This document shows, piece by piece, positions 1 through 64,000 of a stretch of DNA of 64,000 nucleotides. This stretch comes from Candidatus Poribacteria bacterium. GTDB taxonomy: Bacteria; Poribacteria; WGA-4E; WGA-3G. Within the stretch, counting starts at the first letter, position 1, and each line of letters opens with the position of its first letter. The DNA is taken from positions 124,001 through 188,000 of the forward strand of contig JAJECN010000040.1 in NCBI GenBank assembly GCA_022821965.1. Direction: 5' to 3'. The notes beneath the pieces are model-generated. The model had not been told where the DNA came from. It searched no databases and saw only the letters and a program-made list of their open reading frames with translations. A program made the translations under genes and the position numbers.

Positions 1-666
1 CATTACAACCCGAGGGAATATCTTAAGTCAGGCTATGCAGGGGCGAGTATCAACTACCGCTTGAGCCAGCACGCCATTTTTCCGGCCCAGATTGAGGATG
101 TGAAAGCCGCTGTGCGGTGGCTGCGCGCGAACGCGGAAACCTATCGTCTCGATTCAGACCGCTTTGCGGCGTGGGGTTCGTCCGCCGGTGGACACTCGGT
201 TGCTATGCTCGGTACAACAGGCGACGTGAACGAATTTGAGGTGGGAGAAAACTTAGAAGTATCCAGTCGAGTCCAAGCTGTCGTCAATTACTACGGTCCC
301 ACAGACTTCTTGCAGATGGATGCACACCGCCTTCCTGACGGGTTGGTGCACGATGCACCTGACTCTCCAGAGTCGAAATTGGTCGGAGGCCCAATTCAAG
401 AACATAAGGATCGCGTGGCGAAAGCGAATCCAGTCACCTACGTTTCTGAAGATGACTCGCCTTTTCTGATTATTCACGGAGATCAAGACAAGCTTGTTCC
501 GTATCAACAGAGCGTGTTGTTGAAGGACGCGTTAGAGAAAGCGGGTGTGCCGGTTACGTTCTATAAGGTAGAAGGAGGCGGTCACGGCTGGTTTAGAGAT
601 CCAAAGGTACCAGAATTGACAAAAGCGTTCCTTGAAAAGCATCTAAAATCGACGAAACCTCAGTAG
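1..666 (+). CDS. alpha/beta hydrolase (BD-FAE/esterase-like), 5' truncated by window edge
   Basis: The reading frame is open from base 1, so the true start lies outside the window; the first TTG at 61 is not the start. The visible part is the C-terminal two thirds of an alpha/beta hydrolase of the esterase/lipase (BD-FAE-like) group. The oxyanion/strand region INYRLS leads into the nucleophile elbow GSSAGG; the acid is the Asp in HGDQD and the base is the His in GGGHGW, so the catalytic triad is complete. Family members hydrolyse ester bonds of acylated sugars or small esters; the substrate cannot be told here. It ends with TAG at 664-666 and is convergent with the methyltransferase at 811. 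Because the N-terminus is missing, a signal peptide cannot be judged. Confidence 0.85.
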   Translation, partial: HYNPREYLKSGYAGASINYRLSQHAIFPAQIEDVKAAVRWLRANAETYRLDSDRFAAWGSSAGGHSVAMLGTTGDVNEFEVGENLEVSSRVQAVVNYYGPTDFLQMDAHRLPDGLVHDAPDSPESKLVGGPIQEHKDRVAKANPVTYVSEDDSPFLIIHGDQDKLVPYQQSVLLKDALEKAGVPVTFYKVEGGGHGWFRDPKVPELTKAFLEKHLKSTKPQ

Positions 667-810
667 ACGCGCTTCTCAACCGCTTCTACACGACTACTTC
701 AGTGTGACTTGAGGATCGTCCTCATACGCTGAATCTATTTGAACCAAACGCTGTAAAACGAGGCAGAACAATCCGAACAGTGCCTTTAATCGTTCTGTTT
801 CTTTGATAAA

Positions 811-1491
811 CTAACGTTTCACTGCGACAGAAACGCCATCGCGGAGCGGAATAATCGTCGTGAATACATCAGGCGAACTATAGAGGAGGCGTGTCAACTC
901 TCTAACACCGATCGTGGCGGCATGGAACCACTGCTCCCGCTCATCGAGTCCTTCTGGAGGGCCACCGGGTTCTTGTGTGACGACGCGTCCACCCCATATC
1001 ATGTTATCTGTAATAAACAACCCACCGCTCCTGAGTCGTGGAATCGCTTTCTGAAACGCTTCAGGATATCCGTCTTTGTCGATGTCATTGTAAATGATGT
1101 CAAACTCACCTTCGGTTTCGTCGATGATTTCAAGCGCATTACCGACTCTATAATCGATGCGATCTGCAATACCACCGCGCGCAAGATAGCCTGCTGCGCG
1201 ATCGGCGTTCTCCTGCGAACCGTCGGTGCAGATGATAGAGGCTTCCGGTTTTTGCAATGCCTTTGCCATCCAATACGCCGAATAGCCGAAGCCTGATCCC
1301 ATCTCAAAAATCCGTGTGGGATTGGTCAGCAGCACCAATTGATGTAAGACCCGCCCGACAAGTGGTCCCACGATTGGGAAACGATTTGCGCGTGCGTGTG
1401 CCTCCATCTCTGTGAGTACTTCATCGCGTTCAGGAATAATGTCAAGTAAGTAATCGTCAATCGACGGGTGAAGAATATCCAAACGTTGCAT
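811..1491 (-). CDS. class I SAM-dependent O-methyltransferase (Methyltransf_3-like)
   Basis: Predicted 226-residue cytosolic O-methyltransferase. The SAM-binding motif EMGSGFGYSAYWMAKAL is followed by an acidic strand (ICTDGS) and the metal-site region YNDIDKDGY...ITDNMIWGG, the order seen in the catechol/caffeoyl-CoA O-methyltransferase group. An upstream in-frame TTG at 1536 would add 15 residues, but ATG at 1491 is preceded by an AAGG-containing purine stretch and starts the conserved QRLDILHPSIDDYL helix, so I use it. It is the downstream gene of a minus-strand pair with the Gfo/Idh/MocA gene (gap about 150 bp). The physiological acceptor is unknown. Confidence 0.85.
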   Translation of the reverse strand: MQRLDILHPSIDDYLLDIIPERDEVLTEMEAHARANRFPIVGPLVGRVLHQLVLLTNPTRIFEMGSGFGYSAYWMAKALQKPEASIICTDGSQENADRAAGYLARGGIADRIDYRVGNALEIIDETEGEFDIIYNDIDKDGYPEAFQKAIPRLRSGGLFITDNMIWGGRVVTQEPGGPPEGLDEREQWFHAATIGVRELTRLLYSSPDVFTTIIPLRDGVSVAVKR

Positions 1492-1643
1492 TTTTTTAAC
1501 CTTGGGCCTTTCTGAGCCGTTTTTTTCCGTTGTCAAAAAACGGATTTCTGGTTACAGTAAACATCTCTTTGAACCCAACACAGGAGTCGTACTTGGAAAA
1601 GCAGCCGTTTCAAACAACAGACGAAACGCTCAGGATTCCATCG

Positions 1644-2765
1644 TTAAGAATCTCTTTTCCACCGTTCAAGCGGGTGTTCGCGTGGCGTGAGTGGCATAGG
1701 TACACGAGCCTTCTGACGATGCGATTCCCACGTGGCATGGATCATTTCAAGGCAATCTCGACCGTCTCTGCCGCTTGCAAACGGATCTCGGTCTTCCTCA
1801 ATCGCTTCAATAAGATCGCGTAGCATGAGGCGTTGCAAAAGCAATCGTATTGATGCTTTATCCCGTGGATTTCCCTGTTCGTCAAGGTCCTCGGAGGCAA
1901 GATGCACCGGTTCCCACGCTTCTGCAGGGGTCTGATGTTGTCCTCTGTGAATAAACATCGTTGTGCCGACACTTTCTCGAATCGCAATTCGTCCTTCGGT
2001 CCCGATAATATCAATACCGTAGGCGTCATCGTTGGTCTGCGGTTGCGCGAGGAACTGTACGTCGGCATGGATGCCGTTCTTGAAGCGGAAAGAGGCGTGT
2101 CCGCGTTCACCCAATACAAGCCCCGCATCTCGGTCATGCGGGTGAACTTCTTGGGTATGTTTGATGTCATCTACGGTTGACTCACGTCCGTCCATCTGCA
2201 CGAGGTGTGCGTGGGTCCATTCGACATCGCCGCCGAAGAGGCGCAACCAATCGTAGAGATGTGTACCCATTTCCATCAATGAGTTGCCGACCTTGCGTCC
2301 GCCTTTGTCGGTTGCCTTCATCAGCACGACATCGCCGATTTCGCCTTTCTCAATCAGTGATAGGACGTGACGATTGTATGGGCTGGCGCGTTTGATGTGA
2401 TTAATGGCAAACTTGACGTGATGCTGATCGCAGGTTTCAACCATCTCGTCGGCTTCAATAAGGTTTAGAGCAGTCGGCTTTTCACAGAAGACGTGGATGC
2501 CACGCCGTGCCGCCGCAATTGTTGGGGGATAGTGCATTGGTGCCTGCGTTGGGACGATGACAAGATCAGGTTCTTGTTCATCAAGCATCTTTTCGTAGTC
2601 GTCATAGATTGCTTTAACACCGAACCGTTCGCTCCATGCCTTTGCCCGTTCCGGGTTGATTTCTGCTCCAGCGATGAGTTCGCAGTTCGTCTCTAACTCC
2701 ACCGCTTGGGCATGAGAGCCACCCATGCCACCCAAGCCGATAATCGCGATCCGATAGTTGTTCAT
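1644..2765 (-). CDS. Gfo/Idh/MocA family oxidoreductase
   Basis: Predicted 373-residue NAD(P)-dependent oxidoreductase. The N-terminal Rossmann fold carries GLGGMGGSH at about residues 10-18, and the family's EKP motif is at 95-97 (FCEKPTA). The C-terminal alpha/beta domain contains KGGRKVGNSLMEMGTHLYDWLR, with the usual catalytic His-Asp region. Members act on sugars, inositols and related polyols; substrate is not predictable here. The ATG at 2765 is directly followed by the nucleotide-binding strand, which fixes the start. It is transcribed divergently from the large fusion gene at 3007, leaving a 241-bp shared upstream region in which I see no clear operator. Confidence 0.92.
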   Translation of the reverse strand: MNNYRIAIIGLGGMGGSHAQAVELETNCELIAGAEINPERAKAWSERFGVKAIYDDYEKMLDEQEPDLVIVPTQAPMHYPPTIAAARRGIHVFCEKPTALNLIEADEMVETCDQHHVKFAINHIKRASPYNRHVLSLIEKGEIGDVVLMKATDKGGRKVGNSLMEMGTHLYDWLRLFGGDVEWTHAHLVQMDGRESTVDDIKHTQEVHPHDRDAGLVLGERGHASFRFKNGIHADVQFLAQPQTNDDAYGIDIIGTEGRIAIRESVGTTMFIHRGQHQTPAEAWEPVHLASEDLDEQGNPRDKASIRLLLQRLMLRDLIEAIEEDRDPFASGRDGRDCLEMIHATWESHRQKARVPMPLTPREHPLERWKRDS

Positions 2766-3006
2766 GCCTGTCTCCGAAGTTTACCAAGAAGAGTGTGCTG
2801 GTTTATACCTATCATAGCAACTTCAGCGTTGGAGTGCAACAAAAAAGTTGAAGAAAATGCCGTAGATATAGTTGAATAAAAGAAGGAGAGGCGAATTTAG
2901 AAAAAGATAATTGGGACGAAAGAAAGGAAGAATGGAAGGGTAGGTAACTCCGCGCTTCTACTCTTTGCCTTCCAACCACTGATCTGATGAATAAGGAATA
3001 AGACAG

Positions 3007-6000
3007 ATGACAAAAGAACGAATTCGGATTTTAGTTGATACTTCACGTGATGCTGGGTGGTCAGACGGATTGATACGAATCGAGCCGGACAATATTTATG
3101 AAACCACCAACAACCGGGATTATCTCAGTGAAGCAGTGCTAAAGAATTACGATGTCCTGACGATTTGTAGCAACACCGCGCTAAAATACACCGATACAGA
3201 ACACCAAATGATTCGCGAATTTGTCAAAAATGGCGGTGGACTTCTTTTAGGTGCCAGCACGATCCTATTCGAGCGAGATGTCCGTGAACCGATCTCAGAA
3301 TTGGGGATTAATCTCGTCGCATCTCTTTTCGGCACGCAGTTTCTTCCGTTACCTGAAGGACAAGGCGAGACGGATACTGACGCGAATCCTATGCGTGGCT
3401 ATACAAAGAAAAATCTGCGATTCACTGACCACGAAGTTGTCGATGGACTGGAAATTGATGACCTCGGTCTCACGTCCTGCGGTATCCTCGATATCCCCGT
3501 GGATGGTAACGTTTTCCTTGAACACAGCGAGACGAAAGGACCTATTGGAGCATGTCTCCATTTCGGATCAGGACGCGTCCTGTTAATCAACACGCAGCTT
3601 TTTCAAAATGAGAATCACCCTGTATCTGGGCGATTCATAGATTGGTTGGGAATCAACCGTGTTTCTTCAACAACAAGGACGGAGACAATCCCTGATGAAA
3701 TTCCAATTGATGAACAGGTCAGAGAAGACAGAAAAATCAAGATTTTCTATACGCGGTTCGTCGAGGATCGTGTGGACACCTGTATGGCGTTTGCTAAAAA
3801 ACTGACGGAGGAGATGTTCTCGAAATTCCCTGAAGATGAGAAGATTGAGTGGAAAATCGATCTGATTCCGTCGTGTGTTCATAAATACGGCGGCGATTGG
3901 GAGGATTCGGTCATGACAATCGGGGCATGTGTCAGTCCTCCAAGACTCGCCTATTCGCTCGGTGTTGAGGCGAGTGGATTGATCGCCGACAAAACGCCGT
4001 TTGGAAAGGCGACGGATGTTCTTTTTGATGGATTCCAGTTTTTCTTTGGTATCTGGGCAATGAAATTACTCGGATTTGAACGAGACGCAGCGGAGATGGT
4101 CACTGAAGCCAAGCGGCAATTTCATGAAAATGCCGACGAAAAGTTGGTTGACATCGCTAAAGTTTACGAGCAACAATTTCGCAAGCCGATCTGGATACTG
4201 AAGGTGCTCCTCGATAAATATGGTGACGACCTGTTTGTCCGGCTCACTGAGGTATTCTCCAAAAAGCAAATTGACACAGAACAGAATATGCCGCGCACAA
4301 CCTTTTCACAGATAGACTCACTAATTTATTACCTCAGCCGAGCCGTAGGTGAGGACCTGTTTCCATGGTTTGAAGAGATTGGAACGACCGTCCATCCACT
4401 CCCATTATTGCCGAATGATAGCGACGAATTTGTAGCAGCGGTCGGTGGATACCTCAACGGGATGATTCGTGACACAACTATAGATACAAGCGACAGAATC
4501 GATGGGATCGATAGCCTTCTCGAAATTGCTGACGAATCTGAGCATCAAATTTCGGCATTGGTTGCTAAATTGGACACGGCGGACAGATACGAACGCCTGA
4601 TTGCAGCGGCAAAACTAATCAATAGCTGCGATGACCGAGCGGTGAAAGTGCTGGAAGCGTTGACAGTCGAAACGGAGGATAATGGACTTGTGGCAATGGC
4701 GGTACTGATGTTGGTTCGTAACGGTGGAGGCGGCGAAGTCGTAGATCGGCTCGTGGAGATTGCGCCGTACCAAGATTACAGATACCAACTTGAAACTGTA
4801 TATTTACTTGCCAAGATTGGGCACCCAGCAGCCGAAGCGTTCTCATACAAAGGGCTCACAGACAAAAACGGCGCGCCTCTCCTAACGATGGAGGTCAAAC
4901 GCAATGCGGAATTATATCACTATCCGATCATCGGCGGCAATCGCGTTGCCATTTGCAATGTAATGCTCCATACACACCATTTCCCTCACAACACGCATGC
5001 TCCGGGTATTTATGTGAGTTGGGTGCATACCAAGCCAGAGTATCGTCGAAAGGGATTCGCGCGGTGGGTGTTTGGTGTCTCAATGTCGCATGAACTGGTC
5101 CGCCAGTACTCTTGTATCTCTCTTCATACTGGCACAGACAACAACGCCCATGGAATGTACAGGAGTTTTGGGTTCGTTGATGGGTTATCAGGCGGAAGTT
5201 TCATCAAAACGTTACGGCATGAACAGTCAAAAATAATCGAAGGCTTGGTCATTCGTTCTTATAAATCTGGGGATGAAGCCGCGATGGCAAGGGTACTCAC
5301 GGCATTTTATGCGGACCGGATGGACCGCAGACCGAGACGTGCTGAAAGGCGAAGAACAACCGAAACGCGGTTGATTTATCTCGCAGAGAAAGATGGTGAG
5401 TTACTGGGGTATGTGCAAGCGCAATGCTTTGAGAAGGAAAAGAATGTCTCAATCACTGAATTCTGTCTTGAATCCCAACCCTCTGAAGGTACCACACATC
5501 CAGAAGGTTTCCTTGGAGAGGTCGGTGCTGCACTGCTCTGCGCGTTGCACAACGAACTGGTAAAACGTAAATATAAAAAAATAACCTGGCGACCGGAAGG
5601 AGAGGCGGAAAAGAATTATGTCAGAACGCTGTTCCACAATTTTGGATACACGTCGACAGATGCTGATTGGGTATGGATGTTCAAAATCATCAATCTGCCG
5701 ATGCTGCTTGGCGAACTCTCTTCACTGCTTTCCAAACGACTGAACGAGAGCGATGCTTACAAAGACTGGCAAGGGACAATCAACATCAAAGGTTCGGAGC
5801 ATCAGGCAAGTCTTACCATCAGAGATGGCGAAATTCGCGTGTCGGAGGAAGTTGCCGAAGGGACTGGCATCTGTCTTTCTACAGATGATGACACAATCAC
5901 CCGATTCATTTTGGGGGTTGTCTCACCCTACGCAGCATATCTACAGAATCAATTACACATTGCGCCGACAGTCAACAGTTCAGTAATAGGTCTGTTGGAA

Positions 6001-6021
6001 ACGCTTTTCCCAAAGCGTTAG
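3007..6021 (+). CDS. multidomain fusion: GATase-like / M60-like / helical / GNAT-GNAT-SCP2 (Eis-like)
   Basis: A 1004-residue protein without signal peptide. Residues about 8-215 look like a class I amidotransferase/ThuA-type flavodoxin-like fold (strand ILVDT, then FVKNGGGLLLGAST). Residues about 245-470 resemble the body of M60-type peptidases (FSQIDSLIYYLSRAVGEDLF) but I find no HExxH, so any zinc site is lost; this call is tentative. Residues 495-615 are helical and HEAT-like. Residues about 625-735 form a GNAT acetyltransferase domain with acetyl-CoA motif PEYRRKGFARWVFG; 745-895 is a second, degenerate GNAT; 898-1004 looks like an SCP2/sterol-carrier domain. GNAT-GNAT-SCP2 is the architecture of Eis aminoglycoside acetyltransferases. 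Its stop overlaps the convergent stop of the next gene by 4 bp. The acceptor substrate is unknown. Confidence 0.7.
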   Translation: MTKERIRILVDTSRDAGWSDGLIRIEPDNIYETTNNRDYLSEAVLKNYDVLTICSNTALKYTDTEHQMIREFVKNGGGLLLGASTILFERDVREPISELGINLVASLFGTQFLPLPEGQGETDTDANPMRGYTKKNLRFTDHEVVDGLEIDDLGLTSCGILDIPVDGNVFLEHSETKGPIGACLHFGSGRVLLINTQLFQNENHPVSGRFIDWLGINRVSSTTRTETIPDEIPIDEQVREDRKIKIFYTRFVEDRVDTCMAFAKKLTEEMFSKFPEDEKIEWKIDLIPSCVHKYGGDWEDSVMTIGACVSPPRLAYSLGVEASGLIADKTPFGKATDVLFDGFQFFFGIWAMKLLGFERDAAEMVTEAKRQFHENADEKLVDIAKVYEQQFRKPIWILKVLLDKYGDDLFVRLTEVFSKKQIDTEQNMPRTTFSQIDSLIYYLSRAVGEDLFPWFEEIGTTVHPLPLLPNDSDEFVAAVGGYLNGMIRDTTIDTSDRIDGIDSLLEIADESEHQISALVAKLDTADRYERLIAAAKLINSCDDRAVKVLEALTVETEDNGLVAMAVLMLVRNGGGGEVVDRLVEIAPYQDYRYQLETVYLLAKIGHPAAEAFSYKGLTDKNGAPLLTMEVKRNAELYHYPIIGGNRVAICNVMLHTHHFPHNTHAPGIYVSWVHTKPEYRRKGFARWVFGVSMSHELVRQYSCISLHTGTDNNAHGMYRSFGFVDGLSGGSFIKTLRHEQSKIIEGLVIRSYKSGDEAAMARVLTAFYADRMDRRPRRAERRRTTETRLIYLAEKDGELLGYVQAQCFEKEKNVSITEFCLESQPSEGTTHPEGFLGEVGAALLCALHNELVKRKYKKITWRPEGEAEKNYVRTLFHNFGYTSTDADWVWMFKIINLPMLLGELSSLLSKRLNESDAYKDWQGTINIKGSEHQASLTIRDGEIRVSEEVAEGTGICLSTDDDTITRFILGVVSPYAAYLQNQLHIAPTVNSSVIGLLETLFPKR

Positions 6022-9000
6022 AAACCCATCATTGCTCGAACGAACGTTGTATTACTCCTCTTATGCTGAAACAGATTCGTGGTTCTACGGTGCCCTGCGA
6101 GGATGACGATATAGAAGCCGAGCCACTCGCCTCTTTTGATGGCTTGGATTTCAAAAATACGAGTTCGCATGTCAGAAAGGTACAGGTTTGGAACGCTAAC
6201 GTCAGCAGGGAAAGTTTGTAGGTAGTTCTTGAAGTTTTTATCCCGGTTGGAAAACTTTCGATATTGGAATCCTCCAAGGACCCCTAATCTCGGTGTGAAC
6301 TGATAATCAAGACGGACCCCAAGAATGTCCTCTCGGCTTCGACGGTTAAATCGCAAATATTCAACCGGTTGATCGTCGGTGGGGAGAAATAGGTCTGGGT
6401 TGAGTGTTTTGGGAATTTCTTCGGCACTTCGGTCAAAAGCGCGGTCCCAGACGTACTTAACCATCGGTGTTAGCGTTAAATCTGCAGCAATTTTGTTGAG
6501 AAGCGGGAGATCCCCAAGCGGAATCTCGTATTTCGCTTTCAGAATAGTGAGTTGATTATGGATATTCCGTTCAGGGTAACGGCGTTTTTTCCAATTCGTA
6601 TGGTCATAGATTAAACCGGTGTCATTCGGGTCAAGTGCGTTAAGTCCATGATCAGGATAGAATGCACCAAGCCGGACCTGATTAATTGGCACCATAAAGT
6701 CAACACGTTCATCCGGTTCAAAGTTCTTTGATATCGGGTCGTATTCAATATCCGTGAAAAGTGCCTTTTCTTTATCCTGTTCAAACTGTTTTTGCATGAG
6801 CACCAAGAGTTTGGCTTCAAGTGTCAAGTTTGGCACTGCGGTATAGAGGCATTGAAGCGTTGTTGTATTTACTCGTGCGTTGTAGAAATCGAGTTCGTCA
6901 TTAATGTGAATCGGTTCCAATTCTCCAACAGGCAAAACAATTGTGTAATCTGGAATATCGTCCTGCACTCGGACAAATTGGTTTTGGAAGTGGACGCTGC
7001 CAAAATCCGGGATGTCGCGTTTATAAGTGACATGTAGATATTTAGTGTTATTTTTTCGTCGGCTTGAAATTTCGCTTTCGTTTAACCAACCGACTTGGAC
7101 AGAAAGATTATCAAACACATTGTATTTCGCTTTGAGGTGATAACCCTGACGGTCTATACCGTATTCATATTCTGGTTCAAAGTCATCCTCAATGGGATCA
7201 ACGATCCCGTTATTATTCAGATCGATAATATGAGTAAATACAGGTGGGTCAGCATCAAAAATAAGAAAATCTTCTTGAAAGTCTAATACGCCATTCTGGT
7301 TTCGGTCATCGGCACGTGGAATTACGCCATCAAAGTCACCGTCATCGGGCCAATCATCGCCATCATCGTCATCCTCAATCAGCGTATAATTGGATGCGTC
7401 CCATGGAATTTGTTCAATTTGTTCTTCCAAAGGCCTATCTGGTCTGCCTCGTTCAAGCATGTAAATCTGACCTCGATTCGGATGCGCTCCAAAATTCAGG
7501 TAGTTGGTTGTGTAACCTGGATCAATATGATACAAGACACCTTCCAAGTGGAGTTTGCTAAAGCGAGACTTGAGTTGGACGAACCAAGCGGTTTCTCTAC
7601 GGAGTTTTCCGTTGCCATCTTCATCTGTTCCGTCACCCCCTAAAAAAGCCTCAAAACGTTCACCTTCGGTTTCCGAATATGTGGGAATGCCGTTTGCATC
7701 TACTGGGAGTCGGCTGTTGAAATCAATAGTGACACCCGTTTCTTCCTCACCATCTGGACCTTGAATAGTTGTCCTGGTTCGACTAAAGCCTATCTTATCC
7801 TTGGGGATAGTCGGGTACTGTTTGTATTTACCATTAATAGAGTAATGTGTCCTGATGGAAACATTACCGATAGTCCCTTCGAGATCAATTCCGTAGAGTG
7901 CCGCAGCACGCGCGGCACCGTAGCGGTATCGGACCTTCCGAGGCCTCCCTTCACCTTTCCATTGCGTTGGGTTGTCTACAAATTTTTCCCTGTTTTTGAT
8001 GTAATCCGGAGATTGACCGTAATTCCCCGGAGCCGCAATTATGTCCCGATACGGTATCTGAATGCGACCATCTTCAGTTTTAATCCACTCTTGTAGGTCG
8101 GGGTTTTCTTCTGCTCTATTTGCTTCACTAAAGCCGATAAAGGCTATGTTGTAATCACCTGCAACGACCATGTCAAGGACAACCGATTTGACTGTTCTCG
8201 GATCAATGTTAACCTTCTCATCCGTCAGCATAAGATCGTATTTCATTTTATTGAAACCGCTGACAATTTTCCACTTCCCATCAACGGAATCTCGAATTTC
8301 GGAAGGACCTCCGGCGTGATCAATTGGAACAAGTTCGTTAGCGAAGATATTAAATCGGTGCGTTATTTCTGGTAGTGGGTCGGGTTCAATGCCTTCCGCT
8401 ATAGCTGCCGGGGGTAATTCTTCAAGTGCTTGTGTAACGATTGTAATCTTCATGCTTTTGAAAGCTGCACCGACTCCCTCTTGGATATTATCGCTATGTA
8501 AATCAGGGTCGTAAGCATAAAAATCGGTGAATGCCCTCGTGTGATTATCTTCAGGCGAGTCATCACGGAAAACAATGGAGATTATTTCAGGCGGTGTATT
8601 GGCGACGGTCCCCATGAATGAATTTATGCGGCGTTCTGGATGTTCTTTATACAAATTTACATAAGTAAATCCGACGCGGAAAAACTCACCTAAAAGTCCC
8701 TGTCCTCGAAAGCCAACGAGTCGTGCGTTTTCAATGTTCCTGACACCTGACACTGCGTTCAATCCGTTTCGCCGCCCGAGATTCAGTCCGAGTCTCTCCC
8801 CTTGTCCTGGGGCATCTGTTATTTTGATAGGGTTAGAAATACGTGAGTGGATGAGGCTAAAAAGATGGTGCTCCTGCGCGAAAGAGATATCCCACCGAAG
8901 CCCATCAAACTCAGTTTTGTATATAATATATCTGTTTGGAAACAGGGAAGCAGGTTTGATCCGTAGATGATCGCCAATAATAAACTCAGTATGTCTACCG

Positions 9001-9350
9001 AGAAAGGTTTCTTCAGCTATGATCGTCCGGTCGAGTTGCGCTGTGAAGCGAAGACTATCAAGTTGACCACCCCACCCGACAATTAATTTACCGTTCGGAT
9101 CAAATGTTTTCTGATCGGTGTATGTATTGAGTTCACTGCCTTCTACGATTTCTTTACCGTAAAGGTCATAGAAGAATTGCGGTTCTTCTTCCAATTGGTA
9201 TCTGCTTGAAAACTTAGCTTCGCTCTCAATGGTAGGCAAGAACGGCACATACGGTCCGAGACTGTCGGCACCACAACCATAGAACACAGATACACTCAGG
9301 ACGCAAGTCACTACAAGCATGAAGTTAATCGCTCGTTTTAACGTGTTCAT
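6018..9350 (-). CDS. large secreted/outer-membrane beta-barrel-like lipoprotein with Asp/Asn-rich EF-hand-like insert
   Basis: A 1110-residue exported protein. The N-terminus has a positively charged start, a hydrophobic core and a lipobox-like VFYGC at Cys26, so it is probably lipidated or cleaved there. The C-terminal half is rich in alternating aromatic/charged strands typical of Gram-negative outer-membrane barrels and ends in a short aromatic strand (FVRAMMGF). Residues about 659-725 carry DxNxNGxxD-type loops (DRNQNGVLD, DLNNNGIVD) that resemble EF-hand/dockerin calcium loops. The gene at 33920 is a shorter paralogue with the same loops and flanking strands. A strong AAGGAGG lies 10 nt before ATG 9350. 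Role is unknown; a surface or barrel protein is inferred. Confidence 0.65.
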   Translation of the reverse strand: MNTLKRAINFMLVVTCVLSVSVFYGCGADSLGPYVPFLPTIESEAKFSSRYQLEEEPQFFYDLYGKEIVEGSELNTYTDQKTFDPNGKLIVGWGGQLDSLRFTAQLDRTIIAEETFLGRHTEFIIGDHLRIKPASLFPNRYIIYKTEFDGLRWDISFAQEHHLFSLIHSRISNPIKITDAPGQGERLGLNLGRRNGLNAVSGVRNIENARLVGFRGQGLLGEFFRVGFTYVNLYKEHPERRINSFMGTVANTPPEIISIVFRDDSPEDNHTRAFTDFYAYDPDLHSDNIQEGVGAAFKSMKITIVTQALEELPPAAIAEGIEPDPLPEITHRFNIFANELVPIDHAGGPSEIRDSVDGKWKIVSGFNKMKYDLMLTDEKVNIDPRTVKSVVLDMVVAGDYNIAFIGFSEANRAEENPDLQEWIKTEDGRIQIPYRDIIAAPGNYGQSPDYIKNREKFVDNPTQWKGEGRPRKVRYRYGAARAAALYGIDLEGTIGNVSIRTHYSINGKYKQYPTIPKDKIGFSRTRTTIQGPDGEEETGVTIDFNSRLPVDANGIPTYSETEGERFEAFLGGDGTDEDGNGKLRRETAWFVQLKSRFSKLHLEGVLYHIDPGYTTNYLNFGAHPNRGQIYMLERGRPDRPLEEQIEQIPWDASNYTLIEDDDDGDDWPDDGDFDGVIPRADDRNQNGVLDFQEDFLIFDADPPVFTHIIDLNNNGIVDPIEDDFEPEYEYGIDRQGYHLKAKYNVFDNLSVQVGWLNESEISSRRKNNTKYLHVTYKRDIPDFGSVHFQNQFVRVQDDIPDYTIVLPVGELEPIHINDELDFYNARVNTTTLQCLYTAVPNLTLEAKLLVLMQKQFEQDKEKALFTDIEYDPISKNFEPDERVDFMVPINQVRLGAFYPDHGLNALDPNDTGLIYDHTNWKKRRYPERNIHNQLTILKAKYEIPLGDLPLLNKIAADLTLTPMVKYVWDRAFDRSAEEIPKTLNPDLFLPTDDQPVEYLRFNRRSREDILGVRLDYQFTPRLGVLGGFQYRKFSNRDKNFKNYLQTFPADVSVPNLYLSDMRTRIFEIQAIKRGEWLGFYIVILAGHRRTTNLFQHKRSNTTFVRAMMGF

Positions 9351-9523
9351 CGGTTGTGTTCCTCCTTACGGACGAATTAACTGAAGATGTTCAAGTTTAT
9401 GCCTCCATCAAACCATCTCATTTCCGAATAAGCATTTTGCGAAGTGACAGATCAGGTCCGTAGTGAAAGGTTTATCATTTTTTCTATCCTTATCTCATAC
9501 GAAAAAGGTGATACCGCCTTCAT

Positions 9524-10495
9524 TTAGTCGCTGCCAGATTTCTTCAATCTGCTCCATAGTGTTGTTTGTGTCTGTGCAATTGGAGAAACAGCAAGAAACC
9601 CCTCGGGCACCCACTTAGGGAAATACTTGTTCACCCCATCATTTGTCAACCGCTGGATCGGTTTACCCGCCACATTTATCACGTGAACATCAGTACCTTT
9701 CCCGCGCCCCTGCCATAAAATGTAGGCGATCCATTCCCCATCCGGCGACCACGCCGGTTGGTGGTGAAACCGCGGATCGTTAGTCAACTGGCGTAAACCG
9801 CTGCCATCAAGGTTTACGATGAAAAGCGCATGATTTTTCAAAACTCTGTCTTGTGCCTCAGAAAAGACGATCTGTTTTCCATTCGGTGACCACGCAGGAT
9901 TCGCTCCGTTTCCAGTCCTGAGTTTTCTCAGTCTTTTCCCGTTAGATTGCATTGTATAGATACCGTGACTTGTATCCCGATTTGAATTGAAAGCGATGTG
10001 TTTCCCGTCTGGCGACCACACTGGTTTTGAGTTAAATTGCCCCCTGTTTGTAAGTTGCTGCAGTTTTTCACCTCGAATGTTCATTTTGTAGATATGGTAA
10101 CCCTCTTCTCGATCCGATTCAAAAGCGATCCATTGTCCGTCTGGAGACCAGGCAGGATTATTGTCTCGTGCGGGATGGTTCGTCAACCGGCGAGTTTCCA
10201 TCTGACTCAGATCCATCACATAAATCTCATAATTTCCGTCTCGATCCGACACATAAGCGAAAGACCTTCCATCGGGTGCCCAGGCCGCAGAAAAATCCTT
10301 CGCAGGGTGATCCGTTAAGTTTTGGAGATTCTTACCATCTGTATTAATGATATAGATGTCATGATTTCCTGTTCGATCAGAGTTAAAAGACACATATCCA
10401 ACGTCGGGTTCCTGAGCATAAACCTTCGTCAGAAGCAGCATGCTACTTGCTAAGAACATAACTCCGAATATCATGCCAAAGTCTTTACGTTTCAT
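9524..10495 (-). CDS. TolB-like WD40/PD40 beta-propeller, secreted
   Basis: A 323-residue exported beta-propeller. About six PD40 (TolB-type) blades are visible, each with a PAWSPDGQWIAFxSDR-like core. The start is set at ATG 10495, where AGGAG sits 9 nt upstream and a signal peptide follows (hydrophobic stretch to about VYAQ); the longer reading from 10564 has neither. The C-terminus is a distinct tail (VPEGFLAVSP, then TQTTLW...LKKSGSD) shared almost exactly with the next gene upstream. Lacking the TolB N-terminal domain, it is not the Tol-Pal component itself; an extracytoplasmic binding or scaffold role is inferred. Confidence 0.8.
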   Translation of the reverse strand: MKRKDFGMIFGVMFLASSMLLLTKVYAQEPDVGYVSFNSDRTGNHDIYIINTDGKNLQNLTDHPAKDFSAAWAPDGRSFAYVSDRDGNYEIYVMDLSQMETRRLTNHPARDNNPAWSPDGQWIAFESDREEGYHIYKMNIRGEKLQQLTNRGQFNSKPVWSPDGKHIAFNSNRDTSHGIYTMQSNGKRLRKLRTGNGANPAWSPNGKQIVFSEAQDRVLKNHALFIVNLDGSGLRQLTNDPRFHHQPAWSPDGEWIAYILWQGRGKGTDVHVINVAGKPIQRLTNDGVNKYFPKWVPEGFLAVSPIAQTQTTLWSRLKKSGSD

Positions 10496-10550
10496 CTTTG
10501 TATTCTCCTTACTTTTTCTTTCGATTTTCCGCCTATCGCTAAATGGATAG

Positions 10551-10667
10551 GAGCGATGCGGCAATTGAGTAGGGGAAAGCCGATCGCCTCGAACCGTGTT
10601 TCTCCAAGGAGAAAGGCTCTCCCATGGTTTACTCAGCGTTGTTTAAAGTTAGCAATTTTCATGCCAA
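10551..10667 (-). promoter_or_regulatory. sigma-54-like promoter and paired leader, copy A
   Basis: On the minus strand a TTGGCATGAAAATTGCT box (complement of 10651-10667) matches the sigma-54 -24/-12 pattern: GG and GC separated by 10 nt. About 155 nt separates it from the ATG at 10495. The leader can pair GGGAGAGCC (10615-10623) with GGCTTTCCC (10573-10581) and contains a TTTCTC-CTTG-GAGAAA hairpin. The whole block aligns with copy B upstream of the lipoprotein gene. Function is inferred from sequence only. Confidence 0.45.
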
Positions 10668-10827
10668 CACCAAATATGTCAAATACGTCCATAATCTCGG
10701 TATTACGGCTGTTAAATTGCACAAAAAGGGGCAAAAGGTGTAAAAATGCCCGAAGAGGTACAGCTTCCGCAGTCCAGATCAATTGGAGTCGAATTTTTCT
10801 GATACGAAAAAGGTGATGCCCCTTTAT

Positions 10828-11826
10828 TTAATCGCTGCCAGATTTTTTCAGTGTTCCCCATAAAGTCGTTTGTGTCTTCATAGTGGGAGAAACAGAGAGA
10901 AACCCCTCCGGCACCCACACAGGATAACGATCTCTTGCTGGGTGCTTTGTTAATTGCCGCGTTTCGATGCCATCAGGACTGATAAGATGGATATTTGGAT
11001 CTCGGTTTGGGTTGCCCCACGGACTTTCAACTTCCAATTCATAGGCGATCCACTGCCCATCCGGAGACCAGGTAGGATGATAAGCCCATGTATTTTCTCG
11101 CGTTATCCTCCGATTATTTTGTCCTGCTGCAGTCATGATGTAAATGCCGACCCCCGCAAGATCGGTCATTCTATAGGCAATCTGTTTTCCATCGGGCGAC
11201 CAAGTTGGATGGCCTCCGCCGAACCTCCTTTCTCTAACGCGTCTGGGACTTTTTCCATTGGACTTCATCAGAAAGAGGTCGTTTCCTTCTTTTCTGGCAG
11301 AATAGAAAAGAATTTGATCTCCATCGAGCGACCACTTCGGAAACCTATTGTATCCGGTGTCTGTCAGTTGCTGCAGGTCTCCACTGTTGACATTGATTTT
11401 GTAAATGTTATACGTAGACCCTGGCCCCTCCCCTTCTCTGAACGTAAAGGCAATCCACTGTCCATCCAGCGACCAATTCGGATCAAAATCTCCTGTCGAT
11501 CTCAGATGATTCGTTAATGGACGGATTACGTTGTTATTTCTATTCATCAGATAAATTCTGTCAGTGCCACTCCGATTAGAAACAAAAGCCATCCACTGTC
11601 TGTCGGGTGAGAATGCGGATTGCCAATCTCGTGCTGGGTGGTTTGTGAGATTCTGAAGATTTTTCCCCTTTGTATCCATGATGTAAATTTCAGGGTTCCC
11701 ATCTCGCTCAGAAGTGAATGCGATATGTGTCGCCTCAGAGGCTTGTGCATAAAATCCCACTGCAAGTAGGAAATACACGAACATCACTGTTGCCTGCAAC
11801 GGGGTATAGATAAGTTTAGCTTTCAT
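10828..11826 (-). CDS. TolB-like WD40/PD40 beta-propeller, secreted (paralogue)
   Basis: A 332-residue paralogue of the adjacent propeller gene. Start chosen at ATG 11826, preceded by GGAGAGGAG and followed by a signal peptide (hydrophobic FVYFLLAVGFYAQA). PD40 blades repeat with ERDGNPEIYIMD-, PTWSPDGKQIAY- and LTNHPARD-type cores. It ends with the same tail as its neighbour (VPEGFLSVSP, TQTTLWGTLKKSGSD). The two genes lie head to tail on the minus strand with about 330 bp between them, which points to duplication. A binding or scaffold role outside the cytoplasm is inferred; no catalytic residues are evident. Confidence 0.8.
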   Translation of the reverse strand: MKAKLIYTPLQATVMFVYFLLAVGFYAQASEATHIAFTSERDGNPEIYIMDTKGKNLQNLTNHPARDWQSAFSPDRQWMAFVSNRSGTDRIYLMNRNNNVIRPLTNHLRSTGDFDPNWSLDGQWIAFTFREGEGPGSTYNIYKINVNSGDLQQLTDTGYNRFPKWSLDGDQILFYSARKEGNDLFLMKSNGKSPRRVRERRFGGGHPTWSPDGKQIAYRMTDLAGVGIYIMTAAGQNNRRITRENTWAYHPTWSPDGQWIAYELEVESPWGNPNRDPNIHLISPDGIETRQLTKHPARDRYPVWVPEGFLSVSPTMKTQTTLWGTLKKSGSD

Positions 11827-11926
11827 TTTTCTCCTCTCCAATGTGTCATTCAGAAATAATCCGTTTGACCCAGGAAGGCACCTGAAAAGGGACTGTGATG
11901 TGGAGATAAAGGAGTTATAGAAAAAC

Positions 11927-12319
11927 TTAATCTCCTTTATCCGCAATAGTGTAAAATTGAACCGTCTCAATGCGACCGGCTCCAGTCATTGAGTGTTTTA
12001 TAATTTTGATAGCATCTGTCTCAGCACTCAGTGGGATTTCAAAAGGGAATTGAATTCCACCCGGTATTTTTTTGGTGGGTTCCCATTGATTTCTCTTATC
12101 ACGTACATGAATTTCAATGTTTCGGATTTTTCCAGAACCGAGAAGCACAACTTTCCGTACGTTCGCTCTCTCTGGAAGTGAATAAATAACTCCGTGGAAA
12201 GTCGCCTTTTCTTCTACATCGCGATCAATCAAAACATACTCCTGCTCCGTTAGGAGTGCTGCGCAGCCAATCTGTGACAGGCACAAAAGTATAAAGAGTA
12301 GACATTTCCATCTGTTCAT
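11927..12319 (-). CDS. small lipoprotein, unknown function
   Basis: A 130-residue predicted lipoprotein. ATG 12319 has GAGGAG 9 nt upstream and starts a short lipoprotein signal (MNRWKCLLFILLCLSQIGC), with Cys as the likely lipidation site. The mature part is a small beta-rich domain (NVRKVVLLGSGKIRNIEIHVRD...IETVQFYTIADKGD) that resembles a discoidin-type or carbohydrate-binding sandwich, but I cannot name the family. It is followed on the same strand by the two propeller genes, so co-expression is plausible. Copy B of the sigma-54-like promoter/leader lies directly upstream. Confidence 0.65.
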   Translation of the reverse strand: MNRWKCLLFILLCLSQIGCAALLTEQEYVLIDRDVEEKATFHGVIYSLPERANVRKVVLLGSGKIRNIEIHVRDKRNQWEPTKKIPGGIQFPFEIPLSAETDAIKIIKHSMTGAGRIETVQFYTIADKGD

Positions 12320-12337
12320 GATCGTTTCTCCTCGCAA

Positions 12338-12469
12338 ATGGTGCTGTGGAGCGATGCGACAATCGAGTTAGGGAAAGCTGATCGCATCGCTCCAAATTTT
12401 TCCAAGGAGGGGGCTTTCCCGGTTGGTTCGCAAGTATTAACACGTAAGCATAAGCAATTTTCATGCCAA
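12338..12469 (-). promoter_or_regulatory. sigma-54-like promoter and paired leader, copy B
   Basis: The minus strand repeats the TTGGCATGAAAATTGCT box of copy A (complement of 12453-12469), again with GG-N10-GC spacing, about 134 nt before the lipoprotein ATG. Downstream, GGGAAAGCC (12412-12420) can pair with GCTTTCCC (12371-12378), and a perfect 12-bp inverted repeat (GGAGCGATGCGA, 12348-12359 and 12382-12393) encloses part of the same segment, so two alternative folds compete. The arrangement suggests regulated transcription plus an RNA switch or attenuator. Confidence 0.45.
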
Positions 12470-12984
12470 AGACAATTTGAGTGCAAAAGCGCGCATAAAC
12501 ACCAAATTCTCCCAATTCTATCTGATGCGATGCTTTTCAGTGTTCAATTTTTGGACGATTTTGTTCAAAAAGGGAGATTTAGGACGTTTCGGACACAACA
12601 CCGAAAACGTCTGATTCGCTTCATGAACGTAGGGGTGAAAAAACAAAAACACATCAGCTCCCACAGAAAACTACAGAATTTTCGAGTCTCTCAAAATTGA
12701 GCGAAAACCTAAGCGACCAAAGGTCTGAGAAGCGATTTTGAAAAATTTCATGGGCGGTTAAAATGGTCAAATTTCTGTGGTGAATTCGATAGGTCATCGC
12801 GTCCTTTAAGGTGATAGAAGTCGAAGGCGTTAGCAACTTTGAAAGGCAAACAAGACGAAATTGTGAATTATATATTTACTATATGTTAACTACCACAATT
12901 TTCAATTTCTGGACAGATCTGTTCAAAGTCTCCTGTGTAGAAACTCTTGACATTCCTCATTTTTTCAAATATACTGAGTCGTAG
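12470..12984. other. non-coding stretch
   Basis: No convincing gene. Short open frames here lack start signals and family resemblance. A motif close to TTCAATTT-TGGAC-GAT-TGTTCAAA occurs near 12542 and again near 12902, but its meaning is unclear. The right part abuts the epimerase remnant. Confidence 0.4.
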
Positions 12985-13224
12985 AAAAAAGAGAATTTTC
13001 AATATAACAACATCTTTGATAATACCGCGGCGAAAGCAGACTTGGATTTTCGCTGGACGATTACATTCGTTGAGGGTGTCCGTCGTATTGTCGCTTGGTT
13101 GGATGCTCGCGATCGCATTCACGACAAAGATGAACCGGCGGTTTACGGCGAAATCATTGAGAGGTGGAAGAACCTCAGTACGAAAGATGCTTTTTTTAAC
13201 GCATCTGACAACACAGAGACTTAA
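12985..13224 (+). pseudogene. C-terminal remnant of an NAD-dependent epimerase/dehydratase
   Basis: After an in-frame TAG at 12982, the frame encodes about 79 residues: FDNTAAKADLDFRWT, FVEGVRRIVAWLD, then DEPAVYGEIIERW. This matches the C-terminal end of extended-SDR epimerases, where IFDNTKAKxxLxFxYT precedes FxEGVRRTIAW. No Rossmann domain, start codon or ribosome-binding site is present upstream in any frame. It is therefore a decayed 3' fragment. Its TAA is immediately followed by the ATG of the nucleoside hydrolase. Confidence 0.6.
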
Positions 13225-14205
13225 ATGCAGCATTCAATGTTCTTTTATCTATGGAGAAACTTGAAAGTTTCATATTTTGCGACGATATTGACGCTTTTTA
13301 CTATGGCAATGACATCATCTAACTCTTTAGCACAAGGGACCGCGAAAGCATCCGCTAAAAAAGTAATATTTGAAACCGATATGTGTGGCGATGTCGATGA
13401 TGTTGGCGCGTTGGCGGTGCTGCATGCCTTGGCAGATGGTGGGAAAGCAGAAATCCTGGCGATCAGTTTCAATGAGGTGCATCCAAGCGGGGTCAACGCT
13501 ATTCGTGCCATAAATACATGGTACAATCGCGGTGAAATACCCATCGGTATTTATAAGGGGGATCTCGCTGATCCTGATAAATCGAGATATCTGGATAAAA
13601 TCGCTGATTTCCCTCGCGGTTCCGTTTCTGTTGAAGTCCCAAGTTCCCTTGAACTCTATTTGAAAGTGCTTCGTGAACAACCTGATAACTCGGTGACGAT
13701 TATCAGCGTTGGGTTTCTCAATAATCTCTACGATCTTATGAAGGCTGATCCGGATCTCATTACGCAGAAAGTTACGGAACTCGTTGTGATGGCGGGACTT
13801 GTAAACGATACTTTTAACACGGTCCGCCACGATTTGGTTGGTAAGACGGAGGATGTTATTCGCGATTGGCCCACACGGCTTGTTATCAGCCAGCACGGGG
13901 CATCTGTGCGTACCGGTGCGAGACTTGTAGAGGCATCTGCTGAAAATCCTGTGCGGGAGGCGTATTATCAATGGTTCAACGGGCAGTACAAAGGACGCGC
14001 CAGTTGGGATCAGGTCGCGGTTTTATATGGTGTGCGTGGTCTTGGAGATTATTTCATTGAGGTTACAGACGGCAAAGGTCGGTTATTGAATGGATTTGAA
14101 TGGGAGATGAAACCCGGTTTTCGGTCTTATCTGGATCCGAAGTTGTCGGATAGTGAGTTTGTCCATATTGTTGAAGACTTGATGATTAAACCGCCGGGGA
14201 GATAA
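13225..14205 (+). CDS. nucleoside hydrolase-like protein, exported
   Basis: A 326-residue protein of the inosine/uridine-preferring nucleoside hydrolase fold. The calcium/ribose motif reads ETDMCGDVDDVGAL with Asp52, Asp58 and Asp59, close to the canonical DTDxGxDDxxAL. Further family marks are ISVGFLNNLYDLM and the strand TELVVMAGL. An N-terminal signal peptide (about residues 1-36, ending SLAQG) places it outside the cytoplasm, as in many planctomycete-type members. ATG 13225 abuts the stop of the epimerase remnant; ATG at residue 5 is an alternative start. N-ribosyl hydrolysis is the family reaction; the natural substrate is not known. Confidence 0.85.
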   Translation: MQHSMFFYLWRNLKVSYFATILTLFTMAMTSSNSLAQGTAKASAKKVIFETDMCGDVDDVGALAVLHALADGGKAEILAISFNEVHPSGVNAIRAINTWYNRGEIPIGIYKGDLADPDKSRYLDKIADFPRGSVSVEVPSSLELYLKVLREQPDNSVTIISVGFLNNLYDLMKADPDLITQKVTELVVMAGLVNDTFNTVRHDLVGKTEDVIRDWPTRLVISQHGASVRTGARLVEASAENPVREAYYQWFNGQYKGRASWDQVAVLYGVRGLGDYFIEVTDGKGRLLNGFEWEMKPGFRSYLDPKLSDSEFVHIVEDLMIKPPGR

Positions 14206-14350
14206 CCTAAAAAGCGCGCCTATATAATTTCAGTTTGTAGTAGCGCAATTCATTGCCTGTCGATTACCGAATTACTTTTTATCTTCATACAATTCTACCT
14301 CCATACACTTGCTGGCGAGGTTTGCAACCTCGCCTTTATGGAAGGTTTCA

Positions 14351-16765
14351 ATGAAAAAAACTATCTTGGCAATAACAATTTTCGCGGCTGCATTTTCGCT
14401 CGCGGATGCGCAACAAAACTCAGAGGTGAATATGATTGAACGCTGGGGGATATTTGAAGTAACTTTGAACGGACCGGACGCAGGGAATCCGTTCACTGAG
14501 GTTGAATTGACAGCGGAATTTAAACAAGAGGGTCGGACTTTCGAGCCGCATGGGTTCTATGACGGAAACGGAATATACAAAATCCGCTTCATGCCTGACG
14601 CAATCGGTGAATGGACGTACACGACGAAAAGTAATCGCGCTGAGCTCGACGGTCAGAGTGGACAGTTTACGTGCATCGAACCCTCTGATGGAAACCACGG
14701 ACCTGTGCAAGTCTATAAAGATTTTTACTTGCGATACGCCGATGGGACACCGTATCACCAATTTGGGACGACCTGCTATGCTTGGGCACATCAAGATGAT
14801 GCGATGGAGGAACAGACGCTCAAAACGCTCGTTGAGGCACCTTTCAATAAGATGCGGATGTGCATTTTTCCTAAAGATTACGTCTATAACAAAAACGAAC
14901 CGGTTTATTACCCGTTTGAAGGGAAGCCTCTAAAAGATTGGGATTTCACAAGGTTCAACCCCAAATTCTGGCATCATTTTGAACAACGCGTGCAAGACCT
15001 CTTGGACCTCGGTATTGAGGCGGACATCATTCTGTTTCATACTTATGACCGCTGGGATTTTGAGAATATGGATGCCGAAAGCGATGACCGATACATCCGT
15101 TATGCTGTTGCGCGGTTGGCAGCTTTTCGGAATGTTTGGTGGTCTCTCGCAAATGAATTTGATATCATACCAGCGAAACAGGAATCGGACTGGGATCGGT
15201 TTTTCCAGATTATCCGTGACCATGACCCGTATCAGCGTTTACGTGGGATTCATAACTGCAGGCGTTGGTATGATCACAGCAAACCGTGGGTGACACATAC
15301 AAGCATCCAAACCTCTAACATGGCACAAGGCATCCGCTATCGTACGCAATATGGAAAGCCTGTTATTTATGATGAGTGCCGTTACGAGGGTGATATTCCG
15401 CAAGGATGGGGAAATATCACAGCGGAAGAGATGGTTCAAAACTTCTGGGCAGGTACTGTTTCTGGGTGCTATGTGGGACACGGAGAAACATACGAACATC
15501 CAGAAGACCTCCTCTGGTGGGCGAAAGGTGGTGTGCTGCGCGGTGAGAGTCCACCACGGATTGCGTTTCTCAAAGACTTCATGGCAGACGCACCTGCATT
15601 TGATACACTTGAGCCGATCGGTGACGATAAGGGACGGTATATCCTCGCGAAACATGGAAAATACTACCTGACTCACACAACCGAACCACAGACAATAACG
15701 TTGGATTTGCACGGGGAGCAGCCGTATAAAGTCGATCGTGTGGATACTTGGAATATGAAAGTCGTTCCTGTCGGTACGGCGCAACCCGGAGCGTATACAT
15801 TTGCTGCACCGCACAGTGGTTTTGCATATCGTTTTACGCCATACGCACCGGGTGAGAAACTTCGTCCGGAGGCGAAAGCGTCTGCTGATGTGCTTCAAGG
15901 CAGTGCACCGCTTACAGTGAATTTCTCAGCGGCAGGTGATCTAACACACCATTGGAGTTTCGGAGACGGGGCAACATCCAACGAATCGCATCCGACACAC
16001 ATCTACGAAAGCCTTGGTCAATACGTTGCAACACTCACGGTGATGAACGAGGAGGGCGACACTTCGACGACATCCATCGCAATCCATGTATCACCGAAGG
16101 CACCCGCTGACATCGGAACGCATACAGAATTCCCCGGTTCGCGTGATGGACTCGTGTTTCTCTGGCATAACACACTTGAAGGCAGTGGAGAAATTGAGGC
16201 GCGTGGAGATGCGACAATCGATGAAGATGGACAGATGGATTTGACCGGCGGTGCATTTCTCACTAAGGGTGTAAATGAGGCACTTCTCGCAGCATGTCAG
16301 GCGAGCAACCAGTTGATGCTTGAGTGTCTGGTTACAACGGATAATCTGGATCAGGATGGTCCTGCAAGGATTATCTCGTTCTCAAACGACATTACTCATC
16401 GCAACTTTACTTTCGGGCAAGATGGAAGCCGTTTTGCTGTGAGAATCCGCACGCCGCGGACCGGCGCGAATGCTATGGGCGGCGAGTTCTCTTTCGGTAA
16501 GATTGAGGTGGGGAAACCAGTACACGTCATCGTCAGTTATTTTGATGGAAACGTCTATTGCTATATCAATGGCGAACTCGTTTACGTTAGCAACGGAATT
16601 CAAGGGGATTTCAGCAATTGGGAACGCTATCCGTTGCTTTTCGGTGATGAGGCGAGTGGTGGTCGGAATTGGGAAGGCAAGCTGAGCCGTGTTGCGATTT
16701 ACAGCCGATTCGTCGGTGTGGAAGAGGCAACGCATAAGTTTACAGTGGTTCCTAAAAACAAATAG
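14351..16765 (+). CDS. DUF5060/DUF4038-type glycoside hydrolase with PKD and LamG-like domains
   Basis: An 804-residue exported glycosidase. ATG 14351 has GGAAGG upstream and starts a signal peptide ending near LADAQ. Residues about 24-108 form a DUF5060 sandwich (IERWGIFEVTLNGP...FYDGNGIYKIRFMPD). Residues about 118-410 form a TIM barrel of the DUF4038/apiosidase-like type with probable acid/base Glu269 (SLANEFD) and nucleophile Glu342 (VIYDECRYEGD). A DUF5605-like sandwich follows to about 498, then a PKD domain (about 505-582, HWSFGDGATSNESHPTHIY) and a LamG-like lectin domain (about 600-800). It probably attacks a plant or sponge-derived polysaccharide. A fragment homologous to its LamG region is found at 25543. 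Confidence 0.82.
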   Translation: MKKTILAITIFAAAFSLADAQQNSEVNMIERWGIFEVTLNGPDAGNPFTEVELTAEFKQEGRTFEPHGFYDGNGIYKIRFMPDAIGEWTYTTKSNRAELDGQSGQFTCIEPSDGNHGPVQVYKDFYLRYADGTPYHQFGTTCYAWAHQDDAMEEQTLKTLVEAPFNKMRMCIFPKDYVYNKNEPVYYPFEGKPLKDWDFTRFNPKFWHHFEQRVQDLLDLGIEADIILFHTYDRWDFENMDAESDDRYIRYAVARLAAFRNVWWSLANEFDIIPAKQESDWDRFFQIIRDHDPYQRLRGIHNCRRWYDHSKPWVTHTSIQTSNMAQGIRYRTQYGKPVIYDECRYEGDIPQGWGNITAEEMVQNFWAGTVSGCYVGHGETYEHPEDLLWWAKGGVLRGESPPRIAFLKDFMADAPAFDTLEPIGDDKGRYILAKHGKYYLTHTTEPQTITLDLHGEQPYKVDRVDTWNMKVVPVGTAQPGAYTFAAPHSGFAYRFTPYAPGEKLRPEAKASADVLQGSAPLTVNFSAAGDLTHHWSFGDGATSNESHPTHIYESLGQYVATLTVMNEEGDTSTTSIAIHVSPKAPADIGTHTEFPGSRDGLVFLWHNTLEGSGEIEARGDATIDEDGQMDLTGGAFLTKGVNEALLAACQASNQLMLECLVTTDNLDQDGPARIISFSNDITHRNFTFGQDGSRFAVRIRTPRTGANAMGGEFSFGKIEVGKPVHVIVSYFDGNVYCYINGELVYVSNGIQGDFSNWERYPLLFGDEASGGRNWEGKLSRVAIYSRFVGVEEATHKFTVVPKNK

Positions 16766-17198
16766 ACACTTTTCCTTCCCGGTAGAATTTCGCAGTGGTA
16801 TTCCTGCGTATTTCCCCTTAGTATCCTCCCTCGCCCTTTCGTTAGCGTGTAGATAATTACGGGATTTACTATAAATTGTCCAAAATTTAGTAAAAATTTC
16901 GTATTATTTTATAGTTACATACAGACGATATTACAATTTAATTTGATTAATAACGAAAAATATCTTATCATAACTGATGGCGTATCAACTACAGTTATCC
17001 CCTTTGCCGTTTGTGCCTTAAACACACTGACAATAATAGCATTAACGACCACAGACTGTTTCACTGCAATACGGAATCAGTGTCTATTTTAGTATATCCA
17101 AGCGAGGATTTCTCCACAATGCGAAAGACGCTAATCCGATAGCCATTTACACACATCTGGTACATTTGTAATCAACGTTTGAAATGGAGTTTCACAAT
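16766..17198. other. non-coding, AT-rich stretch with one element end
   Basis: No gene. A GGGATTTACTATAA motif around 16861-16874 matches the right end of the TTATAGTA/TACTATAA element family but has no partner nearby. The rest is AT-rich and leads into the ribosome-binding site (TGGAG at about 17187) of the giant gene. Confidence 0.5.
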
Positions 17199-20100
17199 AT
17201 GAATAGAAAAGGTATTGTTTTAGTGTTAGTGGTTGCTTTGTTTGCATTTGTTGCACAGGGCATTTCTGAGGCAGCTGTAAACAAAATATATTGGGTGGAT
17301 CGTTTTGAGGGGGAAATTTTGCGTGTGAACCCTGACAGTTCAAATAGAGAAACCCTCATCACAGGATTGTCCTCTTTAAGTCTCATAGCGCTGGATGTGT
17401 CTAATAACAAGATGTATTGGACAGACTGGAGATTTGGTAGAACATCTAAAATTTTTCGTTCGGATCTCAACGGAGATAATATAGAAGACCTTTTTACAGG
17501 ATCAGATGCGATAGAGGGCATAGCATTGGATGTATCTAATAACAAGATGTATTGGATAGAGTTTGACAATAAAATTCGGCGAGCGAACTTGGATGACTTT
17601 CATGTAGAAGACCTTTTTACACATGCAGATGGATGGATTTATCCAGAAGAATTAGCGTTGGATGTATCAGGTAATAAAATGTATTGGACAAACCCGATTT
17701 CGGGTGAAATTCACCGTGCCAACTTGGGTGGTACAGGTCCTGTGGAATACCTTCTCACAAGTGCTGATGGATTGAAGTCGCCAAGAAGCATAGCATTGGA
17801 TGTATCTAATAACAAGATGTATTGGTCAGACACTGGTACGGATAAAATTCTTCGTTCAAATCTTAACGGAGATAATATGGAAAACCTCGTTACAAGTGCG
17901 GATGGATTGAAGTACCCAAGAGATATAGTGTTGGATGTATCTAATAACAAGATGTATTGGTCAGACACTGGTACGGATAAAATTCTTCGTTCAAATCTTA
18001 ACGGAGATAATATAGAGGTCGTTATAAAATTGGATGGAGTAAGCAGGATGGCATTAGATTTATCTGGAGCTGGTGGGGATACACCACCCCCTACCAAACG
18101 ACCAGATCTTGTTGTTGAACCGTTTCGTGCAAACAAGACCTCCTTAGCCCCTGGTGAAAAGTTTACTTTATCTGCCACCGTCAGAAACAGGGGAACAAGG
18201 CAATCCGTCAGCACAACACTACATTATTACTTTTCCTCTAATGGCACTTTCCTCAGAAACGATGCGCATCATATTGCAGAAACAGATAGTGTGAGTGCCC
18301 TCGGTTCTAACCGCACCAGTGATGAAAGCATTGACCTTGATGGGCCCACTACTCCCGGCACTTACTATTTCAAGGCGTGTGTGGACAGCGTGCCGAATGA
18401 GATCGACCCTAATAACAACTGTTCCGATGTTGTCAAGATCACGGTAGGAGCATCTCCTGCGGCACAACCAGATCTTGCTGTTGAATCGCCTGGGGCGAGC
18501 AAAACCACCCTATCCCCCGGCGAAAGTTTTACACTGTCTGTTAGGGTCGTAAACCGGGGCACAGCCGATTCCCCTTCAACAACGCTAAGATATTATCGGT
18601 CTGTCAATAAAGCCGTCGCGACAAGTCAGACACAATTCTTTCGCGCCGTGGTAGGCCCGAAGCGTCCGACATCTTCCACCAATTTTACATCCGGCACCCC
18701 GCTCAATCTGGAGGCACCGGATACCCCGGGCACTTACTATTACAGTATTTGCATAGACCCTGTTGAGAATGAGAACAATACCGATAATAATTGTATCACG
18801 CCTATCAAAGTTACTGTAGGACAGCCAGTCGCGGGAAAACCGGACTTGGTGGTTGAACCGCCGCGTGTGAGCAAGTCCACCTTAGTCCCCGGTGAAAGTT
18901 TCAGATTGTCTGCCACGGTGAGAAACAGGGGAAACGCACGAGCCAACAGCACAACACTCAAGTATTACCTTTCAACTGATGCAGACATTGACAACAAGGA
19001 TAGACTTGTCGACACAGACAGCGTGAGCGCCCTCGCTGCCTATCGCACCAGTGATGAAAGCGTTACACTCAACGCACCGACTACACCCGGCACCTACTAT
19101 TACTATGCCTGGGTGAGCGCGGTCGCTAACGAAATCAGCACTGATAACAACTGGTCCAGGGCTGTCAAAGTCACCGTGCAACAGACAGGCGCGGGAAAAC
19201 CTGACTTAGTGGTTGAACCGCCGCGTGTGAGCAAGTCTACCTTATCGCAGGGTGAAAGTTTTACGCTTTATGCAAAGGTTAAAAACAGAGGAAACGGGCA
19301 AGCCAACAGCACAACGCTCCGGTATTATCGTTCAAGTAATGACAACACCATCTCCAATTACGACACACAAGTTGATACGGATACCGTGAACGGCCTCGGT
19401 GCCAACCGCACCTCAGATGAAAGTGCCACGCTCACCGCACCGACAGTCCCTGGCACATATTACTACGGTGCGTGTGTGGATAGGGTGAGTAATGAAGGCA
19501 CAACGAATAATAACTGCTCCACTGCAGTCAAAATCACTGTGCAACAGACAGGCGCGGAAAAACCTGACTTAGTGGTTGAACCGCCGCGTGTGAGCAAGTC
19601 CACCTTATCGCCCGGTGAAAGTTTTAAGTTGTCTGCCTCGGTGAGAAACAGGGGAAACGCACGAGCCAGCAGCACAACACTCAAATATTACCTTTCAACT
19701 GATGCAAACATTGACAACAAGGATAGACCTGTCGACACAGATTATGTGTTTAGCCTCGATGCTACCGGCATCGGGTGGGAAGGGACTGATCTCAAAGCAC
19801 CTACTGCCCTCGGCACCTACTATTACTATGCCTGTGTGGACAGCGTTCCGGGCGAGAGGGACCCTAATAACAACTGTTCCGCTGTTGTCAAGATCACGGT
19901 AAGGGAGGTAGAAGGACCTGTGATACATCCAGGTTTGACTGTGCCTATTTATTGGATAGCGGCAGCAGGGAGTAATAAAATTCAGCGTGCGAACCCTGGC
20001 GATTCTAACATAGGAACCCTTTTCACTACAGCAGATGGATTGAAGGCACCAGTAGACATAGCGTTAGATGTATCTAATGACAAAATGTATTGGACAGACG

Positions 20101-23100
20101 AGCTCACGCATAAAATTCATCGGGCAAATCTTGACGGATCAAATATGGAAGACCTTCTTACAAAGGCAGATGGATTGAAGGCACCAGTAGACATAGCGTT
20201 AGATGTATCTAATGACAAAATGTATTGGACAGACGAGCGCACGCATAAAATTCATCGGGCAAATCTTGATGGTAATAATGTTGAAGACCTCGTCTCCGGA
20301 GCGTTGATTTCAGGGGGCGTAGAATTGGATGTATCTAATCGTAAGATGTATTGGGGGGAGGGTTCGGCTTGGGTGGACGGCACGGGTAAAATTTACCGGG
20401 CAAACCTTGATGGATCGGATAAGGAAGACTTCCTCACAAAGTCAGACGACAGGTGGCTATTTCCAGCATACATAGCGTTGGATGTGTCTAATCGCAAGAT
20501 ATATTGGATAAATTGGATACGCTCCCCTGAAATCAAGTGTGCCAACCTGGATAGTTCTAAGATAGAAACTCTCATCAGAGATTCTGATTTAGATAATAGA
20601 GATGCTATAGTGTTGGACGTGCCTAATGGTAAGATATATTGGACAGTGAATAATAAGAATAAGATTCGGCGTGCAAACCTCGATGGCTCTAATATAGAAG
20701 ATATCATCACAGGATTGCGTTCTCCAATCAGTATAGCGTTGGGCATTCCATCAGGCACGCCGCCGCCAAACCGAAAGCCTGACCTTGTGGTTGAATCGCC
20801 GCCTCGTGTGAGCAAGTCCACCTTATCGCCCGGTGAAAGTTTCAGGTTGTCTGCGACCGTCGCAAATAGAGGCACGGCGGAGTCGGGTTCCACAACGCTC
20901 CGATATTACCGCTCTTCAGATCCTAAGATCTCTACAAGCGACACACAAGTCGATACAGATACCGTGAATGGACTTGGGCTGCCAACAGGGGGTAGGAGCA
21001 CCTCAGACGAAAGCGTCACGCTCACCGCACCCACAACCCCTGGCACATATTACTACGGTGCGTGTGTAGACAGGGTGAGTAATGAAGACACAACGAATAA
21101 TAACTGCTCCACGGCAGTCAAAATCATTGTGGAGCCCCCATCCGATGACCACGGAGATACGCTGGCGGATGCAACCCCGATCTCTGTTGGCATCGTCCGA
21201 CCGGGCGTAGTAGACCGCAGCCGGCTCATGCAGGGCGTGATAGGCACCCGTAATGACATAGACTACTTCCGCGTGGAAGTTACCGGTGCCGGTAGGTTGA
21301 CAGTCTATACAACAGGCAGTCTTGATACGGTGGGTGAACTCCAAGACAGTGCTGGTAACAGCGTAACAAGCAATGACAATGCTGGATCCGGTCGTAATTT
21401 CAGAATACAACGCGTCGTGAATTCAAGCACGTATTACGTCAAGGTACAGGGGCGTAGCGGCAACACTGGTTCCTATACCTTGTATGTAAAAATTGCCCTG
21501 GACGATCCGAACAGCACTGCTGACTTAATCGCGCAAGGCACCTGGGTCAGTGATAAGACCTTGGATCCTGGTGAGAGTTTTAAATTGGGTGTCGCTGTCA
21601 TGAACGTGGGAGATGCCCTCTCCCCTGCGACAACGCTAAAGTATTACCGCTCATCTAATGATGACAAAATCTCAACAAGCGATATAGAAGTCGACACAGA
21701 TGCCGTGAGTCGGCTCGCCGCTGATGGCAGATCAGAAGAACAGATCACACTCACTGCCCCGGATACACCTGGCATCTATTATTACGGTGCGTGTGTGAAA
21801 AGTGTCAAGAATGAAGCCCCCACCAATAATAACTGCTCACCGGCTGTGAAGGTTACTGTGGAACCCCCCGATGACTACGGCGATACGCTGGCAGAAGCAG
21901 CACCGCTCCCTTTGAACGGCTCTCTCAATGGCGTGATAGAAACAGGGGCGGATATAGATTACTTCCGTGTAGAAATCAGCGAACCCGGAAAATTGGCGGT
22001 TTGGACAACAGGGACTCTTGATACGATTGGGCAACTCCAAGATGGTTCCGGCACTGTTTTGGCAAGCGAGGACGATAACGGAAGCGGCAAAAATTTCAGC
22101 ATAGAACTCGCCAACCCTGTGACGGCGGGAACGTATTACATCAAGGTAGAAAGTTATCTCAGCAATACCGGGGACTATACTATTCACGCAAGTTTCGTGC
22201 TGCAACCGGACTTAGTCATTGAATCGGCTTGGGCAGAACCGTCTACCGTAGCACCTGGGGATAAGTTTAAACTCTATTCTATCCTCAAAAATCACGGAAC
22301 TGGGCAATCGGCCGCGACAATTCTCCGGTATTATCACTCTGACGATGACACCATTGATGAGACCAGTGCTACAAGCGATAGACAGATCGGAACTGGCAAA
22401 CGAGATCCACTGCCTGCTGATGGCACAATCAAGGGACGTTTCACTGTCACCGCACCGGACACGCCCGGCACCTACTATTACGGTGTCTGTGTGGATCACG
22501 TTGAGAATGAAAGCGATACCGGTAATAACTGCTCCGAGGTTGTCAGTATCACTGTATCGCCTCAGACAAACGCTGTTGTCCGTGTTACGCCTGCTTCCCT
22601 AACGCAAGGTGTCGGAGAACCGGTCACCCTTAAGATTGATTTTGCCGATGTCCAAGACATACTTGGGTATAATTTCACGCTTGAGTTTGATTCGGCGAAG
22701 CTAAGGTACCTCTCAAGTCGCTACTACGGTGCCCTAGGGCCTCGAGGGACACAAGTTGCTGTTCCTCCTCCGAAACTGAGCTTAAATAAGGTGACACTCG
22801 GAGCAATGAATATACAAGGTTCCGAGATCAGCGGTACCAGCACGTTTGCATTAATAACATTTCAGATGCTGCAATCAGGAACGTCTACGCTGAAGTTATC
22901 AGATGTAAAATTGACTCAAGAGAATGGTAATGTTGTATATCCTCGCGTTGAACATGGACAAATAACTGGAACCGTTTTGCCACCGCAGCAAAATATCGTA
23001 AAGTTGATATATTTTTTGCCAAAAGACCGCGATGCCCAGCAGAACATAGATGAAAAGATAGATACCTTAATCCGCGACGCACAACAGTTTTTCGCAAAAC

Positions 23101-25538
23101 AGATGGAACAGAAAAACGTCCATGTCAGAAAAACTTTCACATTTGAAACGGATGCGACGGGGAAGGCTGTGGTGCATCAGGTGAATGGTGCCCTCACGAA
23201 CGACGAGTATTATGAGAGCACTTGGCATGAAGTCAAGAGCGAAGTTGAAGCTGTGTTTGACACGTCAAGGAGTCTCTTTTTCATTGCTGCCGAGCTTGAG
23301 AGTGAACGGATTGGTGATTCCGAATCATCAGTATGCGGCAAAGGTGGTCCCCATCGCTCTTATGAGTCTGGGCGGTGGACATCATTAACCACTAAGATCG
23401 GTGGTATAGCACTCATTCCTGCCTCCGGTTCTTGTTTTGAGCGTCCTACCCTTACTTACCACGAACTCGGACACGCCTTCGGATTATTACACGATTTCCG
23501 CAGCTACACCTACATGATGGCTTACGGAAGTCGACGCCATCAACTGTCTGGGTGCGCGGCAGAATGGTTGGATGCAAGCCGCTTCTTCAACAGCAATCAA
23601 CCCTTAATCAACGATGAAGTTACAAGGATAGAAATGTTGCCGCTGGTTGCAAATCGGCAGAAGACTCTCAACTTTACGATAACGGATGCCGATGGCCTCC
23701 ATCAAGTCCAGTTGATTGTAGCCCCAAATGATGAGAAACCGCCCCCAGGGTATCCATACTCCGAGGATACATGGCGCAAGCTTGACCGTGTAAACAAGCA
23801 GTATTTACACGTGTGTAAGCGATTGAACGGTGAAAGTGACACGGTCGAATTTAGGACAGATGGGCTAAATGCCGATGAAGTCATGCTCCAGGTGATTGAT
23901 AAATATGGCAATTTCGTTAGGCAGAATTTTTCTCTTCCGTCGTATGACCATGGAGATACAGCAGCCGATGCAACACCGCTGCCTTTGGACAGTTCACTCG
24001 CTGGAGAGATTGAAACCGGCACGGATGTGGATTACTTCCGGATAGAAGTCAATGTGCCAGGGACGCTGATTGTTCATACAACCGGCAGCCTGGATACGAT
24101 GGGTGAGCTCCAAGAGAGTTCGGGTGCCCGCTTGGCAAGCAATGACGATGCCGCCGGAAACAACACAAATTTCAGAATAAAACACACCGTGAATGCTGGG
24201 ACGTATTACATCAAGGTGGGCAGCTACGATGTGGATACCGGAACTTATACCGTTCACGCGCGGTTTGTTACCGACAAGAGAGTAGACGTACGTCAGTTCA
24301 TGTACTGGACCTCCAGCGTTGATGGGATCCAGCGTGCGAACTTGGATGGCTCAGCGCGAGATCCGTTTTTCTCAACAGAGACTCCGATAGATATAGCATT
24401 AGATGTTGCCGGGGAGCAGATATATTGGACAGATACCAATCACAGGATCCAGCGTGCGAACTTGGATGGCACTGGCACACCAGACCTCATCATCAGTCGC
24501 AAGGATTTTCCAAACCCAGAGAATATTCTATCCTTAGGAGCGATAGCGTTGGATGTGGCCAACAACAAAATGTACTGGATTGTTCATCCGGAGGAAATCT
24601 GGTGGGCGAATCTGGATGGATCAAATCCAGAGAGACTCTTAACGACAAAAAACCCCAATCTGTTGGGACTTGATACAAAACCAACGGATATAGCGTTAGA
24701 TGTTCTACGAAACGATATATACTGGTCGGAGTTTAGCAATTTTAGAACCAGAATCTGGCGGGCCGACCTGAATGGAAAAAACCGACAAATAATCATCGAC
24801 TTACCGCATACATCGCATGAGATACAAGGTATAGCGTTGGATGTTACCAAGAATAAGGTATATTGGACAAATTCCCACGACGGTCCGAGTATCTGGTATG
24901 CAAATACGCTTGACGGCGACCCAGAATTACTCATAGATTTACCTGAGCAGGGTAATCGTAGTTTGCGAAAACCGTATGATATAGCATTAGATGTTGCCGG
25001 GGATCAGATATATTGGACCTATGCCATCGATGCCCTACCCGACATCATAGGATATGGAATTGCGCGTTCAAACATTGAAGGTTTTGGTGAACCGGAAATC
25101 CTCTTTACCTACTCCCCCAAGGATTCGAGCACGGGCAAAGTCAGGAGAGATGGGTTACTCCGAATGGCTCTCGGTGTTTCAGCGATGTCGGATACCAATC
25201 TAATCGCCGGAGCCTTAGCACCCAATGCGCCCTGGTCGCGTGTACAAGAAACGGCTCTTTTACCGAATTACCCGAACCCATTTAACCCGGAGACGTGGAT
25301 ACCGTATCAGTTGGCGAAACCTGCGGATGTGACATTGACGATCTATGACATCAAGGGACACGTAGTGCGTGCTTTAGATTTGGGACATCAACGGGCAGGT
25401 ATTTATCGAAGTCGGAGCCGTGCGGCGTATTGGGATGGTCGCAATGCACAAGGTGAACCTGTCGCCAGTGGTGTCTATTTCTACACGCTGAAAACGGGGC
25501 ATTTCTCGGCGACACGGAAGATGTTGATACGAAAATAA
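17199..25538 (+). CDS. giant secreted mosaic: YWTD propellers, CARDB x8, PPC x3, cohesin-like, HExxH metallopeptidase, C-terminal sorting-type domain
   Basis: A 2779-residue secreted protein; ATG 17199 has TGGAG upstream and a signal peptide (to about SEAA), unlike ATG 17184. Domains in order: YWTD/LDL-receptor-B blades (about 25-285), five CARDB domains (300-900), YWTD blades (905-1180), CARDB (1190-1310), PPC pre-peptidase domain (1315-1430), CARDB, PPC, CARDB, a cohesin-like sandwich (about 1790-1920), a metallopeptidase with HELGHAFGLLH at about 2088-2098 (HExxHxxGxxH zincin signature), PPC (to about 2360), YWTD blades (2365-2655), and a FlgD/type 9-sorting-like C-terminal domain (about 2680-2779; YPNPFNPE, ending MLIRK). 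It probably is a surface or secreted protease/adhesin. The cohesin and sorting assignments are by motif resemblance. Confidence 0.85.
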   Translation: MNRKGIVLVLVVALFAFVAQGISEAAVNKIYWVDRFEGEILRVNPDSSNRETLITGLSSLSLIALDVSNNKMYWTDWRFGRTSKIFRSDLNGDNIEDLFTGSDAIEGIALDVSNNKMYWIEFDNKIRRANLDDFHVEDLFTHADGWIYPEELALDVSGNKMYWTNPISGEIHRANLGGTGPVEYLLTSADGLKSPRSIALDVSNNKMYWSDTGTDKILRSNLNGDNMENLVTSADGLKYPRDIVLDVSNNKMYWSDTGTDKILRSNLNGDNIEVVIKLDGVSRMALDLSGAGGDTPPPTKRPDLVVEPFRANKTSLAPGEKFTLSATVRNRGTRQSVSTTLHYYFSSNGTFLRNDAHHIAETDSVSALGSNRTSDESIDLDGPTTPGTYYFKACVDSVPNEIDPNNNCSDVVKITVGASPAAQPDLAVESPGASKTTLSPGESFTLSVRVVNRGTADSPSTTLRYYRSVNKAVATSQTQFFRAVVGPKRPTSSTNFTSGTPLNLEAPDTPGTYYYSICIDPVENENNTDNNCITPIKVTVGQPVAGKPDLVVEPPRVSKSTLVPGESFRLSATVRNRGNARANSTTLKYYLSTDADIDNKDRLVDTDSVSALAAYRTSDESVTLNAPTTPGTYYYYAWVSAVANEISTDNNWSRAVKVTVQQTGAGKPDLVVEPPRVSKSTLSQGESFTLYAKVKNRGNGQANSTTLRYYRSSNDNTISNYDTQVDTDTVNGLGANRTSDESATLTAPTVPGTYYYGACVDRVSNEGTTNNNCSTAVKITVQQTGAEKPDLVVEPPRVSKSTLSPGESFKLSASVRNRGNARASSTTLKYYLSTDANIDNKDRPVDTDYVFSLDATGIGWEGTDLKAPTALGTYYYYACVDSVPGERDPNNNCSAVVKITVREVEGPVIHPGLTVPIYWIAAAGSNKIQRANPGDSNIGTLFTTADGLKAPVDIALDVSNDKMYWTDELTHKIHRANLDGSNMEDLLTKADGLKAPVDIALDVSNDKMYWTDERTHKIHRANLDGNNVEDLVSGALISGGVELDVSNRKMYWGEGSAWVDGTGKIYRANLDGSDKEDFLTKSDDRWLFPAYIALDVSNRKIYWINWIRSPEIKCANLDSSKIETLIRDSDLDNRDAIVLDVPNGKIYWTVNNKNKIRRANLDGSNIEDIITGLRSPISIALGIPSGTPPPNRKPDLVVESPPRVSKSTLSPGESFRLSATVANRGTAESGSTTLRYYRSSDPKISTSDTQVDTDTVNGLGLPTGGRSTSDESVTLTAPTTPGTYYYGACVDRVSNEDTTNNNCSTAVKIIVEPPSDDHGDTLADATPISVGIVRPGVVDRSRLMQGVIGTRNDIDYFRVEVTGAGRLTVYTTGSLDTVGELQDSAGNSVTSNDNAGSGRNFRIQRVVNSSTYYVKVQGRSGNTGSYTLYVKIALDDPNSTADLIAQGTWVSDKTLDPGESFKLGVAVMNVGDALSPATTLKYYRSSNDDKISTSDIEVDTDAVSRLAADGRSEEQITLTAPDTPGIYYYGACVKSVKNEAPTNNNCSPAVKVTVEPPDDYGDTLAEAAPLPLNGSLNGVIETGADIDYFRVEISEPGKLAVWTTGTLDTIGQLQDGSGTVLASEDDNGSGKNFSIELANPVTAGTYYIKVESYLSNTGDYTIHASFVLQPDLVIESAWAEPSTVAPGDKFKLYSILKNHGTGQSAATILRYYHSDDDTIDETSATSDRQIGTGKRDPLPADGTIKGRFTVTAPDTPGTYYYGVCVDHVENESDTGNNCSEVVSITVSPQTNAVVRVTPASLTQGVGEPVTLKIDFADVQDILGYNFTLEFDSAKLRYLSSRYYGALGPRGTQVAVPPPKLSLNKVTLGAMNIQGSEISGTSTFALITFQMLQSGTSTLKLSDVKLTQENGNVVYPRVEHGQITGTVLPPQQNIVKLIYFLPKDRDAQQNIDEKIDTLIRDAQQFFAKQMEQKNVHVRKTFTFETDATGKAVVHQVNGALTNDEYYESTWHEVKSEVEAVFDTSRSLFFIAAELESERIGDSESSVCGKGGPHRSYESGRWTSLTTKIGGIALIPASGSCFERPTLTYHELGHAFGLLHDFRSYTYMMAYGSRRHQLSGCAAEWLDASRFFNSNQPLINDEVTRIEMLPLVANRQKTLNFTITDADGLHQVQLIVAPNDEKPPPGYPYSEDTWRKLDRVNKQYLHVCKRLNGESDTVEFRTDGLNADEVMLQVIDKYGNFVRQNFSLPSYDHGDTAADATPLPLDSSLAGEIETGTDVDYFRIEVNVPGTLIVHTTGSLDTMGELQESSGARLASNDDAAGNNTNFRIKHTVNAGTYYIKVGSYDVDTGTYTVHARFVTDKRVDVRQFMYWTSSVDGIQRANLDGSARDPFFSTETPIDIALDVAGEQIYWTDTNHRIQRANLDGTGTPDLIISRKDFPNPENILSLGAIALDVANNKMYWIVHPEEIWWANLDGSNPERLLTTKNPNLLGLDTKPTDIALDVLRNDIYWSEFSNFRTRIWRADLNGKNRQIIIDLPHTSHEIQGIALDVTKNKVYWTNSHDGPSIWYANTLDGDPELLIDLPEQGNRSLRKPYDIALDVAGDQIYWTYAIDALPDIIGYGIARSNIEGFGEPEILFTYSPKDSSTGKVRRDGLLRMALGVSAMSDTNLIAGALAPNAPWSRVQETALLPNYPNPFNPETWIPYQLAKPADVTLTIYDIKGHVVRALDLGHQRAGIYRSRSRAAYWDGRNAQGEPVASGVYFYTLKTGHFSATRKMLIRK
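17796..18013 (+). repeat. 135-bp-period duplication of a YWTD blade
   Basis: Bases 17796-17878 recur identically at 17931-18013 (offset 135 bp = 45 codons). This is one propeller blade copied in frame, with almost no divergence, so the duplication is recent or maintained by gene conversion. Confidence 0.85.
20031..20274 (+). repeat. second 135-bp-period YWTD duplication
   Basis: Bases 20031-20139 recur at 20166-20274 with only a few differences, again at a 135-bp (45-codon) offset. It is independent of the duplication near 17.8 kb. Confidence 0.8.
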
Positions 25539-25542
25539 TTAT

Positions 25543-25616
25543 CTGAATCAAGATGGTTCCGCCCGGATTATTTCGTTCTCATCGGACTTGGGAAGGCAAG
25601 TTGAGCCGCGTGCAGA
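25543..25616 (+). pseudogene. degenerate LamG-domain fragment
   Basis: Reading the plus strand, CTGAATCAAGATGG...CGGATTATTTCGTTCTCA encodes LNQDGSARIISFSSD, matching LDQDGPARIISFSND of the LamG region of the hydrolase at 14351. It then jumps directly to TTGGGAAGGCAAGTTGAGCCG, the counterpart of WEGKLSR about 280 bp further on in that gene. So it is an internally deleted remnant. It lies antisense to the last codons of the DprA-like gene. Confidence 0.65.
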
Positions 25617-26510
25617 AATAGATTCCACAATCTCCTTCGCGCCATCAACTGAATCTAAACAATAACCTCCCAACGCAATCAAATCGGCATTGCCTTTCGG
25701 TGGGTTGTCAAGGCAGTTTGGATTGAGAACGAAAAGTGGTAAATTCATGTCAAGAGCCATTTTTGCGGTGTAAAACGTTCCACTCATTTTACCGTGAGCA
25801 TCCCACTCAGGTCCGGATTCAATAACGACAACCGCTTTGGAGAGAGCACATACAAGTTGATTTCGCGCCAGCGCATACCACAAGTGCCGCTTGGTATCTG
25901 GATCGAATTGTGAAACCGTGAGTATATCTCGATCCCAATTGAATTTCTTAAAGGCACTTTTTTGACGCAGCTGCTTGATGCCGTCAGACAGGACGAGTGT
26001 CGTTGTTCCGCCTGCTGCTAACGCACCTAAGTGTGCCTCTGCGTCAACACCTTCGGCATATCCAGAGACGATATTTATGCCGTTACCTACGAGTTCACCA
26101 GCCAGATTTCTCGTAATGCGAATCCCTTTGTCTGATACATCCCGCGCCCCAACAATCGTTACGCTATCTGACGTGAGGCGTTTTTGCTGTCCTTTCGTAA
26201 ACAGTATCGGTGAAATTTCGAGGAGCTGTGGCGGGAAATCTGGGTGCCCCGGATAGATAATACCGATTCCCCGCTCTTTGAGTTGCTCATACGCTGCGGC
26301 TACTTTTTCTCTATCTTCCTCGCGAATTTTTCCGGTAAGGATTTTCGCTAATTTTGGAAACTGCTCCGAGAGATCGTTGTGGTTGCATGGCAACTTTTCT
26401 GGGTTTAGGTTTTCTGTCTCTAATATTTTCGCAACGGCAGTTAGCGTCTTAGGACCTATGTCCGGCGTTTTAAAGAGTCGGAACCAGAAATAATCTGTGT
26501 TAATTTTCAT
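25548..26510 (-). CDS. DprA/Smf-like DNA-processing protein
   Basis: A 320-residue DprA-family protein. The Rossmann-like core is clear: VTIVGARDVSDKGIRI, then IVSGYAEGVDAEAHLGALAAGG (family consensus SGxAxGID...AHxxAL) and TTLVLSDGI. An N-terminal helical region (IGPKTLTAVAKIL) resembles the helix-hairpin part of DprA. Family members load RecA on incoming single-stranded DNA; relatives also occur in defence loci. A GTG at 26537 would add nine residues; ATG 26510 is used. The C-terminal tail (about GSTCLPKSDENEIIRAEPS) is antisense to a LamG remnant, so the original 3' end may have been replaced. It stands alone, divergent from the toxin-antitoxin remnant. Confidence 0.75.
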   Translation of the reverse strand: MKINTDYFWFRLFKTPDIGPKTLTAVAKILETENLNPEKLPCNHNDLSEQFPKLAKILTGKIREEDREKVAAAYEQLKERGIGIIYPGHPDFPPQLLEISPILFTKGQQKRLTSDSVTIVGARDVSDKGIRITRNLAGELVGNGINIVSGYAEGVDAEAHLGALAAGGTTTLVLSDGIKQLRQKSAFKKFNWDRDILTVSQFDPDTKRHLWYALARNQLVCALSKAVVVIESGPEWDAHGKMSGTFYTAKMALDMNLPLFVLNPNCLDNPPKGNADLIALGGYCLDSVDGAKEIVESISARGSTCLPKSDENEIIRAEPS

Positions 26511-26698
26511 CTTTTTGTTCTTAAAGGTAGGATACACAAATCAGGATCCTCTTTTGATGAATTATGATAATACAACCCTGTGAGGATGTCAAGATAAAAC
26601 ATCGTGTCACCAGAGACATTCAAAACTTCTGCATTAGACATCAAACGGGTTTTGTGGTATACTAAACATTGAAAATTCTAACGCACACGAAGAACATT

Positions 26699-26896
26699 AT
26701 GCCGAATATTACAGAAATGAACCCTACCGAATTCCGGGAGTTGCTCCATACTCTTGTCAACGAGGAACTCTTCAAATCGCGGGAAAGGCTTGCTGCACTA
26801 CTTGCTAAGGATAGTCCGCAAGAGATATTAGAAGCGGAGGTACCAGATGTATACAACCCCACAAAACATATTAGAGGCGTTCAATCAACTTCCTGA
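26699..26896 (+). CDS. small hypothetical protein upstream of antitoxin
   Basis: A 65-residue helical, charged protein from ATG 26699 (MPNITEMNPTEFRELLHTLV); an in-frame TTG lies 30 nt upstream at 26669. Its end overlaps the start of the antitoxin gene by 50 bp in another frame, a layout common in toxin-antitoxin operons. I do not recognise the family. Confidence 0.45.
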   Translation: MPNITEMNPTEFRELLHTLVNEELFKSRERLAALLAKDSPQEILEAEVPDVYNPTKHIRGVQSTS

Positions 26897-27068
26897 GATT
26901 GAAAAGCATGCGATTGCCTCTGAAATCATAAAGCAGGTGGCTCTGCTGGATATTCCACCTTTGACAGATGAAGCACTCACGGAAATTGCTGACGCACTTT
27001 TCGTTGAACACGATAAAATGGAGGCAGAGGATGCCGAGACAAAATCGAGGGGAAGTCTGGCTGGTTGA
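26847..27068 (+). CDS. antitoxin-like protein of a MazEF/PemIK-type pair
   Basis: A 73-residue acidic helical protein (ILEAFNQLPEIEKHAIASEI...PPLTDEALTEIADALFVEHDKMEAED) of the kind encoded just before PemK/MazF-like toxins in cyanobacteria and related genomes. Such antitoxins bind and mask the endoribonuclease. Its stop overlaps the start of the toxin remnant at 27031. The partner is truncated, so the antitoxin may now be an orphan. Confidence 0.6.
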   Translation: MYTTPQNILEAFNQLPEIEKHAIASEIIKQVALLDIPPLTDEALTEIADALFVEHDKMEAEDAETKSRGSLAG

Positions 27069-27117
27069 TCTCGGAAAGGCATCAACGAGAGTTTCTAAGT
27101 CTGTCACAATATGCTAA
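27031..27117 (+). pseudogene. truncated MazF/PemK toxin, N-terminal 28 codons
   Basis: ATG 27031, inside the antitoxin's last codons, opens MPRQNRGEVWLVDLGKAS and then a TAA at 27115. MPxRGEVWLVDLG is the characteristic first strand of MazF/PemK endoribonucleases, normally about 110 residues long. Everything after about residue 18 is unrelated, so the catalytic body is lost by deletion or rearrangement. Confidence 0.65.
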
Positions 27118-27174
27118 CTCCTAAAGGAGCATTGCATTCCATTGGAATAGGTCGCCAAAGCGTTTAGGATGAAA

Positions 27175-28200
27175 TTAAATATCTATCCTATACACGCGGG
27201 CGGCAGTGTCGTGGAACAGTGCGGCGCGCTCGGTATCCGAATACCCCGATGACAAGCGTTTGAAGGCGTTATACATTATATGGTAGGAGAACGAAACCTT
27301 GTCAACTGGGAAGTTGCTTTCAAACATACAACGTTCTGGACCAAATTGTTCAATGCAGTAATTCATGAAGGGTGCTATAGACTCGGCTAACTCCTCAGAA
27401 CCGATTGGTATTTCCCGCTCGTGCCAGTCGAAGCCGGTGCGTGGCATCCCAATGCCACCCAGTTTTATATTAACGTTGGGACACGCCGCGACTGCAGCGA
27501 TCCCTTCTCGCCAAGTTGCTAATACTTCGTCATCTCTGCCACCGTAGGGACCGACGCGTAGCAAGCCGCCAATATGGTTTAGAATAATCGTCAAATCGGG
27601 CACCGCTTTTGCGAAATCAGCGAGTTCCGGGAGTTGCGGGAAATACATCCACCCCTCGAAAGACATCCCCATACGTGCCAGCACCCGTGCTCCTGCACGG
27701 AAGTCCTCACGAGCGAGTTGTCCCTCTCTTCTGTAGACGGAGGCTTTTTCTATCTCTGGATGCGGATCCCAAGTGACGGAATGACGGATCCCCCGAAATC
27801 GGTTTGGGCTTGCTGCTTGCAAGACTTCCAGCACAGATTCAACACGTTCGCCCAAGTTTAGGTTCGCATGCCCGACGATTGCTGCGGCTGCACGGCTCGT
27901 GCCGTATAAACCGCTTGCACTCGCAGCTGCCAACCCTTGTACGAATTCGACCTCACCGACGGGACGCATCTCTTCCGGTCCATCGGCGCGGTACATTGCT
28001 CTCGCCTCAACAAACACAGTAGAACGCACGTTATGTCCACTGTCAATGTCTGTGATCAACTCGTGAAGCAGATACCGTTGGTAAGGGATACGCTCAGTTC
28101 GGAAATCCCAAAAATGGTGGTGCGGATCGCAAATTGGTAGTTCCGGCTCCAGCGTTGGTTCTTCGGTTAAAGCGAGCCAGTCGTTGTCTCCATAAGGCAT
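27175..28200 (-). CDS. amidohydrolase_2 family TIM-barrel hydrolase
   Basis: A 341-residue cytosolic metal-dependent hydrolase (Amidohydro_2, COG3618-like). The N-terminal metal motif is CDPHHHFWD at residues 25-32; NHIGG and FESNFPVDK mark later barrel strands with likely metal-binding His and Asp. Members hydrolyse lactones, 2-pyrone-4,6-dicarboxylate and related ring compounds, or decarboxylate aromatic acids. The substrate is not determinable. It is monocistronic, with a repeat field upstream. Confidence 0.85.
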   Translation of the reverse strand: MPYGDNDWLALTEEPTLEPELPICDPHHHFWDFRTERIPYQRYLLHELITDIDSGHNVRSTVFVEARAMYRADGPEEMRPVGEVEFVQGLAAASASGLYGTSRAAAAIVGHANLNLGERVESVLEVLQAASPNRFRGIRHSVTWDPHPEIEKASVYRREGQLAREDFRAGARVLARMGMSFEGWMYFPQLPELADFAKAVPDLTIILNHIGGLLRVGPYGGRDDEVLATWREGIAAVAACPNVNIKLGGIGMPRTGFDWHEREIPIGSEELAESIAPFMNYCIEQFGPERCMFESNFPVDKVSFSYHIMYNAFKRLSSGYSDTERAALFHDTAARVYRIDI

Positions 28201-28220
28201 AGAAATCTCTCCGTCTTTAT

Positions 28221-28350
28221 AGGTCAGGACCTACGCAAATTGCGTAAAAAAGCAATACATTTCACTGAAAAAGTAGTTATTTCAGTTATTTAACCCCCTA
28301 AATCCCCCTTATCAGGGGGACTTCAAGAGGAAGTGCGTAAGTCCTAATAG
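28221..28350. mobile_element. MITE-like element with AGGACYTACGCA ends
   Basis: Inverted termini AGGACCTACGCA (28226-28237) and TGCGTAAGTCCT (28334-28345) bound about 120 bp that also hold a CCCCCTAAATCCCCC...GGGGG hairpin. There is no coding capacity. Short elements with AGGACTTACGCA ends are common non-autonomous relatives of IS630/Tc1-type transposons; no transposase is in this window. Confidence 0.5.
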
Positions 28351-28439
28351 GTTTCAAATTGCTTGTTCTGTCTTTTAGCGTCCACTGTAGGGTATCGGAG
28401 AATTTTTGTCAATACCTTTTGATTCCGCAAACAGGGCTA

Positions 28440-28905
28440 TTTAGTTTTAATCGAGGGGTCTCAATGCCGCCCCTACGAGGCTTGTCTTTTTTTGATTCTG
28501 ATTTCTACACAGATGCCGCCCCTACGGGGCTAAAGAGGCGGAGGAAGCGCGTTTCTATAAACATATCGTCCCTAATGAAGATTAAGAATTTAATCGGGTA
28601 ATTTTTTCCGATGTCCGGTGCGGTTAGGAAACCGCACCTACCGGGCTTGGGAGAGCATAGAATTACCCAAATATTTTATTAAACTTCATATGGGACTGAA
28701 GAGGGTTTTTGGACATATAGGGTTTGTGTGTAAGATCCGGTTCGGTTAGGAAACCGAACCTACCGGCCTGGGGGTGCGACGGTTGTTTTTTTAAAAATTG
28801 ATAGTTATGGTGCGGTTGGGAACGCAGGTCGCAACCCCCCTTTATCCCCCCTTATCAGGGGGCAGGTGAGTACGCCGCAAAACCGCACCTACCGGGCCTG
28901 GTGGT
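28440..28905. repeat. cluster of GC-rich palindromic repeats
   Basis: Non-coding field with at least three copies of a GGTGCGGTTAGGAAACCGCACC-type hairpin (28614-28646, 28736-28769, and an interrupted one at about 28810-28903 with a CCCCCCTTATCAGGGGG insert) plus GCCGCCCCTACGGGGC short palindromes near 28460 and 28512. Similar units recur at 36070-36370 and 60133-60164. The arms differ between copies but stay complementary (GCGGTT/AACCGC versus TCGGTT/AACCGA). Confidence 0.65.
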
Positions 28906-29178
28906 GAAGACGGGAGACGGTATTATGTTGGTAAACTTTTTTAAGGGATACACGGCTGATATGCGTCACATAAAAGAAAAGAAAGTTTGAAAGTACATTT
29001 AAAGTTGTGAAGTGCCCAAAGTTATTGCGATGAAAGAATGTTTTTGAAACTTTACAGACTGGAGGACACTTTAGGGATTTTGAAACTTTCCGATATGCTT
29101 TCCTTGCGTATGAAGTGTTTCTGTGGCATAATAGATACAAGATGGTGAAAGGCAGTTTTCAGATTCCGAGACGGGAAC

Positions 29179-29309
29179 TTATAGTAAAACCTATAATGAA
29201 TTGGACACTCTCAAACAGTCTGAATGCCGCTAAAGGGCATTCAAACTGGAAACCCAAACTAAAAGTTTATGCTACGAATATGTCTGCTTATTTTTAGGAT
29301 TCACTATAA
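29179..29309. mobile_element. MITE-like element, TTATAGTA...CACTATAA ends
   Basis: Left end TTATAGTAAAACC and right end TAGGATTCACTATAA form an imperfect terminal inverted repeat around 131 bp that includes a GAATGCCGCTAAAGGGCATTC hairpin. No gene inside. The right end stops about 20 bp before the ATG of the propeller lipoprotein, so the element probably supplies part of its 5' leader. Confidence 0.55.
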
Positions 29310-29330
29310 AATAAAGGGGAGACGGTGGAA

Positions 29331-32300
29331 ATGATGCAGCGATCAGATGAGAGTAATCATTGGATTGTGGAGGAAGGGTCGGGAATCGGAGTTACCTCCT
29401 ACAAAAGTAAATGTTTTTACACTGCTTGGGTTGCATGTGCTTTGTTGTTGCTTGCCCACCTTGTGATTATAGGGTGCGGACCGTTGACGAGCGATCAGCA
29501 ATCTAATCTCCCGTTTGAGGATTCTGGCGTAGATTCGCGCCCCGAAAAAGTATGGCCCGTGGAACGGACACTCATCAGCAACGAAGTTAACTGTATTGCC
29601 GCTGATCCAGACAATGTATGGATTGCGACGGCGCGCGGGGTTTCACGCTGGGAACGTCAGCAGGATAAGTGGCTCCACTATACGATGGAAGATGGACTGG
29701 CAAACGATATGGTAAACGCTGTCGCAATTGATGGGCAATGGGTCTGGTTCGCCACGGATGAAGGTGTGAGTCGCTACGATATGCAAACGGGCACTTTCGC
29801 GACCTTCCGAACTATTGATGGCTTAGCGAGCGACCAAGTCTCCTCTATTGCGATAGATGGAAACTACGTATGGTTTGGAACATCCGATGGGCTGAACCGT
29901 TATGACAAAACAATTGATAGTTGGGCGGTGCGTACCCGAAAAGATGGCTTGGTCAGTAAAGTAATTACAACAATAGCGGTAGAACCGGAGTACGTCTGGG
30001 TTGGCACGGATAGGGAGATAAACCCGGATCCGCATGGATGGGATGAGGATCCACGGTTCAGCAGAGGCGGGGTGAGCCGCTACCATCGAGATACCGATTC
30101 TTGGAATAACTATACGAAATCGGACGGTTTGATAGACAGTGAAATTGCCACGATTGCAGTGGACGATGACAGTGTTTGGTTTGGCACTCAAGAAGAAGGT
30201 GTCAGTCAGTACAATAAGGTTGATCAGACATTCATCAAAACCTATACGAAAACCGATCTGCTGAAAAGCAATATGATCAGTTCCATTCGATCAGACGGTT
30301 TCCAAGTCTGGTTTGGGACTGCTAATGCGGGTGTACATCGGTTCATCAAACCCGTCAATACATGGGTACATTACACCAAAGCAGATGGATTGTCAAGCAA
30401 TCATGTGAGTTGGATTGCTATACAAGGTAATGATGTCTGGTTCGCGAGCAAAGAGGATGGTGTAAGTCGCTTTGATAAGGTGAGCGGTGAATGGACAATT
30501 TACAAGCAAGCGGATTTTCTCGCCGACAACGATGTTCGTGCTATCGCACGCGGGGCGGATGGTAACCTCTGGATGGCGACAGTCGCTGGGATTTCGGTTT
30601 ACTCTCCGCAAACACGTAGTTGGGAAATCATCTCTAAAGAGGATGGACTACCGACTCCGTATACCACGTCAATACTTATTAGCCAGAGTAGCCATCAGCA
30701 ATCAGCAGTCAGCAGTCAGCAATCAGCAATCAGCAGTCAGCAAGATAGCAGTCAGCAGTCAGCAGTCAGCAATCAGTTAAAAGATGTTGCTGTTGAATCA
30801 GATACCCCTTTAACTGAAAACCAAAGATCAAAGATCGATAACTATTCCACTGACAACCGACAACCGACAACTGATAATTCCTCTGTACAGGTCTGGGTTG
30901 GGACCGATAGAGGGCTTGGGATGCGGACATATACGGGCGATGAATGGATATTTCATACACCGCAAAATATCAATCAGCAGTCAGCAGTCAGCAGTCAGCA
31001 AGAGGGGGTAGGTGCATCAGAAACCTCTTTACCGAAAGCCGAAAGCCGAAAGCCGAAAACCATTCACGGTGAAGCTTTTGTGATAGCACTTGATACCGAT
31101 GCGACACAGCCGGGCGGTGTTGTCTGGCTCGGTACCAGTTCGGGACCCGCCATGTATGATCCAGTCTCTCAAAAGTGGACGCTGCTTTCCATAACGGACG
31201 CACTCAAAAATCCGATTATCCTGTCTGTGTTTGTTCGTGATGATAATGTTTGGTTTGGTGGGGCTGAGGGTGTTTGGCGATATTCAATCGCCAATAAGCA
31301 GATGCACCGTGCTACCGATGGGCTTCCGAATCCGTATGTTAATGTCCTGTTGTCCGCGGGTGAAAAAGGAGAAGAGACGCTTTGGGCAGGGACGCACAAA
31401 GGTCTTGCCAAGTATGACAATACCCAGAAGCGTTGGGTACCGCTGTCCTTTAATGACCAATTGCCGTCCCCCAATGTCACCGCGCTCGCTTTTCGAGATG
31501 GTATTCTTTGGATCGGTACTCCGCAAGGGTTAGGAAGTTACACGATTGCTTCCGATTCTTGGAATTCGCTTTCAAACGTGCCGTATAACGTTCGCGACAT
31601 TCTGTGTGAAGCAGACGACACACTTTGGCTGGCGACGGACACTGGTCTCGTTGAATACAGCACACAAGATGGCAGAGAGGTCTTGCATCAGTCCCGTCCG
31701 GTGCGGGAGCCATTTCTGGAAACGAGAGTCTCACACATCCAATTTGATGGGGATTACATCTGGTTCACTAATTGGAGATCTTCGCCGAACGGTAGTATTG
31801 TGCGGTTTCATCGTCCAACGGCAACGTGGCGGCGTTTCACACGCTTAGATATTTTACAGTCCACTCAGAAAAGATCTATGACCTTTATCCGTTGGACATA
31901 CGTCGATACTGATGCCGTTTGGTTCACTACGGATTACGGTATTCTCCGTTACGATAAAATGGCGGATACGTGGCAGCATTTTACGACGGAAGATGGACTC
32001 TCTACAGACGATGTGAATAGAATTGATGTGAGTGAGCAGAGCGTCTGGGTCATTCCGATGATAGGTTTGGAATTAAACCATTATAGTAAAGCGACTGGAA
32101 CATGGGAAATCGTTGAACAGGGAGATAACCGCGAGATTGAGCGTGTAAAGGCACTTGGTGTTGATGGACCGGAGGTCTGGTTTTCATCTGGGCGCGGACT
32201 CACTCGTTACAATGAAATCACCGGTGAATGGAAGGATTTCGGACCAAGGGATGGTCTGGCAGGTAGAGGCGGGGAATGGATTACTGTGGATGACGATTTT

Positions 32301-33803
32301 ATCTGGGTTGCGCGTTCGGAATGGGATAGAGGCAGCAACCGTCCGTTGTCCCGATACGATAAGAAGACAAAAGAGTGGACGACCTTTTCAACGAATGACG
32401 TACTTGCTGCGAATACGATTAGACGTATTATCTCAACAGAGAAGGATGTCTGGATACTCTACAGACCGTGGGATGACGCAGGTGTTACCCGATATGATCG
32501 GCGTACAAAGGAGTGGACGACAATCAGATCCGGACGCGGAACGCTCGAACTGGCAGCCGATGATGACTATCTGTGGTTAGCTGCACCCAACGATGGACTT
32601 CGACGATTTCATTTTGCCTCTGGTACTTGGGCAAGATTTAGAGACATCAAAGGGCTGCTCCATAACCATGTCGGCGAGTACGGGCTTGCAGTCGATGAGG
32701 ACTATGTATGGGTGGGGACCTTGCGCGGGCTTTCCCGTTATGACAAGCGGAAGGAATCTTGGACCCCTTTGACAGCACTACCAACCCTTGTTGGACGCAC
32801 CATCCGGACGGTAGATACGGATGAACGTTTTGTCTGGATCGGTTCTGACGAAGGTATGTCACGCTATGACAAGGTTTTAGGGACTTGGAAGAATTATCGG
32901 CAGGAGGGTGGATCCGAAAATATAGAAACCCACGGTGGTCATTGGCACCAACACGGACGGAAAAAGAAAGACAGTCTCTCCGATAACGTTGTGAGTTCTA
33001 TTGTAACGGATGAACAGTATGTCTGGGTCGGGACACGCGACGGTGCGAATCGTTTTGATAAGATAGCCTTGCGGTGGGATCAGTACAAAACTCACCACGG
33101 ATTGCCCGCCAATAATGTGACTTCTGTGAGCAGCGACGGCGATAGTATTTGGGTTGGGACTAATTCCGGGATTGGGAAGTATCCGCGCACTGCGGATGAC
33201 CTCAACGCCTGGATTACCTACACATCGGGGACTGAGATCCAGCCTTCTGCTGTATCCAAAGAGTTTGCAGAATCATTGGTTACCGATCAAATTTGGTGCA
33301 TCACGGCGAGCAAAAAACACGTCTGGGTTGGGACGCGCAGAGGTGTTAGCCAATACGACATTAGTCGGGACATTTGGAAAACAATCACAGTGAAAGATGG
33401 GCTTGCGAGTGATGAAATCAGTTGTATCGCTATTGATGGCGACAATGTCTGGTTTGGGAGCGATCTTGGTGTGACGCTCTATAATGAAAAGACAGAGGTT
33501 TGGGCTGGCTATACAATAGAGGATGGACTTGCGAGTAACAAGGTTACGACTATTGGGGTCGATGGGACAGAAGTCTGGATCGGCACCTACAATGCTGGGG
33601 TCAGTCGGTTTGATCGGTTAACAAATACGTGGATGACTTACACCCGGAAGGACGGTTTAGCCCATAACGGTATCCTTTCGATGGCTATCGGGAACACCTA
33701 CATTTGGTTGGGCACATATCGTGGATTGAGTCGTTTCGATAAACGGACAGGAACGTGGACAATCTTCACAGAGTCTTACGGACCGGAGGATATTTTGAGG
33801 TGA
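29331..33803 (+). CDS. Reg_prop-type beta-propeller lipoprotein
   Basis: About 1490 residues. ATG 29331 has AGGGGAG 9 nt upstream. A long charged N-terminus (about 30 residues) precedes a hydrophobic segment and lipobox VIIGC, so it is probably an anchored lipoprotein. The rest is some two dozen repeats of the form VWFGTxxGVSRYDKxTxxWxxYTxxDGLxxNxVxxIAID, the two-component-regulator propeller (Reg_prop, PF07494) unit, likely two or three stacked propellers. No kinase, HAMP or DNA-binding domain follows, so a sensor kinase role is not supported; ligand binding or scaffolding is inferred. Two blades are separated by Gln/Ser-rich inserts encoded by heptanucleotide repeats (30696-31061). The paralogous barrel protein lies 116 bp downstream. 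Confidence 0.8.
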   Translation: MMQRSDESNHWIVEEGSGIGVTSYKSKCFYTAWVACALLLLAHLVIIGCGPLTSDQQSNLPFEDSGVDSRPEKVWPVERTLISNEVNCIAADPDNVWIATARGVSRWERQQDKWLHYTMEDGLANDMVNAVAIDGQWVWFATDEGVSRYDMQTGTFATFRTIDGLASDQVSSIAIDGNYVWFGTSDGLNRYDKTIDSWAVRTRKDGLVSKVITTIAVEPEYVWVGTDREINPDPHGWDEDPRFSRGGVSRYHRDTDSWNNYTKSDGLIDSEIATIAVDDDSVWFGTQEEGVSQYNKVDQTFIKTYTKTDLLKSNMISSIRSDGFQVWFGTANAGVHRFIKPVNTWVHYTKADGLSSNHVSWIAIQGNDVWFASKEDGVSRFDKVSGEWTIYKQADFLADNDVRAIARGADGNLWMATVAGISVYSPQTRSWEIISKEDGLPTPYTTSILISQSSHQQSAVSSQQSAISSQQDSSQQSAVSNQLKDVAVESDTPLTENQRSKIDNYSTDNRQPTTDNSSVQVWVGTDRGLGMRTYTGDEWIFHTPQNINQQSAVSSQQEGVGASETSLPKAESRKPKTIHGEAFVIALDTDATQPGGVVWLGTSSGPAMYDPVSQKWTLLSITDALKNPIILSVFVRDDNVWFGGAEGVWRYSIANKQMHRATDGLPNPYVNVLLSAGEKGEETLWAGTHKGLAKYDNTQKRWVPLSFNDQLPSPNVTALAFRDGILWIGTPQGLGSYTIASDSWNSLSNVPYNVRDILCEADDTLWLATDTGLVEYSTQDGREVLHQSRPVREPFLETRVSHIQFDGDYIWFTNWRSSPNGSIVRFHRPTATWRRFTRLDILQSTQKRSMTFIRWTYVDTDAVWFTTDYGILRYDKMADTWQHFTTEDGLSTDDVNRIDVSEQSVWVIPMIGLELNHYSKATGTWEIVEQGDNREIERVKALGVDGPEVWFSSGRGLTRYNEITGEWKDFGPRDGLAGRGGEWITVDDDFIWVARSEWDRGSNRPLSRYDKKTKEWTTFSTNDVLAANTIRRIISTEKDVWILYRPWDDAGVTRYDRRTKEWTTIRSGRGTLELAADDDYLWLAAPNDGLRRFHFASGTWARFRDIKGLLHNHVGEYGLAVDEDYVWVGTLRGLSRYDKRKESWTPLTALPTLVGRTIRTVDTDERFVWIGSDEGMSRYDKVLGTWKNYRQEGGSENIETHGGHWHQHGRKKKDSLSDNVVSSIVTDEQYVWVGTRDGANRFDKIALRWDQYKTHHGLPANNVTSVSSDGDSIWVGTNSGIGKYPRTADDLNAWITYTSGTEIQPSAVSKEFAESLVTDQIWCITASKKHVWVGTRRGVSQYDISRDIWKTITVKDGLASDEISCIAIDGDNVWFGSDLGVTLYNEKTEVWAGYTIEDGLASNKVTTIGVDGTEVWIGTYNAGVSRFDRLTNTWMTYTRKDGLAHNGILSMAIGNTYIWLGTYRGLSRFDKRTGTWTIFTESYGPEDILR
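30696..31061 (+). repeat. heptanucleotide repeat tracts inside the propeller gene
   Basis: Several 7-bp arrays lie within the coding frame: CAGCAGT/CAGCAAT about 12 times at 30696-30780, AAAGATC twice near 30833, YGACAAC three times at 30851-30871, CAGCAGT four times at 30971-31001 and GAAAGCC three to four times at 31034-31061. Read in frame they encode QQSAVSS-type peptides. The arrays contain no stop on this strand. Confidence 0.85.
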
Positions 33804-33806
33804 AGA

Positions 33807-33845
33807 TAGTTATCAGTTTTCGGTTATCAGTTTTCAGTTAAGAGA
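33807..33845. repeat. intergenic heptamer tract
   Basis: Five consecutive 7-mers of the GTTATCA/GTTTTCG/GTTTTCA/GTTAAGA type directly after the propeller gene. They are the intergenic counterpart of the tracts inside that gene. Confidence 0.7.
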
Positions 33846-33919
33846 TTATGATTTAAGAAACGGGTCTTGTAGCCGACAGCCGATAATTAACGACTGAACA
33901 ACTGTTTAAAAAAAGATTT

Positions 33920-35872
33920 ATGGAAATAAATACAGGTGTCCGAAAATGCCTGATCCCGGGCTTTCTCCTCTTACTGTTGAATTGCTTGCTCGTGTTTCGT
34001 GCTGAGGCAGAGGATGCTTACAGTCTATTCGGTAAATTGTTCCTATCCGGACGCGTCGAATACGATTTCACAAATAGACGGAACTTCCTCGCGGATACAG
34101 AGGAAGAACGAGTTAGACAAGATCGTTTTGATTTCGACCGCCTCTTTCGGCGCGGCTTCCATAGCGTGATGGTGATTGAGGAGACCGCGGGCAGGGTCAA
34201 GAATATCCTGAGTCTCGGTGAAGTGCCAACGACGTTCACGAAGTTCACTTTCGATCAGATCGACCTAAGTGGTGTGCGCTGGGAAGTCCGCTCTGATCAC
34301 ACCGATTGGACGATCTTGATGGTCCCGGGTTTGCTCAATCGGCTGAACGGTCAAGAAGGAAGAACCGATGGATCGGGTATAGGCTTACGCGAGGTCACAA
34401 AGTTCGGCAGGTCGCAGTTGGGACTTTCTTGGTACTACCGCAAGGTCCCCGTATGGGCGGTAGATTTGGAAACCAATTTCACGAACTACGGTATCAAAGC
34501 CGAGGTGGCTGTCACACCGAAAAATGCGTTGCAAAAGAACTTGGGTTCACGTTTCGATGCGACGACAACAGTTTTCAAAGCCTTTCAAACTGTTGGTGAT
34601 ACAATTTTTCAGGCGGAAGCGTTTCGCGTCGGTCCCAGATTCGATGCTTCCCGTTCAGTTGGTGATAACGATGACCAGGACCGCTACTCTGATAACACAC
34701 CCTCTGATCCACCCTCTCTAATTATTCCCGGTGACCTTGATAAAAATAACAACGGTATCTTCGACTACGAGGATGATATTCTGCTTTTCGATGTCGATGA
34801 GGATTTCCTTGACGAAAGCGATCGGAATAACAACGGCATTCGTGATGAAGAGGAGAACGATAAGGACCCCAATTACGAGTTCGATGTCGGACTTCAAGGC
34901 ATCCGTCTTTTCATGAACCGCAAAATAAGTCGTCAAGCAAGTGTGGTTGACTTAGATTTTGGGCTACAGATTGAAGAAAATATCAGACTCAGGAATACGC
35001 CATCCTCGACGAAAGCGTTTGGCAATCTGATTTATCGGAAGGAACTCGCGCGGGCTTCCTCGCTCGTTTTTGAGAATGAGCTGAAATTGGTAAAAGATCG
35101 GATTCCTGACGAGACGTGGTATTTTGCTGGGTTTTTAAGCGGAACGGAGGAGCATCTCTATCGGTCGCAGCCGGAGGTACGAAAAATGGAGAGAGACGGC
35201 GGGGTGGAATTCTTCGGTATTGATGGCGGCACCGAAGTCGAAAAACGACGCAAGGACCCACTGCTGATGCAGAACGACCTTATTAACACTGCCAAAATCA
35301 CGTATGAATACTTGGGGATTGACCGGATGATTACCACGGCTCGCGCCAAAATTCAATACGACTACGATTTTGAAAAGGACAACCAGCATTACGAGGTAGG
35401 CATTTTCAAAACCCTATATCGGATGCGTCCGACCAAATCGCTTGAGATCAGTCCAATGTTTAAGTCCACCATCCGTAACGGCTTTCGGATGGCGGAGGAC
35501 CGGCTTGAATATCTTTCCTTGAGCGGCGAAATCGACGGTAGGGAAGCCTTTCGCCGCCTCCGATTGCGGGAGATTGAACGGACAAATGTCCGGGATATGG
35601 CTTCAGCACTTATTCTTAAGGTCGTGTATCAGTTTACGAAGACTATCAAACTTACCGGTGGTGGGCAAATTCTGTTGTTCAATGATATGCGTGATAATGA
35701 TAACGACTTTGTTCGTCAAGCACTGTTAGCGGAGATGGAAAAGAGTTTTGTCGCTTACGAGAAGCGGCTCTTCCTTCATATCGGTGCACGCTACATAGAT
35801 CAGCGCGCAATTGGGGATGTGAACGATCAGAACTATATGGAAATTTTTGTGCGTGTCTTTGGAAGATTCTAA
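33920..35872 (+). CDS. outer-membrane beta-barrel-like protein with EF-hand-like insert (paralogue of 6018-9350)
   Basis: A 650-residue exported protein with signal peptide (LIPGFLLLLLNCLLVFRAEAE). Residues about 80-145 (VIEETAGRVKNILSLG...LSGVRWEV) align with the N-terminal part of the 1110-residue protein on the left. Residues about 272-320 contain DKNNNGIFDYEDD and DRNNNGIRDEEEN loops followed by NYEFDVGLQGIRL, matching the same order there. The C-terminal half consists of amphipathic strands ending in YMEIFVRVFGRF, a terminal aromatic as in barrel proteins. Calcium binding and outer-membrane location are inferred. The gene following the propeller lipoprotein could be its partner. Confidence 0.65.
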   Translation: MEINTGVRKCLIPGFLLLLLNCLLVFRAEAEDAYSLFGKLFLSGRVEYDFTNRRNFLADTEEERVRQDRFDFDRLFRRGFHSVMVIEETAGRVKNILSLGEVPTTFTKFTFDQIDLSGVRWEVRSDHTDWTILMVPGLLNRLNGQEGRTDGSGIGLREVTKFGRSQLGLSWYYRKVPVWAVDLETNFTNYGIKAEVAVTPKNALQKNLGSRFDATTTVFKAFQTVGDTIFQAEAFRVGPRFDASRSVGDNDDQDRYSDNTPSDPPSLIIPGDLDKNNNGIFDYEDDILLFDVDEDFLDESDRNNNGIRDEEENDKDPNYEFDVGLQGIRLFMNRKISRQASVVDLDFGLQIEENIRLRNTPSSTKAFGNLIYRKELARASSLVFENELKLVKDRIPDETWYFAGFLSGTEEHLYRSQPEVRKMERDGGVEFFGIDGGTEVEKRRKDPLLMQNDLINTAKITYEYLGIDRMITTARAKIQYDYDFEKDNQHYEVGIFKTLYRMRPTKSLEISPMFKSTIRNGFRMAEDRLEYLSLSGEIDGREAFRRLRLREIERTNVRDMASALILKVVYQFTKTIKLTGGGQILLFNDMRDNDNDFVRQALLAEMEKSFVAYEKRLFLHIGARYIDQRAIGDVNDQNYMEIFVRVFGRF

Positions 35873-36034
35873 AAAAATACAAAAATTGTGAAAAATTATC
35901 CATAATTTCGCGAATTTCCGTGAAATTATGCATTTTTTTGTAAATTAATTTGACAAACCTTTTTTTAGGGTGTATAATACTATTAATACGTATTTAGAAT
36001 TAGTATTTGATAGTCGTAATTCGCAATATGCGCA
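35873..36034. other. AT-rich non-coding stretch
   Basis: Strongly AT-rich, with AATTTCGCGAATTTCCGTGAAATT just after the barrel gene, which can fold as a weak hairpin and might act as a terminator. A TTGACA-like box (35950) and TATAATAC (35973) sit at promoter-like spacing on the plus strand ahead of the element at 36035; this is only suggestive. Confidence 0.4.
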
Positions 36035-36413
36035 TTATAGTAGATTTTGTAATTACTTATACACTCAGCATCGGTGTGGTTGGGAACCACCGCTACCCAT
36101 AGGTGTCAATTTAGGGAGTTTTCGCCTTATTTCGTCGCTGCTCTTTTACAGATACCGCCCCTACGGGGCTTAGGGCTGTGAGGTCCCGTTTTTCTACAGA
36201 GATACCATCCCTACGGGATTCAAGAGGTTTTTGAAGTCTTCAAGGTTTCTGTGTAAAACTCGGTGCGGTTGGGAATGCAGATCGCAACCCCCCTTTATCC
36301 CCCCTTATCCCCCTTCCCAGTAACGGGTGGGGACCCCGGGGGCAGGTGAGTACACCGCAAAACCGAACCTACCAAGGTTGACAGTGTGTATTTATTTTTG
36401 GAATTTACTATAA
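36035..36413. mobile_element. MITE-like element, TTATAGTA...TACTATAA ends, with palindromic cargo
   Basis: TTATAGTAGATTTTGTAATT at the left and the reverse complement TTATAGTAAATTCCAAAAAT at the right form terminal inverted repeats of about 28 bp. The 379-bp interior carries GGTTGGGAACC-, GCCCCTACGGGGC- and CCCCCTTATCC...GGGGG-type palindromes, like those at 28.4-28.9 kb. There is no gene inside. Confidence 0.6.
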
Positions 36414-36466
36414 CATTCTGGCTTGTGATTCAAATTCACTTTTAACTAACATAAGGATGAAATCAG

Positions 36467-36853
36467 ATGAAAACCAAAAGATTACACCATTTAGAACTTG
36501 AGGTGATGAAAGTGGTATGGAAATTGACGCGTGCCACGGTCAATGACGTTCTTGATAACATTGACCGCAAGCTTGCCTATACCACTGTCGCCACGACTAT
36601 GAAAAGTCTTGAAAAGAAGGGATTTTTGTCGCATCAAGTTGATGGTCGGACGTTTGTTTACCAGCCTTTGGTCAAAGAGACGGAGATTACGCATACGATG
36701 CTCAACGATTTGCTGGAACGCCTTTTTGACAACTCAGCCGAAAAACTGGTGAACACGCTCCTTGAAGTGCGACAAACCAGCGTAGATGAACATAATCGCT
36801 TACAAGCATTGATTAACAACTATCAACCTGAAGGAGAAAAAACTGATGAGTAA
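36467..36853 (+). CDS. BlaI/MecI family transcriptional repressor
   Basis: A 128-residue winged-helix repressor. The N-terminal helix-turn-helix (LELEVMKVVWKLTRATVNDVLDNI, then AYTTVATTMKSLEKKGFLSHQVDGRTFVYQP) is the typical Penicillinase_R arrangement; the C-terminal helices (MLNDLLERLFDNSAEKLVNTLL) dimerise. Such repressors are released when a membrane M56 protease is activated. It overlaps the M56 gene by 8 bp (36846-36853), so the two are translationally coupled. No clear TACA-N-TGTA operator was found upstream. The inducing signal is unlikely to be a beta-lactam, because the partner lacks the penicillin-sensing domain. Confidence 0.93.
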   Translation: MKTKRLHHLELEVMKVVWKLTRATVNDVLDNIDRKLAYTTVATTMKSLEKKGFLSHQVDGRTFVYQPLVKETEITHTMLNDLLERLFDNSAEKLVNTLLEVRQTSVDEHNRLQALINNYQPEGEKTDE

Positions 36854-39800
36854 GCAAATCCTACTTTCATTACTCAACTGCTCATGGCAGTGGATGTTAT
36901 TGGGTGGTTTAACATGGTTCATTACGAGTCGCCTGTTCCACAGAAAGCATCGTTCTAATACAACTGTCCATCTGTTATGGTTGTTATCTTTACTCAGTCT
37001 ACCGATCCTGTTCGGTTTAAATCAGTTTGTGCCAGCACTTTCAATCGGCGGAAACCCGGTCCCGGAATTAGTGGAGGCGAAGCCAATAAACGTATCCGGT
37101 TTAGCTGCGCTGACTACAGATTTACCAGAAATTCCATCCGTTGAAAGCGACACACAATCCAAGAATCAACTGTTTGCTGGCGGTAAGTCCTTCGTTGATT
37201 GGGCAAAGACTGACCTATTACTGTGTGTCTGGGCAATCGGTGCATTAACTATGTTAATTCGCTTCCTGTTTGGTTTATACCGGATTCATCAACTCCGACG
37301 CAGTGCAGTCATGGCTGCTGATTCATATCAGGCAATCTGTGAACGCTTGATGCGGCACCTGCGCATAAAGCGTCCAGTCACGGTCTGCTTCTCGGATCGA
37401 GTCATGTCGCCGATCTCATTTGGTTGGTTATCCCCCCACATCCTGATTCCAAGAAAACTGAATTTGGAGCAGTTTGAGTTAGTCGCTGCTCACGAATTGG
37501 CACACGTACAACGCCTTGATTGGTTAACGAACCTCTTTTCACACTTGGTTGGCGTTATCTTCTTTTTCCATCCGATTTACCATTTCCTTAATCGTGAACT
37601 CGTCCGCGTGCGGGAACGCATCTGTGACGATTGGGTTATCCAATTGACGGGTGCCAGAAAAAACTACGCGCAGTGTTTATTAGATCTGGTGCGTCACGAA
37701 GATCGGACTGTCTCACTCGCGTTATCACTCAATCAGCCATCACAATTAGAATCTCGCATTGATTCTATCTTGAAAAACAATCGGCAGTTAGATGTAAAAC
37801 TGAAGCCGCGTTTGCGCCTGATAGCGGCAACCTTGGTTCTAACCTGCCTACCATTATTGGCGATGGCACAACTGGTCCCGTTGAAAACTTTCCAAGTCTC
37901 ACTGTTCGCTCAGACCCCTCAGAAATCAGAAAAAGTGGTTGATAAGACTGAGAAAAAACAGGTGATGGAAAAAGCGAAAGATGGAAAAATGGACGGGAAA
38001 CAGTACAAAGATGATTTACGCATCAAAGTGAAAGATCCAGCACTGTTTGAACAGTCAGAAGAAAACAAAATATTCTCTGGACCGCAGCCTGGGGAAAAAC
38101 TCCCGTCATTGATGGTGACCGGCATTGACGGCGAATTTGACGGTCAGACGTATGATATCACCGCTGAGACGGATGGGAAGCCGCATGTATTGTTCTTGCA
38201 AGATACCAATGGAGTTGGCGTAAAAGGGCTTGTTAAGGTGTTTGAGTTGCTGCTTCAAATTGATGCTTTCCAAAAGGCAACGGGTGCCGAAAAGTCTAAT
38301 GAAGGGCTTCAGATAGGTGTTGTATTCCTGGCAAACAACCTTGATACCTTACCTGAATGGGCGTATGATATGTTAACAAAAGAGATCCCAAATGAGGTAT
38401 TAATAGGGTTATCTCCGGATGGACGTGAAGGACCAGGAAATTATGGATTGAACCGCAACGTGGCGCAGACCGTTCTTATCGCTAAAGATGGGAAAGTCCT
38501 ACACAACTTTGCTTTCACACAACCGATGCTCTATAGCGATCCATACTTCCTTGGTGCCGTCGCCGACGGAATTGGAGCAGATGCCCCTGCGCTGGAGAAA
38601 TGGTTGAATGAAGAAGGGAAATGGTTAACCGGCGATGAAATTACAAATCCAACGTCCGCAACAGTAGAGAAATGGTTGAACGAAGCATCTGCTGACGAAG
38701 AACGGATGCAAGGCAATAGGCGACGGATGAATCGAGAAGGTGCTCGCAAGAGTGAACAGGATCGCTCTCTTGAAGAACTGGTCAAGCAGTTCGACAAAGA
38801 TGGTGATGGCAAATTGAATGAAGAAGAAGGCATGGCAATGCGCCGCGCCTTAGTAAATCAGGAATCTGAAAAAAGACAGGAATCTCAAAACCGATACCAG
38901 AGCGAGAATGTTGAAGTGAAAAACCCCACTGAGTTCAAGAAGGGACAGGGCGCAACACTCTTCTCTGGTCCACAACCCGGTGAAAAACTGCCACCTTTGA
39001 TGGCTAAGGGTATCAATGGTGACGTTAAAGACAAAACTTATGATGTCATCGCCAAGGCAGGTGGACAACCCCTCGTTCTCTTCCTGCAAGATGAAAGCGG
39101 TCTCGGCTTACGCGGGTTGGTTGGCATTTCTCGTTTACTCGCTCAAATCGTTGAGAAGTCTGAACAGAAAATGCACATAAGTGCGGTGTTTTTGGGGGAC
39201 ACACCGGATACCGTTGAGAATCAAGCCAGTAGGTTAGTATCACATATTCCAAGTGGGGTCTTACTTGGTATTTCCCAGGATGGTCGTGAAGGACCGGGCA
39301 GCTACGGACTCAATCGCAGTGTTGCGCAGACGGTTATCATCGCCAAAGATGGAAAAGTGTTACACAACTTTGCTTTCACGCAGCCGATGCTCCGTCCAAA
39401 CCCATACCTTCTTGGGGCTGTCGGAGAGGCAATTGGTATAAAACCTGCCACACTCGAAAAGTTGTTGAACGAAAAAGGGCTTGTGATTAAAATTAATAAC
39501 CCTACCGTCAGCGATAAAATGGGTAAAATGCTCTTAAACGGAACCGTTATTCAGTTTGACGAAATGGGTTCTCGTCTCCGCGACTTACCTAAAGAACGGA
39601 AGTCTATGCTTACTATCCAATCTGGTCGAGATGTACCTCATGAACAGATCGTCAAAGTAATGGATATAGCAAAAGAGGCAGGTATTGATAAAATTGGATT
39701 CGCAATTGATTCAGCTGAAGGTGAGCGGATGCAGCGTGGAGATACTTCCGAAGAAGCACGAGCCTTGATGAGACTGCTTCGAGAGATGCTCGAAAAAGGC

Positions 39801-39866
39801 GAGATCACTGGCGAAGAAGCCCGCGAACGATACGAGAAAGCATTTCCTCGTAGTAAAGAAGATTAA
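36846..39866 (+). CDS. BlaR1-type M56 membrane peptidase with redoxin-like, EF-hand and ExbD-like extension
   Basis: A 1006-residue membrane protein. Residues 1-345 form an M56 (BlaR1/MecR1) unit with hydrophobic segments at about 10-30, 41-62, 123-145, 230-250 and 325-345; the zinc motif is HELAH (216-220) with downstream ERICDDW (about 258-264). After the last membrane segment come two copies of a thioredoxin-like module (about 409-592 and 705-878), each starting FSGPQPGEKLP and containing GREGPGxYGLNR and VLHNFAFTQPML, neither with CxxC. An EF-hand (DKDGDGKLNEEE, about 650-661) lies between them, and an ExbD/TolR-like domain (about 895-958) near the end. The usual penicillin-binding sensor is absent. 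It probably senses an extracytoplasmic signal and cleaves or inactivates the BlaI-type repressor. Confidence 0.85.
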   Translation: MSKQILLSLLNCSWQWMLLGGLTWFITSRLFHRKHRSNTTVHLLWLLSLLSLPILFGLNQFVPALSIGGNPVPELVEAKPINVSGLAALTTDLPEIPSVESDTQSKNQLFAGGKSFVDWAKTDLLLCVWAIGALTMLIRFLFGLYRIHQLRRSAVMAADSYQAICERLMRHLRIKRPVTVCFSDRVMSPISFGWLSPHILIPRKLNLEQFELVAAHELAHVQRLDWLTNLFSHLVGVIFFFHPIYHFLNRELVRVRERICDDWVIQLTGARKNYAQCLLDLVRHEDRTVSLALSLNQPSQLESRIDSILKNNRQLDVKLKPRLRLIAATLVLTCLPLLAMAQLVPLKTFQVSLFAQTPQKSEKVVDKTEKKQVMEKAKDGKMDGKQYKDDLRIKVKDPALFEQSEENKIFSGPQPGEKLPSLMVTGIDGEFDGQTYDITAETDGKPHVLFLQDTNGVGVKGLVKVFELLLQIDAFQKATGAEKSNEGLQIGVVFLANNLDTLPEWAYDMLTKEIPNEVLIGLSPDGREGPGNYGLNRNVAQTVLIAKDGKVLHNFAFTQPMLYSDPYFLGAVADGIGADAPALEKWLNEEGKWLTGDEITNPTSATVEKWLNEASADEERMQGNRRRMNREGARKSEQDRSLEELVKQFDKDGDGKLNEEEGMAMRRALVNQESEKRQESQNRYQSENVEVKNPTEFKKGQGATLFSGPQPGEKLPPLMAKGINGDVKDKTYDVIAKAGGQPLVLFLQDESGLGLRGLVGISRLLAQIVEKSEQKMHISAVFLGDTPDTVENQASRLVSHIPSGVLLGISQDGREGPGSYGLNRSVAQTVIIAKDGKVLHNFAFTQPMLRPNPYLLGAVGEAIGIKPATLEKLLNEKGLVIKINNPTVSDKMGKMLLNGTVIQFDEMGSRLRDLPKERKSMLTIQSGRDVPHEQIVKVMDIAKEAGIDKIGFAIDSAEGERMQRGDTSEEARALMRLLREMLEKGEITGEEARERYEKAFPRSKED

Positions 39867-39882
39867 GCAATCAGGATAGTTC

Positions 39883-39914
39883 GTAGGGACGGGGAACTGT
39901 CGTGCCTGTCCCTA
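39883..39914. repeat. GTAGGGAC palindrome
   Basis: GTAGGGAC...GTCCCTAC inverted repeat with a GGGGAACTGTCGTGCC interior, between the M56 and DUF1501 genes. It may act as a hairpin separating the two units, or is simply another copy of the palindromic family. Confidence 0.5.
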
Positions 39915-39950
39915 CATGAAATAGAGAAGAGGAAATATGAGGGCAGCACA

Positions 39951-41345
39951 ATGAACGTAGTAAAACGATGTGATGGCATGAGTCGCCGTGATTTTCTGCG
40001 CGTTGGTGGATTGACGGCGCTCGGATTAGGGTTAGGTGATTTTTTCCACCTCCAACGCGCCTTTGCCGTAGGGGCGAGGTCACCGCGAAGAGACACCCAA
40101 GCAAAAACCCCCTACACAGCAAAAGCGAAATCCTGTATCCTGATATGGCTTGATGGGGGTCCCAGCCATCTCGAAACCTTCGATCCAAAGCCAGACGCGC
40201 CACAAGAGGTTCGTGGACCCTTAAAAACCATTCCCACAAACCTGACAGGCGTACGCGTCAGTGAATGTTTGGAACGAACGGCAGGCATTATGGATAAAAT
40301 TGCCATCATTCGCTCGATGACCTCGCCGCTTGGGGAACATAGCCTCGGCACCCAATACTTGATGACAGGATACAAACCGACACCAGCGTTGGAGTATCCG
40401 ACCTTTGGTGCAACGGTCGCCTATATCAGATCCCAAAGCAGTAAGAACACCTCAGGAGATGCCTTAACTGCTTTACCACCAAACATTGCAGTTCCGAACT
40501 TCACAGGTCAAGTATCGGGAAGCGGATATTTACCGAGTGCTACACGTCCCTTTGCTGTTGGCGGCGATCCGAAGAGACCTGACTTTAAGGCGCGCGACCT
40601 TGACTTCTATGAAGGGATTGATTTACAACGCGTTTCTCGGCGTAGGCAGTTCGTCGATGCGCTCAACGAATTCAGTCGTGCCAAAGACGCTGGCGCGACA
40701 CCGGTATCGGATCCGGAGTTAGAACGTGCCTACAACCTGATTACATCGCCCGAAGCCAAAGCGGCGTTCACGCTTTCCGAGGAGCCGCAAGAGGTGCGCC
40801 AGCGATATGGGCCGGGCGGTGTGAACGGAATCGGGCAGAGTTGTTTATTGGCACGACGGCTTGTTGAAAGAGGTGTGCCATTCGTGACTGTTAACCATAC
40901 TGGGTGGGATACACATCAAGATATCTTCACACTCAAAGAACGTTACCCTACGGATCAGAATGCGCATCTACCATCTCTCGATCGCGCATTGAGCGCGCTG
41001 ATTCAAGATCTTACCGATCGTCGCATGTTGGATGAAACGCTCGTGGTGGTTATGGGCGAATTCGGACGTACCCCGAAGATTAACTCGCAAGGCGGACGTG
41101 ACCACTGGCCCAACGTGTTCAGCGTGATGTTGGCTGGTGGCGGCGTGCAAGGCGGTCAAATCGTCGGCAGTAGTGATGCACTCGGTGAGTTTCCAAAGGA
41201 ACGTCCCGTAACGCCATCGGATCTGTCAGCCACAATCTATACGTTGCTCGGTATTGACCCCAGTTTTGAGTTGCATACCAGTGACGGGAGACCCGTCCGC
41301 GTCGCGCCTGACGGTGCCAAAATCGTTTCGGAATTAATCGCTTAA
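39951..41345 (+). CDS. DUF1501 family protein, Tat-exported
   Basis: A 464-residue DUF1501 protein (PF07394, sulfatase/phosphatase-like fold). The N-terminus is a twin-arginine signal (SRRDFLRVGGLTALGLGLG). LIWLDGGPSHLETFDPKPDAP is the family's first metal-site motif, followed by GEHSLGTQYLMTGY, HTGWDTHQD and VVMGEFGRTPKIN...GRDHWP. DUF1501 genes in Planctomycetes and Poribacteria almost always accompany DUF1549/DUF1553 cytochrome genes, as here (42850). Biochemical function is not established. ATG 39951 is used; ATG 39978 immediately before the RR motif is an alternative. Confidence 0.9.
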   Translation: MNVVKRCDGMSRRDFLRVGGLTALGLGLGDFFHLQRAFAVGARSPRRDTQAKTPYTAKAKSCILIWLDGGPSHLETFDPKPDAPQEVRGPLKTIPTNLTGVRVSECLERTAGIMDKIAIIRSMTSPLGEHSLGTQYLMTGYKPTPALEYPTFGATVAYIRSQSSKNTSGDALTALPPNIAVPNFTGQVSGSGYLPSATRPFAVGGDPKRPDFKARDLDFYEGIDLQRVSRRRQFVDALNEFSRAKDAGATPVSDPELERAYNLITSPEAKAAFTLSEEPQEVRQRYGPGGVNGIGQSCLLARRLVERGVPFVTVNHTGWDTHQDIFTLKERYPTDQNAHLPSLDRALSALIQDLTDRRMLDETLVVVMGEFGRTPKINSQGGRDHWPNVFSVMLAGGGVQGGQIVGSSDALGEFPKERPVTPSDLSATIYTLLGIDPSFELHTSDGRPVRVAPDGAKIVSELIA

Positions 41346-41371
41346 TCCAACTGTCGTAGAGGAAATTATCT

Positions 41372-42709
41372 GTGAGAAAAATAATTTGCAGCTTATTAAT
41401 CGGGATTGTTTTGGCTTGCGCGCTTTATGCGCAAGACGAAATAAAACAGGATTATTGGAATCAGTTCCGTGGTCCAAACGGAGACGGCAAGGCAACTGAG
41501 GCTAACCCCCCTATCGAATTTAATGAAACGAAAAACGTCCGTTGGAAAGTACCCATCCACGATAAAGGATACTCATCGCCAGTGGTTTGGGAAAATCAGA
41601 TTTGGGTGACAACCGCGCGCGAAGATGGAAGAGAACTCTTTGCGATTTGTGTAGATTTAGAAAATGGGGACATCCTACACGATATAAAAGTCTTTGATGT
41701 CGCGGAACCGCAACTCGAACACGGGGACCTCAACAGCCATGCTTCACCTACCCCAATTGTAGAGGAAGGACGTATCTATGTTCACTACGGCACTTATGGC
41801 ACCGCCTGTCTGGACACGAAAACGGGTAACAAACTTTGGGAACGTCGCGATCTCAACTGTGATCATCGGGTACGCCCCGCCTCTTCGCCGATTATTGATG
41901 AGGACACACTATTTCTCACTTTCGATGGCGTTGATGTGCAGTTTATTGCAGCACTCGATAAAAACACCGGCGACACTTTGTGGTTGCAGCATCGAAAAGT
42001 TGACTCAAATTTTGAGGATGTTCTCAAAGCAAAGGGTGTTAAGGATATTGAAGCAACGAAAAAAGAGAAGCCAAACGATAACAGGAAATCTTACGCAACC
42101 CCTACAATCATTACGTTCCAAGGAAAGAAGCAGTTGGTGAGTCCTGCCGCGGAAGTCACGATCTCATACGACCCGAAAACCGGCGATGAACTCTGGCGCG
42201 TTCGGCATGAAGGGTGGGGTTGGAATGTTGCATGCCGTCCGATTTTTGCGCACAATCTTGTCTATTTTACAACCGGCGTGGAAAAATTGTTGCTGGCAGT
42301 TGATCCATCTGGCAGGGGTGATGTTACCGATTCGCACATCGTGTGGAGCAATCGCAAGGGTGCCCCTGAAATACCGTCGCCACTGATCGTAGACGATCTG
42401 ATGTTCATGGTAAATGAGGGCGGTGTGGTCTCTTGTGTAGAGGCGAAGAATGGAGATCTTGTATGGAAAGGTCGTGTCGGTGGAAATCACTGGGCATCAC
42501 CGCTATATGCGGGTGGGAACATCTATTTTTTTAGTATGGAGGGGCGAGTATCGGTTATTTCTGCGGCGCGAGCGTTCAAATTACTCGCACGGAACGAGTT
42601 TGATAACGAATTTATTGCATCTGGTGCCGTTGCTGGTAACGCGCTTATTCTGCGTTCGCTTACTCATCTCTATTGTATTGAAGAAACAAATCCAAATGAA
42701 GTAAAATAA
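41372..42709 (+). CDS. PQQ-like beta-propeller protein, exported
   Basis: A 445-residue exported eight-bladed propeller of the PQQ_2/PQQ-repeat family. It starts at GTG 41372 with AGAGGA upstream and a signal peptide (LLIGIVLACALYAQD). The WNQFRGPNGDGKA motif is the usual beginning of these planctomycete-type proteins, followed by blades such as YSSPVVWENQIWVTTA and GGNIYFFSMEGRVSVI. No heme motif and no full quinoprotein dehydrogenase active site is seen, so catalytic PQQ use is doubtful; it is more likely a scaffold. It follows DUF1501 by 26 bp and probably shares its transcript. Confidence 0.85.
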   Translation: MRKIICSLLIGIVLACALYAQDEIKQDYWNQFRGPNGDGKATEANPPIEFNETKNVRWKVPIHDKGYSSPVVWENQIWVTTAREDGRELFAICVDLENGDILHDIKVFDVAEPQLEHGDLNSHASPTPIVEEGRIYVHYGTYGTACLDTKTGNKLWERRDLNCDHRVRPASSPIIDEDTLFLTFDGVDVQFIAALDKNTGDTLWLQHRKVDSNFEDVLKAKGVKDIEATKKEKPNDNRKSYATPTIITFQGKKQLVSPAAEVTISYDPKTGDELWRVRHEGWGWNVACRPIFAHNLVYFTTGVEKLLLAVDPSGRGDVTDSHIVWSNRKGAPEIPSPLIVDDLMFMVNEGGVVSCVEAKNGDLVWKGRVGGNHWASPLYAGGNIYFFSMEGRVSVISAARAFKLLARNEFDNEFIASGAVAGNALILRSLTHLYCIEETNPNEVK

Positions 42710-42717
42710 AATACAGA

Positions 42718-42834
42718 TTATAGTAAGTCCAAAAATTAATGAGACATTCTTCAGCGGGCGAGGGAACCTCGTCCCTACGACAGAAGCATTTCGATGTTTT
42801 TAAAATGTATTTTTAATTTTAAGTTTTACTATGG
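42718..42834. mobile_element. MITE-like element, TTATAGTA...TACTATGG ends
   Basis: TTATAGTAAGTCCAAAAATTAAT at the left and the complement of TTTTTAATTTTAAGTTTTACTAT at the right bound a 117-bp element. Its core is GGGCGAGGGAACCTCGTCCC, a palindrome. It sits between the PQQ-like gene and the DUF1549 gene. Confidence 0.55.
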
Positions 42835-42849
42835 ACAGAGACGAAACAA

Positions 42850-45069
42850 ATGAAAATCATTCGGTTAGCTCTTATAGTATTGATGTTATCAACCGTGCTA
42901 TTGTTGTGCGGTCACGTCCATCAGAATGTATCCTTTGCAAACAACGATCAGACTAATTTTGCGTCTGACCGTGTTGACTTTGAAAATGATTTGATACCGA
43001 TATTCACAAAGTTTGGGTGTAATGCGGGGGCATGCCATGGTGCAGCTGCTGGTAGAGGTGAGTTTAATTTGTCACTTTTTGGCGGGAATCCACAGGCGGA
43101 CTACAAAGCGATTGTCCGGCAGTTCGCGGGTCGGCGTGTCAACCTGATGTATCCTGAAGAAAGCCTGATTATTCTAAAACCGACAGCACAAACCAAGCAT
43201 GGCGGTGGTCAGGTCTTAGACGAAGACGGAGAAGGTGCGAAATTGCTCCTCACTTGGGTCCAGCAAGGCGCGACTTACGAAACACTACGCCACTTGGAAC
43301 GTGTAGAAATATCTCCACAAAAACAAGTGATCTCGAACCTTGAGAATCCGGTTCAACTGCACGCAACTGCCCATTTTTCAGATGGGACAAAAGAAGACGT
43401 GACACGATGGACTGTCTTTACACCAGAAGACACTTCATCGATTGAAATTGACACAGCCACTGCCGTCGCCAAAGTGCGTCGTCGTGGTCGGCATATTATC
43501 CTTGCTCGTTATCTCACAGAGGTCGTCCCGATTGAGTTCATCACCCCCTTGAACGAGGTTTCCATACAACAGAATGTCTATGAAAATAATGCAACGCACA
43601 CGTCTCCAGAATCGGTGGATACGATTATTGATGATGAAATCCTTAAATTGCTCTCAACGCTCCGATTGCCAGTGTCACCAACTGTTGATGATGCGACCTT
43701 CTTGCGTAGGGTGACACTTGATCTCACCGGACACCTCCCTACCCCAGAGATGGTAACCGTATTTCTTGGAGAGCCAGATACAAATAAACGGGAAACGTTG
43801 GTGGATACGTTGCTTCAGTCAGACGAATTTAACGAGTACTGGACATTGCAGTTGGCGAAGCTGTTACGGATTGGCGCACAGGAAAAAAATACAGAAGGCG
43901 CGTTTGTCTATCACCAATGGCTTTCGGAACAGATTCGCGATGGTATTGGATATAATCAAATAGCACGTTCAGTTATTTTAGCAACAGGCGATTCCCACGA
44001 GGTCGGTCCGGCAAATTTTTACCGCACAGTAAATGGACCGCGAGAACAAGCCGAATTCATGAGTGAACTTTTCATGGGAGCTCGCCTCCGATGCGCGAAT
44101 TGTCATAATCATCCACTGGACAAATGGACACAGGACGACTACCACGGGTTAGCGGCAATCTTTGCGAAAATAGATAGCGAGCAGATCGTTAAGGTAAAAC
44201 CGTCGGGTGAGGTTATCCATCCAGCGACGCGGGAAAAAGCGATAGCGCGGATTCCCGGGGCTCGGTTCCTGTCTACTAATATTGTTGATGGTCGAATTGA
44301 ACTGATGGATTGGTTAACAGGTCAGGATAACCCGTATTTCGCTAAAGCGATTGTCAACCGATTATGGAAAACTATGATGGGGCGAGGATTAGTTGAACCT
44401 GTCGACGATTTTCGGTCTACCAATCCAGCGACGCATCCTGAATTACTTACAGAACTGGCTGACGATTTTGTGACACACGGTTACGACCTGCGGCGGACGC
44501 TTAAGCGCATCGCTCTCAGTGAGGCTTATTCTCGCAGTTCTGATGCACTTCCACGAAACAAGACGGACGATCCCTTCTATTCCCATGCGCTACAAAAGCC
44601 GCTTGAACCAGAGGTGTTAGCGGATGCCATTTCAGATGTGCTTGATGTGCCTGATATTTATGGCGATGAACCGGAAGGCACCCGTGCTGTTTCTCTATTC
44701 AATCCAAACACCGAATCCGAAGCACTTGATATTTTAGGGCGATGTGGACGTGAAACCTCATGTGAGAGTGCTACTGAAGTGACGGATGGACTTCAGCGTA
44801 AATTGCACTTGTTCAATGGTGCCCTTCTCAATGCACGCATCGGTGTTCCAGATAGTCGGCTTGATAAACTGATGTCTGCGGGAAAATCACCGATGGAGAT
44901 TCTCAACGAGTTCTACCTTGCTGCGCTGAGTCGGCATCCAACAGAGGCTGAACAACAGTTCTGGGAACAGCACATTGATGTCAGCGCGTCTGCAAATTCG
45001 CAACGAGCAGTCCTCGAAGATATGGTGTGGAGTTTGCTAACTTGTAATGAATTTGTGACAAATCACTAA
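42850..45069 (+). CDS. planctomycete-type cytochrome with DUF1549/DUF1553 domains
   Basis: A 739-residue exported protein. After a signal peptide comes a cytochrome-c-like region with Cys57-x4-Cys62-His63 (CNAGACH), an unusual CxxxxCH spacing frequent in this family. A BIG_2-like segment (VQLHATAHFSDGTKEDVTRW) follows at about 170-235. DUF1549 begins near 260 (FLRRVTLDLTGHLPTPEM) and includes CANCHNHPLDKW (Cys415, Cys418, His419); DUF1553 (MMGRGLVEPVDDFRSTNPATHPELL...SRSSDALP) fills the C-terminal third. This is the standard partner of DUF1501. A redox or binding role outside the cytoplasm is likely, but no reaction is established. Confidence 0.88.
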   Translation: MKIIRLALIVLMLSTVLLLCGHVHQNVSFANNDQTNFASDRVDFENDLIPIFTKFGCNAGACHGAAAGRGEFNLSLFGGNPQADYKAIVRQFAGRRVNLMYPEESLIILKPTAQTKHGGGQVLDEDGEGAKLLLTWVQQGATYETLRHLERVEISPQKQVISNLENPVQLHATAHFSDGTKEDVTRWTVFTPEDTSSIEIDTATAVAKVRRRGRHIILARYLTEVVPIEFITPLNEVSIQQNVYENNATHTSPESVDTIIDDEILKLLSTLRLPVSPTVDDATFLRRVTLDLTGHLPTPEMVTVFLGEPDTNKRETLVDTLLQSDEFNEYWTLQLAKLLRIGAQEKNTEGAFVYHQWLSEQIRDGIGYNQIARSVILATGDSHEVGPANFYRTVNGPREQAEFMSELFMGARLRCANCHNHPLDKWTQDDYHGLAAIFAKIDSEQIVKVKPSGEVIHPATREKAIARIPGARFLSTNIVDGRIELMDWLTGQDNPYFAKAIVNRLWKTMMGRGLVEPVDDFRSTNPATHPELLTELADDFVTHGYDLRRTLKRIALSEAYSRSSDALPRNKTDDPFYSHALQKPLEPEVLADAISDVLDVPDIYGDEPEGTRAVSLFNPNTESEALDILGRCGRETSCESATEVTDGLQRKLHLFNGALLNARIGVPDSRLDKLMSAGKSPMEILNEFYLAALSRHPTEAEQQFWEQHIDVSASANSQRAVLEDMVWSLLTCNEFVTNH

Positions 45070-45083
45070 TACAACAACGCTGT

Positions 45084-45211
45084 TTATAGTAGAATCCGAA
45101 AATATGTTTACACTCTGCGATAGGACCTCACATTATATCCTCGTAGGGACTGGGTAACCCAGCCCCTACGATCCCTACCGCGTGTGGAAATAATTATGGA
45201 CTTTACTATAA
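45084..45211. mobile_element. MITE-like element, TTATAGTA...TACTATAA ends
   Basis: Left end TTATAGTAGAATCCGAAAAT and right end complement TTATAGTAAAGTCCATAATT enclose 128 bp with GTAGGGACTGGGTAACCCAGCCCCTAC in the middle, a near-perfect palindrome. The clearest copy of the family in this window. Confidence 0.65.
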
Positions 45212-45251
45212 ATAGAGTCGGATCGCATCCATCGTTTTATAGGTAAGTTTC

Positions 45252-47168
45252 GTGCTACGTCTCTTTTTTACGATTTTGCTTGCGCTCAGCTGCGTGGTCT
45301 CCATTGCCACCACACAAGAGGAAATTATGCATAACCAAGGTGCTGCCGAGGTAAATGACAAGGCATTGATTGTGGATATCGTGCGGGCAGCGGGCAGCCA
45401 TCCCGGTGTCAATACAAACCCATTGTTGGATAGTCAGGAAGCATCCCAATCCACCCAGACAGATGAAGCGATTAAGAAATGGATCGATGCAAATGGAGAA
45501 TCAATCGTTGGGACTCGCGGCGGTCCCTTTAATCCTACCGACCAATATGTAACAACTTACAAGAATAATAAAATCTATATTCATGTCCTTTCTTGGGGTG
45601 GAAAGAACAATATCATACTTCCAGCAATCACTGATCGGATGGTGAAGAACGCTTGGCTCCTCGAAAATCCGGAAGCAGATGGTGCCTCTTGGGGAATCGT
45701 GCGCCAACATCCATGGGGGCTTTTGATTGTAGTCCCGGAAGACCATCAAAATGGTGTTGATGACATTATCGTTCTTGATATTGAAGGGGATCCTGCTACT
45801 CTTAAGAAGCCACAATTGATTGAGGCTGATCCGTCAACAGTTATCCATCTTTTCGGGGGCAGTGCCAAGGTAGATGGTGGCCTTGCGCACTTGCAAGCGC
45901 AGGACTGGATTGAAGGTTGGAATAAACCATCCGCTTCACTTTCATGGAAGGTGAAACTCCCAAGGTCTTCTGATTATACGTTGGCGGTCACCTATACAGC
46001 GGATGCCGATGCAATAGGCTCGAAGTTCGAGATTGTTGCAGGACAAAACAAAATCACCGTGACAGTCCGCCGAACGATCGGATGGGCAGGAGATTCACAG
46101 AACTTTGAAAGAATACCGCTTCAGGGAACATTGTACCTGCCCATAGGTGAAAGCACAATTACGCTTCGTCTTATCGGAGAAGCAAAATCCAAGGCGAACG
46201 TGAAAATCCATTCTCTTGAGTTGATTTCGTCCGCCGCGGCAAAGACAATGATTGCCTCAAGGGGGAAGGCGCGACAGATGCGTGTAAGTACCGATTGGTT
46301 CATTGAGGCAAAGTACGGCGTGATGTTCCACTGGTCAACAACGACGCAGCCGTTGCGGGGCTCCCAAAAACCTTACCCAGAGGCAGTGGCGGCTTTTGAT
46401 GTCAACGCTTTCGCAGATATGGTGAGTGAAACCGGAGCAGGCTACGTCATTTTCACCGCTGTCCACGGAATCATGCATTTCCCTGCTCCTTTAAAATCGA
46501 TTGAAGCGGTTATGTCGGAACGCACGTGTAAACGCGATCTGATTGGAGAGATAGCGGATAAACTAAATGAACGCGGCATTCCGCTCATGCTTTACTTCCA
46601 TCACGGTGTTGGAGATTCCGAGTGGGGGAAAGCCTCTGGATTTCTGAGTAAGGATAAATCTCGGTTTTTCAAAATCGAGCGTGATATCCTTACTGAAATC
46701 GGACATCGATACGGTAAAAAGGTTGTGGGATACTGGTTTGATGACCGGTATCCGCTCCAACCCTTTGAAGCATTGTATGAGGCGACCAAAGCCGGTAATC
46801 CTGATCGTATCGTCGCTTGGAACAGTTGGATTCTTCCTAAAACGACCGAATTTCAAGAGTACTACGCTGGTGAGTTTGGTGGCACGCTCGTAATGCCACC
46901 TACAAGTTTTTTTGCTGAAGATGGCAGCGCAAGTGGGCTACAACCGCACGGTCTCATCTTTCTTGACGATCCTTGGCAGCATGGATATCCAGATACCGAT
47001 ATTGCCCCACCTTTATTTACAACGCAGCAAATTATCGATTATGTGCAGACGTGTATTGCCCAAAAACTCGTAATTACAATGAATATAGGAATCACTCAGG
47101 ATGGAAAGGTCTCGCCCGCGACACTTGAACAGATGAAAACTTTGCGGCGAACTATCCGAGCGGAATAG
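45252..47168 (+). CDS. GH29-like alpha-L-fucosidase with fucosidase C-terminal-type domain placed N-terminally
   Basis: A 638-residue exported protein starting at GTG 45252 (AGGTAAG upstream; signal peptide RLFFTILLALSCVVSIA). Residues about 73-175 (KKWIDANGESIVGTRGG...YIHVLSWGGKNNIILP) resemble the beta-sandwich that normally follows the catalytic domain in GH29 enzymes. Residues about 190-328 look like a carbohydrate-binding sandwich. Residues about 345-638 match the GH29 barrel: WFIEAKYGVMFHWS, AGYVIFTAVHG, and YWFDDRY with Asp497 the probable nucleophile. The domain order is therefore the reverse of standard fucosidases. Whether it cleaves fucose is untested. Confidence 0.7.
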   Translation: MLRLFFTILLALSCVVSIATTQEEIMHNQGAAEVNDKALIVDIVRAAGSHPGVNTNPLLDSQEASQSTQTDEAIKKWIDANGESIVGTRGGPFNPTDQYVTTYKNNKIYIHVLSWGGKNNIILPAITDRMVKNAWLLENPEADGASWGIVRQHPWGLLIVVPEDHQNGVDDIIVLDIEGDPATLKKPQLIEADPSTVIHLFGGSAKVDGGLAHLQAQDWIEGWNKPSASLSWKVKLPRSSDYTLAVTYTADADAIGSKFEIVAGQNKITVTVRRTIGWAGDSQNFERIPLQGTLYLPIGESTITLRLIGEAKSKANVKIHSLELISSAAAKTMIASRGKARQMRVSTDWFIEAKYGVMFHWSTTTQPLRGSQKPYPEAVAAFDVNAFADMVSETGAGYVIFTAVHGIMHFPAPLKSIEAVMSERTCKRDLIGEIADKLNERGIPLMLYFHHGVGDSEWGKASGFLSKDKSRFFKIERDILTEIGHRYGKKVVGYWFDDRYPLQPFEALYEATKAGNPDRIVAWNSWILPKTTEFQEYYAGEFGGTLVMPPTSFFAEDGSASGLQPHGLIFLDDPWQHGYPDTDIAPPLFTTQQIIDYVQTCIAQKLVITMNIGITQDGKVSPATLEQMKTLRRTIRAE

Positions 47169-47242
47169 TTTTCAGTCCTCAGTTAAAAGTCCGTTGAGAA
47201 CTACTGACAGTGCTCGTAATTTCAGGACGTATTGGAGATTAA

Positions 47243-48598
47243 ATGATGAAGCGTACACAGCACTCAAACTTAGCAATATTTATCTTTAGTTTCATATTTG
47301 TCCTGATGTCTACGCCACTTGCTATCTCGGCAGATTCTGAGACTGAAATCAATTTTGAAATACAAATCCTGCCAATCCTCCAAAATCGTTGCTTTAGTTG
47401 CCATAGCGCGCCAAAAGTAGATGCCAATGGGAACGCTACAAAACCGAAGAGTGGTGTTCAACTGGACAGTGTTAAAGGCATTGAGACGAGCCAGCACGGA
47501 GAGATTATTGTTGCTGGCGAACCTATGGATTCTCTGCTCTACCAGCGTATCACCTTACCCGAAGGGGATACCGGTATTATGCCTCCACAGGAAGAGGGCA
47601 CGCCTTTGACAAAGCAGGACACTGGCCTTATCCGAAAGTGGATTGAGCAGGGGACAACCTATGGAGAATGGAAGGGAAATCAATCGGAATCTAAGTCACC
47701 AATGACTGACACCCATCCACACCAACCCACCGTCATGCCACCAATTACGTCTCTCGCGTTTTCACTGGATGGAAAATCTGTCGTTGCATGTTCCCAAGCG
47801 GGATTACACGTTTACGATTTTCCTACACTCAGTCTACAGAGGACAATTGAGGTATCAGCCCATAATACACACGATCTCGCGTTTTCACCTAATGGGGATC
47901 AATTGGCAGTTGGCGGTGGGAATCCAGCAATCGAGGGCATTATAGAGATTTTTTCATGGCCTGGTGGGAAGTCGCTGCGTATATTTAGAGAGCATCGCGA
48001 CTCCGTCACGGCTGTTGCTTGGCGGGATGTGTCATCGTTCGCGTCGGCAAGCTTGGACCGACGTATCATTGTTTGGGACTTGTATACTGGCACCACCATC
48101 CGGCAGTTGGAAGGTCATTCAAAAGGGGTGTCGTCCCTCTGTTTCCTGAGTGATAAGGATATACTCGTGAGCACGGGGATAGATCAGAGTGTCCGCGTTT
48201 GGGATTTGATCTCTGGTGAATTGATTCGCAGTATGAACAATCATACGCTGCCAGTTCATGACCTTGCACTGCGTCCAAGTGATGCCGGACTACCCGTAAT
48301 TGTTTCAGCAGGCACTGACCGTACCGTTCGATTTTGGCAGCCGACTATTGGTCGGATGGTAAAGTTCGCACGACTGGAGGAAGCACCGCTTGACACGGCA
48401 TGGTTGAACGACGGCTCAAAGGTTGTTGCCGTGTGTACCGATGGTGCTGCTCGTTTCGTTGATCCAGATTCAGTGGAAGTTACGAGTGAGATTCACGCGC
48501 TAAACGGTTGGGCGTACTCGCTTGCCGTTCATCCAACGGATGGTAGTGTTGTTGTTGGCGGTCAGAACGGACAGGTCCGACGTATTATACCGAAGTGA
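47243..48598 (+). CDS. planctomycete cytochrome c domain plus WD40 propeller, exported
   Basis: A 451-residue exported protein. A signal peptide (to about AISA) is followed by a PSCyt1-type cytochrome domain with heme motif CFSCH (Cys50, Cys53, His54), GEPMDSLLYQRI and MPPQEEGTPL (Met a likely axial ligand). After about residue 155, WD40 repeats occur (FASASLDRRIIVWDLYTG, LVSTGIDQSVRVWDLISG, IVSAGTDRTVRFWQP). This fusion is typical of the DUF1501/DUF1553 loci. Electron transfer coupled to a binding propeller is inferred. It ends the plus-strand group that begins at 39951. Confidence 0.88.
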   Translation: MMKRTQHSNLAIFIFSFIFVLMSTPLAISADSETEINFEIQILPILQNRCFSCHSAPKVDANGNATKPKSGVQLDSVKGIETSQHGEIIVAGEPMDSLLYQRITLPEGDTGIMPPQEEGTPLTKQDTGLIRKWIEQGTTYGEWKGNQSESKSPMTDTHPHQPTVMPPITSLAFSLDGKSVVACSQAGLHVYDFPTLSLQRTIEVSAHNTHDLAFSPNGDQLAVGGGNPAIEGIIEIFSWPGGKSLRIFREHRDSVTAVAWRDVSSFASASLDRRIIVWDLYTGTTIRQLEGHSKGVSSLCFLSDKDILVSTGIDQSVRVWDLISGELIRSMNNHTLPVHDLALRPSDAGLPVIVSAGTDRTVRFWQPTIGRMVKFARLEEAPLDTAWLNDGSKVVAVCTDGAARFVDPDSVEVTSEIHALNGWAYSLAVHPTDGSVVVGGQNGQVRRIIPK

Positions 48599-48613
48599 CC
48601 GAAACCGCATTGT

Positions 48614-49579
48614 TTACGCCATTTCAATGAGGGTGCCTAACGCTTTTGCCTCCGCCTCTGCGAGTACCACTGATGCAGCGACTGCATCTTGCACCGCCAC
48701 GCCTACGGATTTGAAAAACGTGATTTCGTTGTCCGACCCGCGCCCGGGTTTGTCGCCGTTGACAATTTCGCCGATTTCGGCATCAATTTCGGCGTTCGGA
48801 ATAATCAAGTCTCCCGCCTCCTCTGCGCAGGCTTCACGCGAGTCAACAACAATTCGATCTGACCGCCTTATTGTCGTGGTATCGACTTCCCGTTTTTCTG
48901 GCACAAATGTGCCAACGGCTGTGATGTGTGTGCCCGGTCGTAGGTCTTTCCCGTCGAAAAGAGGCGTTGCCGATGTCGTCGCGCAGATGACAATATCGGC
49001 ATCCCCAACGACTTCTTGTGGCGTGGATACAAGGTTGACTTCTGGTGCGTCTGTCCACCCCGAAATTTCGGTGGCGAGTTGTTGCGCCGAGGCTTGTGTC
49101 CGACTGACGAGGTTCACACATGCGATGTCTCTGACCGTCATCACCGCCTGTAACTGTGCTCTTGCTTGGACACCCGCTCCGAAGAGTCCGACCTTCTTTG
49201 CGCCTTGTCGGGCAAGCAGATCTGCTGCTACGCCGCCCCCGGCTCCTGTTCGGATAGCAGTGAGGCTGGCACCATCCATGAATGCTTTCGGAATTCCTGT
49301 GGCTGGGTCGAGGACTAAAACCGTGGCGATGATACGGGGTAGATTGAGATTCGGATTATCGTCGTAAACGGAGACGACTTTGATGCCGAACTCACTGCGT
49401 TCAGGTAGATAGGCAGGCATAATGAGTGTAACGCCTTTGTCAGTGGAAAGATGTTGTCGTGGCGGTGCGGTTACCTTGTCTGCTGAGAGTTGGCTATAAG
49501 CGTGCCGCATTGCATCGATCGCCTTAGGCATCGGTAAGGCTGCGCGGACATCAGTTGCGGAGAGGATTCTAATAGGCAT
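48614..49579 (-). CDS. ornithine cyclodeaminase/mu-crystallin family; likely delta-1-pyrroline-2-carboxylate reductase
   Basis: A 321-residue OCD-family protein. Visible marks are the N-terminal RAALPMPKAIDAMRHAY, TAIRTGAGGGVAADLLARQGAKKVGLFGAGVQARAQL (NAD(P)-binding Rossmann motif) and DIVICATTSATPLFDG. Characterised relatives include ornithine cyclodeaminase, alanine dehydrogenase and delta-1-pyrroline-2-carboxylate reductase. It begins 4 nt after the stop of the MR/MLE gene, so they are one operon. In hydroxyproline pathways an enolase-superfamily dehydratase makes pyrroline-2-carboxylate and an OCD-type reductase converts it to L-proline; I infer that role. The family alone does not fix the substrate. 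Confidence 0.8.
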   Translation of the reverse strand: MPIRILSATDVRAALPMPKAIDAMRHAYSQLSADKVTAPPRQHLSTDKGVTLIMPAYLPERSEFGIKVVSVYDDNPNLNLPRIIATVLVLDPATGIPKAFMDGASLTAIRTGAGGGVAADLLARQGAKKVGLFGAGVQARAQLQAVMTVRDIACVNLVSRTQASAQQLATEISGWTDAPEVNLVSTPQEVVGDADIVICATTSATPLFDGKDLRPGTHITAVGTFVPEKREVDTTTIRRSDRIVVDSREACAEEAGDLIIPNAEIDAEIGEIVNGDKPGRGSDNEITFFKSVGVAVQDAVAASVVLAEAEAKALGTLIEMA

Positions 49580-49583
49580 GCAA

Positions 49584-50687
49584 TTACTCCACGCGAACTA
49601 TCGCTTCCCCTAACACATCCATACTCGGCATGATGCCCAAACCGGGTTGGGTTGAGGCTGCCATCTTGCCGTTAACCCGTTGTGGAGCACCTTCTGCCGT
49701 GCTGACGGTGACGTAGCTGTTGAAATCGGTTGCTGTGAATAGGAACTCTGTGGGAGTGCTATGGGCGAGATGGGCAATTGCTGCGGTTGTGATGTCGCCT
49801 CCCCAGCTATCTTCGATTGTCATTGCAACGCCAAGTTCAACGCATAGGTCTCTGGCGAGTTTTGCTTTGGTCAGCCCACCGAATTTGCTGATCTTGATGT
49901 TGACGACATCCATCGCTTGGTCGGCATGACCGCGTAGCAATGCGTGGATGCTGTCAATCGTCTCGTCGAGAACGAAGGGGTGGTTTGTACGCTGACGGAT
50001 GGCGAGACATTCTTCATAGGAGAGGCAGGGTTGCTCAATGTAGACATCTACATCTCGCACACCCCGGACGACGCGGACGGCTTGGTGCATCAACCAACCG
50101 GTATTCGCATCGGCAATGAGCACATCTCCCGGTTCCATCAGTTCGGCAACGGCGTGGATACGTTCAATATCGGTGTTTGGGTCGCTACCGACTTTCAACT
50201 GGAATTTTCGGTACCCTTCCGCACGATAGGTCGCTACTTTCGCTGCCATTTCGTCCGGGGATTGTTGAGAAATCGCACGATAGAGCATGAAATCCTGTCC
50301 ATACTTTCCACCGAGGAGGGTGCAAACGGATTGGTTTGAAACTTTGCCGAGGATATCCCAACACGCGATGTCAATTGCGGATTTCACATAGGGATGTCCC
50401 TTGAGTGCGGTGTCCATGCGTTGATTGAGCGGAAGCAGTTGGGTCGGATCTTCGCCGATGAGGTGCGGTGCGAGTTCAGCGATACCGGTACGGGTGCCTG
50501 TTGCATAGGCAGGAAGATAGAACGGTCCCAACGGACACACCTCACCGTAACCTGTAATGCCTTCGTCCGTTTCAATTGACACAATGGTACTGTCGAAGAC
50601 GGATACAGATTTGCCGCCCGACCAATTATAGCTGCCTTCATGGAGTGGAAGGTCAACTTGATAAGCGTTAATAGACCGAATTTTCAT
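49584..50687 (-). CDS. MR/MLE enolase-superfamily enzyme; likely cis-3-hydroxy-L-proline dehydratase
   Basis: A 367-residue enolase-superfamily protein of the muconate lactonizing subgroup. The capping domain begins [20 protein letters not shown] and contains [14 protein letters not shown]. Barrel residues are in place: Lys165 (FQLKVGSD), metal ligands Asp193 (DANTGW), Glu218 (IEQP) and Asp241 (LDET), and Lys265 (NIKISKFGG). The residue two before Lys165 is Gln, so the KxK motif is incomplete. The 'YNWSGGKS...[13 protein letters not shown]' start strongly recalls the cis-3-hydroxyproline dehydratase/hydroxyproline-betaine epimerase group. Together with the coupled OCD gene this supports hydroxyproline catabolism. 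Betaine epimerase remains the alternative. Confidence 0.8.
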
Positions 50688-50887
50688 ATTTTTAATTTAC
50701 CTTGCGGTTCGGTGAAGAAAATTGGTGTTCTCATATTGTGGTATGTCGGGATTCGGAAATCCCTCCTACAAGTGAAATGTTAGGATAGTGAGTGGAAATC
50801 CTCCGAAGCGCACCGCAGTTTATTGTAAAAATAATAACACGTTTAACAGAAACCGTCAAGAAAGAAGCCGTTTGATAGGACAACATT

Positions 50888-51595
50888 ATGAAATCAATAA
50901 TTACCGCTGTGTCAGGACTCACAGCGGCCGGACTGTTATGGCTTTTCTTTAGACCGCCTTTTGGGAAGAATGTCGTTCGCCTGAACACAGATCAGAAGGT
51001 TGTCGCGCTCACATACGACGATGGACCAAATCCGCCTTATACTGAGCGGTTACTTGATGTTCTCGCCAAGCACAACGTCAAAGCCACATTCTTCATGATT
51101 GGAAATCGGATTGAGAGGCATCCTGAAACAGTTCATCGGGTTATCGCTGAGGGGCATCAGATTGGCAACCACTCTTACAGCCATCCGTTGTTGGGTTTCC
51201 TGCCGCCGACCTATGTCCAACGGGAAATTGAACGTACGGACCAGCTGCTTCGGCAATTCGGAATTGTGGGGGAGATAGTGTTTCGGGCACCCATATTAAC
51301 AAGGTTTCTGCCGGTCGCTTATGTGCTTGCGAAAGGGGACCGTTCACACACCAGCTGCAATGTATGGAGTTGGGATTGGACCACACAGAATCCGCACAAG
51401 ATCACTGAAACAGTATTGAAGAAAACACTTTCATCTACAGGGGCGGGTTCAATTATCGTCTTACACGATGGGAAAGCGGAAAATAAAAACGCAGTCCGTT
51501 TAGGGACAATCGAAGCGACAGACCGAATCATTACCGCCTTGAAACGGGATGGATACAGGTTCGTGCGGTTGGCAGATGTCAATAGTCAGAGTTAA
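50888..51595 (+). CDS. polysaccharide deacetylase (NodB homology domain)
   Basis: A 235-residue carbohydrate esterase 4 protein with an N-terminal hydrophobic segment (about residues 5-21) that could anchor or export it. The NodB motifs are complete: TYDDGPN (Asp44, Asp45), HSYSHP (His95, His99) forming the metal site, RAPI, and IIVLHDG. It probably N-deacetylates peptidoglycan or another N-acetylated glycan. The stop codon (51593-51595) lies in the first unit of an intergenic heptamer tract. It stands alone between minus-strand groups. Confidence 0.9.
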   Translation: MKSIITAVSGLTAAGLLWLFFRPPFGKNVVRLNTDQKVVALTYDDGPNPPYTERLLDVLAKHNVKATFFMIGNRIERHPETVHRVIAEGHQIGNHSYSHPLLGFLPPTYVQREIERTDQLLRQFGIVGEIVFRAPILTRFLPVAYVLAKGDRSHTSCNVWSWDWTTQNPHKITETVLKKTLSSTGAGSIIVLHDGKAENKNAVRLGTIEATDRIITALKRDGYRFVRLADVNSQS

Positions 51596-51737
51596 CAGTT
51601 GTCAGTTCTCGGTTGTCAGTTAAAGAGGAATCTTGTCCAACCAAACTATCGGCGGTGGGGTGTTTGTTCCTTGACGACCTGTAAACATATTTTCGGATTT
51701 TACTATAACTGATGGCTGTTAACTGTTAACTGACGAC
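51591..51737. repeat. heptamer tracts flanking a lone element end
   Basis: GTTAACA/GTTGTCA/GTTCTCG/GTTGTCA/GTTAAAG (51591-51625) and CTGTTAACTGTTAACTGACGA (about 51717-51737) are 7-bp arrays. Between them a CGGATTTTACTATAA motif (to 51708) matches the right end of the TTATAGTA element family without a left partner. Confidence 0.6.
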
Positions 51738-51743
51738 TATTCT

Positions 51744-53339
51744 TCAGTCTGCCGCTTCCACAGAAATTTTTGCGTGAAAAGCGTTTATGTCGCCTATCTC
51801 ACCCCATTGATGCCCAGTTGCACATAACTTAAAGCGTTGACCACGATCAAACTGATAGGTAATTTGCCCAGTTTCATCAGGGAATACTCCCCAGACTCTG
51901 GTTAGCGCGTCAAGTGCCTTTCTGTATTCGTCACTTCTTTGACTGTGCCATTTTTCAGGATCAATACCATCAGGCACTTTTTCTGTCGGTAGTTTTTTGT
52001 CTCCGTCAAGGAGATGGAAAGTTCCTATTGCGTCGTCTCTCCCGACTTGGATGTCGGCAGTGAGCGTGCCGCCATCTTCAAACGCCGTGGCATCAATGTA
52101 GACAACGGTGTAGCCCTGATGCGCTATCTCCGGGGTACGAAAGGTATCTACTACCTCTTGTGAAGGTTGTTCCGGCGTGAGGACAAGGGTCCCCAATCCG
52201 GGACGTTTTCCTTCCATGGATGCCTTGAGAAAAAATAGATAAGCCCCTGTCTCGTCATCAAACTCGCCTAAGCATTCGGGAAAGAAATTGTAGTCTATGC
52301 CGCCGAGCGGTTCAAATTCATGCGAGATAACCAAACAATCTACCGGTGACCCTTTTTTCCAACTTTTCATAATTGCCTGTGCTAAGGGGTGCGTTGTGTC
52401 AAACGTTTTACTTTCGCGTTCGCGTCGCTTCGCGATCGGTTCTCGTAAACTGGGGCTCCGTCCTAATTCCGCATTGGTTACCCAGGTATTGATGAAGTTT
52501 TCGTTCAAGAATGCGATGATTCGGTCTTCAGAGAGCTCACCTGCCCTCAGGCATTTGCCAGTCCCTCAGCAGGATTCGTCGAAGAGCGGGCCATCTACGG
52601 AGATGACATGGATCGGTTTCTGCTGTACGGGTGCCATCTCCAATGCCTCTTCTAACGATACCCAGTTGATTTCCTGAACCTTGTAGAAACACGATATGAG
52701 TGCATGTTCGGCTTCTTCTTGTGTGATTGACCTCACAAATTCGGTATCGTGCGGTGGTGTGCCAGCAGAGAGTTCCACCTGCGGACAATAGCCGATATCA
52801 GCATAAGTGCTCCCGTCCTCTTGTGTCCAACCGATATCGAAGTTCAGTGTTGTTTGAGGGACGTGCAGCGTGAAGGCGGTAACCTTCTCTTGGAACCGGT
52901 CAATAAATAGATGTCCAGCAAATTGTGAAGGGGTCAACCAACCGCGATTCATGACGAACTGCCCGTGGATACGGAACAGAATCTCGGCGCATTCGGCATT
53001 GTAAGCCCGGAGGCATGCCCACATAGCACGTTGCGGATCTCCTGAGTTAATATGCAACTCCAGTTGTGGATGGGGAGAGAGTTGCCGCAGCAATGTTAAC
53101 GCGGCTTCTTCTTGAATCTGCCAGCAGTCACCCACCGAAACCGGTTCCGATGGGAGAAACGCTTGAAAAACGGATGCGGGATACTGTTTTTCCGGTTCAG
53201 CGGCCCGAATGTTCACCAACTCGTCCCATGTCTCGTGGGAGTTGGATTGTGTGTATTCAAACGGTGCGATGAAGCCTTTGACGTTGAGTTCTGCGTCTTC
53301 GTCAAGATTAAGCGTAATTTTGTTCGATAATGTTTTCAT
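51744..53339 (-). CDS. selenoprotein N-like protein 1 (Sec at in-frame TGA), with C-terminal sandwich domain
   Basis: One 531-residue gene read through a TGA (52566-52568) as selenocysteine 258. N-terminal half: FRIHGQFVMNRGWLTPSQFAGHL and GYCPQVELSAG match the conserved core of animal SelenoN (there FRIHAEF, FSPAQFTGHI, GYIPQMEL, as I recall it). Then DESC-Sec-GTGKCLRAG and FLNENFINTW match SelenoN's SCUGSGRTLRE and LLNESFISTW. SelenoN is a thioredoxin-like redox protein of the animal ER; this version has no signal peptide, transmembrane segment or EF-hand and should be cytoplasmic. After the SelenoN core (to about 385) comes a roughly 120-residue beta-sandwich (GYTVVYIDATAFEDGGTLTADI...RFKLCATGHQW). 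It starts one base after the stop of gene 2. Without readthrough it would give two unstarted halves. Confidence 0.88.
52531..52565 (-). promoter_or_regulatory. SECIS-like hairpin of selenoprotein gene 1
   Basis: On the minus strand, 23 nt after the TGA, GAGGGC-AGGTGA-GCTCTC folds into a 6-bp stem (one G-U pair) with a six-base loop containing GGU (complement of 52531-52548). Bacterial SECIS elements lie directly downstream of UGA and carry a GU-containing apical loop. The 3' arm differs from the other three genes, yet pairing is kept. Confidence 0.7.
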
Positions 53340-53340
53340 T

Positions 53341-55284
53341 TCAATTCCCTTCTACAGAAATTTTTAGGTAGAAAGCGTTCATGTCCCCTTTTTTACTGAA
53401 CCAGTCGCCAGTGGCACCGAGTTTAAAAACTTCGCCTCGCTCAAAATGATGGCGGATTGTTGTCGCTGTATTGGGTTTAACGCCCCACGCTGAAACGAGT
53501 GCTTCAGGTATTCCTTCTGTCGGGAGTTCCGCGTCGCTATCAAAGAGATCAAACGATCCAGCCGCGTCTGCACTCCCGACCTGAACATAGATAGTAAGCG
53601 TGCCACCTTCTTCAAACGCCGTGGTATCAATATTAACGACAGTGTAATCTTGATAACCGTTTCCCGGTGCCCGAAAAAGATCCAATATTTCTGACGATGA
53701 TTGGGGACTGTCGAGTACAACACGCAAGCCAGTTGAAGATGTGCCTTCATTTGAACTTTCCTGTACGGAAACTGTTGCGCGAAAAGCGTTGACATACGGT
53801 TCCTCTGTATCCCAATAACCAGTAGCACCCAACTTAAAAAGTTGACCGCGATCGAAACGGTGGGTGATCTGCCTTGTGGCACCGGATGCAATCCATGTCC
53901 GAGCGAGCGTGTTTTTAGGTATTTTTTCTTCTGTGGAAAGTTCACTATCACCGTCAAACAGGCAGAACCCACCTTCCCCTTCATCTCTGCCAGTTTCAAT
54001 GTCAATAGTGAGTGTGCCACCATTTTCAAAGTCCATGGTATCAATCAAGACAACGGTATAATCTTGATAACCGACTGTTGGGGTCCGAAAAACGTCTAAC
54101 ACCTCCTGCGAAGGAGACTCTCTGGTGAGGATGAGATTCCCCAATCCGGGTTGTTTCCCGGCTAAGGCTTGCTGGAGGAATATGAGGTAATATTCATACT
54201 GCGGGAGTCCTTTGCGATTACTGTCTTCATAGAGTTCGTTGACGAGTTGTCTGCCCATCAATTCAAGATATGACGAGATAATCAAACAGTCTACTGGTGA
54301 ATGTTCCTTCCATCCCTTCATGATGGCTTCCGCCAAAGGATGTTTTCTATTAAACAGTGCTCTGGATCCTTCTTCAAATCTCTCTGCCGCATAGTCTCGC
54401 ATTACGGACGTCCGTTCTAATACGATATTCGACACCCAAGTATTAATGAAGTTTTCATTCAAGAATTCAATGTTTTTATCATAAGAGAGGACACCTGCCC
54501 TCAGACCTTTGCCGCTCCCTCAGCACGCCTCATCAGTGAGCGGTCCATCTATTGAGATAACATGAATCGGCTTCTGTTGTGTTTGTGCAATTTCTAACGC
54601 CTGCTCCGGCAGCACCCAGTTAATTTGTTCTGACTTATAAAAACGCTGTGTTAGGATGCGTTTCGCTTCTGCATCGGTAATGGAATCCCGTATGAATTCG
54701 ACATTTTGGACTGGAACCTGTGTTCCGACACGGAGTTCCATCTGCCGGCAAAGACCGGAATCAATAATAGAATTCCAACTAACATCAAAGTTTATTGGCC
54801 CCTCAGGGACGTACATCTCGAAAAAAGTAACTTTCTCTCCAGTTCGGTCAATCACAAGATGTCCCGTAAACTGCGAGGGTGTAAACCTGCCATCTTCAAA
54901 CTTGAACTCTGCATGAATCCGAAACACAATGTCGGCGAATTGATCGTTGTACGCGCGCAGGCATGCCCATAACCCGCATGAATCACTGGCATTGATGCTT
55001 ATATCTAAATTTGGATTCGGATGCAGTTGCTGAAGTAATTCCGTTACACCATCTTCCTGAATCTGCCAGCATTCACCTATTGAAACCGATTGCGTTGGAA
55101 GAAAAGACTGAAAAACCGATGTAGAATGGTATTTTTCGGGTTCAGCGACACGAAGATTCGCCAATGCGTCCCACTCAACGTGGAAGTTGTTTATCGTATA
55201 TTCAATCGGGGCAATGAAGGCTTTCACGGAGACTTCTGTGTCTCCATCAAGATTAAGCGTGATTTTGTTTTCTAAGGTTTCCAT
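53341..55284 (-). CDS. selenoprotein N-like protein 2 (Sec at in-frame TGA), with two C-terminal sandwich domains
   Basis: One 647-residue gene read through a TGA at 54520-54522 (Sec255, DEAC-Sec-GSGKGLRAG). The N-terminal domain has FLPTQSVSIGECWQIQEDG, ACLRAYNDQFADIVFRIHAEF, TPSQFTGHLVI and CRQMELRVG in SelenoN order. After the redox site come FLNENFINTWVSN, SPVDCLVISSYLELMGRQ and YYLIFLQQALAGKQPGL, matching SelenoN's C-terminal FPVEMMI and YMQFLKEGLRRGLPLL. Two copies of the extra sandwich domain follow (QDYTVVLIDTMDFENGGTLTIDI and QDYTVVNIDTTAFEEGGTLTIYV). It begins one base after the stop of gene 3, so translation is coupled. The motif has Ala in place of Ser before Cys. Confidence 0.88.
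54487..54519 (-). promoter_or_regulatory. SECIS-like hairpin of selenoprotein gene 2
   Basis: GAGGG-CAGGTG-TCCTC on the minus strand (complement of 54487-54502), beginning 17 nt after the TGA; 22 nt separate UGA from the GGU-containing loop. Five base pairs, one of them G-U. Confidence 0.7.
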
Positions 55285-55285
55285 G

Positions 55286-56857
55286 TCAGTTCTCCTCTAC
55301 AGAAATTTTTGCGCGAAAAGCGTTGATACACGGTTCATCTCTCGCCCAATGTCCGGTAGCACCCAACTTAAAAAATTGACCTCGGTCGAAAGTGTGCGTG
55401 ATTTGACGGGTGTCACCGGGTTCACCCCACACCCAAGTAATTTTGTCTTTAGGTGATTCTTCTTCTGTGGAGAGTTCTTTATCACCATCAAACAAATAGA
55501 ATGCTGCTTCACCCTCTTCCCTACCGATTTCAAAGTCAATGCTGAGTGTGCCGCCGTTTTCAAACGCGGTGGCATCAATCACGACTACGGTGTAATCCTG
55601 ATAGCCTACCGTTGGTGTCCGGAAAAGATCCAACACCGACTGCGAAGTCTGCTCAGGAGTGAGAACAATGTTCCCCAATCCGGGCTGTTTTCCTGCCAAG
55701 GCTTCCTTAAAAAATGTTAGGTAATACTCAGCCCGTCGGAGTCTACTATACTTAATATCTTCGCTGAGTTCATTAGCGGGTTGTCTGCCCATGAGTTCAA
55801 ACGTCGACGATATAACCAAGCAATCCACCGGTGAGCCTTTTTTGGATCCGGTTTTCCACCCCTTGATAATCGTTTGTGCTAAGCGGTGCGTTGTGTCATA
55901 AGTCTTACCCTCGCGTTCGCGCCTTTTGGCAATCGGTTCCCGTAAACTCTGGATACGTCCTAATTCACAATTGGGGACCCATGTGTTAATGAAATTTTCG
56001 TTCAAGAATTCAATGATTTGCTCATTAGAGAGGACACCTGCCCTCAAGTATTTCCCACTCCCTCAGCAGGATTCGTCCAAGAGCGGTCCATCTATTGAGA
56101 TGGCATGGATCGGTTTCTGTTGTGCGGGTGCTATCTCCAACGCTTCTTCCAGCGATACCCAGTTAATGTGCTGCGATTTGTAGAAGCAGAGACTCAATTT
56201 GTGCTCCACTTCTTCTTGTGTAATAGATTCAATGAATTCAGGGTTTCGCCCAACGCTTTCTATGCCAGCACGGAGTTCCATTTGCGGGCAGAAACCGCTA
56301 TCCGTAATATGCCCCTCCTCGTCTGGATCAATCTTCCATTTAGCACCAAAGTTTATGGTGCCTTCAGGAACGTACATCTGAAAGAAGGCAACCGATCTTT
56401 TGATTCTATCAATCACAAGATGCCCGGTAAATTGGGAAGGTGTGAACCAACCATCCTTTAGGTCAAATTGCGCGTGGATGCGGAACACAATGTCGGCGAA
56501 TTCAGTGTCATAGGCGCGGAGGCATGCCCACAGTCCTTGAGATTCGGTTTTATGGGGCGGCAACTCCGCACGCATACCCAGAGATGGACTCGGATGAAGC
56601 TGCTTCAGTAATCCCAGAGCACCGGCGTGCTCAATCTCCCAAGGTGTACCGATGGAGACGGCTTCCTTCGGAAGAAAGTCGCAGAAAATTGAGGCGGGAT
56701 ACTGTTTTTCTGGTTCAGCGACGCGCAGATTTGCCAGCGTGTCCCACTCTACATGAAAGTTGCTCCCAGAATACTCGATCGGAGCGATAAAGCCTTCGAC
56801 AGACACTTGGGCATCACCGTCAAGATTAAGTGCAATTTTATTTTTGAAAGTTTTCAT
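55286..56857 (-). CDS. selenoprotein N-like protein 3 (Sec at in-frame TGA), with C-terminal sandwich domain
   Basis: One 523-residue gene read through a TGA at 56063-56065 (Sec265, DESC-Sec-GSGKYLRAG). The N-terminal SelenoN-like domain is intact (VFRIHAQFDLKDGWFTPSQFTGHLVI, then GFCPQMELRAG), as are IIEFLNENFINTWVPN and SPVDCLVISSTFELMGRQPANEL after the redox site. One copy of the extra sandwich domain ends the protein (GYQDYTVVVIDATAFENGGTLSIDF...FFKLGATGHW). No signal peptide. Its stop is one base before the ATG of gene 2. Upstream it is separated from gene 4 by 232 bp containing a palindromic repeat, so it may have its own promoter or depend on readthrough transcription. Confidence 0.88.
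56030..56062 (-). promoter_or_regulatory. SECIS-like hairpin of selenoprotein gene 3
   Basis: GAGGG-CAGGTG-TCCTC on the minus strand (complement of 56030-56045) with the same 22-nt spacing from UGA to loop as gene 2, and a GGU-containing loop. Confidence 0.7.
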
Positions 56858-56971
56858 TTATCGTCATGAACTTCCTTTTCGGTATAAGATACCATTGCCA
56901 TTAGAAGGCGGCAATGATTCGCTTATACACGTTTTTGGATGCACTTTTGCCAGTTATATGAGCGACGAGCA

Positions 56972-57031
56972 TCTTTGTCCCGCAAACTGTTAGTTTGTGG
57001 ACTCAGGACACAATCTAACAGTTTGTGCTAC
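56972..57031. repeat. palindromic repeat between selenoprotein genes 3 and 4
   Basis: GTCCCGCAAACTGTTAGTTTGTGGAC is followed by ACACAATCTAACAGTTTGTGCTACAAGG, two overlapping inverted copies of an AAACTGTTAG motif. A related unit (GCGCAAACTGGAAAGTTTGCGC) lies at 59820. It separates gene 4 from the 1-3 group; the remaining bases of the 232-bp gap show nothing specific. Confidence 0.55.
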
Positions 57032-57089
57032 AAGGAATTTCCATTATTTGACTCCTATGAACCAAGGTGTTGATTGGGATTTCTCTGCG

Positions 57090-58265
57090 TTATTTTTCGC
57101 TGAATCCAGGAAATTTTGCATCCAAAGAATCCTCAAGAAACTTTAGGTAAGCATCCTCATCTGGAATCCCTCTTTGCGAAGAGTCATGAAAGAAATCATT
57201 GAGTGGGAGTTTCCCCATCACATCAAGTTCAGGAGCAATAACTAAACAGTCCACCGGTGAATGTTCTTTCCACCCCTGCATAATTGCTTTTGCCAAGGGA
57301 TTTGTTTTATCGAACGTCCTGGATTCATTCTTAGGTCTTTGTGCCATGTAGGCTTTCTGCCGAGGGGTCCGTTCTAATTCAACGTTGGAAACCCACGTGT
57401 TAATGAAGTTTTCGTTCAAGAATTCGATAAGTCTATCCCAATAGAGGACAACTGCCCTCAAACCTTTGCCACTCCCTCAGCAGGATTCATCGTGTAATGG
57501 ACCGTCTATAGAGATAACATGAATCAACTTCACCTGCTCCTCAGCCAATTTCAGTGCTTTCTCTGGTGGCACCCAGTTTATCTGCGCTGCTTCGTAGAAA
57601 CGGAGTATCAGTGCACGTTCCGCTTCTTCTTGGCGGATAGCCTCAGTGAAATCGGTATTTCGTACAACATCTTCTATTCCTGAACGGAGTTCCATTTGGG
57701 TACATAGCCCCGCATCTGCGCTTCCATAATAAGATCGATCTTTGTCTTTTTTCCAAATGATATCGAGATTAACCGTGCCTTCAGGGACATACATCTTAAA
57801 GAAAGCTACCTTGTTTTCACGCCTGTCGATTATCAGATTCCCTTTAAACTGTGAGGGTGTTAACATACCATCTTCAAAGCTAAACGCAGCGTGAATCCGA
57901 AAGACGATGTCTGCGAATTTATCGTTATATGCGCGGAGACATGCCCATAATCCTCGTGGATCGTCAGTATCAATGTGTGTTTTTATCAATTTCGGATTCG
58001 GATGCAGCTGCCGAAGCAACGTCATAACACTTGCTTCTTCAATCTGCCAGCAATCCCCCACAGAAATCGCTTCGGACGGTAGAAAAGATTTGAAAACCGA
58101 TGCGGGATAATGCTTCTCCGGTTCAGCCACGCTTAAATTCGCTAAGGCATCCCACTCCACATGGTAGTTATATTGCGTGTATTCGACCGGTGCGATAAAA
58201 CCTTTAACGGACACTTCCGCGTCACCGTCAAGATTGAGCGTAATTTTGTCTGGTAAAGTTTTCAT
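57090..58265 (-). CDS. selenoprotein N-like protein 4 (Sec at in-frame TGA), core form without sandwich domain
   Basis: One 391-residue gene read through a TGA at 57477-57479 (Sec263, DESC-Sec-GSGKGLRA). It contains the whole SelenoN-like core: FLPSEAISVGDCWQIEEAS, LRQLHPNPKL, FRIHAAFSFEDGMLTPSQFKGNLII, LCTQMELRSG, LIEFLNENFINTWVSN, SPVDCLVIAPELDVMG and AYLKFLEDSLDAKFPGF. It stops where animal SelenoN stops and lacks the extra beta-sandwich of genes 1-3, so it is probably the ancestral form rather than a truncation. Its ATG lies two bases after the stop of the IMP dehydrogenase gene, giving a coupled guaB-selenoprotein transcript. Confidence 0.88.
57444..57476 (-). promoter_or_regulatory. SECIS-like hairpin of selenoprotein gene 4
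   Basis: GAGGG-CAGTTG-TCCTC on the minus strand (complement of 57444-57459), 22 nt from UGA to loop. The loop has GUU instead of GGU but keeps the GU dinucleotide. Confidence 0.65.
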
Positions 58266-58267
58266 TT

Positions 58268-59767
58268 TTATCCGTCCTGCGTCGTTCTTGGAATGATGTC
58301 GTGAACACCGCCTTCACGAATACTTGCTGAGGAGACTAACACGAATCTCGCTTTTTGACGAAATTCCGGTAGTGATGTCGCCCCACAATTACATAGAAGT
58401 GATCGGATTTTTGCGAGGGTTGTTTTCAAATTATCGTTCATCTTTCCTGCGTAAGGGACATAGGCATCGGCACCCTCCTCGAATAATAATTCTGGGCTGC
58501 CGCCTTCGTGGTAGCGTTGCCAATTGGCGGCGCGTTTTGTGCCTTCTCCCCAATATTCTTTCACCGTATTCATACCCAATTTTCTCAGTTTACTTGGACT
58601 TTCATCAAATCTTGCGAAATATCTGCCCATCATCACGAAATCCGCACCCATGGCAAGTGCCAAACCGATATGATAATCTTGGAAGATACCGCCATCTGAA
58701 CAAATCGGCACGTAAACACCGGTTTCCTTCAAGTACTGATCCCTCTGCCGAGCGACCTCAATAACGGCAGTTGCTTGCCCACAACCGATGCCTTTCTGTT
58801 CCCGTGTTATACAAATGGCACCCCCACCGATACCGACTTTTACAAAATCAGCACCGGCTTCTACCAAATACATAAATGCATCGCCGTGAACGACATTCCC
58901 GCCGCCTACTTTTACAGTCTCATTGTACTCATTTTTAATAAATCGAATGGTGTCTGACTGCCATTCTGTATACCCTTCTGAAGAATCAACACAAATAATA
59001 TCGACACCTGCTGCGACCAATGCTGGTACTCTCTCTTTATAATCTCTTGTATTAATTCCGGCACCGACGACAAGTCTTTTCTGAGAATCTACTGATTCAA
59101 GCGGATTTTTCTTATGGTCATCGTAATCTTTCCTGAAGACCAGATGTACCAGTTTACGATTTTCATCAACGACCGGCAGGCAATTTATCTTGTGTTTCCA
59201 AATGAGGTCGTTGGCATCTTCAATCGTAATTCCCTTTTGACCGACAATCAGTTCAGGAAACGGTGTCATGAATTCGCTTACTTTAGCGTTTAAATCCACT
59301 CGGCTCAATCGATAGTCCTTATCCGTTATGAGTCCGAAGAGTTCACCAGAAGACGAACCATCTTCGGTTATAGCAATCGTCGAGTGCCCTGTTTCTTCGG
59401 TGAGTTTTACAACATCGCCTATTGTATTATCACATTTCAAATTTGAGTCGCTGACGACAAACCCCGCTTTGTGGCTTTTAACCGCCCGGACCATTGCTGT
59501 CTGCTCTTCAATACTTTGGGACCCGTAAATAAAGGAGATCCCACCCTGTCTTGCGAGTGCAATTGCCAAATTGTGATCCGAAACGGCTTGCATGATGGCT
59601 GAAGCAAATGGGATATTCACTTCCAACGAGGGTTGCTGCCCTGCTTTAGACTTCACCAGAGGGGTTCTCAGGACAACGTTTTCAGGGATGCAATCCTTCG
59701 TGGTTAAGTTGGGTAAAAGCAGGTATTCGCTGAAAGTCCGGCTTGCTTCAGAAAAAAAGTGAGCCAT
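58268..59767 (-). CDS. guaB: IMP dehydrogenase (Tritrichomonas/Lactococcus-type clade)
   Basis: A 499-residue IMP dehydrogenase, converting IMP to XMP with NAD in guanine nucleotide synthesis. It has the TIM barrel split by a CBS pair (about residues 100-220; [22 protein letters not shown]). The active-site loop reads [21 protein letters not shown] (catalytic Cys in AICIT), and the flap region is [17 protein letters not shown] rather than the common YRGMGS form, a trait I recall from Tritrichomonas foetus-type enzymes, together with [12 protein letters not shown] and [13 protein letters not shown] near the end. ATG 59767 is preceded by a perfect AAGGAGG. It heads the transcript that continues into selenoprotein gene 4. 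Confidence 0.93.
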
Positions 59768-60241
59768 TGTTCAATCCTCCTTTCAAAAAACAAAAATGGT
59801 TGTTAGTTGTGTGCTGTGGGCGCAAACTGGAAAGTTTGCGCTACAATGTACTTTTATCAAACTCACATTATAATTACGCTAATTCGGAAACGATGTCGCA
59901 CAACTCTGCGATTTCATCAATAGCGATGCCCTGCCAGTTTTCTACTTCCGGTCGGTGTGGGTCGTAGACATCCGTTAAATCAGCACGTTATAACAATAGA
60001 TATATTATGGTTAACCGACAGAAATTTGGTTTCTTCAGATTTTTAAGAAATATTCGGGAGACAGTTAGACAGTTCGTCGGTTGGACTGGATATAGTGGAA
60101 TCCAATTTTTTCACATCCCAGACTGCAATGAAGGTCCGGTGCGGTTAGGAAACCGCACCTACCTAATTGCGGGGACGATGAACTTAGGAAAGCCCATTGG
60201 AGTATGCTCAATTGATGCCTATGGAATGGACTGTTGTAGAA
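59768..60241. other. non-coding stretch with repeats
   Basis: No gene supported. It holds the ribosome-binding site of guaB, a GCGCAAACTGGAAAGTTTGCGC palindrome (59820-59841), a lone left end of the TTATAGTA element family (GATATAGTGGAATCC, 60089-60103) and a GGTGCGGTTAGGAAACCGCACC palindrome (60137-60158). The plus-strand frame at 60007-60384 runs antisense into leuD and is not a gene. Confidence 0.55.
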
Positions 60242-60832
60242 CTATGAGGGATTCTGGGTTTCATACGCTGCAATGTCTGCTTCATATTGCAATGTCCAAC
60301 CGATTTCATCGAGTCCGTTCAGTAAGCAATACTTCTCAAAATCGCCGATTTCAAAAGTGTGGGCAGTGCCGTCAGAACAGATGACCGATTGCTCCTCCAA
60401 GTCTATCATCAGCTGGTAGCCCTCGGTGTCCTGTGCCTCTTGGCTGAGTGAGGTGATAACGTCCGCAGGCAATGCTATCGGAAGGATGCCGTTCTTATAG
60501 CAGTTGTTACGGAAGATGTCGGCGAATGAGGGGGCGAGAATCGCTTTGAAGCCGTACTGCTGGAGTGCCCACGGTGCGTGTTCACGGGAACTGCCACAAC
60601 CGAAATTCGCGCCAGCAATGAGAATACTGGCACCAGCATAGCGTGGGAGGTTCAACACGAATTCTGGGTTCGGATCGCCGTTTTCAAGGTAACGCCAATC
60701 GTTAAAGAGAAATTCACCGAAGCCGGTGCGCTCAATCCGTTTCAGGAATTGCTTCGGGATAATCTGGTCGGTGTCAACATTAATCCGGTCGAGTGGGACA
60801 ACACGTCCAACGTGTTCTTTGAATGCTTCCAT
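60242..60832 (-). CDS. leuD: 3-isopropylmalate dehydratase small subunit
   Basis: A 196-residue LeuD, the small subunit of isopropylmalate isomerase, which with LeuC isomerises 2- to 3-isopropylmalate in leucine synthesis. Family motifs are clear: [19 protein letters not shown], then [18 protein letters not shown] and [18 protein letters not shown]. Length is normal. AAGGAG lies 11 nt before ATG 60832. It lies downstream of leuC but is separated from it by a two-gene toxin-antitoxin module on the same strand. Confidence 0.95.
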
Positions 60833-60906
60833 TCTTCTGTTTTCTCCTTCTGGTGTTTTCTGGCATTTTCAGATAAATTTGGGTTTTATACTGCCGAAGA
60901 ATTTCA

Positions 60907-61299
60907 TTATAACACCTCAATAGGTTCCTTTCTTTTCGTTTCGGTCCGATCAAAATCCGTATCGAAACTGATGAGTTGCATCTCATATTTCGCGGCGACA
61001 GTGTATTGGTATGCATCGTCAAAGTCAAGGTTAAATTTATCGGCTGTCAGATCCAGCGTTTTAAGATCTTCCAGAGGCAATGAGAGGATGCCGATCCCGT
61101 CAACAATTATATCCTCTAAGAACGAACTAAAGAGCGCAAAATTCTTCAACCGATACAGAATAATGCCTATGGAATGAAGCGACAAATCTGTTATGAAGAT
61201 TGTGCTCAAGTCAATATTCTGTAAGAATGATTGGACATCGTCCTTTTTGTCTTGTCCCAACAGGGCTTCAAGAAAAATATTGGTATCCGCGAGGTACAC
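60907..61299 (-). CDS. PIN-domain toxin (VapC-like)
   Basis: A 130-residue PIN-domain ribonuclease-like protein. It begins at GTG 61299, one base overlapping the antitoxin stop (TAGTG), with GGAGGGA at good spacing; a TTG four codons earlier is less likely. The acidic PIN residues are visible: YLADTNIFLEALL (Asp5), a mid-chain Asp in DFDDAYQYTVA, and ISFDTDFDRTE near the end. VapC toxins cleave RNA and are held in check by the antitoxin encoded just before. It sits between leuC and leuD. Confidence 0.85.
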   Translation of the reverse strand: MYLADTNIFLEALLGQDKKDDVQSFLQNIDLSTIFITDLSLHSIGIILYRLKNFALFSSFLEDIIVDGIGILSLPLEDLKTLDLTADKFNLDFDDAYQYTVAAKYEMQLISFDTDFDRTETKRKEPIEVL

Positions 61300-61505
61300 T
61301 AATCCCTCCAATCTGACGCTTTTTTCTGAAGTTCAAGGGCTGTGTACTGATCACGATACGCCTTTAATCCGCCAATCCATTCTAAGTTTGGACTTTTTTT
61401 GCGTTTTGATTTTTTTTTCGTCAGCAGAAAATCAATAAAATGAATGGCTTCTTCCTGCAACTCAGGGGGAAGCTGCCTGATTTTTTCAATGATGGTAGAT
61501 TCCAT
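61299..61505 (-). CDS. DUF2281-like antitoxin
   Basis: A 68-residue protein from ATG 61505 (GAGGT upstream). STIIEKIRQLPPELQEEAIHFIDFLLTKK is the DUF2281/VapB-type N-terminal helix pair; the basic stretch KKKSKRKK and ...WIGGLKAYRDQYTALELQKKASDW follow. Proteins of this kind precede PIN toxins. The coupled TAGTG overlap with the toxin supports a pair. Confidence 0.85.
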   Translation of the reverse strand: MESTIIEKIRQLPPELQEEAIHFIDFLLTKKKSKRKKSPNLEWIGGLKAYRDQYTALELQKKASDWRD

Positions 61506-61582
61506 TGTTACCTCGATATTTTCCTTATATTGGGGTTGGAAGAAAAAGATTCGCCTTCCAACCTTCCAGCTTTCCACGCTTC

Positions 61583-62983
61583 CTACTGAAACTTTCGGAT
61601 GTCAACGAAGTGACCTGTTACTGCTGTCGCTGCTGCCATCTGTGGACTGACAAGGTGTGTGCGTCCACCTTTGCCCTGTCTACCTTCAAAATTCCGATTG
61701 GATGTGCTGGCGCAGCGTTGCCCAGGCATCAGAATATCGGGGTTCATACCGAGACACATACTACAACCGGCTTCACGCCATTCAAAACCTGCCTCACGGA
61801 AAACCTTATCAAGACCTTCTGCTTCCGCTTGGCGTTTGACTGCTTGTGATCCAGGAACGACCATTGCACTAACGGTATCTGCGACTTGCCTGCCCTTGGC
61901 AACTTCCGCAGCAGCGCGTAAATCGCTGATTCGGGAATTCGTGCAACTACCGATAAAAACCCTATCTACATCAATATCTGTAATAGGGGTGCCGGGTTTG
62001 AGATCCATGTACTCCAAGGCGTGCTCAGTGGCAGTCTTCTCGTCCGCCGTCGCCATATCCACCGGATCTGGGACGCGCCCTGTGACATCGGTTACCATGC
62101 CGGGGTTTGTCCCCCATGTCACCTGCGGTGCGATGTCCACTGCATTGAGTTGCAGCGTTCGGTCGTAAGTTGCACCTTTGTCAGTCGGAAGCTGCTTCCA
62201 ACGTTCAACCGCTGCATCAAATTCTTCGCCTTTCGGTGCGAAACGTTTGCCAGCAATATATTCATAGGTGGTGTCGTCAGGGGCAATCATACCGGCGCGC
62301 GCGCCTGCCTCAATGGACATATTGCAGACGGTCATCCGCTCCTCAATGCTGAGGGCGCGGATAGCAGAGCCTGTGTACTCGACCACAGCACCGTTGCCGC
62401 CGTCGATACCGATATGTCCGATAATAGAGAGGATGATGTCTTTCGCTGTCACGCCGTAGGGGAGGGTGCCATCAATCCGAATCTCAAAGGTTTCCGATTT
62501 CTGTTGCAAGAGACATTGCGTCGCGAGGACGTGTTCAATCTCACTTGTGCCGATACCGAATGCAAGGGCACCGAGGGCACCGTGCGTTGAGGTATGGCTA
62601 TCGCCGCACACAATGGTTTTGCCGGGCAACGTGATGCCGAGTTCGGGTCCGATGACGTGGACGATGCCTTGTTCAGGGCTGTCGATGTCGTACAGCGGGA
62701 CATCAAACTCAGTGCAGTTTTGCGCGAGCGTTTCCATCTGCTTTGCCGCAATCAGGTCGGTAACAGGCAGCGACCTATCCGTTGTTGGTACGTTGTGATC
62801 CATCGTCGCGAACGTCAGATCGGGACGGCGGACCTTTCGGTTGTTGAGCCTCAACCCTTCAAATGCTTGTGGGGATGTGACTTCGTGGACGAGGTGCGTG
62901 TCGATATAGAGGATCGGCACCTCGTCTGCGGAAGCGCGTACGAGATGCGCCTCCCATATTTTTTCGTACATCGTTTTTTTCAT
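61583..62983 (-). CDS. leuC: 3-isopropylmalate dehydratase large subunit
   Basis: A 466-residue LeuC with full-length aconitase-type architecture. Cluster-binding motifs are present: FIGSCTNSR and the paired [10 protein letters not shown], which hold the [4Fe-4S] cluster; [22 protein letters not shown] is the substrate-side motif and [22 protein letters not shown] closes the enzyme. It catalyses the second step of leucine synthesis with LeuD. The start at ATG 62983 or the ATG four codons later are both possible. The antitoxin gene starts 77 bp downstream. Confidence 0.95.
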
Positions 62984-63044
62984 AGTTTTCTTTTACCTAT
63001 TAATTATAATTCAATTCAATTTGAGAATTCAGATAACCATTAAA

Positions 63045-63956
63045 TTAGAAGTAGCCTCTCCTAATTACATCATTCTCAGGGCTCTCGTCAACAACCTTAC
63101 GGACATGATCTAAAAATCTGAGGAATACCTCCGCCGAAAAAGGGTTGTGTTCTAAATATTGAGCAAATTTCCTTCTATTTTCTTTTCTCCCTTCAACACT
63201 ACTGAACGCACGACGAACCTCAGAAGAAAGCCTCTTTGCTTTACGTAATATAAGAATTTCGTCAATAGCTGTAGTGTTAGCACTTATAGGGAACATATCA
63301 AGCCATTCACACAATAAATAATATTTCGCTCCCGGAACAGCAAGTTTAACATCTAAAGCGGTCGCGGCCGCTTCTTGAAACATTGTTTTATCAAGGTTTG
63401 TTTTGCACTCCGCCGCAACATAAGCGATATTAGTTTCTTCCGTCACATTGTTATGAAAATCCTCATAGTGCGATGAGCGAACAAATAATCTTCTACTTAT
63501 GGCAAAATCATGATCTTTATTTCTGAATCGCATACCCCCACCTACTCTATCTTCCCTAATACCTGACTCAAATCTAATTCCCGAAAAACAAGTCATTGGC
63601 CCAAAATCTAAATCATAGGTTTGAAATAAATCAGAAAGTGTTGATGTTAATAATATGGGAAGGAATTCTTCAATAATGGTATTATCAAGCTTAAGCTGAC
63701 CTTTCTGCCGATAAAGGAAATTGTTGTCGCTATCAAATATTACATTTAACTCAATATATTGTTTGTATTCATTGAGTATGTCAACCATATCAACGACAAT
63801 GTTTCGATGTTCACCCGAAACTAACTTTAGGTGCTCTAACCATTTTTTATATAGTGTCACTGCTTCCAAGATACGGGAGCGGTCAGTTTCAGGAAGTTTT
63901 TCATTTTCAAGCAATGCGTTTAACTTATCACCATGAGGTGTTGGTAGAACATACAC
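63045..63956 (-). CDS. Bpu10I-like type II restriction endonuclease
   Basis: A 303-residue protein that I recognise, from memory, as of the Bpu10I restriction endonuclease family (PF09549). The strongest part is IAYVAAECKTNLDKTMFQEAAATALDVKLAVPGAKYYLLCEW, where Glu183 and Lys185 (ECK) would be the E-x-K of a PD-(D/E)xK site, and the region ILRKAKRLSSEVRRAFSSVEGRK. It starts at GTG 63956; the frame is open only 21 nt further up, so the gene appears complete. Any partner methyltransferase or second subunit would lie past the right edge. Family members cut asymmetric CC-N-AGC-type sites as two subunits. Assignment is moderately sure. Confidence 0.65.
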   Translation of the reverse strand: MYVLPTPHGDKLNALLENEKLPETDRSRILEAVTLYKKWLEHLKLVSGEHRNIVVDMVDILNEYKQYIELNVIFDSDNNFLYRQKGQLKLDNTIIEEFLPILLTSTLSDLFQTYDLDFGPMTCFSGIRFESGIREDRVGGGMRFRNKDHDFAISRRLFVRSSHYEDFHNNVTEETNIAYVAAECKTNLDKTMFQEAAATALDVKLAVPGAKYYLLCEWLDMFPISANTTAIDEILILRKAKRLSSEVRRAFSSVEGRKENRRKFAQYLEHNPFSAEVFLRFLDHVRKVVDESPENDVIRRGYF

Positions 63957-64000
63957 ACTTAAACCCCTTTCGTACGCTTAGCATTGAACAAAGGTGATGG

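Follow-up and report, generated by a model that had tools for sequence, protein, structure and literature searches.

Arrays of a seven-nucleotide unit lie inside the reading frame of a beta-propeller gene in a 64,000-nt stretch of a Candidatus Poribacteria genome (the window), where the gain or loss of a single unit would shift the frame. What are these arrays, and how does the gene tolerate them? A reading made from the sequence alone had proposed either a tolerated invasion or a phase-variation switch, and had likened the arrays to the STRR of filamentous cyanobacteria. Heptamers of this class have been described by MacGregor 2015 (PMC4679880) as TAACTGA direct repeats of Beggiatoaceae, Cyanobacteria and Bacteroidetes, which are mainly intergenic with a few inside ORFs; 169 direct sets and one indirect set were reported in the main genome, and no particular RNA structure was predicted from the direct repeats. 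A different kind of repeat, the Rickettsia palindromic element (RPE), forms hairpins of ~100-150 bp and is found between genes and also, in frame, within unrelated proteins that are likely functional, to which it adds tens of residues (PMC10969869, PMC3733652). Our analysis indicates that the arrays in the Reg_prop gene very probably form the arms of an interspersed palindromic element, present there twice, that is RPE-like in its behaviour, and not a phase-variable tract.

Results and discussion

The arrays of the Reg_prop gene are probable arms of a hairpin

The features of the window on which the analysis is based are as follows.

29325..33803, plus strand: Reg_prop / PorZ-like beta-propeller gene, 1492 aa (ORF; Pfam Reg_prop 1e-33), with two element copies in frame
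30690..30882, core on minus strand, read in frame on plus: element copy 1 (site 1), consisting of a TCAGCAR arm, core and CAAAGAT/GACAACC arm; fold z -4.75
30758-30833, minus strand: covariance model match of copy 1, 37.6 bits
30781..30810, minus strand: core of copy 1 from the sequence, AAGGGGTATCTGATTCAACAGCAACATCTT (on minus)
30966..31064, minus strand: element copy 2 (site 2), consisting of a (TCAGCAG)4 arm at 30974-31000, core and (CCGAAAG)4 arm at 31032-31058; fold z -5.25
30980-31051, minus strand: covariance model match of copy 2, 89.3 bits, the best of the genome
31000..31029, minus strand: core of copy 2 from the sequence, AAGAGGTTTCTGATGCACCTACCCCCTCTT (on minus)
33808..33900, plus strand: element copy 3, intergenic, directly after the Reg_prop stop codon; covariance model match 33818-33891, 24.4 bits
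47164..47215, plus strand: element copy 4, intergenic, short/decayed, from alignment with relatives
51582..51743, plus strand: element copy 5, intergenic, arms at ~51590-51623 and ~51708-51740, core holding a remnant of another repeat

Both TRF and a scan for exact repeats of period 7 place the arrays at 30690-30776, 30852-30871, 30974-31000 and 31032-31058, and the ORF 29325-33803 (plus strand) is intact, without a stop across all of them, which bears out the earlier claim that heptamer arrays lie inside the coding frame. The whole window holds eight exact runs of period 7, compared with zero to two at each of the other periods between 3 and 13, and the five exact runs of period 14 are harmonics of period 7. 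Genome-wide, three-unit matches to TTATCAG (at most three mismatches) number 641 against four in the reversed control, so the period-7 arrays are far above chance; for TCAGCAG triplets the corresponding numbers are 49 and 7.

Within the gene the arrays are paired as arms with a conserved core in between. On the coding strand the first arm is made of TCAGCAG/TCAGCAA and the second of CCGAAAG/GACAACC/CAAAGAT. The proposal that the arrays encode Gln/Ser-rich linkers holds for the first arms (QQSAVSSQQ) but not for the second, which encode a Thr/Asp/Asn/Arg/Lys-rich peptide (TDNRQPTTDN, PKAESRKP); SAVSSQQEGVGASETSLPK is one peptide that translation through the element would yield. The minus strand of 30966-31064 reads as CTTTCGG-type heptamers, then TAAAGAGGTTTCTGATGCACCTACCCCCTCTT, then GCTGACT heptamers, and 30686-30882 follows the same plan, which on the element strand can be written as (TCRGYNN)n, a core of AAGAGG-loop-CCTCTT, and (NNRCYGA)n; the feet are often AATAG and CTATT.

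Both Reg_prop copies fold as a ladder in which 5-bp stems, formed by TCRGC pairing with GCYGA (G.U allowed), alternate with 2x2 internal loops formed by the other two nucleotides of each unit, and no shuffled sequence folded as well as either copy. The unit is seven nucleotides long because each rung consists of one 5-bp stem and one 2x2 loop, and this provides a structural reason for the period of bacterial heptamer repeats that have long been known and so far gone unexplained. Several other places in the genome carry the same arms and core, and the intergenic arrays at 33808, 47172 and 51591/51717, which had been regarded as the same type, are indeed copies of one element, the second being partial and the third holding a nested repeat. 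A search of Rfam with positions 28000-36000 of the window gave no match.

For the protein product, residues 316-855 were modelled with AlphaFold from the single sequence; the model is poor (mean pLDDT 54.9), has strands on both sides, and falls below a pLDDT of 50 over residues 438-585, the span that covers sites 1 and 2. These low values fit disordered spacers at both sites and prove little; the element product in Reg_prop is probably a disordered spacer to each side of one set of propeller strands.

The arms covary and the family fills the genus

Five copies served to build a covariance model, which at E<=0.01 gives 87 matches in the genome itself, both strands of near-palindromes being counted. 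The family is present in all 24 genus genomes of a first set, each of which yields 18 to 111 matches at that threshold (both strands may count, and only the best candidates were scored), and then in 38/38. The same model finds a few matches in other genera of the same taxonomic family, outside which the phylum has almost none, and the public matches that share the core are labelled Candidatus Poribacteria. A strict count of two-arm structures over 464 kb yields ~19 per Mb, or near 110 per genome, and none in the reversed control. The genus is filled with the family, each genome holding some 100 copies or more. Our literature search, for which subscription journals were largely outside reach, returned no earlier report of a heptamer-armed hairpin family in Poribacteria.

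Pairing between the arms is maintained while their sequence changes. Across 150 aligned matches, an alignment that was fitted to the structure and includes both strands of near-palindromes, 90% of the cells are paired, and 16 of the 21 pairs have changed on both sides; double changes number 142 against 88.8 when shuffled (0/500), all measures exceed those of 500 shuffles, and controls with slid partners pair at no more than 50.5%. A separate count by arm class gives 51 T/A, 22 C/G, 9 wobble T/G and 2 mismatched C/A combinations (Fisher 4e-11). In the CarA gene of one relative (G006), the entire arms have switched to CCAG units on one side and CTGG units on the other. It is the structure that is conserved, rather than the sequence.

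Copies within genes keep the frame open

Other open frames, which the reading from the sequence had suggested checking, hold the element as well: in-frame copies are found in CarA, Der, RNase J, a PBP1C-like gene (with two copies), a RecD2-like helicase, a DAGK-like gene, FG-GAP genes and other genes, where all names except CarA, Der, RNase J and Reg_prop are our own reading of the sequence, made without a family search. The copy in CarA sits between the CPSase and GATase (glutaminase) domains, and that in RNase J just before RNase_J_C. The frame is open in each of the 13 in-gene copies that were scored, as against 42/86 intergenic ones, and the CYGA arm, a potential source of TGA stops, carries C, giving the stop-free CCGA, in 22/37 cases in CDS compared with 184/589 between genes (p 0.0009). 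An apparent orientation bias of the copies in CDS (11/12) was rejected as biology, as avoidance of stops biases which arm is called right.

Matches to the Reg_prop gene were found as orthologues in 38/38 genus genomes, fetched without any requirement for an open frame. Insert lengths at site 1 run from 63 to 297 nt and are divisible by three in 33/33 scorable orthologues, a count that leaves out G011 and G049, whose anchors were mis-set. At site 2, 15 filled orthologues were scored and 14 are in frame, the only broken frame being that of G019, with a 95-nt insert in a genome of 9% estimated contamination; a seeming frame loss in G010 was rejected, because the break is an assembly gap of Ns. 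The CarA orthologues are in frame in 30/30 cases (18 filled, 12 empty), as are 29/29 of those of the GTPase Der, about half of which have the element and half another linker. These frame counts are not independent, the species being related, and they are no effect of short-read assembly, because the single-contig genomes G005, G009, G021 and G053 agree. Since the arrays differ so much in length among species, many length changes must have occurred, and from the alleles we infer that the frame is under purifying selection.

This pattern bears directly on whether the gene is a contingency locus, in which slippage of the heptamers would shift the frame and turn Reg_prop on or off. Such a switch would account for tandem 7-mers in a coding frame, for copy numbers that differ between species, and for the one orthologue out of frame at site 2. 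However, a switch sampled at random is expected to be found in the off state in as many as two thirds of the genomes, whereas the Reg_prop alleles keep their frame at both sites despite the range of lengths, the same element is in frame throughout CarA and Der, and the degenerate and interrupted units should reduce slippage. We consider phase variation highly improbable, and of the two possibilities raised from the sequence it is the tolerated invasion that is supported, given an element at ~100 intergenic places that is present or absent at equal positions in relatives and lies in frame in unrelated proteins.

The Der orthologues without the element carry another long, unrelated linker (TASAPITLPYTYDDAETETSD...) in the same position within the first G domain. 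As element-free species have a linker there too, the Der loop is itself an unusual insertion in the genus.

Most copies lie just behind stop codons

Of 98 sampled copies 86 are intergenic, compared with a coding fraction of 0.857 of the DNA, and among 84 scorable spacers with copies 72 are codirectional, 8 convergent and 4 divergent, with a median distance of 19 nt behind the upstream stop codon; the gene calls in this context test are our own, based on codon bias. In codirectional spacers 40 copies lie in the same and 32 in the opposite orientation, which amounts to no consistent orientation.

A location close behind stop codons, the scarcity in divergent spacers, and pairing that is kept while sequence changes are what a functional 3'-end or intercistronic RNA hairpin would show, one kept by selection for mRNA stability or termination in a REP-like manner, with the in-gene copies as by-catch. 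On the other side, the copies inspected have no U-tract at the right foot, presence differs between species, and avoidance of coding DNA and promoters alone would give an equal pattern. Selection for such an RNA function is possible but on the unlikely side, and it is compatible with the interspersed palindromic element that we favor.

Empty, filled and replaced alleles among relatives

The position of copy 3 holds an element in 10/10 relatives compared, with different arms and core in each, and filled sites in general vary between species in both arms and core. The site at 47165 is filled in G017 and G005 and empty in G001, G008 and G020; the empty/filled pair reveals no target duplication beyond 2-3 nt, although clean pairs are few. 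Site 2 of Reg_prop is empty in about half of the relatives. At this site and in Der, the empty allele has other sequence in place of the element instead of simply lacking an insert. The element may therefore move by conversion, or heptamers may grow locally. A scan of syntenic stretches for further empty sites found few.

Sites 1 and 2 of Reg_prop are identical within G010 and within G013, and unlike those of other species. Together with the differing arms between species, this suggests copying or conversion within genomes. Homogenisation within the gene was rejected as a general rule: it is clear in G010 and G013, and in 7/15 genomes, but not in the others, site 2 finds its best match in site 1 of its own genome.

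A REP element mobilised by RAYT or IS200 would be a conventional source of such copies, and Y1_Tnp genes do occur in most genus genomes. They are also present in genomes of families without the element, and no transposase could be linked to the family when Y1_Tnp genes were searched across genomes. None of the 12 Y1_Tnp loci examined has heptamers or model matches nearby, which means that no RAYT gene flanked by copies was found among them, and copies inspected by eye have no GTAG/GGAG tag, their feet often being AATAG/CTATT. Mobilisation of this kind has little probability.

A palindromic element with RPE-like behaviour would explain these alleles as follows. The element would insert or be copied to new places, as presence and absence suggest, and would survive mainly just downstream of stop codons; inside genes, where selection is the likely cause of the pattern seen, it would survive only if the frame stays open and the site is a permissive loop or linker. 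Heptamers would be gained and lost, probably by slippage, and the arms would stay complementary, probably through hairpin-templated correction or conversion. Dozens of relatives have been sequenced, and since their alleles include empty, filled and replaced ones, both the movement of the element and its absorption by core proteins are testable.

Relation to known repeats and to heptamers in other phyla

The closest parallel in behaviour is the RPE. The heptamer element is likewise a hairpin-forming interspersed repeat of ~100-150 bp, as judged by folds and the covariance model, and it is likewise found in frame in unrelated protein genes as well as in spacers. It differs in that one conserved peptide frame is absent, the core being read in three frames in the seven in-CDS copies scored, in that its arms are heptamer ladders, and in its host, a Poribacteria-type genome. 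The element thus resembles RPE in how it appears to work and is not filed as one, the likeness described here being one of behaviour. It would add to Rickettsia another case in which palindromic repeats have entered proteins in frame. REP and the GTAG- or CGTC-tagged palindromes (PMC3733652) are also high-copy intergenic palindromes with some copies inside genes, but the heptamer element is no tagged REP, being longer, heptamer-laddered, free of a tag in the copies inspected and without an associated tyrosine transposase found. MITEs (PMC10969869) share with it that they are short, non-autonomous, interspersed inverted repeats, sometimes fused in frame; for the heptamer element, the few clean pairs gave no target duplication beyond 2-3 nt and a search of Y1_Tnp genes gave no parental transposase, so that it is at most a candidate MITE.

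The comparison with STRR was partly right. The heptamer class is that of TAACTGA/STRR, TCAGTTA being the reverse complement of TAACTGA, and the distribution, mainly intergenic with few inside ORFs, is shared; here, though, paired inverted covarying arms of mixed heptamers (TCRGYNN) surround a core, forming a two-armed hairpin and not a plain direct repeat. Exact matches to the two-arm pattern, whose cores are different, extend to Cyanobacteria, Acidobacteriota, Planctomycetota, Bacteroidota, Proteobacteria, Chloroflexota and further groups. In 20 such genomes, arms facing inward (TCAG 5' of CTGA) number 142, overlapping matches counted, and outward ones 0; the genomes were chosen for at least one inward match, and the inward excess is far larger than one each.

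If the arrays were plain short tandem repeats of the STRR/TAACTGA type, grown independently by slippage at many places, the hairpin would be incidental. The shared heptamer (PMC4679880) and the variable array length speak for this. The fixed polarity in the 20 genomes preselected for an inward match does not, nor do the common core and compensatory arms in the genus or the presence and absence at orthologous sites, and we regard independent growth as improbable. Published TAACTGA 'direct repeats' may instead often be hairpin arms. A broader proposal, which we put forward tentatively and hold to be somewhat less than evenly probable, is that TCAGTTA/TAACTGA heptamers in many phyla are arms of one fixed-polarity class of mobile hairpins, which in Poribacteria would be a recurrent source of in-frame linkers, even in core enzymes.

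Other repeats in and beside the element sites

A MITE-like interspersed repeat, TTATAGTGAATCCTAAAAATAA...CACTATAA, is nested in heptamer elements of G005, and a remnant of it lies in copy 5 (window ~51680-51712). In G001 a further palindromic repeat, TTTAACCATCAACTCGTGCTTTAACATTTATAA...GAGTTGATGGTTAA, is nested in the element sites that match window 33780 and 51575, and the G005 spacer matching window 47140 contains, beside the element, GTAGCATAAACTTCCAGTTTGTGCATCTTT repeated about a dozen times in tandem. Elsewhere in the window, an ORF of 2784 aa at 17184-25538 carries internal tandem duplications of 135-bp and 363-bp.
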